This document shows positions 1-64,000 of a stretch of 64,000 nucleotides of DNA, piece after piece. Location of the stretch: assembly GCA_903813345.2 (NCBI GenBank), contig CAIIXF020000012.1, forward strand, positions 33,308,572 through 33,372,571. Reading direction: 5' to 3'. Numbering within the stretch: position 1 is the first letter of the stretch; each line of letters starts with the position of its first letter. The stretch is from Owenia fusiformis. Its lineage: Eukaryota > Annelida > Polychaeta > Sabellida > Oweniidae. Made by a program: the position numbers and the translations under genes. The notes beneath the pieces were generated by a model that saw nothing but the letters and a program-made list of their open reading frames with translations, did no database searches and was not told the origin of the DNA.

Positions 1-60
1 GTGTACAGTGAACACATTTTTGTGGCTCCATAGGTGTTCAATCACACAGGTTTCACTGTA
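1..60. mobile_element. Right end of a pogo/Tigger-like MITE
   Basis: The window begins inside an element ending GGTGTTCAATCACACAGG then TTTCACTGTA. The same AACACC/GGTGTT body and CAGGTTTNACTGTA terminus recur at 8309, 16490, 19740 and 61488. Confidence 0.6.
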
Positions 61-1193
61 GATATGACTTAAAACAAAGGGAAGGGATGTGCGTTTTTAG
101 ACATTTTTCAAAGTGCTGTATTGTCATTGTCATTGTCTTAAGGTGATGGGTGTCTGCCTGTCTAGTTGTTGTCAGATAAATCTTGTCATCAGAATTCCAG
201 GAAAACCACTTACATGTTCAACTTGAATTTGTTAAGACGCAAGAACAGACAAGATCCAAGATCTGACTAGGTATTAACAGGCATACTGAGTAATTTTGAA
301 TTCTGAACATTTGGCATATATCACTGAGTGTCTTACCTGTAATCCAAATGATCTTACTGCATCAGGCCCATAGCCAGGGGGGGGGGTTCGATGGGTTCGA
401 CCCCCCCCCCCCCTCAGGCCAAAAAATCTTTCAAAACCATGCAGTTTTTCACCATTCTGAGCACTTTTTAAGTGATTTGGCCAATTTTTGGACCCCCCTA
501 AAATCTTTCAAAAAGTTAACCCCCCTTGGCAAATCCTCAGGCTACCGGCCTGTGCATCTTATACTAAAAATAAATAATACAGTGTAAATGTAATTTATCT
601 TCTAGTTTATTGCCTCTAAAGCCTCTTCAAAATGTCTGTCCTTAACAATTAGATACACAGCATGAAGTGTTCCTCATAGCAAAATAATATTTGAGGAAGT
701 AGGTGTATGTACGTAATTGAAAATCCATCGATTACAATTGTAGTTGCGTAATTGACGCAATGAATGTCTCATGTAATCTCCCACTGTGTCAAAAATTGCT
801 TCATAGTAAAGTATTATTATAACTAATTTCGATGTTTTCATATAAAAAATACACATTTTGTAATTATACTGAATTAGGATTAAGAAGGTATTTATTTGAA
901 CAATACAGCAACAATATCGTCTTTTTCATACATTTTCCCCAATTCTCAAAAAATACAAACCATCAAAGAATATTATTTCAATATCAGCAAAGAGGGCATA
1001 CAGATTTGTAACTGTGTTTCTGATTGTGTACGGAAATGATTCATCAAACTTCTCATATAAGTTACACAATTTCATGTACATTTCAGATATGATAAATCAT
1101 AAATCTTTGCAAAAACATTATGAGGCACCAATAACTCCCTCTAGATAGCCATAGTGACTATAACCAGTATATACAAGGCATTAACATGACAAA
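61..1193. other. RILPL intron, no gene seen
   Basis: AT-rich intronic DNA. Apart from the C-run MITE at 364-552 I see no exon, RNA gene or conserved motif. The 79- and 60-codon open stretches here have no protein character. Confidence 0.6.
364..552. mobile_element. MITE with G/C-run and CAGGCC(C/G)(A/G)TAGCC ends
   Basis: The left end CAGGCCCATAGCC pairs with the right end GGCTACCGGCCTG as terminal inverted repeats. Inside are a G-run and a C-run around TTCGATGGGTTCGA and a repeated AATCTTTCAAAA. This is a widespread type of non-autonomous element in marine invertebrates (from memory). Confidence 0.6.
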
Positions 1194-3135
1194 ATGTCAC
1201 CACCTAAAACAATTTGGTCAATTTAAAGCAAGTTGGAAAATACCTTTTGACCTTAAGAAGGTTTGATTTGAACTTCTTAGAACATGTAGATGATTTTGAA
1301 AAAAAAATTCGTCAATTTGAAGCAAGTTGAAAAAATACCTCTTTGACTTTTTTTGACATTGAGAAGGTCATTGAAGGTCAAATGTAAAGTCAGATTTGAA
1401 CTTCTGAGAACATGTAGATGATTTTGAAAAAAAATTAGTCAATTTGAAGCAAGTTGAAAAAAGACCTTTTTGACCTTGAGAAGGTCATTGAAGGTCAAAG
1501 GTCAAATCTAAAGTCAAATTTGAACTTCTGAAAAGATGTAGATGATTTTGAAAAAAAAATTTGGTCAATTTGAAGCAAGTTGAAAACAGACCTTTTTGAC
1601 CTTTTTTTACCTTGAGAAGGTCATTAAAGGTCAAATGTCAAATCTAAAGTCAGATTTGAAGTTCTGAGAACATGTAGATGATTTTGAAAAAAAATTAGTC
1701 AATTTGAAGCAAGTTGAAAAAAGACCTTTTTGACCTTTTTTGACCTTGAGAAGGTCATTGAAGGTCAAATGTCAAATTTAAAGTCATATTTGAATTTCTG
1801 AGAACATGTAGATGATTTTGAAAAAAATTTTAGTCAATTTGAAGCAAGATGAAAAAATACCTTTTTGACCTTTTTTGACATTGAGAAGGTCATTGAAGGT
1901 CAAATGTCAAATCTAAAGTCAGATTTGAATTCCTGAGAACACGTAGATGATTTTGAAAAAATTTTTTAGTCAATTTGAAGCAAGTTGAAAAAAGACCTTT
2001 TTGACCTTTTTTGACTTTGAGAAGGTCATTGAAGGTCAAATGTCAAATCTTAAGTCAAATCTAAAGTCAGATTTGAATTCCTGAGAACACGTAGATGATT
2101 TTGAAATTTTTTTTAGTCAATTTGAAGCAAGTTGAAAACAGACCTTTTTTGACCTTGAGAAGGTCATTGAAGGTCAAATGTCAAATTTTAAGTCAAATCT
2201 TAAGTCAGATTTGAATTTCTGAGAACACGTAGATGATTTTGAAAAAAAATTTAGTCAATTTGAAGCAAGTTGAAAACAGACCTTTTTGACCTTTTTTGAC
2301 CTTGAGAAGGTCATTAAAGGTCAAATGTCAAATCTAAAGTCAGATTTGAATTTCTGAGAACATGTAGATGATTTTGAAAAAAAGAATTAGTCAATTTGAA
2401 GCAAGTTGTAAAAAGACCTTTTTGACTTTCTTTGACCTTGAGAAGGTCATTGAAGGTCAAATCTTAAGTCAAATCTAAAGTCATATTTGAATTTCTGAGA
2501 ACATGTAGATGATTTTGAAAAAAAAATTTAGTCAATTTGAAGCAAGATGAAAAAATACCTTTTTGACCTTTTTTGACATTGAGAAGGTCATTGAAGGTCA
2601 AATGTCAAATCTAAAGTCAGATTTGAATTTCTGAGAACATGTAGATGATTTTGAAAAAAAAATTTAGTCAATTTGAAGCAAGTTGAAAACAGACCTTTTT
2701 GACCTTTTTTGACCTTGAGAAGGTCATTGAAGGTCAAATGTCAAATCTAAAGTCAGATTTGAAGGTCAAATGTCAAATCTAATGTCAAATCTAAAGTCAA
2801 ATCTAAAGTCAGATTTGAATTTCTGAGAACATGTAGATGATTTTGAAAAAAAATTTAGTCAATGTGAAGCAAGTTGAAAAAAGACCTTTTTGACCTTGAG
2901 AAGGTCATTGAAGGTCAAATGTCAAATCTAAAGTCAGATTTGAACTTCTGAGAACATGTAGATGATTTAAAAAAAATTGAAGTCAGTCTAAACAGTATTT
3001 GTTAAGTTATAGGAAGTTGTAAGAAATTGTTACAGACGCCGGACGCCAACCGCCGGACGCCAACCTCCAACCGCCGGACGCCGTCGCAAAAAAACGGAGA
3101 CCATAACAATATGTCACCACTTTTGGTGGTGACAT
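1194..3135 (+). mobile_element. Satellite-bearing MITE (ATGTCACCACC TIR), copy 1
   Basis: The element begins ATGTCACCACC and ends GGTGGTGACAT, an 11-bp inverted pair. The 3' part (about 3005-3135) holds CGCCGGACGCCAACC repeats and the palindrome ATGTCACCACTTTTGGTGGTGACAT. The body is about 13 tandem units of 123-195 bp (mean ~138) built on GTAGATGATTTTGAAAAAAA and AAGGTCATTGAAGGTCAAA. Other copies lie at 18286-19645 (inverted, with internal repeats), 14364-14612 (inverted, single) and 60875-60980 (decayed). No coding capacity. Confidence 0.85.
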
Positions 3136-5362
3136 AATAATGTTACAATGATTTTAATTTAATAAAAATCGATTTGCAAATCCCTCTTTAACGCAAAAAC
3201 AAACTCCCGAAAGGGTATGAATGATCTGCCTACTTTAAATGGATGAAGCTTACAAACATCACATGCTCTCTACTAGCAATGTATTCTAGCCGGAAACTTA
3301 CTAGATTTTCTCCTAATGCAAATTGATCACCTTTCTCTGCTATAATGCTATCGCCATCCCTGGCCCTTAGGGAATCCACTGAACTATTCTCTTTCTGATA
3401 TTCTATATCTAACGATGGTTCTTTGTAATTACTCTTTTATTTTTTCTTCAAACAACCTGCTTATTCAAATCATGACATGGATTCTAATGGGAATGGTTCT
3501 GCGAGAAGTAAAAGATCAAAGACTCTGATGACTTGATTAAAAATCTTCTCAACCATAAGGTATACAATTAAAGAATACCTATATAATGACATAAGGTACA
3601 GGTTAAAAATCCCCAAAGTAGAAAGTATAAGGTAAATTACTCATAAGGTAAAACATAAGGTATAAGACTTCTCAAAGCATGAAGTATAAGGTAAAAACTT
3701 TTAAAACATAAGGTATAAGGTAAAATACTCGTAATAACATAAGGTATAAGGTAAATGACCCTCAAAACATAAGGTACATTAGATTTAATATCCTCAAAAT
3801 GTTTATTAGGTAGAATTCATATCTTTCCTTAAAAAAAGTATTTCTAATGATATAAGGAATACATAGAAATGTTTTTAAATATTATTCTTCGAAATTAGAC
3901 TACATTATATAATACATCTATAGCACTCCTTTTAAATTAAAGAGAGCCCATTGTTTATCAAGATTTTATATTTCAAATCATGAATGCAATTGACTTTCAC
4001 GCAGAAAGCTTGATGTATGATATATCAGGAGAGATTGATTAAACGTCTCTCCCTATTGATTTATCTATGCAGTTCTAAAGAACGTACCAGTATTGACCCA
4101 TTGATAAAATAACTCAAGTTTTTCTGTTTTCAAATTAGAATTTGGTTACAAAGGAGTGGAATTAGCAGAAATGAATTGATATAGATGCAATTTTTAGTTC
4201 AAAAATGCGAGAAAATCAACCTAAGTTTCATATAGATATCAGGGGAAAGCTTGAATATGGGTGATTTGAGTGAAGTTTTCTGAAAGGGCTGAGACAATAA
4301 TATTGTTCTCCCTTCAAAAAGATATCACAAGGTAAAATTTCAAAATTAAAGCTGGAGTGGAAAAGAGTGGAATGAGCATGAAATGGAATAAACAGCCATG
4401 TGGTCGATATCGTAAATTATATGGAAACGCCAGATTATTGACGTTTTATTAATGATATACAAAATAAAAATGTTGAAATCAAGGCATGATCTATTTTTTA
4501 AGAAGATTATGTTTTAGGTCCTCATTCTTGTTATGTCAAATGATCTTTACCCTCAAAATGTTAACATCATTTTGATTTACCCAAGTCACTCTTTATCTGC
4601 TATATTGTAGAGATGTGTAGGCTCATGGAAGAGATCAGAATGGTTCAATATGAATTGCAAAATCTTACGCAATCAATCAGTTCAAATTTGTAAAACCGCC
4701 ATCCCATTTGCTTCGCTGACTCATCCCTCAGTAGTTGTTTGTTAGTAGGCAGAAAAAATTTAGACCCTACATATAGCAACGCAACTGAGATACTAACTGC
4801 TTTTGTAAAAATGATGGCTAACATATGTGAGCATATAGAATTTATCCTTGTCTGTCTGTCCCTCCATTAATGATTTTTTGACAACCGCCAATTGCTGTTT
4901 GATTGAAAATTTCTATTTTATGGGATCAATGCTTGTAATTTATACCATTGATCCCGGCTCCTACTTTTTTCATTTTGGAGATATTGACTATTTCCACAAT
5001 TTGGGCCCACAAAAAGGCGAAAATTTGTAGGTTGCATGACAAATTATAATGGATCCGAAATAATGTGCAATCAATCATAATATGCACATTCGCAGTATAT
5101 TCATACCTCATATTTCTTTATTCATTTATTCAATTCACTCATTTATTGGTAGCTAACACAAATGTCCTTTAATTGGGGTTCCATGTAGTCTACAGACTGC
5201 ACCAAGCTCTCATCAGAAAATATTGACTATAGTTTTGTATGGAAGATGTAAAACTAATATATGTCCAAATTTTGTATTTTAACCGGTGGTCAGCCTTCAA
5301 ATAACATTGGTTTTGTGAAGGGTCATGAATTATTAAATAGAATCTTTGCTTTCTAATTTCAG
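3136..5362. other. RILPL intron, mostly unannotatable
   Basis: It contains the short array at 3555-3790 and otherwise AT-rich DNA. Open frames at 4848 and 4926 overlap antiparallel and lack protein character. Confidence 0.5.
3555..3790. repeat. Degenerate tandem array of CATAAGGTATAAGGTAAAA
   Basis: About 8-9 irregular units share ACATAAGGTATAAGGTAAA with spacers of varying length. Confidence 0.7.
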
Positions 5363-5510
5363 GAGCTTGAGCAAATTGAAGAATCGTGGCGATCTGAAAC
5401 GAAAGATCTCTTAGAAGTCGTTTCCAAACTGCGCGATGAGAACCACAGATTAACGACATTACTACGTGAAAAGCAGGGTGAATCAGAAAGAATAGCCAGT
5501 AAGGAAATAG
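5363..5510 (+). CDS. RILPL: RILP-like protein, internal exon (RH1-region coiled coil)
   Basis: This internal coding exon of a RILP-like adaptor encodes about 49 residues of amphipathic helix starting ELEQIEESWRSE and continuing through LRDENHRL. The acceptor is ctaatttcag. It ends in phase 1 at AAATAG|GTACAG and joins the next exon in frame. RILPL1/2 bind phosphorylated Rab8/Rab10 and act in centrosomal and ciliary membrane traffic; that function is family knowledge, and the WRxExxDLL...DEN pattern matches the RH1-region coiled coil of RILPL1 as I recall it. A second donor, GCCA|GTAAGG, lies 12 nt upstream at 5498 in the same phase, so two isoforms differing by four residues are possible. The first exon, with the N-terminal part of RH1, is not visible and is probably upstream of the window. 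An antisense reading frame over this exon is a shadow. Confidence 0.85.
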
Positions 5511-5702
5511 GTACAGATTATCTTTTTGTTGTAATAGCTTTACTGCTTTTGGTGTATTGACCCTCTGTTTATTATATCCCTTGTAGTAAGTACACTTTGC
5601 AATCATTTGACTTTGCTTCATCTGCACTCTTTAAGTTTAGGAGAAACTCTTAGAACATGCTGAGCCAACCAGAGATCGTCATCAAAAGAAGGATGCTTTC
5701 CT

Positions 5703-5938
5703 TTATAGAGGGTGCCAAATAAATATGTTCTCCCCTGTAACTTCAACATCCACATGATGTTGCATAACTTTTTTGTCTGCAAGATATCTGAATTGATTTT
5801 TACCACATTTAAACTAGGCTTCATGGAGGAAACCTACCAGAAGTTTCAGTTGACTAGCTTAACTAGATGGAGTTTTATGCACAAAAGTTCATACCCTTGA
5901 AATTAAGGGGAGAGAACATATTTATTTGACACCCTGTA
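5703..5938. mobile_element. MITE with mariner-like TIRs
   Basis: The left end AGGGTGCCAAATAAATATG is mirrored by the right end ATATTTATTTGACACCCTGTA; pairing continues through TTCTCCCCT for about 30-40 bp. The TACAGGGTGTCAA end is like Tc1/mariner-derived elements. It starts about 190 bp after the RILPL exon. No coding capacity. Confidence 0.7.
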
Positions 5939-7121
5939 TATGGTCATTTCCTCTGAAGTAATATTCAGTATTGACCAACACTGGCTGACTGATAGCAGCA
6001 GCAGTGGGGGCTTCCAGCCACTGAACTGTAAAATTGTCTTAACTATTCAGAAGTTACTTTAGAACTAACCTCTGAACTCAGGGTAGGATATAGGGGCCTG
6101 TTGTTAGACATTTTTTGTATTCGTTCAACTCTGCTTCTTAAAAGAGAGCTTCATCTTCACTCTCAGTTTACAATAAATCTCTGAACTCACAGAGCCAATC
6201 AGAGTTTGTCGTTAAACTACAATTGACTATCTTTATGTGGTCTGATAATATTCTCTAACATCAGTTTTGGTTCAGTGTAAAGATATCTCACACTTGACAA
6301 GTCAATCAAGTAAAGTTAGCTCCAGGGAGTATAGTATGCTCCATGGAGCAATCAAATTGTCTCTATATCAACGATAGACAGTCAACTTGGTTACATAGCA
6401 ATTACAAATCCATTAAATATTTCATTCATATGGGCAGGCTATTTATCAAAGTGTTACAGCGGCAATGAGAGTTCTCAATCAATTACACTTAGATAAATTG
6501 TCTGCACATTGATTAGACTGATATTCTAGGTGAGTCTTGATGGCATATAATTTGTAAGGCAATGTCAAGCAATTGTGTGACCCCTTCATGTGATGACACC
6601 TTAATCAAGTTCTTTAATTCTAACGTTGAAGGCATCCAGAGCAAGGGCGAATGTAATTACCTGGAACGTTCGCAATTTGGCGTTCGGTTTTTTACTGCAT
6701 CCGATTTGAATTAGCCAATTAAACATACACAATTGTCTAATGAAGACCAAACAAAGCCCCGGATGTTGTGCCATTTTTCGTTTTGTTTGGTTCACAACTA
6801 AGCCCCGGGTATTAAATAAGCCCTTGTCCAGCATCCAGAGTTCTTATATGCTAGGAATGGGGATGTACCCAAAACTGGAAGTTCATACTTTTGCACTTAT
6901 GTGTAAGTTTAAATCCTTGTGTTTTGATTGTCTCAAACAAATACCTGTTAAGACATATATGATGTAAGATAGGACAACATAAACATAGGAGATGGCCAAA
7001 TATACCTGTTTGAGCAATGGATCTCAATCATAGAATGGATGAAGGACAAAATAGAGGGTAAAAAGAACCCATTTATAAACAACAATAAGACATATAAATG
7101 TTTTTTCAAATAGACCCTTTA
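5939..7121. other. RILPL intron, nothing recognised
   Basis: There is a short inverted pair GCTCCAGGGAGTATA...GCTCCATGGAGC near 6320-6355. I see no exon, RNA gene or long repeat. Confidence 0.5.
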
Positions 7122-7385
7122 TATGCCACCACCAGAAGTTGTGCCATATGTCACCACCAGAAGTTGTGACATAAACCACCACCAGAAGTTGTGACATATA
7201 CCACCACCAGAAGTTGTGACATATGCCACCACCAGAAGTTGTGACATATGTCACCACCAGAAGTTGTGACATATGTCACCACCAGAAGTTGTGATATATT
7301 TGCTATAGTTATCGACTTTTTTGTGGACAGTGTCCAGCGGTTGGCTGTTAGCTTCTTTAACAATTTGCAGGTGGTGACATTTTGC
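7122..7385. repeat. Tandem array of the ATGTCACCACC element end
   Basis: Seven units of about 24 bp (ATGTCACCACCAGAAGTTGTGACAT type) occupy 7122-7292. A single GGTGGTGACATTTTGCATG end follows at about 7370. The unit equals the palindromic terminus of the satellite-bearing MITE, so this looks like an amplified terminus. Reading frames rich in SQLLVV and YVTTSGG here are translations of the repeat. Confidence 0.8.
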
Positions 7386-8308
7386 ATGTTTGCCAAATCT
7401 CAAAATTGTATTACTGAATATACCTGTTGTTTTGAGGAATTTTACAATTGTCTGTGTCTACAATAAATACTTCTAAAAATTTTACCCATTTTATTTGTTT
7501 TATGCCCTTTGACACAACTTCTAAGTAAACTCCTTTTATTATGATACTGAGTCATTCAAGCCATTTGTCTAACAGTGTAATTTAGGATGAAATATTAGTA
7601 AATTACTATATATGCCCATGTTATCGGTTGTATGTAATTTCCGTGATAACTATCATCTTACTGTAATATGTTATCATTTCTTGTCCTCAGCTCTGTTTCC
7701 ATGGCAACCTCATCTCTGAGATGAAACGCTTAGCTTTATTACAAAAGTATTTTACCTCATTCTTGGCCATACGTTCATGTACCTGTATGCAGATTCAATG
7801 GATGTTTCTGGTAGAACTTTTATGAAAATTTACATGTATTGCATATTTTTCCAAAAATAAAAAAAACACAAATGTTTAGCCTCAGTAGTAATATCCTCCT
7901 AGATTCATGAAGTGTTTTCTATTTTTTTTTGTATATTACAATCATATTAATAACTTTTCTGGTACTGTTTGATGAAATAGCCACTGTGACATAGACAGCA
8001 GCCTATTCAATTAGTGATATAACATGAAACATTCCCATTTGATTAAAAGGAAGAAAACAGCTTAGGAGACCATGAAGAGCTTCTGTTATAAAGTACATTA
8101 TTAGTTCGATCAATCAATACATGAGTGTTCTGCTAACATTATTTGATAACTTCAGAGAAATTACTGTCAGTATAAAACACCCTTTTCAATACTTTGTGTT
8201 CACTTCTGTAAAAGAGAGTTTCGTCTACATATTTTTGATTAAGAGAAACCATTGATTCAATGTTAAACCTGCCTTAGTGATATAAGTTTGTCAACATCTT
8301 GTTATCTA
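7386..8308. other. RILPL intron, nothing recognised
   Basis: AT-rich DNA without visible exon, repeat array or RNA gene. Confidence 0.5.
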
Positions 8309-8813
8309 CTGTAAAACCTGTCTTAGTGAACACCTCTCTCTAGTGAATACTTGTGTTTAGTGAACACCACTTCTAGACACATTTAAGATTGATTCCTGAA
8401 CACCTACCCACCTACCAAATACTTTTTTGTGGCTCCATAGGTGTTTACTATATACAGAAACACCTGTGTATAGTGAAAATCTCTCTCTAGTGAACACCTG
8501 TGTAATATAGTGAACACCACTTCAAGACACATTTAAGAATGACTGACCTGTATAAAATCCTTCTCTGTAGTGATCACCTACCCACCTATCGAACACTTTT
8601 TTGTGGCTCCATAGGTGTTTACTATATACAGAAACACCTGTGTATAGTGAAAATCTCTCTCTAGTGAACACCTGTGTAATATAGTGAACACCACTTCAAG
8701 ACATATTTAAGAATCCACTCTCTGTAGTGAACACCTACCCGCCAAGTGAACACCTTTTTATGGCTCCATAGGTGTTCACTATATACAGGTTTCACTATAA
8801 TTAGAATTGATTC
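8309..8813. mobile_element. Pogo/Tigger-like MITE with internal ~185-bp duplication
   Basis: It starts TACTGTAAAACCTGTCTTAG and ends ATACAGGTTTCACTATA. The inside consists of AGTGAACACC / GGTGTTTACTATA blocks. A segment (CACTTCTAGACACATTTAAG through GAACACCTGTGTAATATAG) is tandemly duplicated. TIRs of type CAGTNAAACCTG next to TA are like pogo/Tigger derivatives; that class label is inference. Confidence 0.65.
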
Positions 8814-9561
8814 TTAGGAGGCTGGCATTTATTTAAAGAATAAAGAATCCTGAATTGAATCATTCTTTATATGAAATTTAAAATATTGAGTGCATGTACT
8901 AGCACGGCTGTAAAATAATTGTTTCTACTCAGTTGACTATATACCTTGAATTAATGCACTGAAATACTCGAAGCTGATTGGTTGGGGCACAGATGACATG
9001 TAGGAATTCATATTCAAACGTCAATGAAAGACGATGGCATCATTAAGATATTCTATCAGCTTCAGAATTGTAAAAGTGTCTGACTTTGTCAGAGAGTAAT
9101 AATTTCTACTAATTTTTAGTTTTGGATTCAGGGTTGTATAAAACCTTGTCAGTTAAGCCGCTTGTGGTGTGATGCGATTAATATAGAATTGTTATTACTG
9201 GAAAAGGCCAGCAAAAGGAGATGTAAACTGGTAAAACTGTTGATGCGCTCAATTTTTCAAATGGAAAATAGTGTTAAAAATAATGAACAAAGGAAAAAAA
9301 TAAATAAATAGACACATAGGGGACACTCTAAATTGTATAGAAATGAAAAAAACTCTGATACTTTATTCAAATTTTTTGGAGAAATAGAGAGAATTGACGT
9401 GAAGAAAGAGAAATGTGAGGTACGGGTGAAATGATTGAGTATGACAGTTAATCATTACAGTTTGGATTGGCATCGGCAAAACAAGTTCATGAAACTTGTA
9501 ATGTTAAGAGAAATCAAAGATTGCAATGACTGACATTTCATGAAATAGGCTGAAAATAAGG

Positions 9562-9790
9562 TTTCTTTCTTTCTTTCTTTCTTTCTTTCTTACTTGTCTC
9601 TTTTCTTTTTTACTTTACTTTTTTTTACTTTAATATTTATTCAAGAATGTACAATTTGGTCTTACTTATGAATCAGAATTGGTTGGTTAGTTGTTTGGTT
9701 GGTTGATTGGTTGGTTTGTTGGTTGGTTGGTTGTTTAAATGGTTTGTTAGTTGGTTGGTTATGGTTGGTTTGTTGGTCAGTTGGTCAGTC
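9562..9790. repeat. Microsatellites (TTTC)n and (TTGG)n
   Basis: (TTTC)n lies at about 9560-9592, and an imperfect TTGGTTGG array at about 9676-9795. Confidence 0.9.
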
Positions 9791-9944
9791 AGTTGGTTTG
9801 TTTTAGTGAGACCATGTCACGCAACAGTTGAGTAGCCACATGAACTATATCCCATTGTCCCCCGATGTCTCTCAGGTTGGTGCCACTCCACTCCCTGCAA
9901 TTAACTTAGTGTAATGACCTTCGATAGAAAGTCGCTACTACAGT

Positions 9945-10205
9945 CTCTGCTGTAGTTGCTAGACTTTTTGGCCGAATCGGTAGAGCATCTGACTCGGAGA
10001 GTGAAAGGACCTGGGTTCGATTCTGGTCCGGGGCATTGAATTTAGCACACTCCCTTTCGGGTCTAGTATCTGGCTCGGTACACTACAGCTCCCTCCACAT
10101 GTCCAAGGGTCAATACATTTAGTCTCTCTCATCTCCTTACTCAGGTAAAGTGATTTGAGGTCCCTTTCATTCTCTATTCCACCATACATGTATTTATATT
10201 ATCAG
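9945..10205 (+). mobile_element. tRNA-derived SINE
   Basis: The head resembles a tRNA: an A-box-like GGCCGAATCGGTAGAGCATC at about 9970 and a perfect B-box GGGTTCGATTC at 10013-10023, spaced as in RNA polymerase III promoters. A non-tRNA body (ACTCCCTTTCGGGTCTAG onward) runs to about 10200. The lack of a tRNA acceptor stem and the long body argue against a functional tRNA gene. Confidence 0.7.
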
Positions 10206-12147
10206 GCTTAAAAGACAGAAATCGTGATCAGGAATGGGTTAAGAGGATTTTCATAGAAAATAGGTATGACAAAGAATGAAATAAGCTTATTTTTGAAAAA
10301 GGTCCCTTTATCCCTCTGATCTCATTATCCATTTTATTTAGATTAATTATTGTTGTATTATTTATTCATCTTTAGAGACATTTTTCTCTTCCTGATAAAG
10401 AATCCATTTTACAAGATATGTAAAAACATGTTGATCATGGTTTCAGTAAATAACTGGAATTCGAAGGAATAAGGTACACCCGTAATCCATATGGCAGGCA
10501 TATATTGCTACTCATTTAAATCTTATAGAGAAAACGGGTGAAATTAACAGTGCCATTTCTCACGATTAAAGACTTAAATTGAGGTTGTTGGTTCGTAATT
10601 TTGCTGTAATGTAATCGTACATTCTCTTATTGTCCAATATTGCTCTAGCCAATAACGCACTTGCTGTCTTGGTTGCTATAGTAACTGGAAATTAATGTTT
10701 ACGTCACTACGTCAACAGGCTTTAAGTAGATTTTCAGCAGTCCTGTCAAATGATTTACATTAGTATTATAATTGTCCAGTATTGGAACAACCTGGTCTTA
10801 ACCCAGTTTGTCAACTAATAAACATCCTATGAACCATTCCAGGATCTAGAAATAGGTGAGGCAGAATAAAGTATTTGAGGCAAAATAAAATTAAAATAGG
10901 TGAGGCAAATTAAATGTAAAATTTCAGTGACATATTTGCCTGTTGCCATCTTCCAAATGCAAATTTAGCAACCTAGCAACACTAGGTGGCGCTATAAACT
11001 AAACTTACTGAACTAGTTTAATTGTTCAGACACATAAGAGGAGGCATCAAAAGTTCGATGTCGGATCGGAAACTAAATAAATCTAGTTTTGACTCTGACC
11101 CCCCCCCCTCCCCCCAAAAACTAAATACCATGAAAGTTGATCGCTGACTTCCTTCAAATTTACACAAATGATAGAGGATATCAACTACTAGAGCTGATTA
11201 ACTTTTGGGCGGCCATCTTGTTTTCTTGTTCTTGAAATTTGTTAACATAATAGGAGAACAGTTTTCCTGGTTCATAGTGTCTGCCTATTTGATGGTGTGA
11301 TCTCGTTCACGTCCTGTGCCTTGTTGTTAATTCCTATCGTAATTTGTGGCTTTTAACAACTATTGATAGAATAGAATCTATTGGAATGATCTTGACGATG
11401 AAAGCAGCAGGTAAAATCTTCTTTTTAAACCATTCCAAGGCATTCTGAGTCGAAATTGGAGCCAATTTCCAACACAGTACTATATGGTTTCGTAAATATG
11501 GTGCTGTACTCTACCATATACCATAGACTAAAACAGTACCCTACGGTACTGTGAACACTGTACGGCACCAGACTCTTAATGTACCATATGCTACCGTGAT
11601 TTCAGAGTGCAGATTGGTGTTGTACCAAGGTCAGTTGATAACTTGGAATTTGAAAAGATGAGATATGTCCGCAAGCCAATTTCTCAGTCAAGATTGGTAA
11701 ATTTTACAATTTTTCATTCAGGTGAGATGTAAAAAACCTATGGGTCACTGGCATTGTAAATTAAAAATTCTATTCACATTTCTCATTGCTTCTCTGACAG
11801 AATCAACCTTCAACTGTCTCATGGCAAACACAAGATAAATGATCTGATTACGACATTCTCAAAATCAGGAGATACGAGAATCTACAAATGACATCTTGTG
11901 GAATCATGACCGATTGGATAAGTCAAAGTTCAAATCCTACAGCTCTGTAAATTCTTAGAATTCGTTATCCAATTTTCCTTTTCTGTGTCACTCACTTAGA
12001 GATAAGTACACTAGTTTGCTAATGACTTCCTTTAAAAAATGATTGATTAGCCTTAGTATTTACATCGTTAGATAAAATGATGTAAAAACTGATTGACCAT
12101 AAGCAGATTTCATGTCATGAACATTATTAATAATATGTTATTATTAC
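10206..12147. other. RILPL intron with decayed repeat traces
   Basis: GGTGAGGCA motifs near 10850-10920 match the repeat at 61310-61455. A C-run lies at 11098-11115, and imperfect TACCATAT/ACAGTAC repeats at 11470-11590. No exon seen. Confidence 0.5.
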
Positions 12148-12760
12148 CTGAATGTTCATAATTAGCCTCAATGTTAACATTGAACTTTAATGTTAACATT
12201 GAACTCCAATGTTAACATTGAACTTTATGTTAACATTGAACTTTAATGTTAACATTGAACTTCAATGTTAGCATTTAACTTTATGTTAACATTGAGCTTT
12301 AATTTAAACATTGAACTTTAATGTTAATATTGAACTCCAATGTTAACATTGAACTTTATGTTAACATTGAACTTCAATGTTAGCATTTAACTTTAATGTT
12401 AACATTGAACTTTAATTTAAACATTGAACTTTAATGTTAACATTGAACTTTAATTTAAACATTGAACTTTAATGTTAATATTGAACTCCAATGTTAACAT
12501 TGAACTTTATGTTAACATTGAACTTCAATGTTAGCATTTAACTTTATGTTAACATTGAGCTTTAATTTAAACATTGAACTTTAATGTTAACATTGAACTT
12601 TATGTTAACATTTAACTTCAATGTTAGCATTTAACTTTGTGTAACATTGAGCTTTGATTTAAACATTGAACTCCAATTTTAACATTGAACTCTAATGTTA
12701 ATATTGAACTTTATGTTAACATTTAACTTTAATGTTAACATCGGACCTTAATGATATTGA
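12148..12760. repeat. Minisatellite, ~18-19 bp unit (AATGTTAACATTGAACTTT)
   Basis: More than 30 imperfect units contain the HpaI-like GTTAAC core, with variants TTTAAAC and GTTAGC. It is self-complementary in part, and it ends where unit decay becomes complete near 12760. Confidence 0.9.
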
Positions 12761-13179
12761 AACTATTGTTATTGTTATTTTACCTCAATGTAAATATTTA
12801 ACTTCAGTGTTGATATTCTACCTCTGCGTGATAGAAAAACTGTATAATATTTCTATATTCACTAGATAACCATAGTATAAATTCATGTCTAATAACACAT
12901 GGAAATTCTCAGTTGGTTCAGAGGTAGACTAAATGTCTGTTTATCCCTCATGAGAGTCTATGTTTCAATTAATAGAACGCCTAAAAGCTGTAATAATTCA
13001 GTATAAAGCATGTATAATTTAATATTTTCTAAAAAGATATGTGCGCTGCATCGTGATTATTCACAGAATCATGGTATAAATGTTGATCTGACCAAATGTA
13101 CCATTTTCTCAATATTTTGAATTGATTTCCTTGAAAGAGAAAGCATTTCATAAGCATTTATTAACATTAGCATTTACAG

Positions 13180-13690
13180 ACAAGAATTACCAGACATATT
13201 AGCATTTTTAAGCATTAGCATTTTCAGACAAATTAGCATTACCAATCACATAATTATTTCTTAACATTAACATACAAATGAGCATTTTCAGACAAATTAG
13301 CATTTCCAATCACATAATTATTTCTTAACATTAGCATACAAATTAGCATTTTCAGAAAAATTAGCATTACCAATCACATGATTATTTCTTAACATTAGCA
13401 TACAAATTAGCATTTTCAGACAAATTAGCATTACCAATCACATGATTATTTCTTAACATTAGCATACAAATTAGCATTTTCAGACAAATTAGCATTACCA
13501 ATCACATGATTATTTCTTAACATTAGCATACAAATTAGCATTTTCAGACAAATTAGCATTACCAATCACATGATTATTTCTTAACATTAGCATACAAATT
13601 AGCATTTTCAGACAAATTAGCATTACCAATCACATAATTATTTCTTAACATTAGCATACAAATTAGCATTTCAAGAGAAATAAGCATCAG
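13180..13690. repeat. Minisatellite, 64-bp unit
   Basis: About seven units of the form ATTATTTCTTAACATTAGCA...CAAATTAGCATTACCAATC. Internal ATTAGCATT repeats suggest the 64-mer grew from a shorter motif; degenerate AGCATTTCCAGA remnants continue to about 13910. Confidence 0.9.
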
Positions 13691-14363
13691 CATAATAAGC
13701 ATCAACAGGCAAATAAGCATTTCAAGACATTAGTATTTCCAGAAAAAACAGCAATACAAAACAAATTAGCATTCTAAACACAAGTGTTAGATATTAGCAG
13801 TGTCACACATTGACATTTCTAAACATCTAAGCATTTCCAGATAAAATTACATTTCCAATTTTTGGACTCAGTATTTCTAGATATTAGCATTTCCAGAAAT
13901 AAGCACTGCCAGACACAACAATAGCGATATTTAATTTCAAGTTAGTGTGATAATATTGATTCTCCAACATCTTAGAGCAACGATCTATTCTAATCCTAAA
14001 ATGAAATTCTACATATTTACAATTGTCCATCTAAAGAATTACACAAAGATAGAGAGGAGTCCAAGAACCTACTTTCAAATAGAATCAAGTTCCGTCTTTT
14101 TATATTATGGCATCGGTTCTACAATGTACATTTTATCGTGACTATATAGAGCAATACTAGAAAAGATCAATTGTAGCGTAGGATTTTTTGCAATGGTTAA
14201 TACCTTCAAAGAGATTAAGCTCATGGGCCTTGCTTTCTTATGTTATTGGTTAGAAACGCAAGCCTGTGTCAGAGTAGGATTTCACACAGCAATTAGGAAA
14301 TTAAGAATGACCTCATATTATATAAATGTTCTCACACTACCCAGAAAAAGTTTACTTTTAATT

Positions 14364-14612
14364 ATTATGTCACTTCCAAAAGTGTTGACATATTGTTATG
14401 GTCTCCGTTTTTGTGAAGGTCCAAGGGTATTTTTTCAACTTGCTTCAAATTGACCAAATATTTTTTCAAAATCATCAAGATATCAGAAATTCAAATCTGA
14501 TTTTTAGACCAATTTTCAAAATCATCTACAAGTTCTCAGAAGCTCAAATCTGACTAAGATTGAGATCATAATATTGTGAGCACCTATGTTGTTACATTTT
14601 GCCTTGTTTTGG
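14364..14612 (-). mobile_element. Satellite-bearing MITE, single-unit copy
   Basis: It starts ATGTCACTTCCAAAAGTG, continues TTGTTATGGTCTCCGTTTT as in the 18.3-kb copy, has about one and a half satellite units, and ends GTTGTTACATTTTGCC. It is short and lacks the CGTCCGGCG block. Confidence 0.75.
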
Positions 14613-15500
14613 CTTTAATGTTTTGGTAGCCTGCATCCTGCATTAATGGACATTAATGATTTTTCAAACTGCCAAGTATTATCATTTGTGTGGTCTTTAT
14701 TTTCGATTCATGATGCCACACTTTTTGAGGGGGTGTATTATATTATCAGCCTCAATTAATACACCAGCTGCATGCAATGAATTTTGAGATAATCTACCAT
14801 CTAAAAACATTCAGATGTAAAGAAAACCAATATTTAATCATTCAAACCCCATCTGAGAAACAATCATTCTTGTTATCACGCAAAATAAAATCCATCCTTT
14901 ACAAGAGAATTCAAATCTCTATCCTCTGGCCTAATAGGTTGGTGACAATTTCTGTAAAGAGGCCTAATAAACAAAAATGCTGCACCCCCCATACAATTTT
15001 TCATGTTTGGTACCAAATTAAAGCTAGAAATGTGTAGAAATACGATATTTATATAAGTGTAACATTGATTAGACCAGTGTGTATGGGTACATACAGGGTA
15101 TGTTGAGTCTTAACCTTTTACAAGACAACCTGCCTCTGATCATTAACCTCTAGGGTAAAAAGTGGTATATTTCTAATGCATGTATACTATACATGTATAC
15201 TATACATGTTCATAGTTTTTGTTGATAAAGTCTGTTAGAAATCTCCTGATCCATAAAAGGTGCTCTCTGTGGGTAGGTTGTTACAATAGAGAAGGTATAG
15301 TGAAGTCAAAAGAGTACGTTCTTGTTCATTCGAAAAATCTGTTTACAAGAGAGAGGTGTTCATAGAAAGATGTGTTCACAAGAAAATGTGTAAATTAAAG
15401 AGAGGTGTTCACTGTAGAAAGGTGTTAAATAAAAATATATTTACTCTAGAGAGAAGTGTTTCAATAAAATATGTGTGTTCATTTAGACTTAGTTCTTCTG
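14613..15500. other. RILPL intron, nothing firm
   Basis: An 86-codon open stretch at 14777-15037 has no protein character. GAGAGGTGTTCA blocks at 15345-15480 resemble the pogo-like MITE body but lack clear ends. Confidence 0.45.
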
Positions 15501-15504
15501 TTTT

Positions 15505-16090
15505 TTACAGCATGCTCCGTTGCATGATGCTGACAATATAATTATGTTTTATCGCCCTTTTGCATGATGCTGTACAATATAATTATGTTTGATTGCCCCT
15601 TTGCAAGATGCTATACAATATATTTATGTTTGATCATCCCTTTACATGATGTTGTAAAATATAATTAGGTTTGATTGTCCCTTTGTATGATGCTATACAA
15701 TATAATTATGTTTGATTGCCCCTTTGCATGATGCTGTACAATATAATTATGTTTGATTGCCCCTTTGTATGATGCTATACAATATATTAATGTTTGATCG
15801 TCCTTTTACATGGTGCTATACAATATATTTATGTTTGATTCCCCCTTAGCATGATATTGTATAATATAATTATGTTCGTTTGCCCCTTTGCATGATGTTG
15901 TACAATATAATTTTGTTTGATTGCCCCTTTGTATGATGCTATACAATATATTAATGTTTGATCGTCCCTTTACATGGTGCTATACAATATATTAATGTTT
16001 GATTGCCCCTTTGCATAAAACTGTACAATAAGTTTTGTTTGATTGCCCTTTGGCATGGTGCTATACAATATGATTATGTTTGATGCTGCA
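15505..16090. repeat. Minisatellite, 41-bp unit
   Basis: About 14 units of TTGCATGATGCTGTACAATA followed by TAATTATGTTTGATTGCCCC. Variants alternate (GTATGATGCTATAC, ACATGGTGCTATAC), hinting at higher-order structure. Confidence 0.9.
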
Positions 16091-16489
16091 TGCATGATAA
16101 ATATTAATTTCTAGTTTAATAGATGGCAATCTATAAGGCATTATTAATTTTCCTCTAGAATCTGAATACAGAAAAGTAGAAAGCATTGAGATCAACAAGA
16201 ACCAATAAAAATAGAAACACTTAGGCATTGTTTGAACTGTGTATTTAAGAATACCAACTGATTGATTAAATAAGTAACCGAAAGAGACACATGCATGTGA
16301 AGGTAGTTTTGCTTGTCTGTGTTTGAGATGATCTCATCCTACGTTCGGAATTGGTTTCATAAATAGTCGTAGTTTTGTCCGGTGATGCTCAGTAATAGTC
16401 ATTTACCATCTGATTTACCATCTGAATGTGTTCATCAATACATTTTTATTTGTGAACCTCTCTGAATTAGCATAGTGAAAACAATATCA

Positions 16490-16715
16490 AAATACAATAA
16501 AACTTGTCTAAGTGAAACCTGTGAGACCTCTAAAACCTGGTCACCAGGGATGGGTTCTACTTAAAGAGTTTCATTTAACACTTGGATTGTGACTCTAAAA
16601 ACTGTTCTACTTGGGAGGTGTTCTACTTATTGATCTTAGGGGATTCTGATGTGTTCCACTAATAGAGGTGTTCCACTTCTAGAGGTGTTCCAGTCTACAG
16701 GTTTAACTGTATTTG
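16490..16715. mobile_element. Pogo/Tigger-like MITE
   Basis: It starts TACAATAAAACTTGTC and ends CAGGTTTAACTGTATT, with GGTGTTCCACTT and GGTGTTCTACTT body blocks. It lies 36 bp upstream of the RILPL exon at 16751. Confidence 0.65.
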
Positions 16716-16750
16716 TTCAGTATTTTCATATTTGTGTTTTTATGTTGTAG

Positions 16751-16869
16751 AGTTTGAAGAGGCAGAAGCCAAGATATTGGAGAAGTTCAAAGACACGGTT
16801 GATAGACAGAAAGATCGACTCAGAGTCTTAGAGAGAGAGCTTACTCAGAAAACAGTAGATCTAGAAGCG
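16751..16869 (+). CDS. RILPL: RILP-like protein, internal exon (coiled coil)
   Basis: The 119-nt exon follows the acceptor ttatgttgtag and ends GAAGCG|GTATGT. It enters in phase 1 and leaves in phase 0. It encodes a charged coiled coil with the order EFEEAEAKIL, VDRQKDRLRV and LERELTQKTVDLEA. The stretch (V)DxQ(K/R)D.(I/L)R..(E/D)REL..K..D(V/L)EA is a recognisable signature of the segment after RH1 in RILPL1 (recalled family knowledge). The preceding intron is 11.2 kb and the following one 41.5 kb; the latter contains the antisense protease cluster. No start codon belongs here: the upstream in-frame ATG is in the intron. Confidence 0.87.
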
Positions 16870-17720
16870 GTATGTATGTTTTTTATTAATTATATGAAGG
16901 TTTGGAATACATTTCACTTGGATTAGAGATCTATCAAGAATTTAAAGGAGGAAATGCTGGCAATAGTCTTTAAAATTGCTCTTAATATTCACTTGCAAAA
17001 CTACATTAGTTGCACAACACAAGTGCCATCTATTTATTAGTAGTAAATTGAATCACTCCTTAGATATATTAAATACTCATATTCAAGTCTTTATAAATAT
17101 CCATATCAACTTATTTTCCATATATCCAAGTCTTTTTTAATATCCATATCCAGTTTATCAATGCTTATAGATTTATCTTTATCATCAATATAAAGTACTA
17201 TTTAAATGTATGTAAGGAAGGCGATCTATACTTTTGTGTCAAGGTGACCATTTTTTGTCACGTCCTCTATATCTGTTTAACCTCAAGAAAATAGTCCATG
17301 GTTTTAATAATCCACTATATCGATTCATTATATAACTAGTGAGCTAGGAATCACCAGTTGTTCTATTCTATTATACATTCAACGTTTTGACGAAAATCGC
17401 ATGTAGTTGCGTTATCATTCCATATAAGGTAACCGGGGCAGCTCATTATAATTGGATTGTTATGTGGATCGCATCGCCAGAATTGTGAACAATTTTTTTT
17501 GTCAGCAAAATATGTCTCATTCGGCCAATTACACTCGGCTGAAACAAATAAGATATATAGAGGTTATTTCATGGGAGGTTTTTGATACAGTGTATATCTG
17601 AGGGAAATAAAGTATATCTACCTGAGGGACTGTAAATAATTACCCAGGGATTTCTGTCCCCTTTCAATTACTAGGTACCTTACTCCATCCACTATTTTTA
17701 CACTCAATCAGGTAAACAAA
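16870..17720. other. RILPL large intron, 5' end, nothing recognised
   Basis: AT-rich, with decaying CCATATCCA / ATATCCAAGTC repeats near 17090-17160. No missing exon of the orphan signal-peptide gene was found here on the minus strand. Confidence 0.5.
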
Positions 17721-17965
17721 AACAGTGAAACCTGAATTGTGCAACATCTCTTAACAGTAGAACATATCGTTAGTGGAACACTTTTCAGAGTCCCAAGACC
17801 AACTGAGTTAAAGGACAACTGAAATAGCTTTTCTCAACTTGCAGCTACAAAAATGGGGTTTTCTCCATTGTAAGCCCAACGTAGAGTTCTTGCGATAGCC
17901 ATTATAAAATAAATGTTAGATAACTGCTAACAGTCATAAATAACGAAACAAAACTAACTGATCAA

Positions 17966-18182
17966 TCAAATTGGCCCCCACGTGATTAGTAACGTCATAT
18001 ACAAAATATAGCTTTGGTTTATTGGTACCTTAGTAATGACAACGTCACGGCAACCATAGTATTGTTGTGTAAACAAATAACAAAACATTTTGGCATTATG
18101 ACGTCATGATCTAATGGACCAATGGACTAATGGACTAATGGGCCACGAGGGGACCAGTGAGAGATCACGTGGGGGCCAATAA
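17966..18182. mobile_element. Small MITE with CCCCCACGTGAT ends
   Basis: The left end TTGGCCCCCACGTGAT pairs with the right end ATCACGTGGGGGCCAA. An ATGGACTAATGG triplicate is near the right end. Confidence 0.65.
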
Positions 18183-18285
18183 CGTCACAACCAATTTGAA
18201 TATTGCTTATTAAGCAGCTATAACGATCCTTAGAGTGAATTAATTTTCACCCTACTGATGAGAAAACATGTCCAGATACATTTAT

Positions 18286-19645
18286 TATGTCACCACCAAA
18301 AGTGGTGACATATTGTTATGGTCTCCGTTTTTTTGCGACGGCGTCCGGCGGTTGGTGGTTGGCGTCCGGCGGTTGGTGTCCGGCGGTTGGCGTCCGGCGT
18401 CTGTAACAATTTCTTACAACTTCCTATAACTTAACAAATACTGTTTAGACTGACTTCAATTTTTTTCTAAATCATCTACATGTTGTCAGAAGTTCAAATC
18501 TGACTTTAGATTTGACATTTGACCTTCAATGACCTTCTCAAGGTCAAAAAGGTCTTTTTTCAACTTGCTTCACATTGACTAAATTTTTTTTCAAAATCAT
18601 CTACATGTTCTCAGAAATTCAAATCTGACTTTAGATTTGACATTTGACCTTCAAATCTGACTTCAGATTTGACATTTGACCTTCAATGACCTTCTCAAGG
18701 TCAAAAAAGGTCAAAAAGGTCTGTTTTCAACTTGCTTCACATTGACTAAATTTTTTTTCAAAATCATCTACATGTTCTCAGAAATTCAAATCTGACTTTA
18801 GATTTGACATTTGACCTTCAAATCTGACTTCAGATTTGACATTTGACCTTCAATGACCTTCTCAAGGTCAAAAAAGGTCAAAAAGGTCTGTTTTCAACTT
18901 GCTTCACATTGACTAAATTTTTTTTCAAAATCATCTACATGTTCTCAGAAATTCAAATCTGACTTTACATTTTACATTTGACCTTCAAATCTGACTTCAG
19001 ATTTGACATTTGACCTTCAATGACCTTCTCAAGGTCAAAAAAGGTCAAAAAGGTCTGTTTTCAACTTGCTTCACATTGACTAAATTTTTTTTCAAAATCA
19101 TCTACATGTTCTCAGAAATTCAAATCTGACTTTAGATTTGACATTTGACCTTCAAATCTGACTTCAGATTTGACATTTGACCTTCAATGACCTTCTCAAG
19201 GTCAAAAAAGGTCAAAAAGGTCTGTTTTCAACTTGCTTCAAATTGACTAAATTTTTTTTTCAAAATCATCTACGTGTTCTCAGAAATTCAAATCTGACTT
19301 TAGATTTGACATTTGACCTTCAATGACCTTCTCAAGGTCAAAAAAGGTCAAAAAGGTCTTTTTTCAACTTGCTTCAAATTGACTAATTTTTTTTTTCAAA
19401 ATCATCTACATGTTCTCAGAAATTCAAATCTGACTTTAGATTTGACATTTGACCTTTAATGACCTTCTTAAGGTCAAAAAAGGTCAAAAAGGTCTGTTTT
19501 CAACTTGCTTCAAATTGACCAATTTTTTTTTTCAAAATCATCTACATCTTTTCAGAAGTTCAAATTTGACTTTACAAGTTCTCAGAAATTCAAATCTGAC
19601 TTAAGTTTGAACTCATAATATTGTGAGCAACTAGGTGGTGACATT
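18286..19645 (-). mobile_element. Satellite-bearing MITE, copy 2 (inverted)
   Basis: It starts ATGTCACCACCAAAAGTGG and ends AGGTGGTGACAT. The GTCCGGCGGTTGG block is at 18330-18400. The satellite body is in reverse orientation to the 1.2-kb copy, with about eight units; several are organised as ~166-bp higher-order units in which a CAAATCTGACTT segment is doubled. Confidence 0.85.
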
Positions 19646-19986
19646 TTGTCATGTTAATGCCTTGTCAAAAAATTATATTGATTCCTTTAGGCTAAAAATA
19701 CCATTTCATATCTGCTTTAATGTATAATGAACCTCTATACCTTAAAACCTCCTGAGTAGAACACTTTTTAGAAAAACCAAAGGTGTTCCAATTAGACAGG
19801 TTGTACTGTACTACAAAGGGTAGAACTAATCTTCAGAGGACGATGATTCTACACATTTACATAATACATGTAGCTGAATCTACATAAATTGTCTCTCGTC
19901 AATGTAAATAATTTTGGAATTCTTACTTTCTTGATAAAGTAACATCTGATTATGATTTAAGGAATCTGTATTAATTTTGTACTTAC

Positions 19987-20071
19987 GATATTCACTTGCA
20001 ACCATAAGGATCACACAAAAGATCACCAAGATCAAGAACCGCAACATTTTCACCGTGTTAAACAGCTTCAA
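19987..20071 (-). pseudogene. Orphan phase-1 signal-peptide exon, possible relic of a fifth paralog
   Basis: From ATG at 20071, 28 codons encode a hydrophobic leader (KMLRFLILVIFCVILMVAS) ending at TATC|GTAAGT, an ideal donor in phase 1. The length is 85 nt, the same as exon 1 of gene D. The KR(I/L)xEP activation site is not reached. The region 0.7 kb upstream (20745-20830) resembles 51828-51910 upstream of gene C, which supports a paralog relationship. No matching exon 2 or later exon is seen between 19986 and 16870, where repeats dominate. It may be a dead remnant or the first exon of an unrelated small secreted protein. Confidence 0.4.
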
Positions 20072-21290
20072 TATACACCTTAAGTCTAGAAATCTCTCGA
20101 ACGACTATTCATCAAAAGGTGTTTATCTCTGCATTGTTGTTTCACTTAACCTTTTCATATTTACCATTTATTCTTTATTAAACGAAGATTCAATTAAAAA
20201 GAAATTGATGATAAATAGCATGATAATTGTCAACAGAAATAAGTTACGCACGAGGTTGTAAAATTGAATAACCTTGTCAATTACCATAGCTATTTGCATT
20301 CTTCTTCTTCAAGTTTGTTCATGTCACGTATTGTTTACTTGATGTTTCACAACTAGTACGCTTGATAATTGAAAGTCACGTTTGATTATTAAAACATAAC
20401 TCATTAAAGTTGGTTCATTTCACGTATTGTTTACTATATGTTCCATTACTCGTGTACTTGAAAAAAATTCTTACAACATTCTAGAGAATAAATCTAAAAT
20501 GTTTTTAATTTTTTTTAATTTATAATAATCTGTTACATGTACCATTAACAGCCATTATATGTGACCTTCTCCATGGCACTGGATTTGTTTTCATTACTAT
20601 GAAATATTACTGATCATTTCAGTAAAAATTGTGACCTTACCCAAACGGAAATGGAGATGATGTTTCACAACTAGTTTGACGCACGATACAACAGCACCCA
20701 GTCTCTAGGGAATTGATTATACTTTCAATACAAAGCAGTAGCAAACCCGAGGGAGGGGGATGTTAAACATTGTTTTTATGTGCTAGATCATAGTTTGGGA
20801 ATTGAGGGTTTCATTTCCCTAAGACCGAAACATAGATGTCCCATTTCATCGCACTTTGACAAAGTCGTCTGTTGTCGTCTTGTGCTGATTGGTGTGTGGG
20901 TGGGCGTGTACCACTGAAATGGAATCTTGTTATTGAAGTTGCAAGAAACCCCCTTACCTGTTCAGTTAGAACTTCTGCACTTGCGCTTGTATTTCAGAGC
21001 TTTTCTGTTATGATTAATTGAACAGGGCTATATTTGTCGTTAGATTTTTGTTGTCACTATTAATTATTTGTAGTTTATTTACTTGAATAAGATGTGCATA
21101 ATGTAAAACAATAAGCTTGAAGATAAATTTTATCCACACACATGTATGATAATTAATTGCAACCCAAACAACTGTATAAGATGAACGTCTTTGTACCAAA
21201 CTCTACTCAATGTCTTAAATGAGTTAAAATTACTGGTAGTTATTTATAGTTATTAAGTCTTTTTCCAAAACTATTCAGCAGTACATATGA
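20072..21290. other. Spacer below gene A
   Basis: It contains the probable upstream region of the orphan exon. 20745-20830 (GAGGGAGGGGGATGTTAAAC) resembles 51828-51910 upstream of gene C, and 20575-20690 (GGCACTGGATTTGTT) resembles 41845-41950. Gene A's AATAAA is at 21074-21079 (minus). No other exon seen. Confidence 0.5.
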
Positions 21291-21889
21291 CTAAATAGGA
21301 ATAACATCATCTTCATATGTTAACATCCTTGTCACAAGTTCCTCTGTAACAGTCTCTTGGTTTTGTTCACTTAGATAATCTCCACTGCTTGGGAACACAT
21401 CATTAACTGTAGGATCTGAACTGGCAATTCTTTTCAGGTCCTGTTCGCCATTTTTTTCCTTTTTGTTCTTCAATCTTACTGCAAGTATATCTGTGCAGTG
21501 TTTCAGTTCAAGATTTCTTGCCTTTGAGAAAGTCTTGCCTCTCCATGATCCAAAATAAGTGATTCCATCATGAAACAAAACCAAGAAATTCGCTGAATCA
21601 TTTCTGTTGCCATCTTGGAGTATATTTCCTCGGACTTCATCAAAAATTTTAAATGTAGCTGTTATTCCTTTCACCTCAGTTGATAGGTCAGCGTTGTTCA
21701 GTTCAGCAATGTTATTGGTCAGATCAATTTCGGTTCTTGCACCCTGGTCGAACATGACAGCAGCAACTAGAATATCACATCCTTTCTCTTGTAACATCTT
21801 TGCTGTTTTAATGGCCACAGTACGGCTGGATTCTTTAGATTCTTTACTAATGCTGCCTGATACATCAAATGCAAATATGACATCTATTT
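21291..21889 (-). CDS. Gene A terminal exon: complete vWA domain
   Basis: A single exon encodes the entire vWA fold and the stop codon. It starts at acceptor CATCTTTCAG|AAATAG. The first strand and MIDAS loop read IDVIFAFDVSGSIS, giving the DxSxS triad (Asp302, Ser304, Ser306 of gene A). A second strand reads ILVAAVMFD, and a later strand LVLFHDG is in the position of the usual TDG loop, with His in place of Thr. About 190 residues is normal for a vWA domain. The C terminus is acidic (YEDDVIPI). Because the exon is single and phase 1, it could have been shuffled in or out as a unit. Confidence 0.88.
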
Positions 21890-24800
21890 CTGAAAGATGA
21901 ATATATAGTCATGAGTTCAATTTTTTCATCATGGGCTGAAGTTTCTGAGAGATGAATGTATTAAATTACTAGTAATAATAAGATCAGTTTTCGAATCATT
22001 GAACTCATGCAATTTCCTGATAAGCAGAAGTCAAATGCAAATATGAAATCTATTTGTGAAAGAAAAATGTATTACTTAACTAGTAATGGTAAGTTCTGTA
22101 GGGGTGTCTCAATTGGTTCTCAATTGACCAACCCTTTAGAAAAATATCACCAGCTAAACTTCGTCAATATCTCTGAATATGTTATTTTTCTGTCATCAAT
22201 AAAGTTAAGACAACAACTATTCCTTTAACTTACTTCCAAGAGGGCAGGATGACTCTTCATATCCTTTAGGTTCTTCTGTGGTAGATTCTTCATCTTTGCT
22301 TCCTTCAGGTTTTACTGGCTCACATGTCTTCACCTTTGTAGCTTTACAGGGACAAGGGCAAGCTGAATTAAATATTAAATAAACATTTCATATGTGGTAT
22401 GTCATTTCATATCATATGTGGAACCAATTAAAACAAGATTAATATGTTCTGTTTTATTTTCTTATTACTTTTCTGTGTAAACATTTATGACCTCTGCAAC
22501 AATCTTTCAAATAGATCATTAATTTTGAATCCAACTGATCTATTGCAAAGGTAGTATACAAAAGATAAATTTATTGATATTTTTTTTATTTTCATAAGTG
22601 GTAAAAGAAGAAATCTTTTTGACTAGAGCTATCCACACAATATACACTGCGTTTCCAAATCTCTTTGGTTTGGCTTCCCATCTCTCAAAGTTTTCTAAAT
22701 TTTTTGTTGCTTAATTCCTTTGTGTTGACCTGTGTATTCATAAATTGTGTATTTTGTCATCATACATCATCTTACCCTTTATTTGATCTTGTATCCACTT
22801 AACATATAGAGCTATATTCATCATTCTGCTGTTAATGCCTGGTTTTCCTGATTCATGGACTCCAACCTGACATGGCTCGTCCTTACCTATACAAAGTAAA
22901 AAATTAGCCTTCTCATTCATGCTAGTGTATATTAAAACTCCATGGTTTCTACAACGATAAGGGCACTGGCAGTTTTTTCACTTTGGATTTTATTGGTTTC
23001 TAAGTGAATATCTTCTTTTATTATATACCCAATATGTAACACTAATCCTGATTGGTCAATACCTAGTCACGTGTTCCGAAATAGATTTACTATTTCCCTC
23101 GGAAAGTTATATTCCCTCAAATGTGACGTCAGCGGGAATATACATTTGAACTATTGCCCGCTGACGTCACAATTGCAAGTTCTATTACCCTTGGAAACGT
23201 CTGCGCATCATCACTGTGCAGACGAAAAACAGAAAAATGGAGGATGAGCACAAACACAAATCAACTTCGTTCACCATGACAGACGTGCGTGAACGATACA
23301 ATATAAGCAACGTGTATAAAGTTCCCTAAGCTCAATACGTCTGTGTAATTTCAAGTGTTATGATAATCTATTCCGCGTGTTAAACGCGATTGAATTTGTC
23401 AAGTGAGAGTCTCAGAGGCAAAAATTTCTGTTGAGCATCTGATGACGTCACAGCTTATAATGCTAACAATGGACCCGGGAGGGGGCTTTCTAAGCCGTTT
23501 TGGCCTTCGCAGAGGAAACGGGACAAGAGTCAGTATAGGGTATATAATAAAACAAATAGTGACTGCCTAATTTCGAGCAATAGTGTAAATGATTTCCCCT
23601 TGGGAATATCCTCTACAATGTACTATTCCCTCAGCCTGCGGCTTCGGGAATAGTACATTGAAGAGGATATTCCCTCGGGGAAATAATTTACACTATTGCC
23701 CTCAATGGCAGTCACTATTTGTATAATGTTTCCCTTATTAGTGTCACTATTCGTAACTTTAAAAAAAAATTTGCTTCAGAAATCCTACCATTTTTCTTTG
23801 AACTTGCTATCCATGGTCCACCTGAGTCGCCACCTCCTGTAATATGAGGTTCAACCACAGAACATATTCCCTTCATGGCTTTACAATCTTCAATTGTATC
23901 TGATCTCTTTTTTAAAGTCTCCTGATATTTTCCCTTTTTACCAGGTAGGTGTTTTCCCCAACCATAAGCTGTAACATTGCATCCGTTTGCTGGGACTTTG
24001 GTCGACAAACTTATTGGGCCAATCTTGCCTGGGACATATTTCACACAGCGGGAAAGTTTCACCAGTGCGATATCAGGCATCCAGTTATTTGTCGCTTTTG
24101 CATCTTTATGTATTTTATATGTGAATGTATCTTTTTGTCCTGTTTTGAAAACTACAACTCCTTTCTTGTCAGTTGTATTGTGAACACCAAGTGAGACTTT
24201 ATTTATTTCCTTTCTGTAATAGAAAAGTACTGGAAATGAGATGAATTAGAGCATTTTAATATTCATCATAACAATTTCAAATGCTGGGTCAAATGATCTT
24301 GAAACTTAAAAAAAACATTGCTAAATTATGTAAATGGATAAATGCAAGGGGCTCAAGCATTTCAAACTCTAGACCTCATGGTTACAGAGCAAGAGCCTAG
24401 GTCAGGGTGATCAGTGCTCTCTACTGCTCCACAACCCCAAAAAAAGGTTGCTTGCATCAGCAAATTTGAAAAGACTTGAACAGGGGTTTATGCTCAAATA
24501 CACTAGAGGTACATGTAACATTCATACACACATTCACACACACAATTAGCTAAGAACGTCCTCAATGCATTTGTGTGTAGCATGAAGAGAATCTGTCTTG
24601 CATGCAGATAACATACCCAATTTGGAAGCAGTGAATGGCATGAAGAAAAGGTGTCTCACACTAGTGTAAATAACATACCCAATTTTGAAGCACACACACT
24701 TAGCTAAGACCGTCCTCAATGCATTTGTGTGAAGAGAATGTGTCTCACACTAGTGTAAATAACATACCCAATTTTAAAACAGTGAATGGCAGCAAGAATA

Positions 24801-25353
24801 TAACAATTATTGATGAGTGTTCCTCCGCATATTTCACCATTTGGGTCAACAAGATGTACCATCCATGGATGCTCAAGATCTCCAGCATTTTCATCTGTTA
24901 AAGTATGATATACATATAATGTGTGTGATGAGGAACATAATATTATACTCACAATTTTATTAGCAGTTGTTCTTCTTTTTGCATATAGTTTTGTAACTAT
25001 AATCTTTTTTCCCTTTGACACTAAGTTTTAATTTCCTGACATATTTGTATGAGACATTATGCACATTGTACATTTTCATTGTAGCTTTTCATATTTCATG
25101 ATATCAGTAATATACTTTCCTTTCTTTTATCCTTTCTACAGAAATTTGCTTCAATCTGTACAGAAAACGGTATTTTATTATTTTTGATAGCAGAGTAGAG
25201 AATTATAGTGTTGGCCTCTGATGGTGCCAATCAATTAATTGCAACTTAACATTAATAATTCTTACTTGGTTCAAGTATTCTCTTGTTCCGTGCTCCAAAT
25301 GTCATTGACATCAGCATGCACAATGATATTGCCAAAATCATCCTGAGCTGCAT
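21291..25353 (-). CDS. Gene A: secreted trypsin-like protease with C-terminal vWA domain
   Basis: There are six exons on the minus strand: 25353-25266, 24894-24768, 24213-23789, 22886-22776, 22362-22234 and 21889-21291. All junctions are GT..AG and the frame closes at 492 aa. Residues 1-20 are a signal peptide (a second in-frame Met at residue 5 could also start). NKR|ILEP at 24-29 is a dibasic activation site. The trypsin domain spans about 26-248, with His67 (AAIHC), Asp119 (PDIALVKL) and Ser202 (GGGDSGGPW). An acidic linker follows (251-293, opening CPCPC), then a vWA domain (295-485) with the MIDAS motif DVSGS at 302-306. The enzyme is probably an extracellular protease, with the vWA domain binding a divalent cation and a partner; that is inference from domains. 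The order trypsin-vWA is the reverse of complement factor B/C2. AATAAA lies downstream at 21074-21079. The last trypsin part is on a separate exon here, unlike the other three paralogs. Substrate is unknown. Confidence 0.85.
23016..23552. mobile_element. MITE with perfect 15-bp TIR in gene A intron 3
   Basis: TTTTATTATATACCC at the left and GGGTATATAATAAAA at the right are exact reverse complements. Inside, GTGACGTCAGCGGG (23123-23136) and CCCGCTGACGTCAC (23157-23170) form a perfect 14-bp stem, each arm with a TGACGTCA (CRE-type) site. Confidence 0.75.
23552..23724. mobile_element. Long palindrome / foldback MITE
   Basis: ACAAATAGTGACTGCC...GGCAGTCACTATTTGTA arms meet at CCTGCGGCTTCGG, with GGATATTCCC and GGGAATAGTACATTG stems. 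The two arms are nearly complementary along about 170 bp. It abuts the preceding element and lies 65 bp from the donor of gene A exon 3. Confidence 0.8.
24360..24440 (-). mobile_element. Possible tRNA-like SINE remnant
   Basis: On the minus strand TGGAGCAGTAGAGAGCAC and GGTCTAGAGTTTGAAATGC are spaced like weak A and B boxes. It is decayed; the call is tentative. Confidence 0.3.
24608..24790 (-). repeat. Partial tandem duplication of gene A exon 2 end
   Basis: The exon 2 terminus with its donor (…CATTCACTG…ATTGG|GTATG) is present at 24768 onward. It recurs at 24610-24640, encoding AIHCFQIG followed by the same donor, and in part at 24672-24690. GTGTCTCACACTAGTGTAAATAA links the copies. Confidence 0.7.
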
Positions 25354-26165
25354 TTAGTGCATACAGATTCACCAACAATATTTTGATTTTTGATGAACAT
25401 TAGAATATAAAAGGAGGACATTTTAGATAAAAGCATTTATTATTTTATTAATTATTTGCTTTATAACATACAGTTTTGATTGTTTTTATTGAATTATGTT
25501 GAGAGTAATCGCTTAACTGGACATTAAAGCACTATTTTTGCATCTCTATTATTTGAACATCTGCTGTTGTAGAAATATTTATGATCTCGTGAACAGTTTA
25601 CGTTGTATTGTTGTTCAGGTCTGTAATATATAAATGAAATAAAAACTCATTGATTAAATATGTTTATTGTTGTTTTCAATGTACTTCAGTAATGTTTTTA
25701 CAAATAACTTGGTTTGAGGAATAAAGTGAATTATAGCTTTATCTTTCTCAATTTGGATTGTAATATTGCTTCCTGGTTGTTAGAATATTTTTTGTGTTTT
25801 TAATCATATTATGGTGCTCCTTTTTCTTTTTTACTGTATTTTGTAAAGCTTTTCAATTTTCCCGCCTTTGGAACTTTAGCTTCCACATTTATATCCCCAA
25901 ACTGTCGATATCATTACAACAATGATTTTCAAGGTAATTTCAGTGTGTCTCTGTGTGAATCAAGCATAGAATTTAGAATAATGCAAAATTGAAATTATGC
26001 AGCAAAACAACACAAGATTATGTGGGAGAAAATACAAATCTAGCAAATTTTTTGTTATTAAAACATATCCCATACAAATGTAATTCTAGGATCTATGATA
26101 AAGTTATTTAGTGAGTCACGTATTTGATTAATATTTTCTTCTAATTGTATAATGTGTCAGCAATG
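25354..26165. other. Spacer between gene A start and the CCP exon of gene B
   Basis: This 0.8-kb AT-rich spacer should hold the promoter of gene A. On the minus strand a TATAAAG sits at about 25462. TGGATTGTAATATTG near 25757 resembles TGGATTGTGATATTGG near 51805 upstream of gene C. No other exon seen. Confidence 0.45.
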
Positions 26166-26395
26166 TCAACCATCCACTTGAAATTCGGTCCGATACATTC
26201 TGCAATCTGGGGGAACTATATCTGGCTTCCATTTTCCGCGTGATGTACATAAGAATTGCATAATTCCTGTTGGATTTGTTGGAATATATTGAAATTTGCA
26301 TTTTACAATGACGACATCACCAGCTCTGTTATTGGTGAGAGAGCCACTGGTAAGAACCATGTCATCTTTGAGTGTGAAGTCCGTGCATCTTTCTC
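26166..26395 (-). CDS. CCP/sushi exon (last exon of gene B)
   Basis: The acceptor is ttgttttag. The exon opens with the first CCP cysteine (ERCTDF), has the second at VIVKC, the third at QFLC and the fourth at PPDC, with the conserved Trp in GKWKP. That is the canonical four-cysteine complement control protein fold, although only this one module is present. It is 60-70% alike by eye to the CCP exon at 52619-52866 (shared MVL.SGSL and NRAGD/SRAGD blocks). A short tail after the module ends in a stop at 26166. It could instead belong to a lost gene between A and B, since it sits only 0.8 kb upstream of gene A's start. Confidence 0.8.
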
Positions 26396-29300
26396 CTAAA
26401 ACAAAGAAAATGATACAAAATTCACTGAGCCACATATAGAATCCTTTATAATACTTCTTATAGTTTAGATTCTAATTCAAACAGATGTAATTCATAGAAT
26501 GAAATAACTATGGGTAATAGGTTAAACAACATCATTTTTACGATTGAGATTTAAAGTAAACACTTTGAAAATGACTCTTTAAAACACATTTTGCACAATC
26601 AAATTGGCTTTATATAATGCTCTAAATAAGCAGACATAATTTGTATGCATGGAAGGATAGTAACATTTGAAGGGTCATAGTTATTATTTGAAACTTTGAT
26701 TGACTGAAGGGTTGATATGAATTGTCTAAAATGAAAAGAAAACTTAGAAGCTGTCATATATAGAAGTCCTAGCAATTACAAAAGAAGAGGCTCGATAGAG
26801 AGAGCTTTTTAGATGAGTACAACTTTTTTATTTTCTACACGATCATTATGGAATTTTCAGACAATATCGGAGGTGTGATGAATTTTTATATTCTAAAATA
26901 TTATTGTTGAATTATGAAAAACGCATTTTGTAGAACTTTTTTGGCGAAGCGATGAAATTCCATCTTATATTTTGTACCGTTTTTCAGTGCGTAAATAGAA
27001 TGACTTAACGTTTTTAAGCAGCAAAATAACATATATCGTAACCACATAATAAAGCAAAGTCTTATTTTCTGTAAAGAAATCGTGATTCGATCCATGAGAA
27101 GTATGTCTTAAAATTGATGAGAAAAATGGTTACATTTTTTCAACATTTTTGAGCGATCTCTTTAGTAGAATTTTACTTGTGTTAGATAGAGGTCGTCTCG
27201 CAAAACCATTATGTGCAATTTTCTCTTAAAATTGATTATCTTTGGAAATGTTTCACTCGACGAAAATTAGATGTCGTTGCCATGTCGTCTATGGATGGTC
27301 TATTTTTCTTAAGTAATTCCAAGGCCCCGAACGTACCGCGTTCGTAATTTCAATGTTTTCTGCGTTCGGCCTTTTATCGTAAACTGTTCTATCATCATTG
27401 ATGAAAAAGAAGGGTGCGCGAACTTTGAATTTATTCAGTGTGGGGGTTACCCTTCCCCCATTTGACATGAAGGCCAGAGCTGAATATGACAGCACATGTT
27501 AGTGAATGATTGGTAAGTGAAAACAATCTATCTTTATAACGGAATATATTCCCTATAGTTAAGTGGATTTCTGGTCACGAAACAAATAAATACTAGATAT
27601 AGTCTGATAGTAACAGTTCAAACAAAGCTTGTCCCCGTCTGTTTTGATTGTTTGACCGGGAAACCAATGGGGTCTTCTCATCTGCATAATCAAGTCACCT
27701 TATATCGCACTATTAGAGCTGGGTAACTGGTAAGCAGAAAACACAATCGCCACTTCAAGTACATTTCACTGTTTTTTCTTGCGCTTTTTTCTTAGCTCTC
27801 ATTTATGTGTCATACGTTTAGTCAATCAATTGTTTGTAGCTGAGCTAACGATTTGAACGGATTGCAATGAAATGACCTTTATGCGGTCTGGCTACGTACG
27901 GCCTGTTGATTTCTACGGGGACCGCAGAAATTAACAAATATTGTAACTCCGAGTTATAAAATCTACGGCTTCCCTTCACTGATATAATTTATCTGAGGTC
28001 TACTTACGGCCACTGTGCGACAAATGTGACTGGGGAGTAAATTGGTCTGCGGTTGACGTAGTCGCCTTTCAAGTTAAGTATTGAGATTTCTATTCTAACC
28101 TTCACTTAAGAAACATAACATTAACTAGGATGTGGCTCTGCGGCTGCTGCAGAAAAACCGAGTGTATTATTTACATACAATAATGTTATCGTATATACAT
28201 GCTGGTTGCCAAAATGTGGCTCTGCGGCTGTGTCGCCGCTGGACAATATACAAAAATGTTTATAATGGACAATTGATAAGCTTTCTCGATAATGTAGTAA
28301 TAACAAATCGCATTTCAAAATTAAAAACTTTCCGACCACCTGTAAAACCTTTTCTATCTTTAGCATCACAAATTCATTAATGCCCATTATTATTCTGTTG
28401 AGAACATGATGCTAAAAATCTTTGAAATCCTAAACAATTGAGGATAAGGAAAAAGTTTTGTCCGAAAAAATGTCATAAACATTTTGAAGACATAGACTTA
28501 GTTTATCTCGCCGCTTAGAGCCTAAGTGATCTTATTCATTAATACATACACCGTTCACTCAGTAATACTGCATTTACAATTACCGTTCTATTTTCATAAC
28601 GTTAAACGACCAAATAGAAATCATTTTCTTGCTAATTCGTACTACGTGACTCAAACGCAATAAAATACATTTCTTGTATAGTGATAAGACCTGATACATT
28701 TCAATTTATTTTAGTATTCCCACGATTTGTTATGGGGTAATGACCATAGATGAATTTTATTTGTAATTATGATGGCTAGTTTTTAGTCGAGTTACAGCAC
28801 TAGTACTTCCATTGGCTGACATGTTTAAACTAACACTTCTCCCTACAATGTACAACAGTTTTTAATGCATGTAGGGATACACCCATTGCAAGCAGAAACA
28901 CCGCACTTCAATTTGTACAGCAGTAAGGGTCGAGCACATGTTGTAAAAGCTGTATACCGAATTTTCCCTCAAATATTTGTAAAAGTTGTTTCAATTTAAA
29001 GGCTGGATTTGAGATAACGTATAAGCCTTGTGAGACGTGACCTATATATATAACACAGGAGTCGATTTAATATTTTACGCTCACACATATCTGACATAGC
29101 CTAACATGTTATAAATTGAGAGATTACAAAATATATGCAATTAGCATTTATATCACAGTTAGCTAGAACAACCATTTCGCGACAATTAGCCCACGTTATG
29201 GCTGGGTCACATAGGTGTCTGGCCGATTGAGTGTTTTGTTCAAAATTGTATTTGTTTGAAACAAAATACTCAATCGGCCGAGGGCCGACCGATGAATCGC

Positions 29301-32300
29301 AGCAAATATGAACCTGACATTATGTAACGTTCCCTTTTTTACAAATACAATGTATCTTGGGCTTTCTTATATTTTGATATTGGTTGCTTATTTTCACGGC
29401 TTGATTGACGCACAAATATTTTGATTGTACGTGCTCATGACAGGTTTAGGCATTAATGGGTGACAACGTCTGTCAAAATATTGCACGTCGGTTGTGTTGA
29501 CGTGATTTATGACTGAATACATATTAAAACTAGTACTGCTTTTGAAAAGTTTTTAAAAAAGTATGGAAGAGTCTAACCTGCTCGTTAAAGATATTAAGTT
29601 GTATTATGTATTGTACACGTAACTACATTAATTGTATGTACCTACATTGTAACACAACGGTGTTGCATGGTGTACTTAGTAATGTTTATGCGCATTAGCA
29701 ATGTCATGAACAAAATTGAGCAGAATGTGATCCCCTCGATTTTTGTGAATTTCTAATTTCAGGGACTTTCTCTCAAAACAGACCCCAAGTTAGTCATGGA
29801 AACACTTTCTTAATCTCTCAAGCAACTTTAAGGTAGATGTGTTTTTTGGGAATTTTTATAGTCTAATTTTAACGAAGCCACACATTACTTTCAAATATGG
29901 ACCTCTTTCCAATGTTGTCTACAACTTTCAGTTTTGCATAAAGACTGCACTATTGTAGTGAGAAAAGAGTGTGGACAATATTTCGTTTATAAAATGTATG
30001 AAAACGAGAAAATCCAGTGACTTACTTTTTAAAAATAAAAAATAAGTCGGCTACTTCATTTTCCAATTTTTATATAACGTTCACTACGCTCTTATCTGGT
30101 TACCTTTAGTGTACTCTTTGTGTAAATGTGAAAGATGTAGAGAGCGTATGAAAAATACGCCTCGCACTTTTTGTCAGATTTCAGACATAATTAACTTCAA
30201 GGTAATATACAAATTGGGAAAGAAATTGCCATCAATATATTCCAGAAAAGAAACATATTGATATGGTCTTTGTTGATTGAACATCGTTTAGATAATATTA
30301 GTATTGAAACATCACTGAGGGCGGTCCCAACAAAATCTCTATATGTCAACCTTGCTTGAAGCATCAAATTGATTAATTTGAGTGTTCACGGAATGTGTGT
30401 GTCAACGATGGATGCTTTTTGTTTGATACGTTTATTTCGTACACTCGTATGATTGATATAATCAATAACTTCAAAAATACATGCTCAATCTAGAATGTTT
30501 TGTTAATTAGGGGTACAATGTTTAGGACACTAAAGACTAAAAGAGTTTTTATGTTCACAATGATTATACAGTATGTATTACATTCAAGGACAGGTTGACC
30601 GAACAAGCTCGAACATTTAGCACGCATCAATGAATATGTACGTAACATATAACAACTGAATACACTCCCTGGAGTGAATTGAACTTACACTTGTACAGAA
30701 TCGGTTTCCGTGTTCAGCCTCGTACTTGAAGCACAGTTGAATTTAGAAACATATTATAACGAATGCGTCAGGTCTAATAAGTCTCAGCAACGTACCCAAA
30801 AGCAAAAGCGACCGACCCAAGACGGGAAAGGCTACAGTTGTCTGTGATGCTTCTGAAAGCTGGCACATCACAAATCAAGAGTGAGTATGCCCCCCCCCCC
30901 ACCCCAATAACGTTTGAAAGGTCGTATAAAGTGCGACCACTCGTACCTCTCATCCTCTCATGATATCATGATACACATAATTGTTTTTGGATATTGCTTT
31001 TGTGTGGGTCAAGTAAATTGGAGCATTTGGTTGAGAGGTGTTATCATTTATGCCCTCCATTTATTAATAGGGACGGAATAAGTCACTACAAAACTCCAGA
31101 TGAAAACGTCATAAGGTACAGCTGGAAAGTAACATTTTGGTAAAACATTTCTATACCTGCACATGTTATTTTCTGGTACAAAATAAAGTATGAAGGCATG
31201 TGTCAATTTCCTTGCTTTTTTAAGGAAAGTATCATTACATTGTCTTCTTTTAGAGTATCTGGTAGGAGTTCAATGGGAACTCCAGGACATTCCGATATTC
31301 CACACTTTCTATTTTTCTTTCAAAGTTTTCAGACAACACAGGAACTATCATTGACCTGTTTCCAGGTTTACTAAAAATAGACAGTGTAATAATCCTTTCC
31401 TGAAAAAAGCAAGGAAATACACACATGACTTCATACTTAATTTTGTACCAGAAAATAACATGTGCAGGTATATACTAGCAATTTTTTACCAAAATGTTAC
31501 TTTCCAGCTGTACCTTAAACTGGTCTGTATAGGATTTTTACATAAACTGTTTCAATATGGTCATTTGATTGCTTAGTTTTAAATTCAAAGTACTCCCAAA
31601 CATTTCTGTTTTGACTGTAGCTTCATTCAAGATAGTTGCCGACATTCTTTCGTTTTCGAAAACTACCGATTTCTGCTAAACTAAGTTGAATAGTACTAAT
31701 AACGTCATTTCATCTTATTTCCACATACTGGTCAAGTCGATATAGTAAATTCTAATACGATACGTGAAGTCACAATAGCTACAACAATTGAATTAATGGT
31801 CTTTATTGGAATATGTATGGCCGCCAAAATTCATAAATACAAAGAGTAGTACAATAACGTCATTTCGAAGGGCAATATACTGAAATATTGGATTGAGCGC
31901 CGAAGGCCCAAGGTCCAATATTTTTCTATATTGCTCGCAGAAATGACGTTACTACGAGTATTACCACCGTTAATGACCAGAGCTGAAATAGCAAGAAAAC
32001 CTTACGCGCTGAACGATATCTAATTTCTCGGGGAAAATTGCCGATTGTAAAATGCATTATCCTATACCAAGTAGAGTTTTAGGAAGATAAGTTGGTAATA
32101 TATATCCCGTATCCTGATTTTGAGGTTTCCATATCCAGAACCTCCAAATCTCCCGCCATATCTCCCGCTTCGGTGCATATCTTCCCGCTTCCGGTGCATA
32201 TCTTCCCGCTTCCGGTAATGCAATAAAATGACTTTGCATATGAATGATTTGTTTATTTTCACACCTTGTACTATTGAAATGGCCATATGCTCCTGAAAAC

Positions 32301-35300
32301 TCTACTTGGTATAGGATAAAGCAGTTATGTACGGTCGGTTTGGATATTGGGTTCATTCTTCCTGAGATATGCACATCTACCATCAGTCCCTACGGTCCCT
32401 CAGGTAGATATGCATATCTCCCTCTGGATAAACCCCATATCCAAAACCTCCCAGTACATAACCCTTATTTATTGACCGGCAATATGGCCCGCCAATATGA
32501 CGTAACTGCTCATGTTGATATAGTAAAATAAATGCCTTCTAAACTAGCACTCATAACCCTAGAATAGGACCGGTAAGGTGGTAATAATTGTTTTTCTTGT
32601 CTGTCTATCATATTAGAATTGATTTCATGATTAATGTCAAATATATGACCTCAGATTTTATTCTGGCAATTGCTACGCGATTTCGGTCTTTTAACAATGA
32701 GTAGAATATAATTTTTGGTCATACATTGCGCCATAAATTATAAAATATCGGTCTTTATTCCTTAAATAAATGCCTTCTAAACTAGCACTTATAACCCTAG
32801 AACAGGCCTCGTGATACCGTGGTCACATTGCTCCGATATTTACTACGACGCCCGGCCGATTCGGAGTATTTTTATTCAATTCAATATGTATCTAAGCGCA
32901 AAACTAATCATTTATCCGCGTCTATGGTATTTTGTGGTTCATGGTATTTCACAAACACAAAGTTCATCATCATTTTTTATTCATAGAATATATTTTGACA
33001 TTTCATATCTAAAACATAATATTGTAGTGGCTCTGGTTATCGAATTATAATATATAACTCGGTATAGGCTTAATATACTTATCTAGATGTAACCAAAATC
33101 TTTATAAATCATGTAAAAACTCCTACGTATTTAGGAACCCTTATTATAACAATTTGGATTAGTGTTCGTCTTCGAAAGTAAGGACGTCAGCAAGAAAGTA
33201 TTTTAAGCGATTTTTAAAAAGGCGATTATATCCAAGAGGCCTAAATATTGCATATCAGAGCTATACAGGGCGTTCAATAAATACTGATAAAATTGCTGAA
33301 TTTTTTTTATATTTCTGACTAACTTTTCTACTGAACGTTGTTGAGTATTGTGCTGTGAGAATTACAAGAATGCACTCTAACAGGAAGGTGGTACTGGATG
33401 GAGCCTAAGATGGTTCGCTGTAGTTTAGATATGCACGAAAATCTTTTCAAAAGAACCACTTCAAATGTGAACATTTTCATAATATAATACTAAGATACCT
33501 TGGCATCAAGGAAGTGCACTCTAACAGGAAGGTGGTACTGGATGGAGCCTAAGATGGTTCGCCGTGGTTTAGATCTGCACGAAAATCTTTTCAAAAGAAC
33601 CACTTCAAATGTGAACAGTCATTAATAATTTTATTTTGAATCGATTTTGACAGTTGGGTAATACACACTGGTACTAAGATACCTTGGCATCACTTAACAT
33701 GGCTGCTGAACAGAATATATCAATGATATTCATCAAATTAGAAGCAGCGTCAAGTTCTATATACATGCAACCATAAGTTAATCAAAATAGGATGCAACAA
33801 AGGACATTAATGAAGGTTTTGGGGAGGACACTATATCTATCCCTGGCATATATCATTGGTTCTGCTATTTCAAATAGGGCGAAAGTCAGTTGAAGATGAA
33901 CCCAGACAGGAGTGACCAAAAGCTGTAACTTCCCCACTGTAAACATACAAGGCCTAAACTGTGCAATTCGCTTGTCACTTGTAGAAAGCCATTAATCACA
34001 CATCTGGTGTTCTTGCACATGCGTAGTGGTAATAAAATCTGTCTTAGAAAATATGGCTGTGGTGTTTGAAGGCTATGTCATGTTGTCTGGTAAGCTTAAA
34101 ATCTATGATTTCTACCTACATTTTACTGTTTGGACCCAGTACCTAATTATCTTATGATGTTAAAGACTTGCTGAATCATATTTATTTGGACATAATGTTC
34201 CTAATTTAAATGTATCAGTTTATATAAAATAGATATTTTCTGCATTATTGAGTGTACTTTTCCTTCCTATTTTCTATATTTTCCTGATTTTTTACATCAG
34301 AACTTTTTTCACAGTGAGAAACATTGAGGTATTATGAAACAATATCAGTTGAAGAAAAGTGTACATTATTTTGTTTAAAGAAGATATTGGCATTTCAATT
34401 GAGAAGGTGTTGGCCAAAATTGATATTTTTAGCAATGGTTTGAATAGGCAACTTTGAGCTGCTGCTTGCAGAAAATAAGTGAAATGTCAAAGGAAAAAAA
34501 TAATGTAGAAAATTGGTTTAGTTGAGTAGAAAGAGGAGACTTCTAGGTAGAAATCCATCAAAAAATTAGAGAATTCAAAAATCAGAAACTATTTGAAAAC
34601 TAACTTTTCATGCAAATTTGTACAAAAATTAAAATTTTGTTTACATACAAGTGTTTCATTTACAAAAGATAGATACAATGGAATGTGTTAAAATTAAGTC
34701 GTTATGATTGGAGTTCATAGACTTTTTTTACATCTCTGGATTGATAATTGATCATATTTTTAAATTATGGTAAAAGTTTGAGTCTCTAAGTAAGTTTAAA
34801 TAAGTAATTACATGAAAAGTGAATGCGGTTTAATTAACCAAAAGTGGTTGTAGCATTAAGTTTCTACAGTGGAAGCCTGCTTGACCTTCTAGTAAACAAA
34901 GCTAAAAACTGGATACTAGGGTCATTAATCAACACCAGCCTGACAAGCGAACTGCAGGCTTGGGTTTACAGTGTCCCATAGTCAGATTGATGCAATATAC
35001 TTATTGAATGAATTCCTATCAGAAAAATTGCAGACATGACTAATTCAAATTTTGGTTGCACGCATCATTTTATTCATAATGATTTAGAAATGACATTGAT
35101 TTGTGACAAGTTTGTGCGCAAACAATTGACTGAGGAACAATTTTCATTTTGATGATTTTGAATTCAATGGTGTCAAATTATTCGAGAAAGATTTGTCTTT
35201 TGATATCCAAAGTATGTTTTAGGGAAAAATCAAAATTATGAAAAATATTGAACTTTTTGTAAGTGTAACATATTTTTTTAGACACACTGTATATTACTCA

Positions 35301-38300
35301 ACGATCCACACTAAAATAATTAGTTAGATATCTGAAAAAATAAAAAGTTACAGCATTTTTATCAGTACTTATTGAACGCCCTGTAAAACCTCTTCAGTTT
35401 GATTATCGATGATTTTATTTGTGTCTTATCTGTGTCCGATATTTTTTAATTTTTAATTATTTTTTTTCTTCGACACCATCCTCATTATCTCAAAAGAACA
35501 TTGGTTGATTGAGTTTTAACGAGTTATATTATTTTACAGGCTATACGTATTAACATGTATAAGTCCAATTCGTTCGAATAGGTAGGGTTCTTTGGCAGGA
35601 GTTTTTAGCAGAACCGAGGCCTGTTTGAAATTATGCAAATGTTGTCTGTAATGCATGCAAGTTGAAGAGAAGATGGTGTGCACCCATACATGTATTACTG
35701 TACTTTCAGGTGCAAGATGACGACGATAACTCTGGCGACAACGATGACTGATGGTGATCATGATGATGACGACGTTAATATGATTTGTAGCTTGAGGCAT
35801 ATCTAAACATTGTGATTGTATGTGTTGAAGTGATGTCTATACTCAAAACGATCTAATGATATTAGGATTATAATACGAAGTGTGAACTCAGAAACTAATT
35901 TTTGGAAATACATTGTCCTTGAAGCAATCTTTTATCTCTGACAATTGACTCAGGCTAACTCGGATTCATTGCTCTTGTATGTATTTCAATATATTTATGA
36001 AAGTGAAACTTATCTTGAACGTTCACATTGGTTACATCCTAGAGAGTCCTGTATATCTTTCGATATATGTATCTCTAGGGTTTATAAAAATATTTGTCTT
36101 TTTCTATGTACTCTTCGGTAAATGTATCCAAGTCGTATCAGGTTCAGGTTCAATATAACGAGTGTAACAATGGCAACAAAGATGTTGATATCGTTTATGA
36201 TGAGAAGATATTATTTGGGAAGAGGTATTGAATGTCATTTGTTCGTAGTAATAATTAGTCTTGAAAAGATGCTTTTATATCATGTAGATAATTATAGCTT
36301 ATAAAGCACTGGAACATGTTTGGCACGACAATTGAGTGGAATTAACTAATGAAACATGAAGAGCAGCTAACAACTGTAGATAATAAATAATAAACTGAGT
36401 TTGGCATGACAATTGAGCGGAGCTGACTTGTAAAAATGAAGGTTAGGTTGAAAACATGTAGATAATAGGAAATAAACAGGGTTTGGCATGACAATCGTGT
36501 GGAATTAGCTTTTGAAACATGAAGAGGCGATTGACAACATGTAGAGAAAAAAAATAAACGGAATTTGGCATGACAGTTGAGTGGAATTCGCTTTTGAAAC
36601 CTAAAGGGCGGTTGACAACTGTATCTTAATACGAAATAAACCGAGGTTGGCATGGCAATTGAGTGAAGCTAGCTTGTAAAAAGAAAGAAGAGATTGAAAA
36701 CATGAAGATAATACGAAATAAACAGAGTTTGACATTACTGTTGGGTGGAATTAGCTTGTGAAACATGAAGAGGCGATTGACAACTTGTAGATACATGATG
36801 CTTGACAATTGAGTGGAATTAGCTTTTGAAACATGAAGAGGCGATTAACAACTTGTAGATAAATTATGTTTGACAATTGAGTGGAATTAGCTTGTGAAAC
36901 ATGGAGAGGCGATTGACAACTTGTAGATAAATGAAATATAAAACGTTTCGCATGACAATTGAGTGGAATTCGCTTATGAAACTTGAGGGGCGGTTGACAA
37001 CTGTATCTTAAAACGAAATAAACCGAGTTTGGCATGACAATTGAGTGGAGCTAGCTTGTAAAAGATAAAGAAGAGATTGAAAACATGTAGATAATACGAA
37101 ATGATTTTGACATGACAATTGGCAGGAATTAGCTTGTGAAACACGAAGAGGCGATTGTCAACTTGTAGATAAATGAAATAAACAGAGTTTGGCATGACAA
37201 TTGAGTGGAATTAGCATATGAAAATTACGAAATAAACTGAGTTCGGCATGACAATTGATTGTCGCTTATGAGACCCGAGGGGCGGTTGACAACTGTATCT
37301 TAAAATGAAATAAACCGAGTTGGGCGTGACAATTGAGTGGAGCTAGCTTGTAAAAAATAAAGAAGCGATTGAAAAAAATGTAGATAATACGAAATAAACT
37401 GATTTTGACATGACATTTGGCTGGAATTAGCTTGTGAAACACGAAGAGGCGATTGTCAACTTGTAGATAAATGAAATAAACAGAGTTTGGCATGACAATT
37501 GAGTGGAATTAGCATATGAAAATTACGAAATAAACTGAGTTTGGCATGACAATTGAGTAGAGCTAGCTTGTAAAACATAAAGAAGCGATTGAAAACATGT
37601 ATATAATACGAAATAAACAGAGTTTAGTATGACAATTGTTTGATTAGCTTTTGAAACAATGCGATAGACAACTTGTAGATAAATGAAATAAACAGTGTTT
37701 GGCATGACAATATGAGTGGAATTAGCTTATGAAACATGAAGAGTGGTTAAACAAGCCCAGATGACACAAGAAAGCCCGGTTGATTTCACACAATTCTCTC
37801 GATCTACATGTACGACAAATCGATCAACTTTACTTTCATGCGGTGAAAACATTACTTTTCGATGCTTTAGACATATTTAATGTAATAAATAATGACAAAC
37901 TAAATGAATTACTAGAACTAATTAACTAGTATGTTTGAATAAGTTTTAGCTCTTCCATTTCATCATGTGAAAAACCATAGGATTTGCAAGCTGTCTTGAA
38001 ACATGTAGTTCCTGTTTCAAGCTTTATCTTTTCTTGCGATTTTGGATTTACTTGTTTCGATTTATGGTACCCCGAGACGATAACAATATCAATAGAATGG
38101 GAATATTGGTCATGGATGTTTATATAAGTTATGGGAAATACAACAAGTAACTTGATAATATATATTTCTTATATTTCAGATAGGATCGGGTCGAGATACT
38201 GCATATAAAAAAGAATTATTTAATGGAGAGGCGTACGTGTTGACATCTTTCTGTGATGAGCACGGGGATGAACATGTTATGTGATGTTAGATATGGTATG

Positions 38301-41300
38301 ATTGCACCGCATATTGCTACACTCCAACACAAAACTGTGTCAGTCACATCTTGTCAAAGGAGAATATTGCCTATCATATCTTACTATCTATCATATGTAA
38401 GAACTACTTTCTACAAGGAACGCCGTGTTGATATTCTGCATGATCTGGGTGAAGGTGAAACTCAACAACTCATACCATTCAACATACCACTAACTGGTAC
38501 CAGTGTGGTAACCATAACAGTAACTTCTGTAATAGACTTTAAAATCAACACGATGAAAATTCCAATAGACTTATAATCAAACTGTATTCATATTTGTGAT
38601 TTTTCTTTTTTCTATGAACTTTGCATGTAGGTCTCTTCAGACTAGTTCAAAAATTGAATTATGGGCTCTCATTCCCAGGTAGAGAACATGAACATGTAAA
38701 CCCCTATTGAGATGACATATGTTTCTGATTGGTCAAAATCGAAAAACAAAATGTCGTCCTCAAAACTTTCGAAATACGCTTCGATATATATATTTTTTGT
38801 TCATTTTTTGCATGTTGACCAATATCATAACTTTATATTTCACATCAACATAAATATAGATGTACACAATATGCCTACATGAATTTAACACCACATCAGG
38901 GTGTACATATGCCATATTTTGTCTTCCATGGATAATGAATAAAAATCGTTTATCAAAGTTTATCGAGAGTATATGATTTTGACCACTCCAACAAGAATTT
39001 TGATATGTCATTAACCTTATCATATTTATATTTATTATAATCATAAAAAACAATGCTAAATTGTGATTCTTCCAATGTATGAAGACTGTACGATCGCTTC
39101 GAAAAGAATTATCTCAAATAGTAACATTCGAGTAGAATGTGTGCATGTAGATGTGTAAAACTATGCATTAGGTTAGTGTTATAACATACCTATGATGATG
39201 TATAGTGCAAAGTGTACACAAGACAGCGGGCCAATATAAGTTTTAAAAAGCCTGCGCCCGCTAAATTTTTGATTGGTCAAGGCGCTGACGTCATAACCAA
39301 TCAATCGAAGATAAAACTGCGCGAGCAATTTTTCTAAACTCGTTTCAATCATTTTCAAACCATTTGTTTGTCAATTCTATAAGAAAACGGTACTCTCTGA
39401 CCAGTCTACATCATCATAGGTATGTTATAAATCGTTTATGTCACCATCGTGGCACATATGCCCTCGGTTCTCAGAGATCAATGTCCCTCCCAAGGTCGGG
39501 CCATATATCACTGAGACCTCGGGCATATATGCCACGATAGTGACATAACCTCTAATTATAAATCTTTTACTTGTCATAGTAATCAAAAATAAGTATCAGA
39601 TTTTTACAGTGTTTTATATTGCATCATGGCATTTACAGACACTCACAAAGTTACCATTGTAGTGATTGTACAAGTAGCTACGTTAGGCTACACAACGGGG
39701 CTTCACAGATGTACTTACGATGGTACTAAAAATAACACATATAGAATACGATAAAGCGCTGAATGTAGACTCAGTTGAGTTATTGTTCGGGGATAATCAT
39801 CACTGGTGATCCACTCGATTACGCTGGTTACCAAAACGATTCGTTTCGTTTTGGTAACAAAATGTCGGAACATCGAAGGTACGATTTTACTTTTTTACTT
39901 ATTTCACACGTTGTAGGCAGAATTCCGACGACATTTTTAATACAAACGTGTATCAGTATCATATGTTTAAGAAAATGTACATATTTGCGAACAAATAGTT
40001 CAGAAGACAACAGAATCGTCGATTTAATTTCTCACTTAAGTTACATAAACGGTTTTTCGAAAAACAGTTAAGATCTGCACTTAAGTGAGGAATTAAATCG
40101 ACGATTCTGTTGTCTTCTGAGCTATTTTTTCGCAAACATGTACATTTTCTAAAACATATGATGCTGATACACGTTTGTGACAAAAACGTCGCTGGTATTC
40201 TGCCTACAACGCGTGAAATAAGGAAAAAGAAAAATCGTACCTTCGATGTCCGACATATTGTTACCAAAACGAACCGTTTCGGTAACCAGCGTAATCGAGC
40301 GGATCACCAGTGATCATTGTACAACTAAAATTAATTGAATTCAATTTTTGAATTGAAACAAAATACAATAATAATGTTAACATATAGAGTATGTTAAATA
40401 GCTAATGAGTCCTGATAAATCATGACATCTTATTTCTTCTCCAGTCCTAAAACTGTGCATCTGTGCCTTTGCTAATTTATATGTGGTTGAATACAATGCC
40501 TATTATGTAATGGATTGACATTAAGGTATATGATAACTATCATACTTATTGACAGTTATAACACATCCCATCTGATGTGTTCAGATCACAGAATATGCCT
40601 AATAAAATCAAAGCAAGTTTCGGTTGAAACAGAAGGATGTTATGAGTATCGAAATGTAATGAGTGGCTATTGCACTAGGCCGTGTGGGCTCACCGTTCGG
40701 AATATCCTGCTTTAAAACTATTTGATTAGCCAACCGTATGTCCATGTCTAGCCCTGCCATCTGCAAAACGTATCCATACTGTAGCGAACGGTGAGCCCAC
40801 GTGGTCTAACGTAACAGCTCCATAAAGTGTTGAAAGATTGAATTTAATAAAAAAGAAATTATATTGCATAAACGTGAATTTGCATTGTGTTTCTAGTCCT
40901 ATACATGTATTCCATTAGAAAGTTTTAGAGAACGTCTTCTTTTAGACGGAATTCATAGACATATACAGTACCATTATACAAGAGATGAGCAGTCTGTAGA
41001 TATTCGTTAATTGGTTATCCCACATTTGCTCCGATTCATTGCCCGGCGGCCGACAGATTAAATATTCTGTTCAAAACTGAATGCAATTGTCAGCAGGATA
41101 CTCAATCGGCCGTACGCCGGCCGATAAATCTGAGCAAATGTGACCAGGTGTGAAAGAAATGATGGTCCCCCAGGGATTATGGTCCCCTTTCTTAACGGCC
41201 CTTATTGGCCCAGATTGCGTATAAGATAATGAGGGAAAGAGTTTAGGTCACCATATAAATCAATGGAGAGTAGGACCATAATTGATAGAACCTCCTACCC

Positions 41301-44300
41301 GTTTACACCAGGCATTAATGTTTTTATCCATCCTTGTATAGATATGCTTTCGTTGTTAATATTGATTCACTATTTTATAAATGCCTCGCATCTTATGAAC
41401 TGTAGCTAGTTTTGAATAGATAAACCCTGGTAAGTTCTTAAAATGCTGCAATTTCAATTAGGGGCAATTCTTCATATATCTTTTGGACATAAGTTTCAGC
41501 CAGTCTAAGATTTCCCTTTTCAATAATATGTATTATAATAGCCCGCTTGGAATTTTAATCCTATTTCTGCAGCAACGCTAACTATACTTTATCTGTAAAA
41601 TGCCTGTATTTCATATTTATATGATTGTTCCATTGTTTCAGATGGAATTATGATAACAATTTCCATTTGCTTGAAAAAGATTTATTAAATAAGAAATATT
41701 GCAGACCAAAACATTTTGATACACATTTATATGATGAAAATGTTTAACAAACATAAATGGCCGTCAATAAACTAGAAAAATAAAATAAATGAATAATTTA
41801 AGTAGTCCTGAATGGCTTATCACCACTTTCAAGTTATTTATTCCGTGGCACTGGATTTGTTAATTATACTACGGATCGTAACTGATTATTTCGGTCATAT
41901 CATGTCGAATGTCTTTAACTGGTAAATAGGGATATTACGACCTGCCCAGTTCATGTACAACTAACTTACCGCAAGTTAGTCGACAAGTGAAATGGTTCCA
42001 ATAAGCGATGTTTCAAAAATATATGATTTTCTATCGTTTTACGTTTTGGCGAATATAAACTAAAGAGGTTACTTCGCTAGAGCTTTTGAATTCTTCTATT
42101 AATTGGTAAAATACTTGTTTTCTCTTCAAAGTACAGTCAATCGTATATTACATATGAATTATCAATATATACAATCAAAATCAAAACGTTAACGAACATG
42201 TATTCCAAGAACCCAATTTTCTTCAACTTATGATATTACAAGCAACACTATAATCTTACAATTGCCGAACAGCACCCATCTGGACATCCTTTTCTTCATT
42301 TGATACATATTTTATAATGTAATTTACATTTTGATTGTGAAAATTCTCCCGGCGCAACGTCTGCCGGTGATCGGTTGGCAGTTGAAAAATACCGTAATCG
42401 GTAGGCACCCATAAGGTGAATCTGAACTTATGTGAGCAAAGCATAAACGATAAATCATGATCATAAATCATGATACGCAGGTAAACCGAGAATGCGAGAT
42501 AAAGGTACGTTTTAATAAATCCGTAACCCATTATTTTGTAGCTCCCAGTGTGAATAACGTAATGCGTTAATTTCAGTCAAAATCAAATAATTCGATGGAA
42601 CAGCATTTCCCTCTATAAACTTATCATCGGTTCAAAACCATAACATAATGGGTCAAACCTCAGGAATTCCCGGGGATCTCAGCCCCCCTATACTTTAACA
42701 TGGAAAAATTGATGAATGGGGAAAAAAAATATTTCTGATCAGTTAAACAAATATGTGTTCACATTATGTAAGACTTTAGATAATTAAAGACCTAGAAACA
42801 AAATATTTTGTTTCTATAATTATATAAAGGGCATTATATTTAACCACAAAGAAAGGGTTAAACCTGAAAAACGAGTTCATCGATTCGCCAAAAAGGTTGT
42901 AGAAAAATCCATTTTGATGATTCAGAAATAATATTTTAGAATATGAAAATTCACCTCATCTCCTAAATTGTGTTACAATTTTATATTGATCATCGAAATA
43001 ATAAAAAACTTATACCCGTCTAAAAAGCTCTCTCTATCGAGCCTCTTCCTTTGAAGAATAATAAATTTTCTTACTCAGTTTTTCATTAGGTTTGCAGATA
43101 TCAAGAGTGTATATACCATTACATTCATCTTCCTGTTTCTTATCCATTTCTGAAAAAATATATAGATGTTAGACATTGATCTCTCAAACATTAAAGCAAG
43201 TGGGCCCAGCACCCTCTGGGATTTTAAAACAGGCACCTGAGATTTCATTTGTACCCACTTGAAGATGAGAAAAAAAACATGTAAAATTGGCAAATTTTGA
43301 CCAATTTTGGCCTTAATTGTGAAAATGAGAATTTTGCACCTACTTGAGAAAAAATCCTGTGGAGAATACTGTTTAGAGAATATAAGTCAATATTTTATTG
43401 TTTCTAAAAGTAATGGAAGTAAATAAATGAGAATAAGAAAATTGATTTGAACTTTTCATTTGTTTTATAGATCAATTCATAAGCTTTTCACCTTTTACTT
43501 CCTTTTTAACTATAAACTATCTATTTATTCCTATGTGTTATTCCTATAAATGTGTTCCTCTTGTTTTTGTTTCATGTACAGGTTGAGCCAATAAAAATTG
43601 AATAAATGGAAAAATGTTCCAATTTTTATTGGCCCACCCTGTACATCAATATTATCTTACTCTTCATAGTGTTCTTAATCCAGCCATTGTTTACAAACTC
43701 AGCAATACTTGTAAACCTATCCACTCCACTCCTAGGGGAACTTTCCGTCAGCCCTATTAAACATGCTTTCTCAGTTCCATTCATATCCTTTCCTGGTATA
43801 ATCCAAGGCCCTCCTGAATCTCCTTTACCTGTTATCTCTGGACGGATAATACAATCGATATCGGAACATCTTTGAATTTGATCTGCTCGCTTTTTGAGAG
43901 TGCTCTGCTTTTTCCCTTTCTTTGAAAGTAAATTGTGTCCCCATCCGTAAGTCGTGATGTCCCATCCTTTCATTGGCGGTTCATCTGATAGGCATATCGG
44001 CTGAATTTTGCTGCTGTAGCTCAATGGGGTTGAGAGTCGTATTAAGGCTATATCTGGTATCCAGTCAGTTTTATATGCAGCATCTTTGTGAATATTATAG
44101 GTGAAAGCATTCTTTTTTCTTCCACTTCTGTAAATCGTGCCATGGTTAGAGAAATAGCTGTAATGAATCCCAAGGAAGATCTTGTTGATTGGTGCCCTGA
44201 AAATATTTAAATTATATGCAGAGTTCATTGCAGGCACAAATGTGGATTGGAAGTTCCCATTTCTTTACAATTTTGCAAAAAATATGCCAGTTTTTGATTT

Positions 44301-45415
44301 TTTCATTTAAGTTGGTGCAAACAGTTTTTTAGGTGTTCAAGTAGGTGTAAAGATGATAGCCCGAGAAAATTGAAGGATATCGTATTTATCCTATGGGTGC
44401 TGTTCTTGTATTGAATTAAAATAATTTGATCTAAAGATTGAAATATCTGCTCCAAGTCCTATAACATTTGATTCTCAGTGAGCCAGAGCTTGTACTCACT
44501 GCCATCTTTTTAAGAAGGTTTTGTGAACAAATCTTGCAAATAATCTTGCCAAATGTCTATCATGTTCATCCTTATTTCAAAATGTCAAATATTCTTCAAG
44601 AAATTGTCAAACCGTTTTCGGCAATATAATTCAAAACTAGAAAAAAATAGTATCCATCAGATACGATTGAATATCATGTATTGTGTTTAAAGTGTGTAAT
44701 AACAGATGAGAGATAATTGATAAAATGCCAGAAATAACTATTTCTAGAACATATTAATTATTTCAATAAAGAATTGAATCTCTCTATATATATGTCTATC
44801 ACTTCCGAACGCTGGATAATGCATAGCTATATCTGTTATTATTTCTGGAAGAAATTTACAAGTTTATTAATCTCAAATATGATGATCGGAACATTCCACA
44901 AAACATGGCAAACATTTATAATAAAGAGATTAACAGAAGCATTTTTGAAGAATTGAGATATTGGGTCGTATTCCTATGCCAAGATGCAATAATATTTACC
45001 CTAATGTAAAACAGTGCGCTGCTGTAATAATATTACAATTGTTTATGATGACCCCGCCACAAAAGCCACCTTTGGGATCAGTCAACAAAGCCATCCATGG
45101 GTGCTCATCCACCTCAGTATTCTCATCTGAAGAAGGTGATATATTCAAAATTGATTATATGTATATTTCATTTTCAAATACTCATAAAGTCAGGTGCCAT
45201 AGATTTACAGTTCTATTGTTCAATTTACAGTTCTATTTTTCGAAATGTATATATTGAGTGAGAAATGTTAACGAGGGTGCAAATCAACAACACAATTAAT
45301 ATATAATTATTATTAAGTATATCTTACTTGGTTCAATAATTCGTTTTTGTTTTGTCCTTCCGTGCGTCCCCTCTACCAGCATCAAAATTAATATATAATG
45401 CAAACTAGAAAACAT
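26166..45415 (-). CDS. Gene B: secreted trypsin-like protease with C-terminal CCP/sushi domain
   Basis: There are five exons: 45415-45328, 45126-45000, 44196-43661, 43149-43075 and 26395-26166. The phases are 1-2-1-1 and the frame closes at 351 aa. Residues 1-19 are a signal peptide, followed by KQKR|IIEP. The trypsin domain has His67 (TAAHC), Asp120 (PDIALIRL) and Ser199 (GKGDSGGPW). A short stalk exon (MDKKQEDEC...DICKPNE) follows, then one CCP module (about 279-340) with four cysteines and the W before the fourth (GKWKP...PPDC). The CCP exon is 16.7 kb from the stalk exon; I join them because phase 1 matches and gene D has the same stalk-CCP order only 382 bp apart. The protease exons are nearly certain. 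Inclusion of the distant CCP is likely but needs transcript support. It is probably an extracellular protease. Confidence 0.8.
26780..26990 (+). repeat. Inverted repeat, left arm (pairs with 42862-43055)
   Basis: GAAGAGGCTCGATAGAGAGAGCTTTTTAGA, ATTCTAAAATATTATT, TTTTTTGGCGAA(G)CGATGAA and CGTTTTTCAG occur in the same order here and on the opposite strand at 43055-42862, at roughly 75% identity by eye. The longest exact block exceeds 25 bp. Confidence 0.85.
26991..29199. other. Gene B last intron, nothing firm
   Basis: A 68-codon minus frame at 27289-27495 looks slightly protein-like (VRSGPWNYL) but has no recognised family and no clean splice sites. Two ATGTGGCTCTGCGGCTG repeats lie at 28130 and 28214. 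Otherwise AT-rich. Confidence 0.4.
29200..29315. mobile_element. Foldback MITE with ATTGAGT-ACTCAATCGGCC stem
   Basis: CCGATTGAGTGTTTTGTTCAAA pairs with TTTGAAACAAAATACTCAATCGG around a short loop. The body matches the element at 41021-41142. Confidence 0.7.
29316..31112. other. Gene B last intron, nothing recognised
   Basis: AT-rich DNA with a C-run at 30891-30905. No exon, array or RNA gene seen. Confidence 0.5.
31113..31516. mobile_element. Foldback element with ~115-bp arms
   Basis: AAGGTACAGCTGGAAAGTAA...TTTTCTGGTACAAAAT and CCTTGCTTTTTT on the left are matched in reverse by AAAAAAGCAAGG...TACCAGAAAATAACATGTGC...TTCCAGCTGTACCTT on the right, with about 165 bp of loop. Confidence 0.85.
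31517..31855. other. Gene B last intron, nothing recognised
   Basis: Short AT-rich stretch between foldback elements. Confidence 0.5.
31856..32590. mobile_element. TATTACCACC-type MITE with nested insertions
   Basis: A palindrome (31856-31950, AACGTCATTTCGAAGGGCAATAT and its mirror) abuts an element from TATTACCACC (31959) to GGTGGTAATA (32578-32587). Nested within is a second element, 32056-32320, with 25-bp ends TTATCCTATACCAAGTAGAG. It carries three tandem TCTTCCCGCTTCCGGTGCAT units. A third inverted repeat lies at 32340-32440. The outer family recurs at 56712-56931, and a fragment at 32766-32825. Confidence 0.75.
32591..33265. other. Gene B last intron
   Basis: It contains a fragment of the preceding MITE family (AAATGCCTTCTAAACTAGCA, 32766 onward). 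No coding signal seen. Confidence 0.5.
33266..35383. mobile_element. Tc1/mariner-like relic, 2.1 kb, TA target site
   Basis: CAGGGCGTTCAATAAATACT (left) and its reverse complement at the right end (AGTACTTATTGAACGCCCTG) form TIRs of about 33 bp with two or three mismatches, flanked by TA on both sides. The length would fit an autonomous mariner-class element, but I see no transposase frame. A 144-bp internal segment (TGCACTCTAACAGGAAGG...) is duplicated at 33371 and 33515. Confidence 0.75.
35384..36309. other. Gene B last intron, nothing recognised
   Basis: A GATGACGACG-type low-complexity stretch lies at 35715-35775. The 88-codon minus frame over it is not protein-like. Confidence 0.5.
36310..37745. 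repeat. Satellite array, ~82-bp unit with higher-order repeat
   Basis: About 17 units of TTTGGCATGACAATTGAGTG...GATTGACAACTTGTAGATAA. Type variants (GGAATTAGCTTGTGAAACA, GGAGCTAGCTTGTAAAA, GTATCTTAAAACGAAATAAA) recur in a fixed order. A block near 37015-37300 is repeated near 37305-37590, indicating a ~290-bp higher-order unit. All minus-strand frames here are repeat translations. Confidence 0.9.
37746..38181. other. Gene B last intron, nothing recognised
   Basis: AT-rich DNA ahead of the unassigned open stretch at 38182. Confidence 0.5.
38182..38576 (+). other. Unassigned exon-like open stretch
   Basis: After a good acceptor (tatatttcag) a 34-codon frame (opening IGSGRDTAYKK) stops at 38282. 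An overlapping +1 frame starting at 38253 runs 107 codons to 38576 and looks protein-like (GEGETQQLIPFNIPLTG). I recognise no family. It could be a decayed or frameshifted exon, or chance; it lies inside the gene B intron on the opposite strand. Confidence 0.25.
38577..39178. other. Gene B last intron, nothing recognised
   Basis: AT-rich; the 97-codon minus frame here is low complexity. Confidence 0.5.
39179..39430. mobile_element. MITE with perfect 24-bp TIR
   Basis: TTATAACATACCTATGATGA at the left is exactly mirrored by TCATCATAGGTATGTTATAA at the right (24 bp including TGTA/TACA). Total length is 252 bp. A GCTGACGTCATAACC block is inside. Confidence 0.9.
39436..39548. mobile_element. Short foldback MITE
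   Basis: TTATGTCACCATCGTGGCAC and GCCACGATAGTGACATAA arms lie around a 55-bp middle, 5 bp after the preceding element. Confidence 0.85.
39793..40319. mobile_element. Large foldback element (~527 bp, nearly complete palindrome)
   Basis: The left arm starts ATCACTGGTGATCC and passes GATTACGCTGGTTACCAAAA and TCGAAGGTACGATTTT. The right arm mirrors every block and ends GGATCACCAGTGATCATT. Each arm is about 255 bp with little unpaired centre (near 40055-40075). Frames on both strands are mirror translations. Confidence 0.92.
40320..41020. other. Gene B last intron with small inverted repeat
   Basis: CGTGTGGGCTCACCGTTCG (40681) and CGAACGGTGAGCCCACGTGG (40786) bound a ~150-bp foldback. The rest shows nothing. 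Confidence 0.6.
41021..41142. mobile_element. MITE with CACATTTGCTC ends
   Basis: CACATTTGCTCCGATT at the left and AATCTGAGCAAATGTG at the right are inverted. CTCAATCGGCCG inside matches the 29.2-kb element. Confidence 0.75.
41143..42861. other. Gene B last intron, nothing recognised
   Basis: 41845-41950 resembles 20575-20690 (GGCACTGGATTTGTT block). No exon seen; the 91-codon minus frame at 42256-42531 has no family and no splice context. Confidence 0.45.
42862..43055 (-). repeat. Inverted repeat, right arm (pairs with 26780-26990)
   Basis: Reverse complement of the left arm. It begins 20 bp inside the intron after gene B exon 4, so the pair bounds almost exactly the extra 16 kb of gene B's last intron. 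Confidence 0.85.
43075..45415 (-). CDS. Gene B protease core exons 1-4
   Basis: This entry marks the compact part of gene B, which is secure without the distant CCP exon. Exon 1 encodes the signal peptide and KQKR. Exon 2 encodes HPWMALL, FCGG and the His loop TAAHC. The 536-nt exon 3 encodes everything from LGIHY to NTMKK, including Asp and Ser of the triad. Exon 4 encodes a 25-residue stalk with two cysteines (DEC, DIC). Exon 4 ends CTGA|GTAAGA, a strong donor, so the transcript is expected to continue. If that donor is ignored, the frame runs only about 14 more codons to a stop at the edge of the inverted repeat. Confidence 0.88.
43579..43640. mobile_element. 62-bp mini-MITE next to gene B exon 3 donor
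   Basis: CAGGTTGAGCCAATAAAAAT and ATTTTTATTGGCCCACCCTG are inverted, flanked by TA on both sides. It sits 15-20 bp inside the intron beyond the donor at 43661. Confidence 0.75.
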
Positions 45416-47066
45416 GGTCTTTTCAAATCAATTTTATTTCCAATATTTTAGATACCTTTAAAACTTGTCAAATAAGTTATAAAAAAATGTTTATTTCATG
45501 TTAATTCATGAATCCAAATAAATTTTATTGGAGTTTTCATTTTAATTGAATGTACTTTTTTTTATTAATGATTTCCTTCAAAAATGTGGGTTTGTTATAA
45601 ATTGTTAACATTTTCATGAATGCTATCCCTATGAAATACTTGAAATTCAATGGTTTAAATCATTTTTCAATAATGTAAAAAGCGTTGTTTTTGACAAGCC
45701 TTTGTTGGTGCCTAATAAATTTAGATTAGTTTTTGTATTGTTTGCGAAATTAACCTTGAAAATTTTGTTTGAACCTGTATATGAGTATCTAATACTTATG
45801 GGACAATAATTTAGTGAAGCTTTTGATATTAATTCATTATAAGATACTGCAAATGCTTATGTATGCAAGTAGTCAAACTAAAATACTTACAGTGTTTCTA
45901 GTTTCTACAGACCTGAAAATGTCAGGAAATTGTATTTAATTTTCAAGCTCCTGGAAATGTCAGGTTATTTTAACCAAAAATGTCAGGTAATTTTGAAATA
46001 AAAAAGGTGCTAGGTAAATGTCAGGGAATGTTTATCAAAGCTGAAAAGGGAAAGTCTAAAATATCATTGATACAAATAGTTATTGACATTGAATACATGG
46101 ACTTTATAGAGGTAGTTCAAAGCAAACATGAAAATTGGAAATGTCAGGGAATTTTATTCTGAAATGGTTGAATGATGAAGAAACCTGGTTTAAGAGTACA
46201 TTCAGCATAGTGAGGAATTTGTATCAACTCATACTGATGTAAATTTGTACACTATTGATTCTTAAAATTAATTGTAGAACCATTATTATATAACAAAATA
46301 TAAGCGCTTTCTTTTCAATGTAGTCTAGATGTAGTTAAAAAAATTATGTTACACTGCAACATATGCCCATTGGGTCTCTTAGTCGCATGTTTTATAGTAT
46401 ATTTTATTTAACAAATTGTGAAATAAATTGAATTGAATTGATTAGAATCACTTGCAATTTTAAACCTTACACACATGTGAAAAAGGCAGCTTCATGTCTT
46501 CTCGATGAATGTGTAATATTGAAAAAATCTCCACTGTTATAATTATATTAGTTACATATCCATAAACTAAAATCCTAAACTATTTCAATTTGATACAGGA
46601 TAAGAATTTCTTTATTACCAAATCTTATACATGAAAATATATATTTAAGATAATTAATATAAAGTAGAACATGTACTATTATTGTTATTTTTTTATTGTT
46701 TTTTCTAATCTTTTGTTTCTTCCTCTTTACAGTGTTAATCTTTTTCCATTGTGTCTTATTTGCTTCAAGTCATTGAAACTGTATGTCACATCACAAAGTC
46801 TCAGATGCCACGTCAATGTATCAATCATCCTGCTGGAAAAAATAACATTTTATTGAAACATTTATATAAAAGAAGATGTTACATAATTAAGCCCCTTTGG
46901 TAGCTAAGAAATAAGAATAGAAAGTATTCAATAAAAGAGCGAAATTGAGTGTCTGAGTTTTATTTAATTGTTGGGAATATACACTTTTTAAAGTGTCACC
47001 CACTCAAGCATTGTATATTTGTGTGAATTTAAAAAAAGGAAATAAACATAAACATAAAGGCTGGAT
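45416..47066. other. Spacer between genes C and B
   Basis: It holds the probable gene B promoter and gene C 3' UTR (AATAAA at 46958-46963, minus). A minus-strand acceptor-like ttttttccag near 46838 opens no CCP-like frame. No CCP exon for gene C was found in this 1.65 kb. Confidence 0.6.
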
Positions 47067-50000
47067 TTATGTGCAGAATGTTTGATAAAACAGCCTAAAT
47101 CGAGGTAGATTAAGTCCAAGAGATGGAAATAAAATTAAATGTGTACAAGTCTTACTTGTAGGCCTACTTGTAGTCCCACTCGTTGTCCCGCTCGTAGTCT
47201 TACTTGTTTCCAATGAATCTGGTTTGCAGATGTCAAAATTTAATATGTTCTTACATGAGTCTTTGGATTTTGCATCCATTTCTAAAATTAGAATACCATC
47301 AGTACAATTATGTTTGGATATAACTGAACATATAGATTTTTATTTGTCATAGAATTTTGCATCTTTTAATTCAGTTAATTCACTAATACATGACCCTTAA
47401 GAAAAAAGCCATGGTAACCATGGTATTCCATGGTGCGTCCATGGTAATCCATGGTTTTTCATGGTATTTTCCATGGAAATTCATGGATACCCATGGTAAT
47501 CTTCCATGGATATTTACCATGATTTTCCGTGGTAATTGGTGGTTTGGTAATTGTTTTTTCATGAACATGCCATGTTTTTACCATGACACTTGAGTTGTAA
47601 AATCAACAATTTTGGCAGGTTTTGTTTTTACCAAAATCTTCAAAATTGAATCAATATTTTAATGAATGAATCCAAGCTGGATTGAGAATTAGTCTCATTA
47701 ATCATAGATAAAAGAATATGACACCCCCCCCCCCACCCCAAAATCTTTGAGAAAGTCAACCTTCTTGACAAAAGCTGGTTTCAGGCCTGAAATACAACCA
47801 TGTTTTTACAATCTGAATATATGTTTAGTACATTCTGTACATAGTGTCATATGACAAAGAACTGTTTACTTAATTTTTTTTTAATTGATGATAATTTGAT
47901 AATTTGTTTGCTGGGATTTGCTATCATTTAACTTTGGCACTTATGTAAAAAAGACAAAATAAGTGATAAAATCAGCTCACTGGATTCCCTTATTGCAGAC
48001 TGAATAAACATTTTTACTTGAGAGTAAATCTTATTTGGTTTTATTTGATCAACAATGAGTTTTTGACTTGCACTGTCTACACTCACAGACAATAATAATT
48101 ACTGAAGAGGGAGCATTAGAAAGAGTAAGATTATCATATATAATAACAATTAAGATCAGAATATTTAAGAATTATGCAAATTAACTCTTATAATCTGTTG
48201 TAAAGAGATTAATCTTTTGACATTAATTTGAGAGTTAAGACACCTAATTAACATAGAATAATGGCAACCAAATATTTAAAAATTATGCAAATGATTATTT
48301 ATTCCTATTCAAAGACAAATCAATTTTAATTACTTATACTATGTTTCATGTTTTAAGCCAAATGGTGTTGTTAACCCCCTCCCCTTCCTTCGTGCAACTT
48401 CTTTTTAAATATAATATTCTTACATAGACAAATTGAATTTTTATCACTTAGGTATAACATTTCAGTTTGCAGCCATAGGCTTGTGTTTAATCCCCCATCT
48501 CAATTTCAAGTCTTAATTTGGAGAAGTTCATTTAGAAACATAATGTATTATTCATTTTTCTGCTTCCAAAAGACCAAACAAATAGCCCATGGAAAACCAT
48601 GGACTTTCAAAAGATCAAAAGAATAATCATGGAAAACCATGGCTTTTGATTGCACTTTCCAAAACATCAAAGAAATAACCATGGAAAAGCATGGCTTTCG
48701 ATTGCAATCAACCGTCTTCCATGGCTTTTGATTGCAGTTTTCTCAACTTCAAAGAAAGAAACCATGGTTTTTGATTGTATTCTCAAATGTACGAAATGTA
48801 ATTTAAGAAAATGAGTTATTTATTTCTTAAATTACTTCATATTGATTTTTAAAACTGAAAATTAAAGAAAGTATTAAAATAAAACAGAGCTTGGGCTAGA
48901 TTGACTTAATCTTTTTCAAAGGAAAGAAGTGTTTGGCCTAGAAAATAAGCAATCTCTATCTAGTCTTGATCTACACAAAAGACCTTTGCACAATTGTTTT
49001 TGAAATCTTGTGGCCTACTCTCTGCTCTGCTGTTTCACATATTTTCTCATTTGTAAGCTGAGTCTAACATTCGATGAATGTTCTTGCTATACCTTCAAAA
49101 TGAAATATCCACCCTTTTTTCTCAATGATAAGTCTCAGTCTAACTGTGATATATCATCAAAACATTCATTTCGGAGATTTTGGTAAATACAAATCCTACC
49201 AAAATTGTTGATTTTACATCTCCATGACACATCCATTAAAAACCAATTACCAAACCAACAATTACCACGGAAAATCATGGTAAATATCCATGGAAGATTA
49301 CCATGGGCGTCCATGAATTTCCATGGAAAATAACATGGAAAACCATGAATTTCCATGGAAAACCATGGATTACCATGGGCCATGGAATACCATGGTTACC
49401 ATGGCTTTTTTCTTAAGGGAATTACTGTACTTCTACTTAATTTGGTGGATCCGCCAAATTGGTAAAGTCCACCAATAAGAAGCTGCCAAATTCCCAGTAA
49501 TTTGAACCTTTGTAAATAAGTACCAATATTGCATTGTAATGTTGCAAGTCTGCCAAATTAAGTAACTGCCAAATGTTCAAAACAGCAAATCCACCAAAAT
49601 AAATAGCACCAAATTAAGAAGAAGTACAGTAAGAGGTGTTATATCATACTATTTATTTATTTATTATATTATCATACTCTCATCATATTCTTACTCTTCA
49701 TTGTGTTCCATATCCAACCATTGTTTACATATTCAGCAATATTTGTAAACCTATCAATTGTACTTCGAGGGGAACTTTCCGTCAGCCCTATTAAGCATGG
49801 TGTCCTTTTTCCATTCATATCCTCTCCTGATGTAATCCAAGGCCCTCCTGAATCTCCTTGACCTGTTATCTCAGGTATGACTGTACAGTCAATGTCGGAA
49901 CATTGTGTGATTGTCTCTTTTCGCTTTTTGAGAATATTCTGTGATTTCCCTTTCTTCAGTGAATGATGTCCCCATCCATAAGCGGTCAAATTTAATCCTT

Positions 50001-51280
50001 CTTCTGGGGTATTACTTGATAAGCATATTGACTGGATTTTGTTTTCGGCATATGTTAATGGGTTTGAGAGTCTGATCATGGCAATATCTGGTATCCATTG
50101 ATTATTTTTTGTTGCCTTTTCATGTATTTTGTACATAAAAGTATTCAAGCTTCTCCCTCTCGTGTAAATGGTACCGTGGTTCAGAAACTTCCGTTTATGT
50201 ATCCCTAGATTAACTTTGTTTATTGGCTTCCTAAGACATGTATATGGGTAATCAAAAAGTTCTCAGAATGTCTCTCTTGAGTGTTATTTCTTTTTTTCAA
50301 GATTATGAGAACTTTTTGATCACCCCTTGTAAGTCTGCAAACAAGGCCATAACAGTCAAATTAAAAGCAGCAGTCAGTGGATAAGATATATGAGAATACA
50401 ATATACTGTATACTCTATAATTGAAAAACATGAAAAAAGGATGGAACGGGTTGATTTTGAAGGTAAAAAGAAAAATTTTCCTCTCATAATGGCGATGTTT
50501 TGAGGTCATTTATATAACAGAAATATTTACCCTAATGTAAAGCAGTGTGCTACTGTGAGAATAAAACATCTGTTTATGATGACCCCGCCACAAAAGCCAC
50601 CTTTGGGATCAGTCAACAGAGCCATCCACGGGTGCTCATCTACCTCAGTATTCTCATCTTAAAATACAAGTAGAAGCTCAAGTGGGAAAAGGGAGAAGAT
50701 CAGAGAGCATTTTCAAACACATCAAGAAAAAGAAACATTTGAACATAACCAGTCAAATTATGGCAAAAGGGGAAAAATAAAGAGCATTAGAAGACACAGC
50801 AGGAAAAAGAAACATGAAAGAGTCCAACCAGTTGTTGCAAAGGAGAAAACCAAAGAATATTAGAAAACACAGGAAGAACAGGATATATTAAAAGAGCCAA
50901 ATCAGTTGTAATATTGGCAAAGGAGAAAGAGCATTATAAAGCGACGCAAGAAAAAGAAAGATTAAAAGAGCAAATCACTCATAATATAGCAAAAAAGAAA
51001 CAGCCAAAATGTATTGAAAACAAAACAAGAAATATAAACATTGAAGTACAATGTTATATGACAAGAGGGAAAACACAGCAAGTAAAAGGAAACATCAAAG
51101 GAAAAGGATTATTGAAGATATATCGAAAAAAGCAGTGCTATCATTAAAATAAGAATGCCTAAAAATCTTTAAAAATCAAAATGTCTTACGTGGTTGAATA
51201 ATCCTTTTTTGTTGTCCATGTATCCCTTCTAACATCATCAATATATATAATATATACTGTAATATAACTATAGAACACAT
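47067..51280 (-). CDS. Gene C: secreted trypsin-like protease with Thr/Ser-rich tail
   Basis: There are four exons: 51280-51190, 50657-50531, 50230-49695 and 47281-47067. Read through to the first stop, they give 322 aa. The signal peptide is residues 1-22, followed by QQKR|IIQP. The His loop reads ILTVAHC (Val instead of Ala before AHC; His68 retained), Asp is in PDIAMIRL and Ser in GQGDSGGPW. The stalk exon is MDAKSKDSC...DICKPD, followed by TTSGTTSGTTSRPTSK, a likely O-glycosylated mucin-like run. The usual phase-1 donor survives (ACAA|GTAAGA at 47204), but I find no CCP exon between it and gene B. Read-through with the AATAAA at 46958-46963 is therefore my preferred end. Exon lengths 127 and 536 equal those of gene B. 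Intron 3 carries a 2-kb TIR element. Confidence 0.83.
47394..49419. mobile_element. CCATGG-rich TIR element, copy 1 (gene C intron 3)
   Basis: The ends CCCTTAAGAAAAAAGCCATG and CATGGCTTTTTTCTTAAGGG begin TIRs of about 240 bp packed with CCATGG. The TIRs also include AACAATTTTGG(C/T)AGG. The interior is non-coding AT-rich DNA with TGGAAAACCATGGCTTTTGA repeats at 48580-48770. The element is 2026 bp. I see no transposase. Confidence 0.88.
50246..50325. mobile_element. 80-bp mini-MITE in gene C intron 2
   Basis: GGGTAATCAAAAAGTTCTCA pairs with TGAGAACTTTTTGATCACCC. It lies about 15 bp upstream (minus sense) of the exon 3 acceptor at 50230. Confidence 0.8.
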
Positions 51281-52330
51281 AATTACTTATTAAAATTAAT
51301 CCTATCCTTTTTTTCTACAAGAATTTATCAAGTAAGCTAGTTCAAGATCAATTCCTGGTCTAGGGCGCTAAATGAAAATCAGGAACTTAATCAATCAAAC
51401 TGATATACTTCCTTTGTGAATGATTTATGGTTGATCATGAAATTTTTCATCATGTTTGTAAAAATGAAATATAACATAATAAATTATTCTCGCTCATGTA
51501 AAATTGTATTGTGTTTTATGCATATTTTTATTAGTTTTGTTTAGTTTACTTTTCATTTAATCAAGTTTTGAGTTGTATTGTGCTTGCTTCCTCTTGTTCA
51601 TTTTTCATTAAATAGCATGTCAAATTGAAAGCAGTTTCATCTATCACACATCATTTGAGACTGAATACTCTATCTTTTATGAGTACTAGTATCTACAACT
51701 ATTTTTGATGTTATGAGTATTGGCTATCAATTTTTTCAATTTTTCTTTAACATGTATTGTAATGACTTTAATATGAATGAAATGTCCCTTGGTGTTCTGG
51801 TCCTGGATTGTGATATTGGTTCTCGATTGGAGGGGGGAGGGGGATGTTAGACATTGTTTCTTTTCACGTTAGATTATGGTTTTGGGATATATAGGGTCTA
51901 CTTTTCTTATGACAGATTTACACTTACAGTTTGCTTTTCTTGTTGGGTTTCTTTAAAGTTTTTGTCACCCTTCCCTTTGGCATTTGTGCTTATATATTCA
52001 TGGTATTATGGAAACCAATCAAAATACAAATATGTGAGGATACAGGCACTAATGAAAGTAACAGGTATAGTGATTGCATTTTGTTTATTCTGCAACAGTT
52101 AAATCCAAATTTCCCATAATTTTCCCATAATTTCCTCATACTTTTCCCATGTTTTAGGACTAGAGTGTAAAAAAGTACAAAGTTTGAAAATATTTTATGT
52201 TTATGAAGTCTTGTTAGAGTTTTGGTTGCTATTGTAATATAACATCACAGTACCGTCCTTGGACAACCTTTCTTGAAACTTACATCAATGTAATGACCTC
52301 AGAGATAGTGCACTCCAGTGAATGTCCAAT
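51281..52330. other. Spacer upstream of gene C
   Basis: AT-rich probable promoter region of gene C. 51828-51910 (GGAGGGGGATGTTAGACATT) is shared with the region above the orphan exon. No exon seen. Confidence 0.5.
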
Positions 52331-52475
52331 GCCAAGCATTGGTGTAAAAAGCTAGATTCAGACAAGAAATAGGCTAAATTGAAAAGCCCTTCACAGGAAT
52401 CAAATTGAAGACCCTTTGATCCAATTTTGTTGGATGCGCAATCCAATCGACTGAGCTGCATAAACTTTGGTGATG
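52330..52475 (-). mobile_element. tRNA-like SINE remnant
   Basis: On the minus strand GCAGCTCAGTCGATTGGATTG is followed by CAATTTGATTCCTGTGAAGG, with A- and B-box-like spacing. It lies 150 bp beyond the stop of gene D. Confidence 0.45.
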
Positions 52476-52618
52476 GCAGCTGCGTTGTAGCAGCAACTCC
52501 CTATTCATTGTCATTATGATATGTAAAATACAAGTACTCAAGTATTCAAAAATCATACATATTTTAAAATAACATATAAACATTAAAAAAGTCCAGTTTA
52601 TTACCTATACTGTACATT

Positions 52619-52866
52619 TTATTGAAAAAGTTTAGCTGGGTTTACATGTCTAGCAAAATACAGCCAATAATCTACAAAACTTATGCACTGAGGGAGCGAA
52701 TCTGGCTTCCAGTTTCCCCTTGAAGTACATGAGACCTGTTTACTTCCAACGGTCACATATAAAGGACTGCACCCAACCGTAACAGTGTCTCCAGCTCTGC
52801 TGTTGAAGAGGGATCCACTTATTAATACCATGTTCTTTTTCATTTTCAGGTCTCTGCATTTTTTCT
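52619..52866 (-). CDS. CCP/sushi exon of gene D
   Basis: The acceptor is tcatttcag. The module opens KKCRDLKM, has its second cysteine at VTVGC, third at QVSC and fourth at LPQC, with Trp in GNWKP. The exon also encodes a 20-residue extension rich in aromatic and hydrophobic residues before the stop. This is a single CCP; classic factor B has three at its N terminus. Confidence 0.85.
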
Positions 52867-55800
52867 CTGAAATGAAGGAGATAAGATCTACACTACAAAT
52901 TTTGAAACTTGATTTTGATTTTCTGTGTGTCATTTCTGACATATTGATAAAGTTTAGATTTTAGCTCTATAGACGCATTGAAAAATTTTCCATTAAAGAA
53001 ACATAGAAAGGAAATGGTAGAATGAGCTAAATGTTAATTTTCTATCTTCTATTTTAGATCTTGGCCAACATTTTAATACTCAAATTCATAAATTATATGT
53101 TGTAATGTAAGGGATGTCGGGTCTTTATAATCCATAAATTTTGTTATCTCGAATGACTGAATTGAAATGAATTGAAAAGTAACAAAACGTGCAGAAGTCT
53201 CAGCAGTGCTAACAAATATCAAAAACAGTAAAATATAATGTACATACTAAGTTCTGCAGTATCTGGTTTGCAGATGTCAAACTTTAATGTGTTATTGCAT
53301 TGGTCATGTTGATCTGCATCCATCGCTGAAATTGAACCCATTCTCTATTATATTTAAAATATAATATATATTGAATTTGATTATTTGTCATACAGCGTAG
53401 TGCTACAAAAACTCAAATTATAAATATACATTGATCAGGCTCATAATGACGATGAGAATAATTTACAAGTAACCAGTCTAAAGAATTTTATGATGTGCCT
53501 CAATAGAATTGGTGTAGTTCATGCTTAATCAGTTTTAGGTTTGAAATCTACCCTTAAGAAAAAAGCCATGGTAACCATGGTATTCCATGGTGCGTCCATG
53601 GTAATCCATGGTTTTCCATGGAAATTCATGGTTTTTCATGGTATTTTCCATGGAAATTCATGGATACCCATGGTAATCTTCCATGGATATTTACCATGAT
53701 TTTCCGTGGTAATTGGTGGTTTGGTAATTGTTTTTTCATGATCATGCCATGTTTTTACCATGACACTTGAGTTGTAAAATCAACAATTTTGGCAGGTTTT
53801 GTTTTTACCAAAATCTTCAAAATTGAATCAATATTTTAACAAATGAATCCAAGCTGGATTGAGAATTAGTCTCATTAATCATAGATAAAAGAATATGACA
53901 CCCCCCCCCCACCCCAAAATCTTTGAGAAAGTCAACCTTCTTGACAAAAGCTGGTTTCAGGCCTGAAATACAACCATGTTTTTACAATCTGAATATATGT
54001 TTAGTACATTCTGTACATAGTGTCATATGACAAAGAACTGTTTACTTAATATTTTTTTAATTGATGATTTGACCCCACAATTAAAAGTAATAATTTGTTT
54101 GCTGGGATTTGTTATCATTTAACTTTGGCACTTATGTAAAAAAAGACAAAATAAGTGATAAAATCAGCTCACTGGATTCCCTTATTGCAGACTGAATAAA
54201 CATTTTTACTTGGAGTAAATCCTATTTGGTTTTATTTGATCAACAATGAGTTTTTGGCTTGCACTGTCTACACTCACAGACAATAATAATTACTGAAGAG
54301 GGAGCATTAGAAAGAGTAAGATTATCATATATAATAACAATTAAGATCAGAATATTTAAGAATTATGCAAATGAACTCTTATAATCTGTTGTAAAGAGAT
54401 TAATCTTTTGACATTAATTTGAGAGTTAAGACACCTAATTAACATAGAATAATGGCAACCAAATATTTAAAAATTATGCAAATGATTATTTATTCCTATT
54501 CAAAGACAAATCAATTTTAATTACTTATACTATGTTTCATGTTTTAAGCCAAATGGTGTTGTTAACCCCCTCCCCTTCCTTCATGCAACTTCTTTTTAAA
54601 TATAGTATTCTTACATAGACAAATTGAATTTTTATCACTTAGGTATAACATTTCAGTTTGCAGCCATAGGCTTGTGTTTAATCCCCCATCTCAATTTCAA
54701 GTCGAAATTCTGTAAAAGTATATACTTTTCTGTGGATTTTTTCAGATAATATGCTTATAAAAGTTGAATGGGACTTAATTTGGAGAAGTTCATTTAGAAA
54801 CATAATGTATTATTCATTTTTCTGCTTCCAAAAGACCAAACAAATAGCCCATGGAAAACCATGGACTTTCAAAAGATCAAAAGAATAATCATGGAAAACC
54901 ATGGCTTTTGATTGCACTTTCCAAAACATCAAAGAAATAACCATGGAAAAGCATGGCTTTCGATTGCAATCAACCGTCTTCCATGGCTTTTGATTGCAGT
55001 TTTCTCAACTTCAAAGAAAGAAACAATGGTTTTTGATTGTATTCTCAAATGTACGAAATGTAATTTAAGAAAATGAGTTATTTATTTCTTAAATTACTTC
55101 ATATTGATTTTTAAAACTGAAAATTAAAGAAAGTATTGAAATAAAACAGAGCTTGGGCTAGTTTGACTTAATCTTTTTCAAAGGAAAGAAGTGTTTGGCC
55201 TAAAAAATAAGCAATCTCTATCTAGTCTTGATCTACACAAAAGACCTTTGCACAATTGTTTTTGAAATCTTGTGGCCTACTCTCTGCTCTGCTGTTTCAC
55301 ATATTTTCTCATTTGTAAGCTGAGTCTAACATTCGATGAATGTTCTTGCTATACCTTCAAAATGAAATGTCCACCCTTTTTTCTCAATGATATGTCTCAG
55401 TCTAACTGGGATATATCATCAAAACATTCATTTTGGAGATTTTGGTAAATACAAATCCTACCAAAATTGTTGATTTTACATCTCCATGACACATCCATTA
55501 AAAACCAATTACCAAACCAACAATTACCACGGAAAATCATGGTAAATATCCATGGAAGATTACCATGGGCGTCCATGAATTTCCATGGAAAATAACAAGG
55601 AAAACCATGAATTTCCATGGATTACCATGGGCGCACCATGGAATACCATGGTTACCATGGCTTTTTTCTTAAGGGTACATCTTGTTCAGAAATTCTATCA
55701 TTCGAGTATGAGTTATAGCAGTATTGGAGAGTCAGTTTGGATATCGGGTTTAGCCCTTTGGAAACATTAACATCAATAAATATATATCCATCAGGATGAA

Positions 55801-57750
55801 TTCTGTATTCTAAACCAACTGTAAATAACCCTTCTATATTTGTTTACAAGCTAGGATAGGTAAGAATTGAAAAAAATAATTAAGTAATATATTTTACTTT
55901 TCATTGTATTTTTTATCCAACCGTTGCTCACATATTCAGCTACATTCGTAAACCTATCAACTCCATTCCTAGGGGAACTTTCCGTCAGCCCTATTAAGCA
56001 TGTTGTCTTGTTTCCATTCACATCCTTTCCTGCTGTTATCCAAGGCCCTCCTGAATCTCCTTTACCTGTGATCTCAGGTTGGATGACGCAGGAAAGTTTA
56101 GAACATCGTCCAATTTTATCTTTTCGTTTTTTGAGAATATTTTGAATTTTCCCTTTCTTTGTTATTAGGTGGTTCCCCCATCCATATGCGGTTACATTCC
56201 ATCCTTTCACAGGTTGCTCATCTGATAGGCATATCGGTTCAATTCTGCCTTTGACGTATGTTAAGGGATTTGAGAGTCTAATTAAAACTATATCCGGTAT
56301 CCAATCATTTTTTTCCTTTGCACTTTCATGGATTTTGTATGTAAAGGAATTTCTTTCTCTTCCCCTTTGGTAGATGATCCCCCTGTTGAGGTATCGCAAA
56401 CTGCTCTTATGTGTCCCAAGAATCACCTTTTTAATCGGCTTCCTAGATGGCAAAATTAAGTAAGAATGATAAAAGAATGACTTCAAATAAATTGATGGAA
56501 AACACAAACAAAAAAGTAAGTTGTTCTTAAGAATCAGTCTGTTAGATTCTTTCACCTAGAGATTCCTTTGATTCCTTAACCTTGAGAGCTTTTGATTCAA
56601 ATGTTTTCATTTTACAGAATGTAATTATAACTTTATGAGATTAAGTTTGGTTCATACTTAGTGCTAAGTAACATATTGCTGTAATTTTAAATTCCTCATA
56701 GATATATGATATTATTACCACCTTGCCGGGCCAGTTCTAGGGGTTTTAGTGCTAGTTAAGGCATTCATTTTACCTCATCGACCTGAAAAATGTGTGACGT
56801 CATAGTGGTGGTCCATATGGACCGGTCTAGAATATATTCTGGACCGGCAATTTTCTCCGGGAAATTAGATATCGTTCAGTGCGTAAGATTTTCTTGCTAT
56901 TTCAGCCCTGGTCGTTAACGGTGGTAATAATATTTATAACGTCATTTCTACGAGCAATATAGTGTAGATATGTTCTAAAGGACTACCCTAATGTAAAGCA
57001 GTGTGCTGCTGCGAGAATATGGCATCTGTTTATGATGACACCTCCACAGAAACCACCTCTAGGGTCAGTTAGGGCAGCCATCCATGGATGTTCATCCTCT
57101 GTAGCATCTTCAGCTAAAATGAAATATTACAAAGGAGGTTTTTCGATATTAGGAATGAATTTAAAAAATCATGATTCACTGCAATATCGCTAAATAGTGT
57201 CATTATAAATAAAAAGAGGTGTTTCGATATTGGTAATGATCCCAAAACATGATTCACGACAATGTCACTAAATAGTGTCACTTATTATGTCAGTAAAATC
57301 AAAGCACGACACATACATTATTGAAGTGATTGTTGAAGTTCGCAATCTCTTTTTTACTTTTAACAATTTTGTCTGGACTTCAACGATACTCCAAATATAT
57401 TCAATCAACTTTCTTGGAATTGTTTATCAAGTCTGGCTTATGAAATTGAGAATAGTGCATAGATTTTTCAGCATGGCTACCTCTTTTCTTGTCAAAAACA
57501 ACAACTTTTGTCTCAAGATCTTAGTATCAATTGAATCCATTAAACTATTTGATCCATTAGTACCTTCAAAGTACTATTTACTTTCATTTTCTCAGCCATT
57601 TGTGATTTTTTTTCCAGAAGACTAAAAACCTAATACAACTTTCAAGATCAAAGTAAATTGCTTACATGGTTCAAGAATTCTCTTTTGTTTGCCTCCATAT
57701 ACCCCAGCTACCAGCAACAGTGTACGACATAAGTTTATTAAAAACAACAT
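52619..57750 (-). CDS. Gene D: secreted trypsin-like protease with C-terminal CCP/sushi domain
   Basis: There are five exons: 57750-57666, 57113-56987, 56442-55898, 53325-53248 and 52866-52619. The frame closes at 360 aa with phases 1-2-1-1. The signal peptide is about residues 1-19, then KQKR|ILEP. The trypsin domain has His66 (AAAHC), Asp in PDIVLIRL and Ser in GKGDSGGPW. The stalk exon (MDADQHDQC...DICKPDTAEL) is followed by one CCP with four cysteines and GNWKPDSLPQC, then a hydrophobic tail. The stalk-CCP intron is only 382 bp, which defines the ancestral arrangement for the cluster. AATAAA at 52597-52602 follows the stop directly. Intron 2 contains a TATTACCACC-type MITE and intron 3 the 2.1-kb CCATGG element. 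The intron-2 donor is the weaker TTAGG|GTAGTC. Substrate is unknown. Confidence 0.87.
53551..55675. mobile_element. CCATGG-rich TIR element, copy 2 (gene D intron 3)
   Basis: It has the same ends, orientation and interior as copy 1, nearly identical by eye. Differences include an extra ~75 bp near 54705-54775 (starting GAAATTCTGTAAAAGTATAT) and a GACCCCACAATTAAAAG insertion near 54070. TA flanks it on both sides here, unlike copy 1. Outer flanks of the two copies do not match. Confidence 0.88.
56712..56931. mobile_element. TATTACCACC-type MITE in gene D intron 2
   Basis: It runs from TATTACCACCTTGCCGGG to GTTAACGGTGGTAATA. The interior (TAGATATCGTTCAGTGCGTA) matches the 31.96-kb copy in opposite orientation. 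GTGACGTCATAG is inside. It ends 56 bp from the exon 2 donor. Confidence 0.8.
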
Positions 57751-58360
57751 TATAGCACTATATCACCATATATTTTAACTTTTAAATCATATGTACAATT
57801 GCTATAATTCTCAACACCTGGACTATATTGATCATTTAGCTGTATAGAGCTTAACTCAAATAAATAATGATTTGTAAGATTAATAGAATGTTCTGTTGAT
57901 ATCAATTGTTGAATTGCGTTAATGCTGTTTGCTCGCATTGAGTCATGAGCATTTTCATAAATAGTATTTTAAAATAAAATTTGAAATATGTCATTTTTAA
58001 TCATTCTCCTAATGTAGTATGATAATGTTTTTAACAAGGCTTTGTTGGTGTGTAAAATATTGAGATTTATGGGCATCACTTTTGAGTTGTGAGTTGTATG
58101 TGTTGTATCATCCATTTCTAGCATTCTACCATTTTGTCATACTTATCCATAAGCGACTGAATAGATGTAAGAGGTTTATTGTACACCAATTCTGTTAGCT
58201 GTTCCCATACGTGGTAGTCACAGACATTGGCATTGGGTGATCTGGGGGCCAGTGATAAGGGGAATAAATCTAGGCACATTCTCATTTGAATATTTGATTG
58301 TCTTGCGGGATCTGTGGCTTGTTATTTAAATCTCACGTAAGTTCTCTCATATATTTTCAG
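57751..58360. other. Gene D upstream region and RILPL intron end
   Basis: Probable promoter of gene D. AAAATATATGG on the minus strand about 20 nt above the ATG is AT-rich but not a convincing TATA box. No other exon is seen before 58361. Confidence 0.5.
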
Positions 58361-58573
58361 CATCAGTCCCAACTTGAGAGAATAGCGAAAGTCAACGCAG
58401 AATTACGACGCAAGTGCAATATCACACGTTCCCAGGCCTGTCATCTGATTGGTGAAAAGGTTGACCTTGAGACAGCTCTTCAGGACAAAGAGAAGCAGAT
58501 TGTTTTGATCAAGGATACTTTGAGATGTCATGGAAGTCTCGAGTCCGATTCTCCAACTTCCCCAACATCGCCT
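58361..58573 (+). CDS. RILPL: RILP-like protein, internal exon (coiled coil and Ser/Pro linker)
   Basis: The 213-nt exon is phase 0 at both ends, with acceptor atattttcag and donor CCT|GTAAGT. It encodes 71 residues starting HQSQLERIAKVNAELRRK and running through a heptad-like segment (GEKVDLETALQDKEKQ) into a Ser/Pro-rich linker ending SPTSPTSP. The pattern xQxxLxxIxxxNxxLRxK...EKVxLExxLQxKE matches the coiled coil between RH1 and RH2 in RILPL1. It joins the preceding exon (…DLEA) across a 41.5-kb intron, and the next exon is only 352 bp away. The phosphorylatable SPTSP stretch is visible; regulation by phosphorylation is inference. Confidence 0.9.
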
Positions 58574-58703
58574 GTAAGTATTCGATAAAATTACATAATG
58601 AACACTTGAACACTTTTCAAATAAACTTGTTATTATATTGTGGTTATGCAAGGTAGTTATAGAATTTAGAAAATACAATGCATTGTAAATTATACTGTAA
58701 CTT

Positions 58704-58895
58704 ACTTGTCATGATTCATAAGTGTCTTGTCATGATTTACATGTGTCTTGTCATGATTAAGATGTGTCTTGTCATGATTAACATGTGTCTTGTCATGATT
58801 CACATGTGTCTTGTCATGATTCACATGTGTCTTGTCATGATTTACATGTGTCTTGTCATGATTCACATGTGTCTTGTCATGATTTACATGTGTCT
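58704..58895. repeat. Minisatellite, 20-bp unit, in a short RILPL intron
   Basis: About 9.5 units of GTCTTGTCATGATTCACATG, nearly perfect (TTTACATG and TTAACATG variants). It makes up over half of the 352-bp intron and ends 30 bp before the acceptor at 58925. Confidence 0.95.
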
Positions 58896-58925
58896 TCAAT
58901 GTCTTGTAATTTTCTTGAATCATAG

Positions 58926-59104
58926 ACAGCGGAAGAGATTGAAGAGAAGCTGAAAGACCTGGAAGACAAGTTGGTGATCGACAAGAAAGACCCGAATCGA
59001 CCCCGATACACACTGAATGAACTGCGAGATGTTCTTTTGGAGAGAAATGAGTTGAAGACCAAGTTGATTGAGGTCGAGGAGGAACTGGAGTATTACAAGC
59101 CAAG
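58926..59104 (+). CDS. RILPL: RILP-like protein, RH2-domain exon
   Basis: The 179-nt exon has acceptor gaatcatag and donor CCAAG|GTATGC. It enters in phase 0 and leaves in phase 2. It encodes a helical stretch (EEIEEKLKDLEDKL) followed by the diagnostic RH2 block DPNRPRYTLNELRDVLLERN and a second helix ending EELEYYKPR. In RILP and RILPL proteins this RH2 segment forms the two-helix surface that binds phospho-Rab GTPases (established family knowledge). This block is the main basis for the gene call; JIP3/JIP4 also carry RH1/RH2 domains but fit less well. At least one more C-terminal exon is needed, and I do not see it before the window ends. Confidence 0.93.
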
Positions 59105-61300
59105 GTATGCGTACTAAACTTTCATGTTATCATATTATCTTTCATATGGGTATGTACATCATGAAGATTTGACTGTGGTTAAATGTGGGGCTTTCTTTTT
59201 GGTTACAATGATTTTTTTTGGGGTGAGTTGTTTTTCATAAACTAGGGACTTTCATTTAGGATGATTTCATATAGGGGTATTATTTTCTTTTGTTTTTAAT
59301 AATTCTTGGAGTAGATCAAATTCATTCTTAAGTTATATTTATTTATGATTTTTTGATAGTTTGTTATACCTCATTTTTAAGCTTTCTTGGTGTACAACGA
59401 ATTATTTTAATTTTTTGATCGCTATAGAAACAATAATTTTGTTTGGTTTTAGTTACAGATTAAGCCACAGGCTTGTGATGTTAAAATATACGTTTAGCAT
59501 TGCAACCTTGAACACAACAATTAGCACACATATGGTTTAGGTTATTAGCCTAGACACATTAATTTATCAAGCATTATTTCTGCTAAGCATACATATTAAC
59601 TGTATTGGCCTTATGATATAATATTTTACGGGATTTTAATGGAATTTTAATGATGTCATTGCAATTAATGCATATATAGCTGTTGTGAAAGTGCTAGACT
59701 TAACAATATTGCATAGTTAGTTAAATATTAAAGTTTTATGTAATTTTTGAAAAATAAAGTAAAACATGTCATTCTGCATGGATCACATGAAATACTCAGT
59801 GTTCTCCCCAGGTTTTTTTTCTCAAATAGGTGCAAAATTCTCAATTTTCAATGTATGGTGAAAATTGGACAAAATGTGTTAGTTTTTTATCATTTTTATC
59901 ATTTTGAAATGGGTGCAAATAAATTTACAGGGAAATGCAAACCTGTTTTAAAAATTTCAAATGGATGCAGTTTTCATATGTTTCAATGCTGGGGAGATTA
60001 CTGCTTGTGAATTCCCATATATGTGAGTATATGATAGCTCCAAAATCATTTATAGTCTCATCTACCCTCACAATTCGCACATTGTCTAAATCTTGGAGTT
60101 GAAAAATTGAGTAATGTTAACAAATGATAGATTTGGAGTGATGGTGTCTGATCATCAACACTAGTGGAATAACGAAGATAGTTTCATTATGGGGAGGGGG
60201 TAAATGTTGGTTTTGTGAGCAAATAGTGATATTTTTTTTAATATTCAAGTGACATTAATCGACATTTAAAATTCGGAAAGATGAGTGGAGGGGGGGGGCA
60301 AACCATAATGAAATAACTTGAAATTTACATGTCTGTTGATAAGAACAAAACTGCCAAGATTTATCGATCATGGAGTTCTCATACTTACACATTTGTGGGA
60401 GTTTGCTACTGATGGTGGGAATTTAACATGAAAACCACTTTCATTTGTACATGAGTACAACATATATTGAACAACATTTCAAAGGAGGTTGATTTGGGAC
60501 CAATGTACTGTAGCTTCAGTAATGGTGCATGATGGTTCAAGGTCTCTTGTGTCTCATTCCAGAATCCAGGTCTATTCAAAGTTGTGAATTCATCAACAGT
60601 TCATTGTATCATTGACAAATAGTACTACTTATTTATGACATGGAATTAGTATATCAGTTTTGAATTATGGTGTATCATTGTGATGATTGGTAATATATTG
60701 TTGTAATTAATGTTACGGTTAAACTAATCCCAAAGGGTATATTTTTCACCAAGGTGTACGTATAAATGATGAGGTGATAAATGATGAGGTGATCTGGCCT
60801 CTATAAATGTTACCAAAAAAGGATCAAATATAAGTGAAATGAATTATTTTGTCATTTAATCTTTTTATCCACCACCACTCTTTGTGGATAGTGTTTGGTG
60901 GTTTGTGCTTGGAGTTCAGTTGTTGGTGTTTGGTGTCTGATAAATAGCAGATGGTGACATTTTGCATGTTAATGCCTTGTCTTTTGGAGTTTTTGGTTGG
61001 TTGGTTGGTTGTTATCAGTGGTTTGACACTTTATGATCATATTCGTTATCAGGGCACTTAAATTTCTTTTTTTCCAAAACATTGATTTCACACTTACAGT
61101 TAATGCAACACCTTTGTCAACTTGGGACCTATTGTATTTATCTGTAAAATTCTACTTCATAGTGGGCTACACTGTTTTTATAAGTTCAAGTTTGAATGAT
61201 ATGAAATGATGTGGTATGATATGATATGATATGATATGATATGAAGCTTATGAGATTATATAGTGTAGGATTCAGTATGGACTGAATGGGGTGGTAACTT
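59105..61300. other. RILPL downstream intron
   Basis: AT-rich. A decayed end of the satellite-bearing MITE lies at 60875-60980 (CCACCACTCTTTGTGGATAG ... GGTGACATTTTGCATG). An (ATATG)n run is at 61217-61245. The 87-codon plus frame at 59747 has no family and no splice context. Confidence 0.5.
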
Positions 61301-61302
61301 AC

Positions 61303-61455
61303 ATGGTCATAGCCAGGTTATGAAATTATGTGAGGCAAACCTCAATAGGTGAGGCAAATATTGTGTTGAGGCAATATAAAACCATCAATTTGACATTCAT
61401 GGTTTCTATTGAAAAATATGATTCTGCCTTAAATGCCTCATGCCTGGCTGCGTCC
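61303..61455. mobile_element. MITE-like repeat with GGTGAGGCA motif
   Basis: CATGGTCATAGCCAGG at the left and CCTGGCTGCGTCCATG at the right are imperfect inverted ends. GGTGAGGCAAA in the middle recurs near 10850-10920. Confidence 0.55.
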
Positions 61456-61487
61456 ATGCCTTATATGGGATGATATATACAGTGAAA

Positions 61488-61735
61488 CCTGGAAAGTGGA
61501 ACACCTCTAAAAGTGGAACACCTCTGTTAATGGACCTCGTTTCGGAGTCACAAGACCAACTGACTTTATGATAAATAAACCTCTATAAGTGGAACACCTC
61601 TAGAAGTGGAGCACTTTTCAGAGTCTCAAGACAAACTGACTTAATGTTAAATGAACCTTTATAAGTAGAACACCTCCCAAGTGGAACACTTTTTAGAGGT
61701 ACCAAAGGTGTTCCACTTAGACAGGTTTTACTGTA
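61488..61735. mobile_element. Pogo/Tigger-like MITE, intact copy
   Basis: CAGTGAAACCTGGAAAGTGG opens and CACTTAGACAGGTTTTACTG closes it, with TA on both sides. The interior repeats AAGTGGAACACC and GAGTCNCAAGACNAACTGAC. This is the best copy for the family. Confidence 0.8.
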
Positions 61736-64000
61736 CTGTATAGAGAGATTTATCACTAATATTTGTTGTTGTTTTTTATATTATTATGAAGACCGTGGTA
61801 AGAATCAACATTCTTATTGTGAATGGTCGGCTACTGCATGAAAAACATGGAAATCCAGGCTTACTTTTTCATCTTTTTACTTGATTTTCATATTTGCTTG
61901 TCTTTTAACTATTACATTGGTTAACAAAAATATTGATTTTTAATTAATTTCAATTTTTCAAGATTTGATGTTTAGAATCTTAAAATTTTAGAAAATCTTG
62001 AAATGATTTAGATAATCATATTATATGCCTGGATCATCCTTATTATATTGTGTCAACATAAATCCTCCTTTGGTTTTACACATACTGGTCATGTGACCAT
62101 ATCTGACCAATCATATCTGGCAGATTTGATCACATGACCTAAATGTCTATTTTGTTACCTGATTGGTGAACTGAAAAACCAATGTGAAAGAATTCACACA
62201 GGAAGTTTAAACTACCATAGAAAACTGGCTGTTTGATCTATAGAAAAGTAATACCCCCTCTTTAAGTATGGTAACCAAAATTCCATATTCGTCAGCGTAT
62301 TAAAGTGTGTTACTAGTTGCCATACGTTTTGTGGGGAGTGTTAAGTAATGATGTTGATAATCTTTCTATCAAAAGATATTGAATCAATTTAGATTGTGCG
62401 AGTGCATAATCCTTTGCTTACAGTAATTCTTTGCTGAAAGCATAATGTCACATGTGTGCATTAAAAATTATATAAATTAATGGTAGATGCTTTGGGGTAT
62501 AAATAGAATTAATGGTTCATTTGACTCCATTACTTAAGTTTTATGAGAAAAATTATTGTATGTTACTGGAAATATACTGAAAGCATTTGAGTCAACAAAT
62601 GTTGGCTATAATTTAAATAAATATGTCTATCACGTTTGAAATGGCAAAATACCTGCATAAAGAACAACAGATATTTCAAATAAACACTGCCCTCTTTAAA
62701 TGCTACAAAAAAGAATGAGGGTTTCCTGGCCGGCCAATATATGAGGGTTGGCTCCAAGGATCGAAACTCGATATTTTCCAACAATGAAAACGTTGAAATT
62801 ATAACCGACTATAAATTCAAAATAAACAGTTAAAAAGATTTGAACCAAAATCTCAATCATTTCTTGTGATTTCTTCAAGATTCACGACACGATGTATCAT
62901 GACATGCCCATATATGGGACAGAATATCGATGTTGCACTCTGGGAGCCAATCCTCCTTGATATGAGGGTATACTGGTGCCATGGGCTGTATCTGTATATT
63001 CCCTGGTTCCTTGGCCAATATATCTTTGTTCTTTGGTTTATTTGAAATGTATTGAAAATGAAATCAGCAAGGAATAGTGTAAACAAGCATTTAAATCTGT
63101 ATATAATGTTTAAGATCATTTTATACTTTAAAATAGAACTACATTCAATAAAAATTTCAAGAGAAAATCCAGCAATGAAATGATAAAATTAATGAAAACA
63201 TATTTGTCTGTTAATAATCGAATATATAGGAGCGTTAATCAATTTCTTAACAATTCATAAACCAAAGGAGTATTATAATGACACAAATCCTGCTACTTAA
63301 TTTTAATTTTGTAATAATATAAATATTTAATTTGTAGGCGTTGCTTCGGTCATCCTCTTGCTTTTGCGTGTATACCACAATTTGTTTATTTATGGGTGCT
63401 TTATCATTTTGTGGGTTGGTTTTTATAGTTATAAGGGCTTAATAGGGGCTCTTTCATTGATATATTTTAGGTGACCTATCCTATATTTGAATTAACTTCA
63501 AAGAAGTAATTAGGTCACATACTGAAAATCAATTCGAGTCATTCAATTTTTTCTTTAGACAATTTTTTAACAATATATAAAATTGATGCCCCTAGGGGCT
63601 TGTATACCTCTTGACATGTTACATTTTCAAAATCATTTGATATTTAGAAGTTATAGAGTGTCCAAAACCTGTGCATTAAGAATTCAAGTGAACTTGTCTT
63701 CAAATTTGTACTTTTTGAACTAAAAGTGACATGGCACCTTGAATGCTAAATATAGTCACATATATGAGCACACATTATATGATTTTTGTTTTTAAGTACC
63801 GAATTTGACATCTTGAATTTGTTTCGTAATTTCTCTCCTTTGAAAATATTCTTCATATTTTGTTTTAAATTAACACCAAAGTCAGTATAAGGGTAAAAAT
63901 TAGATTAATAATAGCAAATTCTGAAATGAGAAATATCTTGGATGTGTTATTTTAGGAGAATTTTTGGTTTTGATGGTGATATATATATTTGTAAATGTCA
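61736..64000. other. RILPL downstream intron, nothing firm
   Basis: An imperfect inverted pair lies at about 62722-62770 and 62930-63025 (GGCCGGCCAATATATGAGG / CCTTGGCCAATATATC). No final RILPL exon is recognised; the window ends inside the intron. Confidence 0.45.

What the first reader, a model, noticed from the sequence alone, without database searches (positions are those of the whole stretch)
21291..25353. Trypsin-vWA protease: complement factor B domains in reverse order
Gene A reads as one 492-aa frame with a signal peptide, an intact His/Asp/Ser trypsin domain and a C-terminal vWA domain with a full DxSxS MIDAS motif. Complement C2 and factor B place CCPs and vWA before the protease. 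Here the protease leads. In factor B the vWA domain holds the partner and gates the protease; a C-terminal vWA would need a different arrangement. I do not know a named family with this order.
Basis: partly seen in the sequence, partly recalled or inferred. Interest (0 to 1): 0.8.

Follow-up and report, generated by a model that had tools for sequence, protein, structure and literature searches.

The report
Secreted protease with C-terminal vWA domain
A secreted animal trypsin-family protease carries a metal-binding adhesion domain behind the enzyme instead of in front of it, and sits beside sister genes that carry a different complement-type domain in the same place, which suggests a small family of proteases with exchangeable docking arms.

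Summary
On the minus strand six GT-AG exons (25353-21291) read as one 492-aa frame: signal peptide, complete trypsin domain (Pfam E=9.1e-21; H67/D119/S202), Cys/Thr/Glu-rich linker, and a vWA domain with all five MIDAS residues (Pfam E=4e-8 for the exon alone). No good start exon for a separate vWA gene lies in introns 3-5.

Upstream on the same strand lie three tandem paralogues, B, C and D, 46-50% identical to A over the protease. All end the protease with a phase-1 donor at the same place and run into a linker exon. D, and probably B, then enter a CCP/Sushi exon in the same phase. "Protease first" is therefore the family plan. A carries vWA where its sisters carry CCP. This looks like exon shuffling behind a free-standing protease, not a permuted factor B. 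The S1 pocket has Ile at 189 and lacks Cys191, so it is not trypsin-type.

Most likely: a secreted protease, activated at the conserved KR|I site and positioned by a metal-dependent C-terminal vWA. How widespread the architecture is stayed untested: no animal protein database was available.

The parts
25266..25353 (-). Gene A exon 1: signal peptide, short propeptide ending RNKR, start of protease (ILEP)
   Evidence: ATG frame, donor GTAAGA; K24 R25 I26 P29 invariant in 4 of 4 paralogues
24768..24894 (-). Gene A exon 2: catalytic His67
   Evidence: GT-AG; Pfam Trypsin; paralogous exon in B, C and D
23789..24213 (-). Gene A exon 3: catalytic Asp119 and Ser202; Ile196 at chymotrypsin position 189 (numbering by my count back from the Ser)
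   Evidence: Pfam Trypsin; MPDIAL and GDSGGP motifs
22887..23788 (-). Intron 3, absent from B, C and D; holds a foldback repeat
   Evidence: 171-nt self-complementary stretch at 86%, 15-nt inverted repeats; exon uninterrupted in the three paralogues
22776..22886 (-). Gene A exon 4: end of protease, phase-1 donor
   Evidence: same donor position as B, C and D
22234..22362 (-). Gene A exon 5: Cys/Thr/Glu-rich linker, phase 1-1
   Evidence: codon score above 4,000 of 4,000 placements, narrowly; C-x7-C-x-P resembles C-x8-C-x-P of the paralogues' linker exon
21291..21889 (-). Gene A exon 6: vWA domain, MIDAS D302 S304 S306 T370 D401, stop codon
   Evidence: Pfam VWA E=4e-8; MIDAS positions by alignment to integrin alpha-L
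52619..57750 (-). Paralogue D: exons 57750-57666, 57113-56987, 56442-55898, 53325-53248, 52866-52619; signal-trypsin-linker-CCP, 360 aa
   Evidence: spliced frame open to a stop; Sushi 30.8 bits, cut-off 20.7
47204..51280 (-). Paralogue C: exons 51280-51190, 50657-50531, 50230-49695, 47281-47204; signal-trypsin-linker, 3' end unresolved
   Evidence: no CCP match between it and B
43075..45415 (-). Paralogue B, 5' part: exons 45415-45328, 45126-45000, 44196-43661, 43149-43075; signal-trypsin-linker
26166..26395 (-). CCP exon assigned to paralogue B across a 16.7-kb intron (tentative)
   Evidence: phase 1 entry and stop; 51% identical to the CCP of D over 61 columns; Sushi 16.9 bits, below cut-off 20.7

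Best explanation
Gene A encodes a secreted, probably active S1A serine protease with a vWA docking module fused behind the enzyme by exon shuffling. Proposed working: signal peptide removed; the 5-residue propeptide cut at RNKR|ILEP by a proprotein convertase or trypsin-like enzyme; the new N-terminal Ile pairs with Asp201 and makes the protease active; the flexible, acidic, Cys-containing linker carries the vWA, which binds a partner through a metal ion and so places the protease on its substrate or surface. Sister genes put the same kind of enzyme on a CCP module. Shown: gene structure, intact triad and MIDAS, conserved activation site, shared phase-1 junction, different modules in different paralogues. 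Inferred: secretion, activation, activity, metal binding and docking role.
For: One open 492-aa spliced frame with consistent phases; Pfam Trypsin and VWA above cut-off; HDS triad and KR-I-x-x-P site in 4 of 4 paralogues; phase-1 donor after the protease in 4 of 4 and phase 1-1 linker exon in 4 of 4; CCP terminal exon in D and probably B; purifying selection among B-D proteases, dN/dS 0.20-0.35 by NG86; vWA exon scores as coding; weak scan for a separate vWA start.
Against: No transcript. The likeness of A's linker exon to that of the paralogues is weak: 7.4% of shuffles of its letters give the motif. The vWA has no paralogue in the window and no relative was found, so selection on it could not be measured; dS between A and the others is saturated. 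The vWA model was poor. One hydrophobic frame in intron 3 could in principle start a shorter transcript, with a poor donor. Activation, specificity and partner are untested.
Confidence: 0.6

Rival explanations
1. It is a complement convertase subunit like factor B or C2 with its domains in another order: the vWA binds a C3-like thioester protein and delivers the protease to it.
For: Same two domain types, intact MIDAS, CCP modules in sister genes. The best, non-significant Foldseek match of the poor vWA model was C2 in C4b2, E=0.25.
Against: Factor B/C2 keep CCP-vWA-protease across the animal phyla tabulated in PMC11312191 (passages). Factor B/C2 absent from the 60 best PDB matches shown (13 matches in all). 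Here the protease has its own short propeptide and activation site, so the vWA cannot hold the zymogen as in factor B. No C3 gene was searched for.
Confidence: 0.12
2. Two neighbouring genes, or alternative ends: the protease stops or splices elsewhere and the vWA exon belongs to a separate or rare transcript.
For: No transcript data; intron 3 of A is absent from the paralogues and carries a repeat; relic copies of exon edges in introns 2 and 5 show local rearrangement.
Against: Neither exon 5 nor exon 6 has its own start; 4 possible phase-1 start exons in introns 3-5, none with a consensus-like donor. The donor after the protease is shared by 4 of 4 paralogues, which all have further exons.
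Confidence: 0.12
3. A structural matrix or shell-type vWA protein in which the protease is incidental or processed away.
For: vWA is a frequent module of mollusc shell proteins (PMC11291548, abstract in search listing); a CBM14 gene lies downstream.
Against: Intact triad and activation site in 4 of 4 paralogues and purifying selection among B-D. The organism is not identified.
Confidence: 0.12

Closest known systems
Complement factor B / C2
   Same: Secreted trypsin-fold protease plus vWA with MIDAS; CCP modules occur in sister genes here.
   Different: Factor B/C2 order is CCP-vWA-protease (PMC11312191, passages; PMC4840205, passages). Here protease-linker-vWA, no CCP in gene A, own short propeptide, Ile at 189, no Cys191.
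Chymotrypsin-family (S1A) digestive, clotting and venom proteases
   Same: Fold, triad, activation by a new N-terminal Ile; nearest PDB sequence matches are of this type.
   Different: C-terminal vWA or CCP extension; clotting and complement proteases usually carry modules in front of the enzyme (established knowledge).
MASP / C1r / C1s
   Same: CCP next to an S1A protease.
   Different: There CCPs precede the protease (PMC11312191, passages); in D and probably B here the CCP follows it.
'complement C2' entry in Dreissena polymorpha plasma proteome
   Same: Listed domains trypsin-like serine protease and vWA (PMC7148315, passages).
   Different: Order, length and sequence not given in what I saw; it may or may not be the same architecture.

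Membership tests
S1A (trypsin) protease | Pfam Trypsin match with His/Asp/Ser triad | tested here: met
   E=9.1e-21; H67, D119, S202
S1A (trypsin) protease | R/K|I activation site ahead of the domain | tested here: met
   KRI invariant in 4 of 4 paralogues; cleavage itself not tested
Trypsin proper | Asp189 and Cys191-Cys220 in the S1 pocket | tested here: not met
   HITGGGDSGG: Ile at 189, Gly at 191, counted back from Ser202; pocket labels recalled
vWA with MIDAS | Pfam VWA match and DxSxS...T...D | tested here: met
   34.1 bits, cut-off 23.8; D302 S304 S306 T370 D401, T and D by alignment to integrin alpha-L
vWA with MIDAS | Metal-dependent ligand binding | not testable with these tools
   needs protein
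Complement factor B / C2 | Order CCPs-vWA-protease | tested here: not met
   trypsin 34-244, vWA 296-453, no CCP in gene A
Complement factor B / C2 | Closest sequence similarity to factor B/C2 | tested here: not met
   not among the 60 best PDB matches shown; animal proteomes not searchable
Complement factor B / C2 | Binds C3b/C4b and cleaves C3/C5 | not testable with these tools
   needs protein
Local tandem protease family (A-D) | Phase-1 donor after the protease and a phase 1-1 linker exon | tested here: met
   4 of 4 genes
Local tandem protease family (A-D) | Linker motif C-x8-C-x-P | tested here: inconclusive
   3 of 3 in B-D; A has C-x7-C-x-P, reached by 7.4% of shuffles

The most novel reading that the evidence does not exclude
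A tandem family of proteases in which one catalytic head is shared and the targeting module behind it is exchanged between complement-type domains (CCP, vWA). The vWA member would be an independently evolved surface-docked protease, working like a convertase with the docking arm on the other side of the enzyme.
Probability: 0.2. Interest if true: 0.75.

Novelty: new variant of a known kind. Interest (0 to 1): 0.5.

Why it matters
Complement proteases are taught as enzymes gated by modules placed in front of them. A family that keeps the enzyme first and exchanges CCP for vWA behind it, with the same exon phase, would be a natural experiment on whether a vWA can target a protease without also gating it. 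It also shows module exchange between neighbouring genes.

Tried and rejected
Own-genome search: no genome is held. Relatives: viral contigs gave 0 of 74 pattern matches confirmed; genome contigs 1 of 79, a Hahella ganghwensis trypsin-like frame, 31% identical, of the ordinary DSCQGDSGG type (its neighbour frame was not scanned for domains). Structure: AlphaFold of the vWA exon alone, pLDDT 39.9; Foldseek 372 matches at E<=10, none at E<=0.001, so I give it no weight, although vWA-containing chains are among its top rows. Papers: 9 answered searches; passages of 9 papers were seen, none read whole. Considered and rejected: chance frame; vWA as a separate gene; the CCP exon at 26.4 kb as part of gene A (it ends in a stop before A's own start). 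My notebook entry calls the foldback in intron 3 'arms 171 nt'; the right reading is one self-complementary stretch of 171 nt.

Full report
WHAT IS THERE. The window is intron-containing animal-type DNA, 33% G+C; its species was not identified and no genome is held for it. On the minus strand gene A has six exons: 25353-25266, 24894-24768, 24213-23789, 22886-22776, 22362-22234 and 21889-21291. All introns are GT-AG, phases agree, and the frame is 492 aa.

DOMAINS. Pfam gives Trypsin at 34-244 (E=9.1e-21) and VWA at 296-453 (E=6e-7); the vWA exon alone gives E=4e-8. The triad is H67, D119, S202; the MIDAS is D302, S304, S306, T370, D401. Counting back from Ser202, position 189 is Ile and 191 is Gly, so the pocket is not that of trypsin; those labels are recalled. 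The first 30 residues read as a signal peptide and a 5-residue basic propeptide (RNKR) ahead of ILEP (by inspection; no signal predictor was run).

IS IT MORE THAN CHANCE. Only 4 of 1,484 frames of 25 aa or more reach 195 aa: the vWA frame and three protease exons. Codon scores of exons 5 and 6 exceed 4,000 of 4,000 random placements, exon 5 by a hair (0.371 against 0.369). A separate vWA gene would need its own start: of 29 ATGs in introns 3-5, 4 phase-1 GT ends are possible and none has a consensus-like donor; one, at 23277 in the foldback of intron 3, is hydrophobic with donor GTTTCC and remains a weak loophole.

THE FAMILY AROUND IT. tblastn with gene A and a frame-against-frame comparison found three more genes on the same strand, modelled: D (57750-52619, 360 aa), C (51280-47204, 3' end open) and B (45415-43075 plus, tentatively, 26395-26166, 351 aa). 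Over the protease, A is 47, 46 and 50% identical to B, C and D; B-D are 65-67% identical to each other with dN/dS 0.20-0.35 (NG86); dS to A is saturated or undefined. KRI and the triad motifs are kept in 4 of 4.

THE SHARED JUNCTION. In 4 of 4 genes the protease ends at a phase-1 donor at the same place (GTAAG in A, B and C, GTAAA in D), followed by a phase-1 linker exon. The linker exons of B, C and D are plainly related (C to D E=5e-8, B to D E=2e-5). A's linker shares K, C, C and P columns with them, but 7.4% of shuffles give the motif, so that homology is only suggestive. After the linker, D enters a CCP exon (Sushi 30.8 bits, above the cut-off of 20.7). A related CCP exon at 26.4 kb (16.9 bits, below the cut-off; 51% identical to D's) fits B in phase but lies 16.7 kb away. 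No CCP was found for C. The vWA occurs only in A.

WHAT IT MEANS. Putting the protease first is the plan of the whole cluster. The terminal module is what differs, in exons of one phase class, the usual sign of exon shuffling (established knowledge). A was therefore probably not made by reversing a factor B gene. Factor B and C2 were not among the 60 best PDB matches shown (of 310; of 498), and no vWA match was significant.

HOW IT LIKELY WORKS. In factor B the vWA sits before the protease and helps hold it in check. Here the enzyme has its own short propeptide and a free N-terminus after cleavage, so the vWA cannot act as that cover. I infer that it is a docking arm: secreted enzyme, cleavage at RNKR|I, Ile26-Asp201 pair, then metal-dependent binding by the vWA through a flexible linker. 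Activity, metal binding and partner are all untested.

KNOWN OR NEW. Nine answered full-text searches showed no paper that I could recognise as describing signal-trypsin-vWA; the direct phrase search returned one paper, on sea anemone factor B with vWA and trypsin at the C-terminal end (PMC4840205, passages). PMC11312191 (passages) reports CCP-vWA-protease order for C2 and factor B across the phyla it screened. PMC7148315 (passages) lists a mussel plasma 'complement C2' with trypsin and vWA domains, order not given. PMC9334734 (passages) shows that the name factor B is used loosely in molluscs. The library holds only open-licence papers and no protein database of animals was at hand, so unpublished or merely annotated examples may well exist.

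SCORE. A sound prediction of an unusual architecture with an informative family context, but without transcript, taxonomic range or function: 0.5.

Noticed in passing
47393-49419 and 53550-55676: The first intron after the protease in C and D holds the same element of about 2.0-2.1 kb, 95-97% identical, with inverted ends of about 280-300 nt, while neighbouring exons are only 74-82% identical. Recent insertion in both, or gene conversion.
   Followed up: partly
22887-23788: Intron 3 of A is missing in B-D and holds a 171-nt self-complementary stretch and 15-nt inverted repeats: possible intron gain through a foldback element, or loss in the others.
   Followed up: partly
22030-22070 and 24616-24645: Relic copies of the start of the vWA exon and of the end of exon 2 lie inside introns 5 and 2.
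   Followed up: no
17363-20047: A separate two-exon gene on the minus strand, signal peptide (20047-19987) and one CBM14 chitin-binding domain (17538-17363), both phase 1; domain E=2.5e-11, boundaries by eye.
   Followed up: partly
44991-45131 and 50522-50662: Exon 2 of B and C is 91% identical in DNA although exon 3 is only 74%, as gene conversion would give.
   Followed up: no
18540-19574 and 1249-2976: Large inverted pairs of tandem repeats with 135-167 nt units flank the left part of the window.
   Followed up: no
16666-16923 and 58298-58585: Plus-strand frames that look like coiled-coil exons; Pfam gives nothing above cut-off. The protease cluster may lie between or within another gene.
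   Followed up: no
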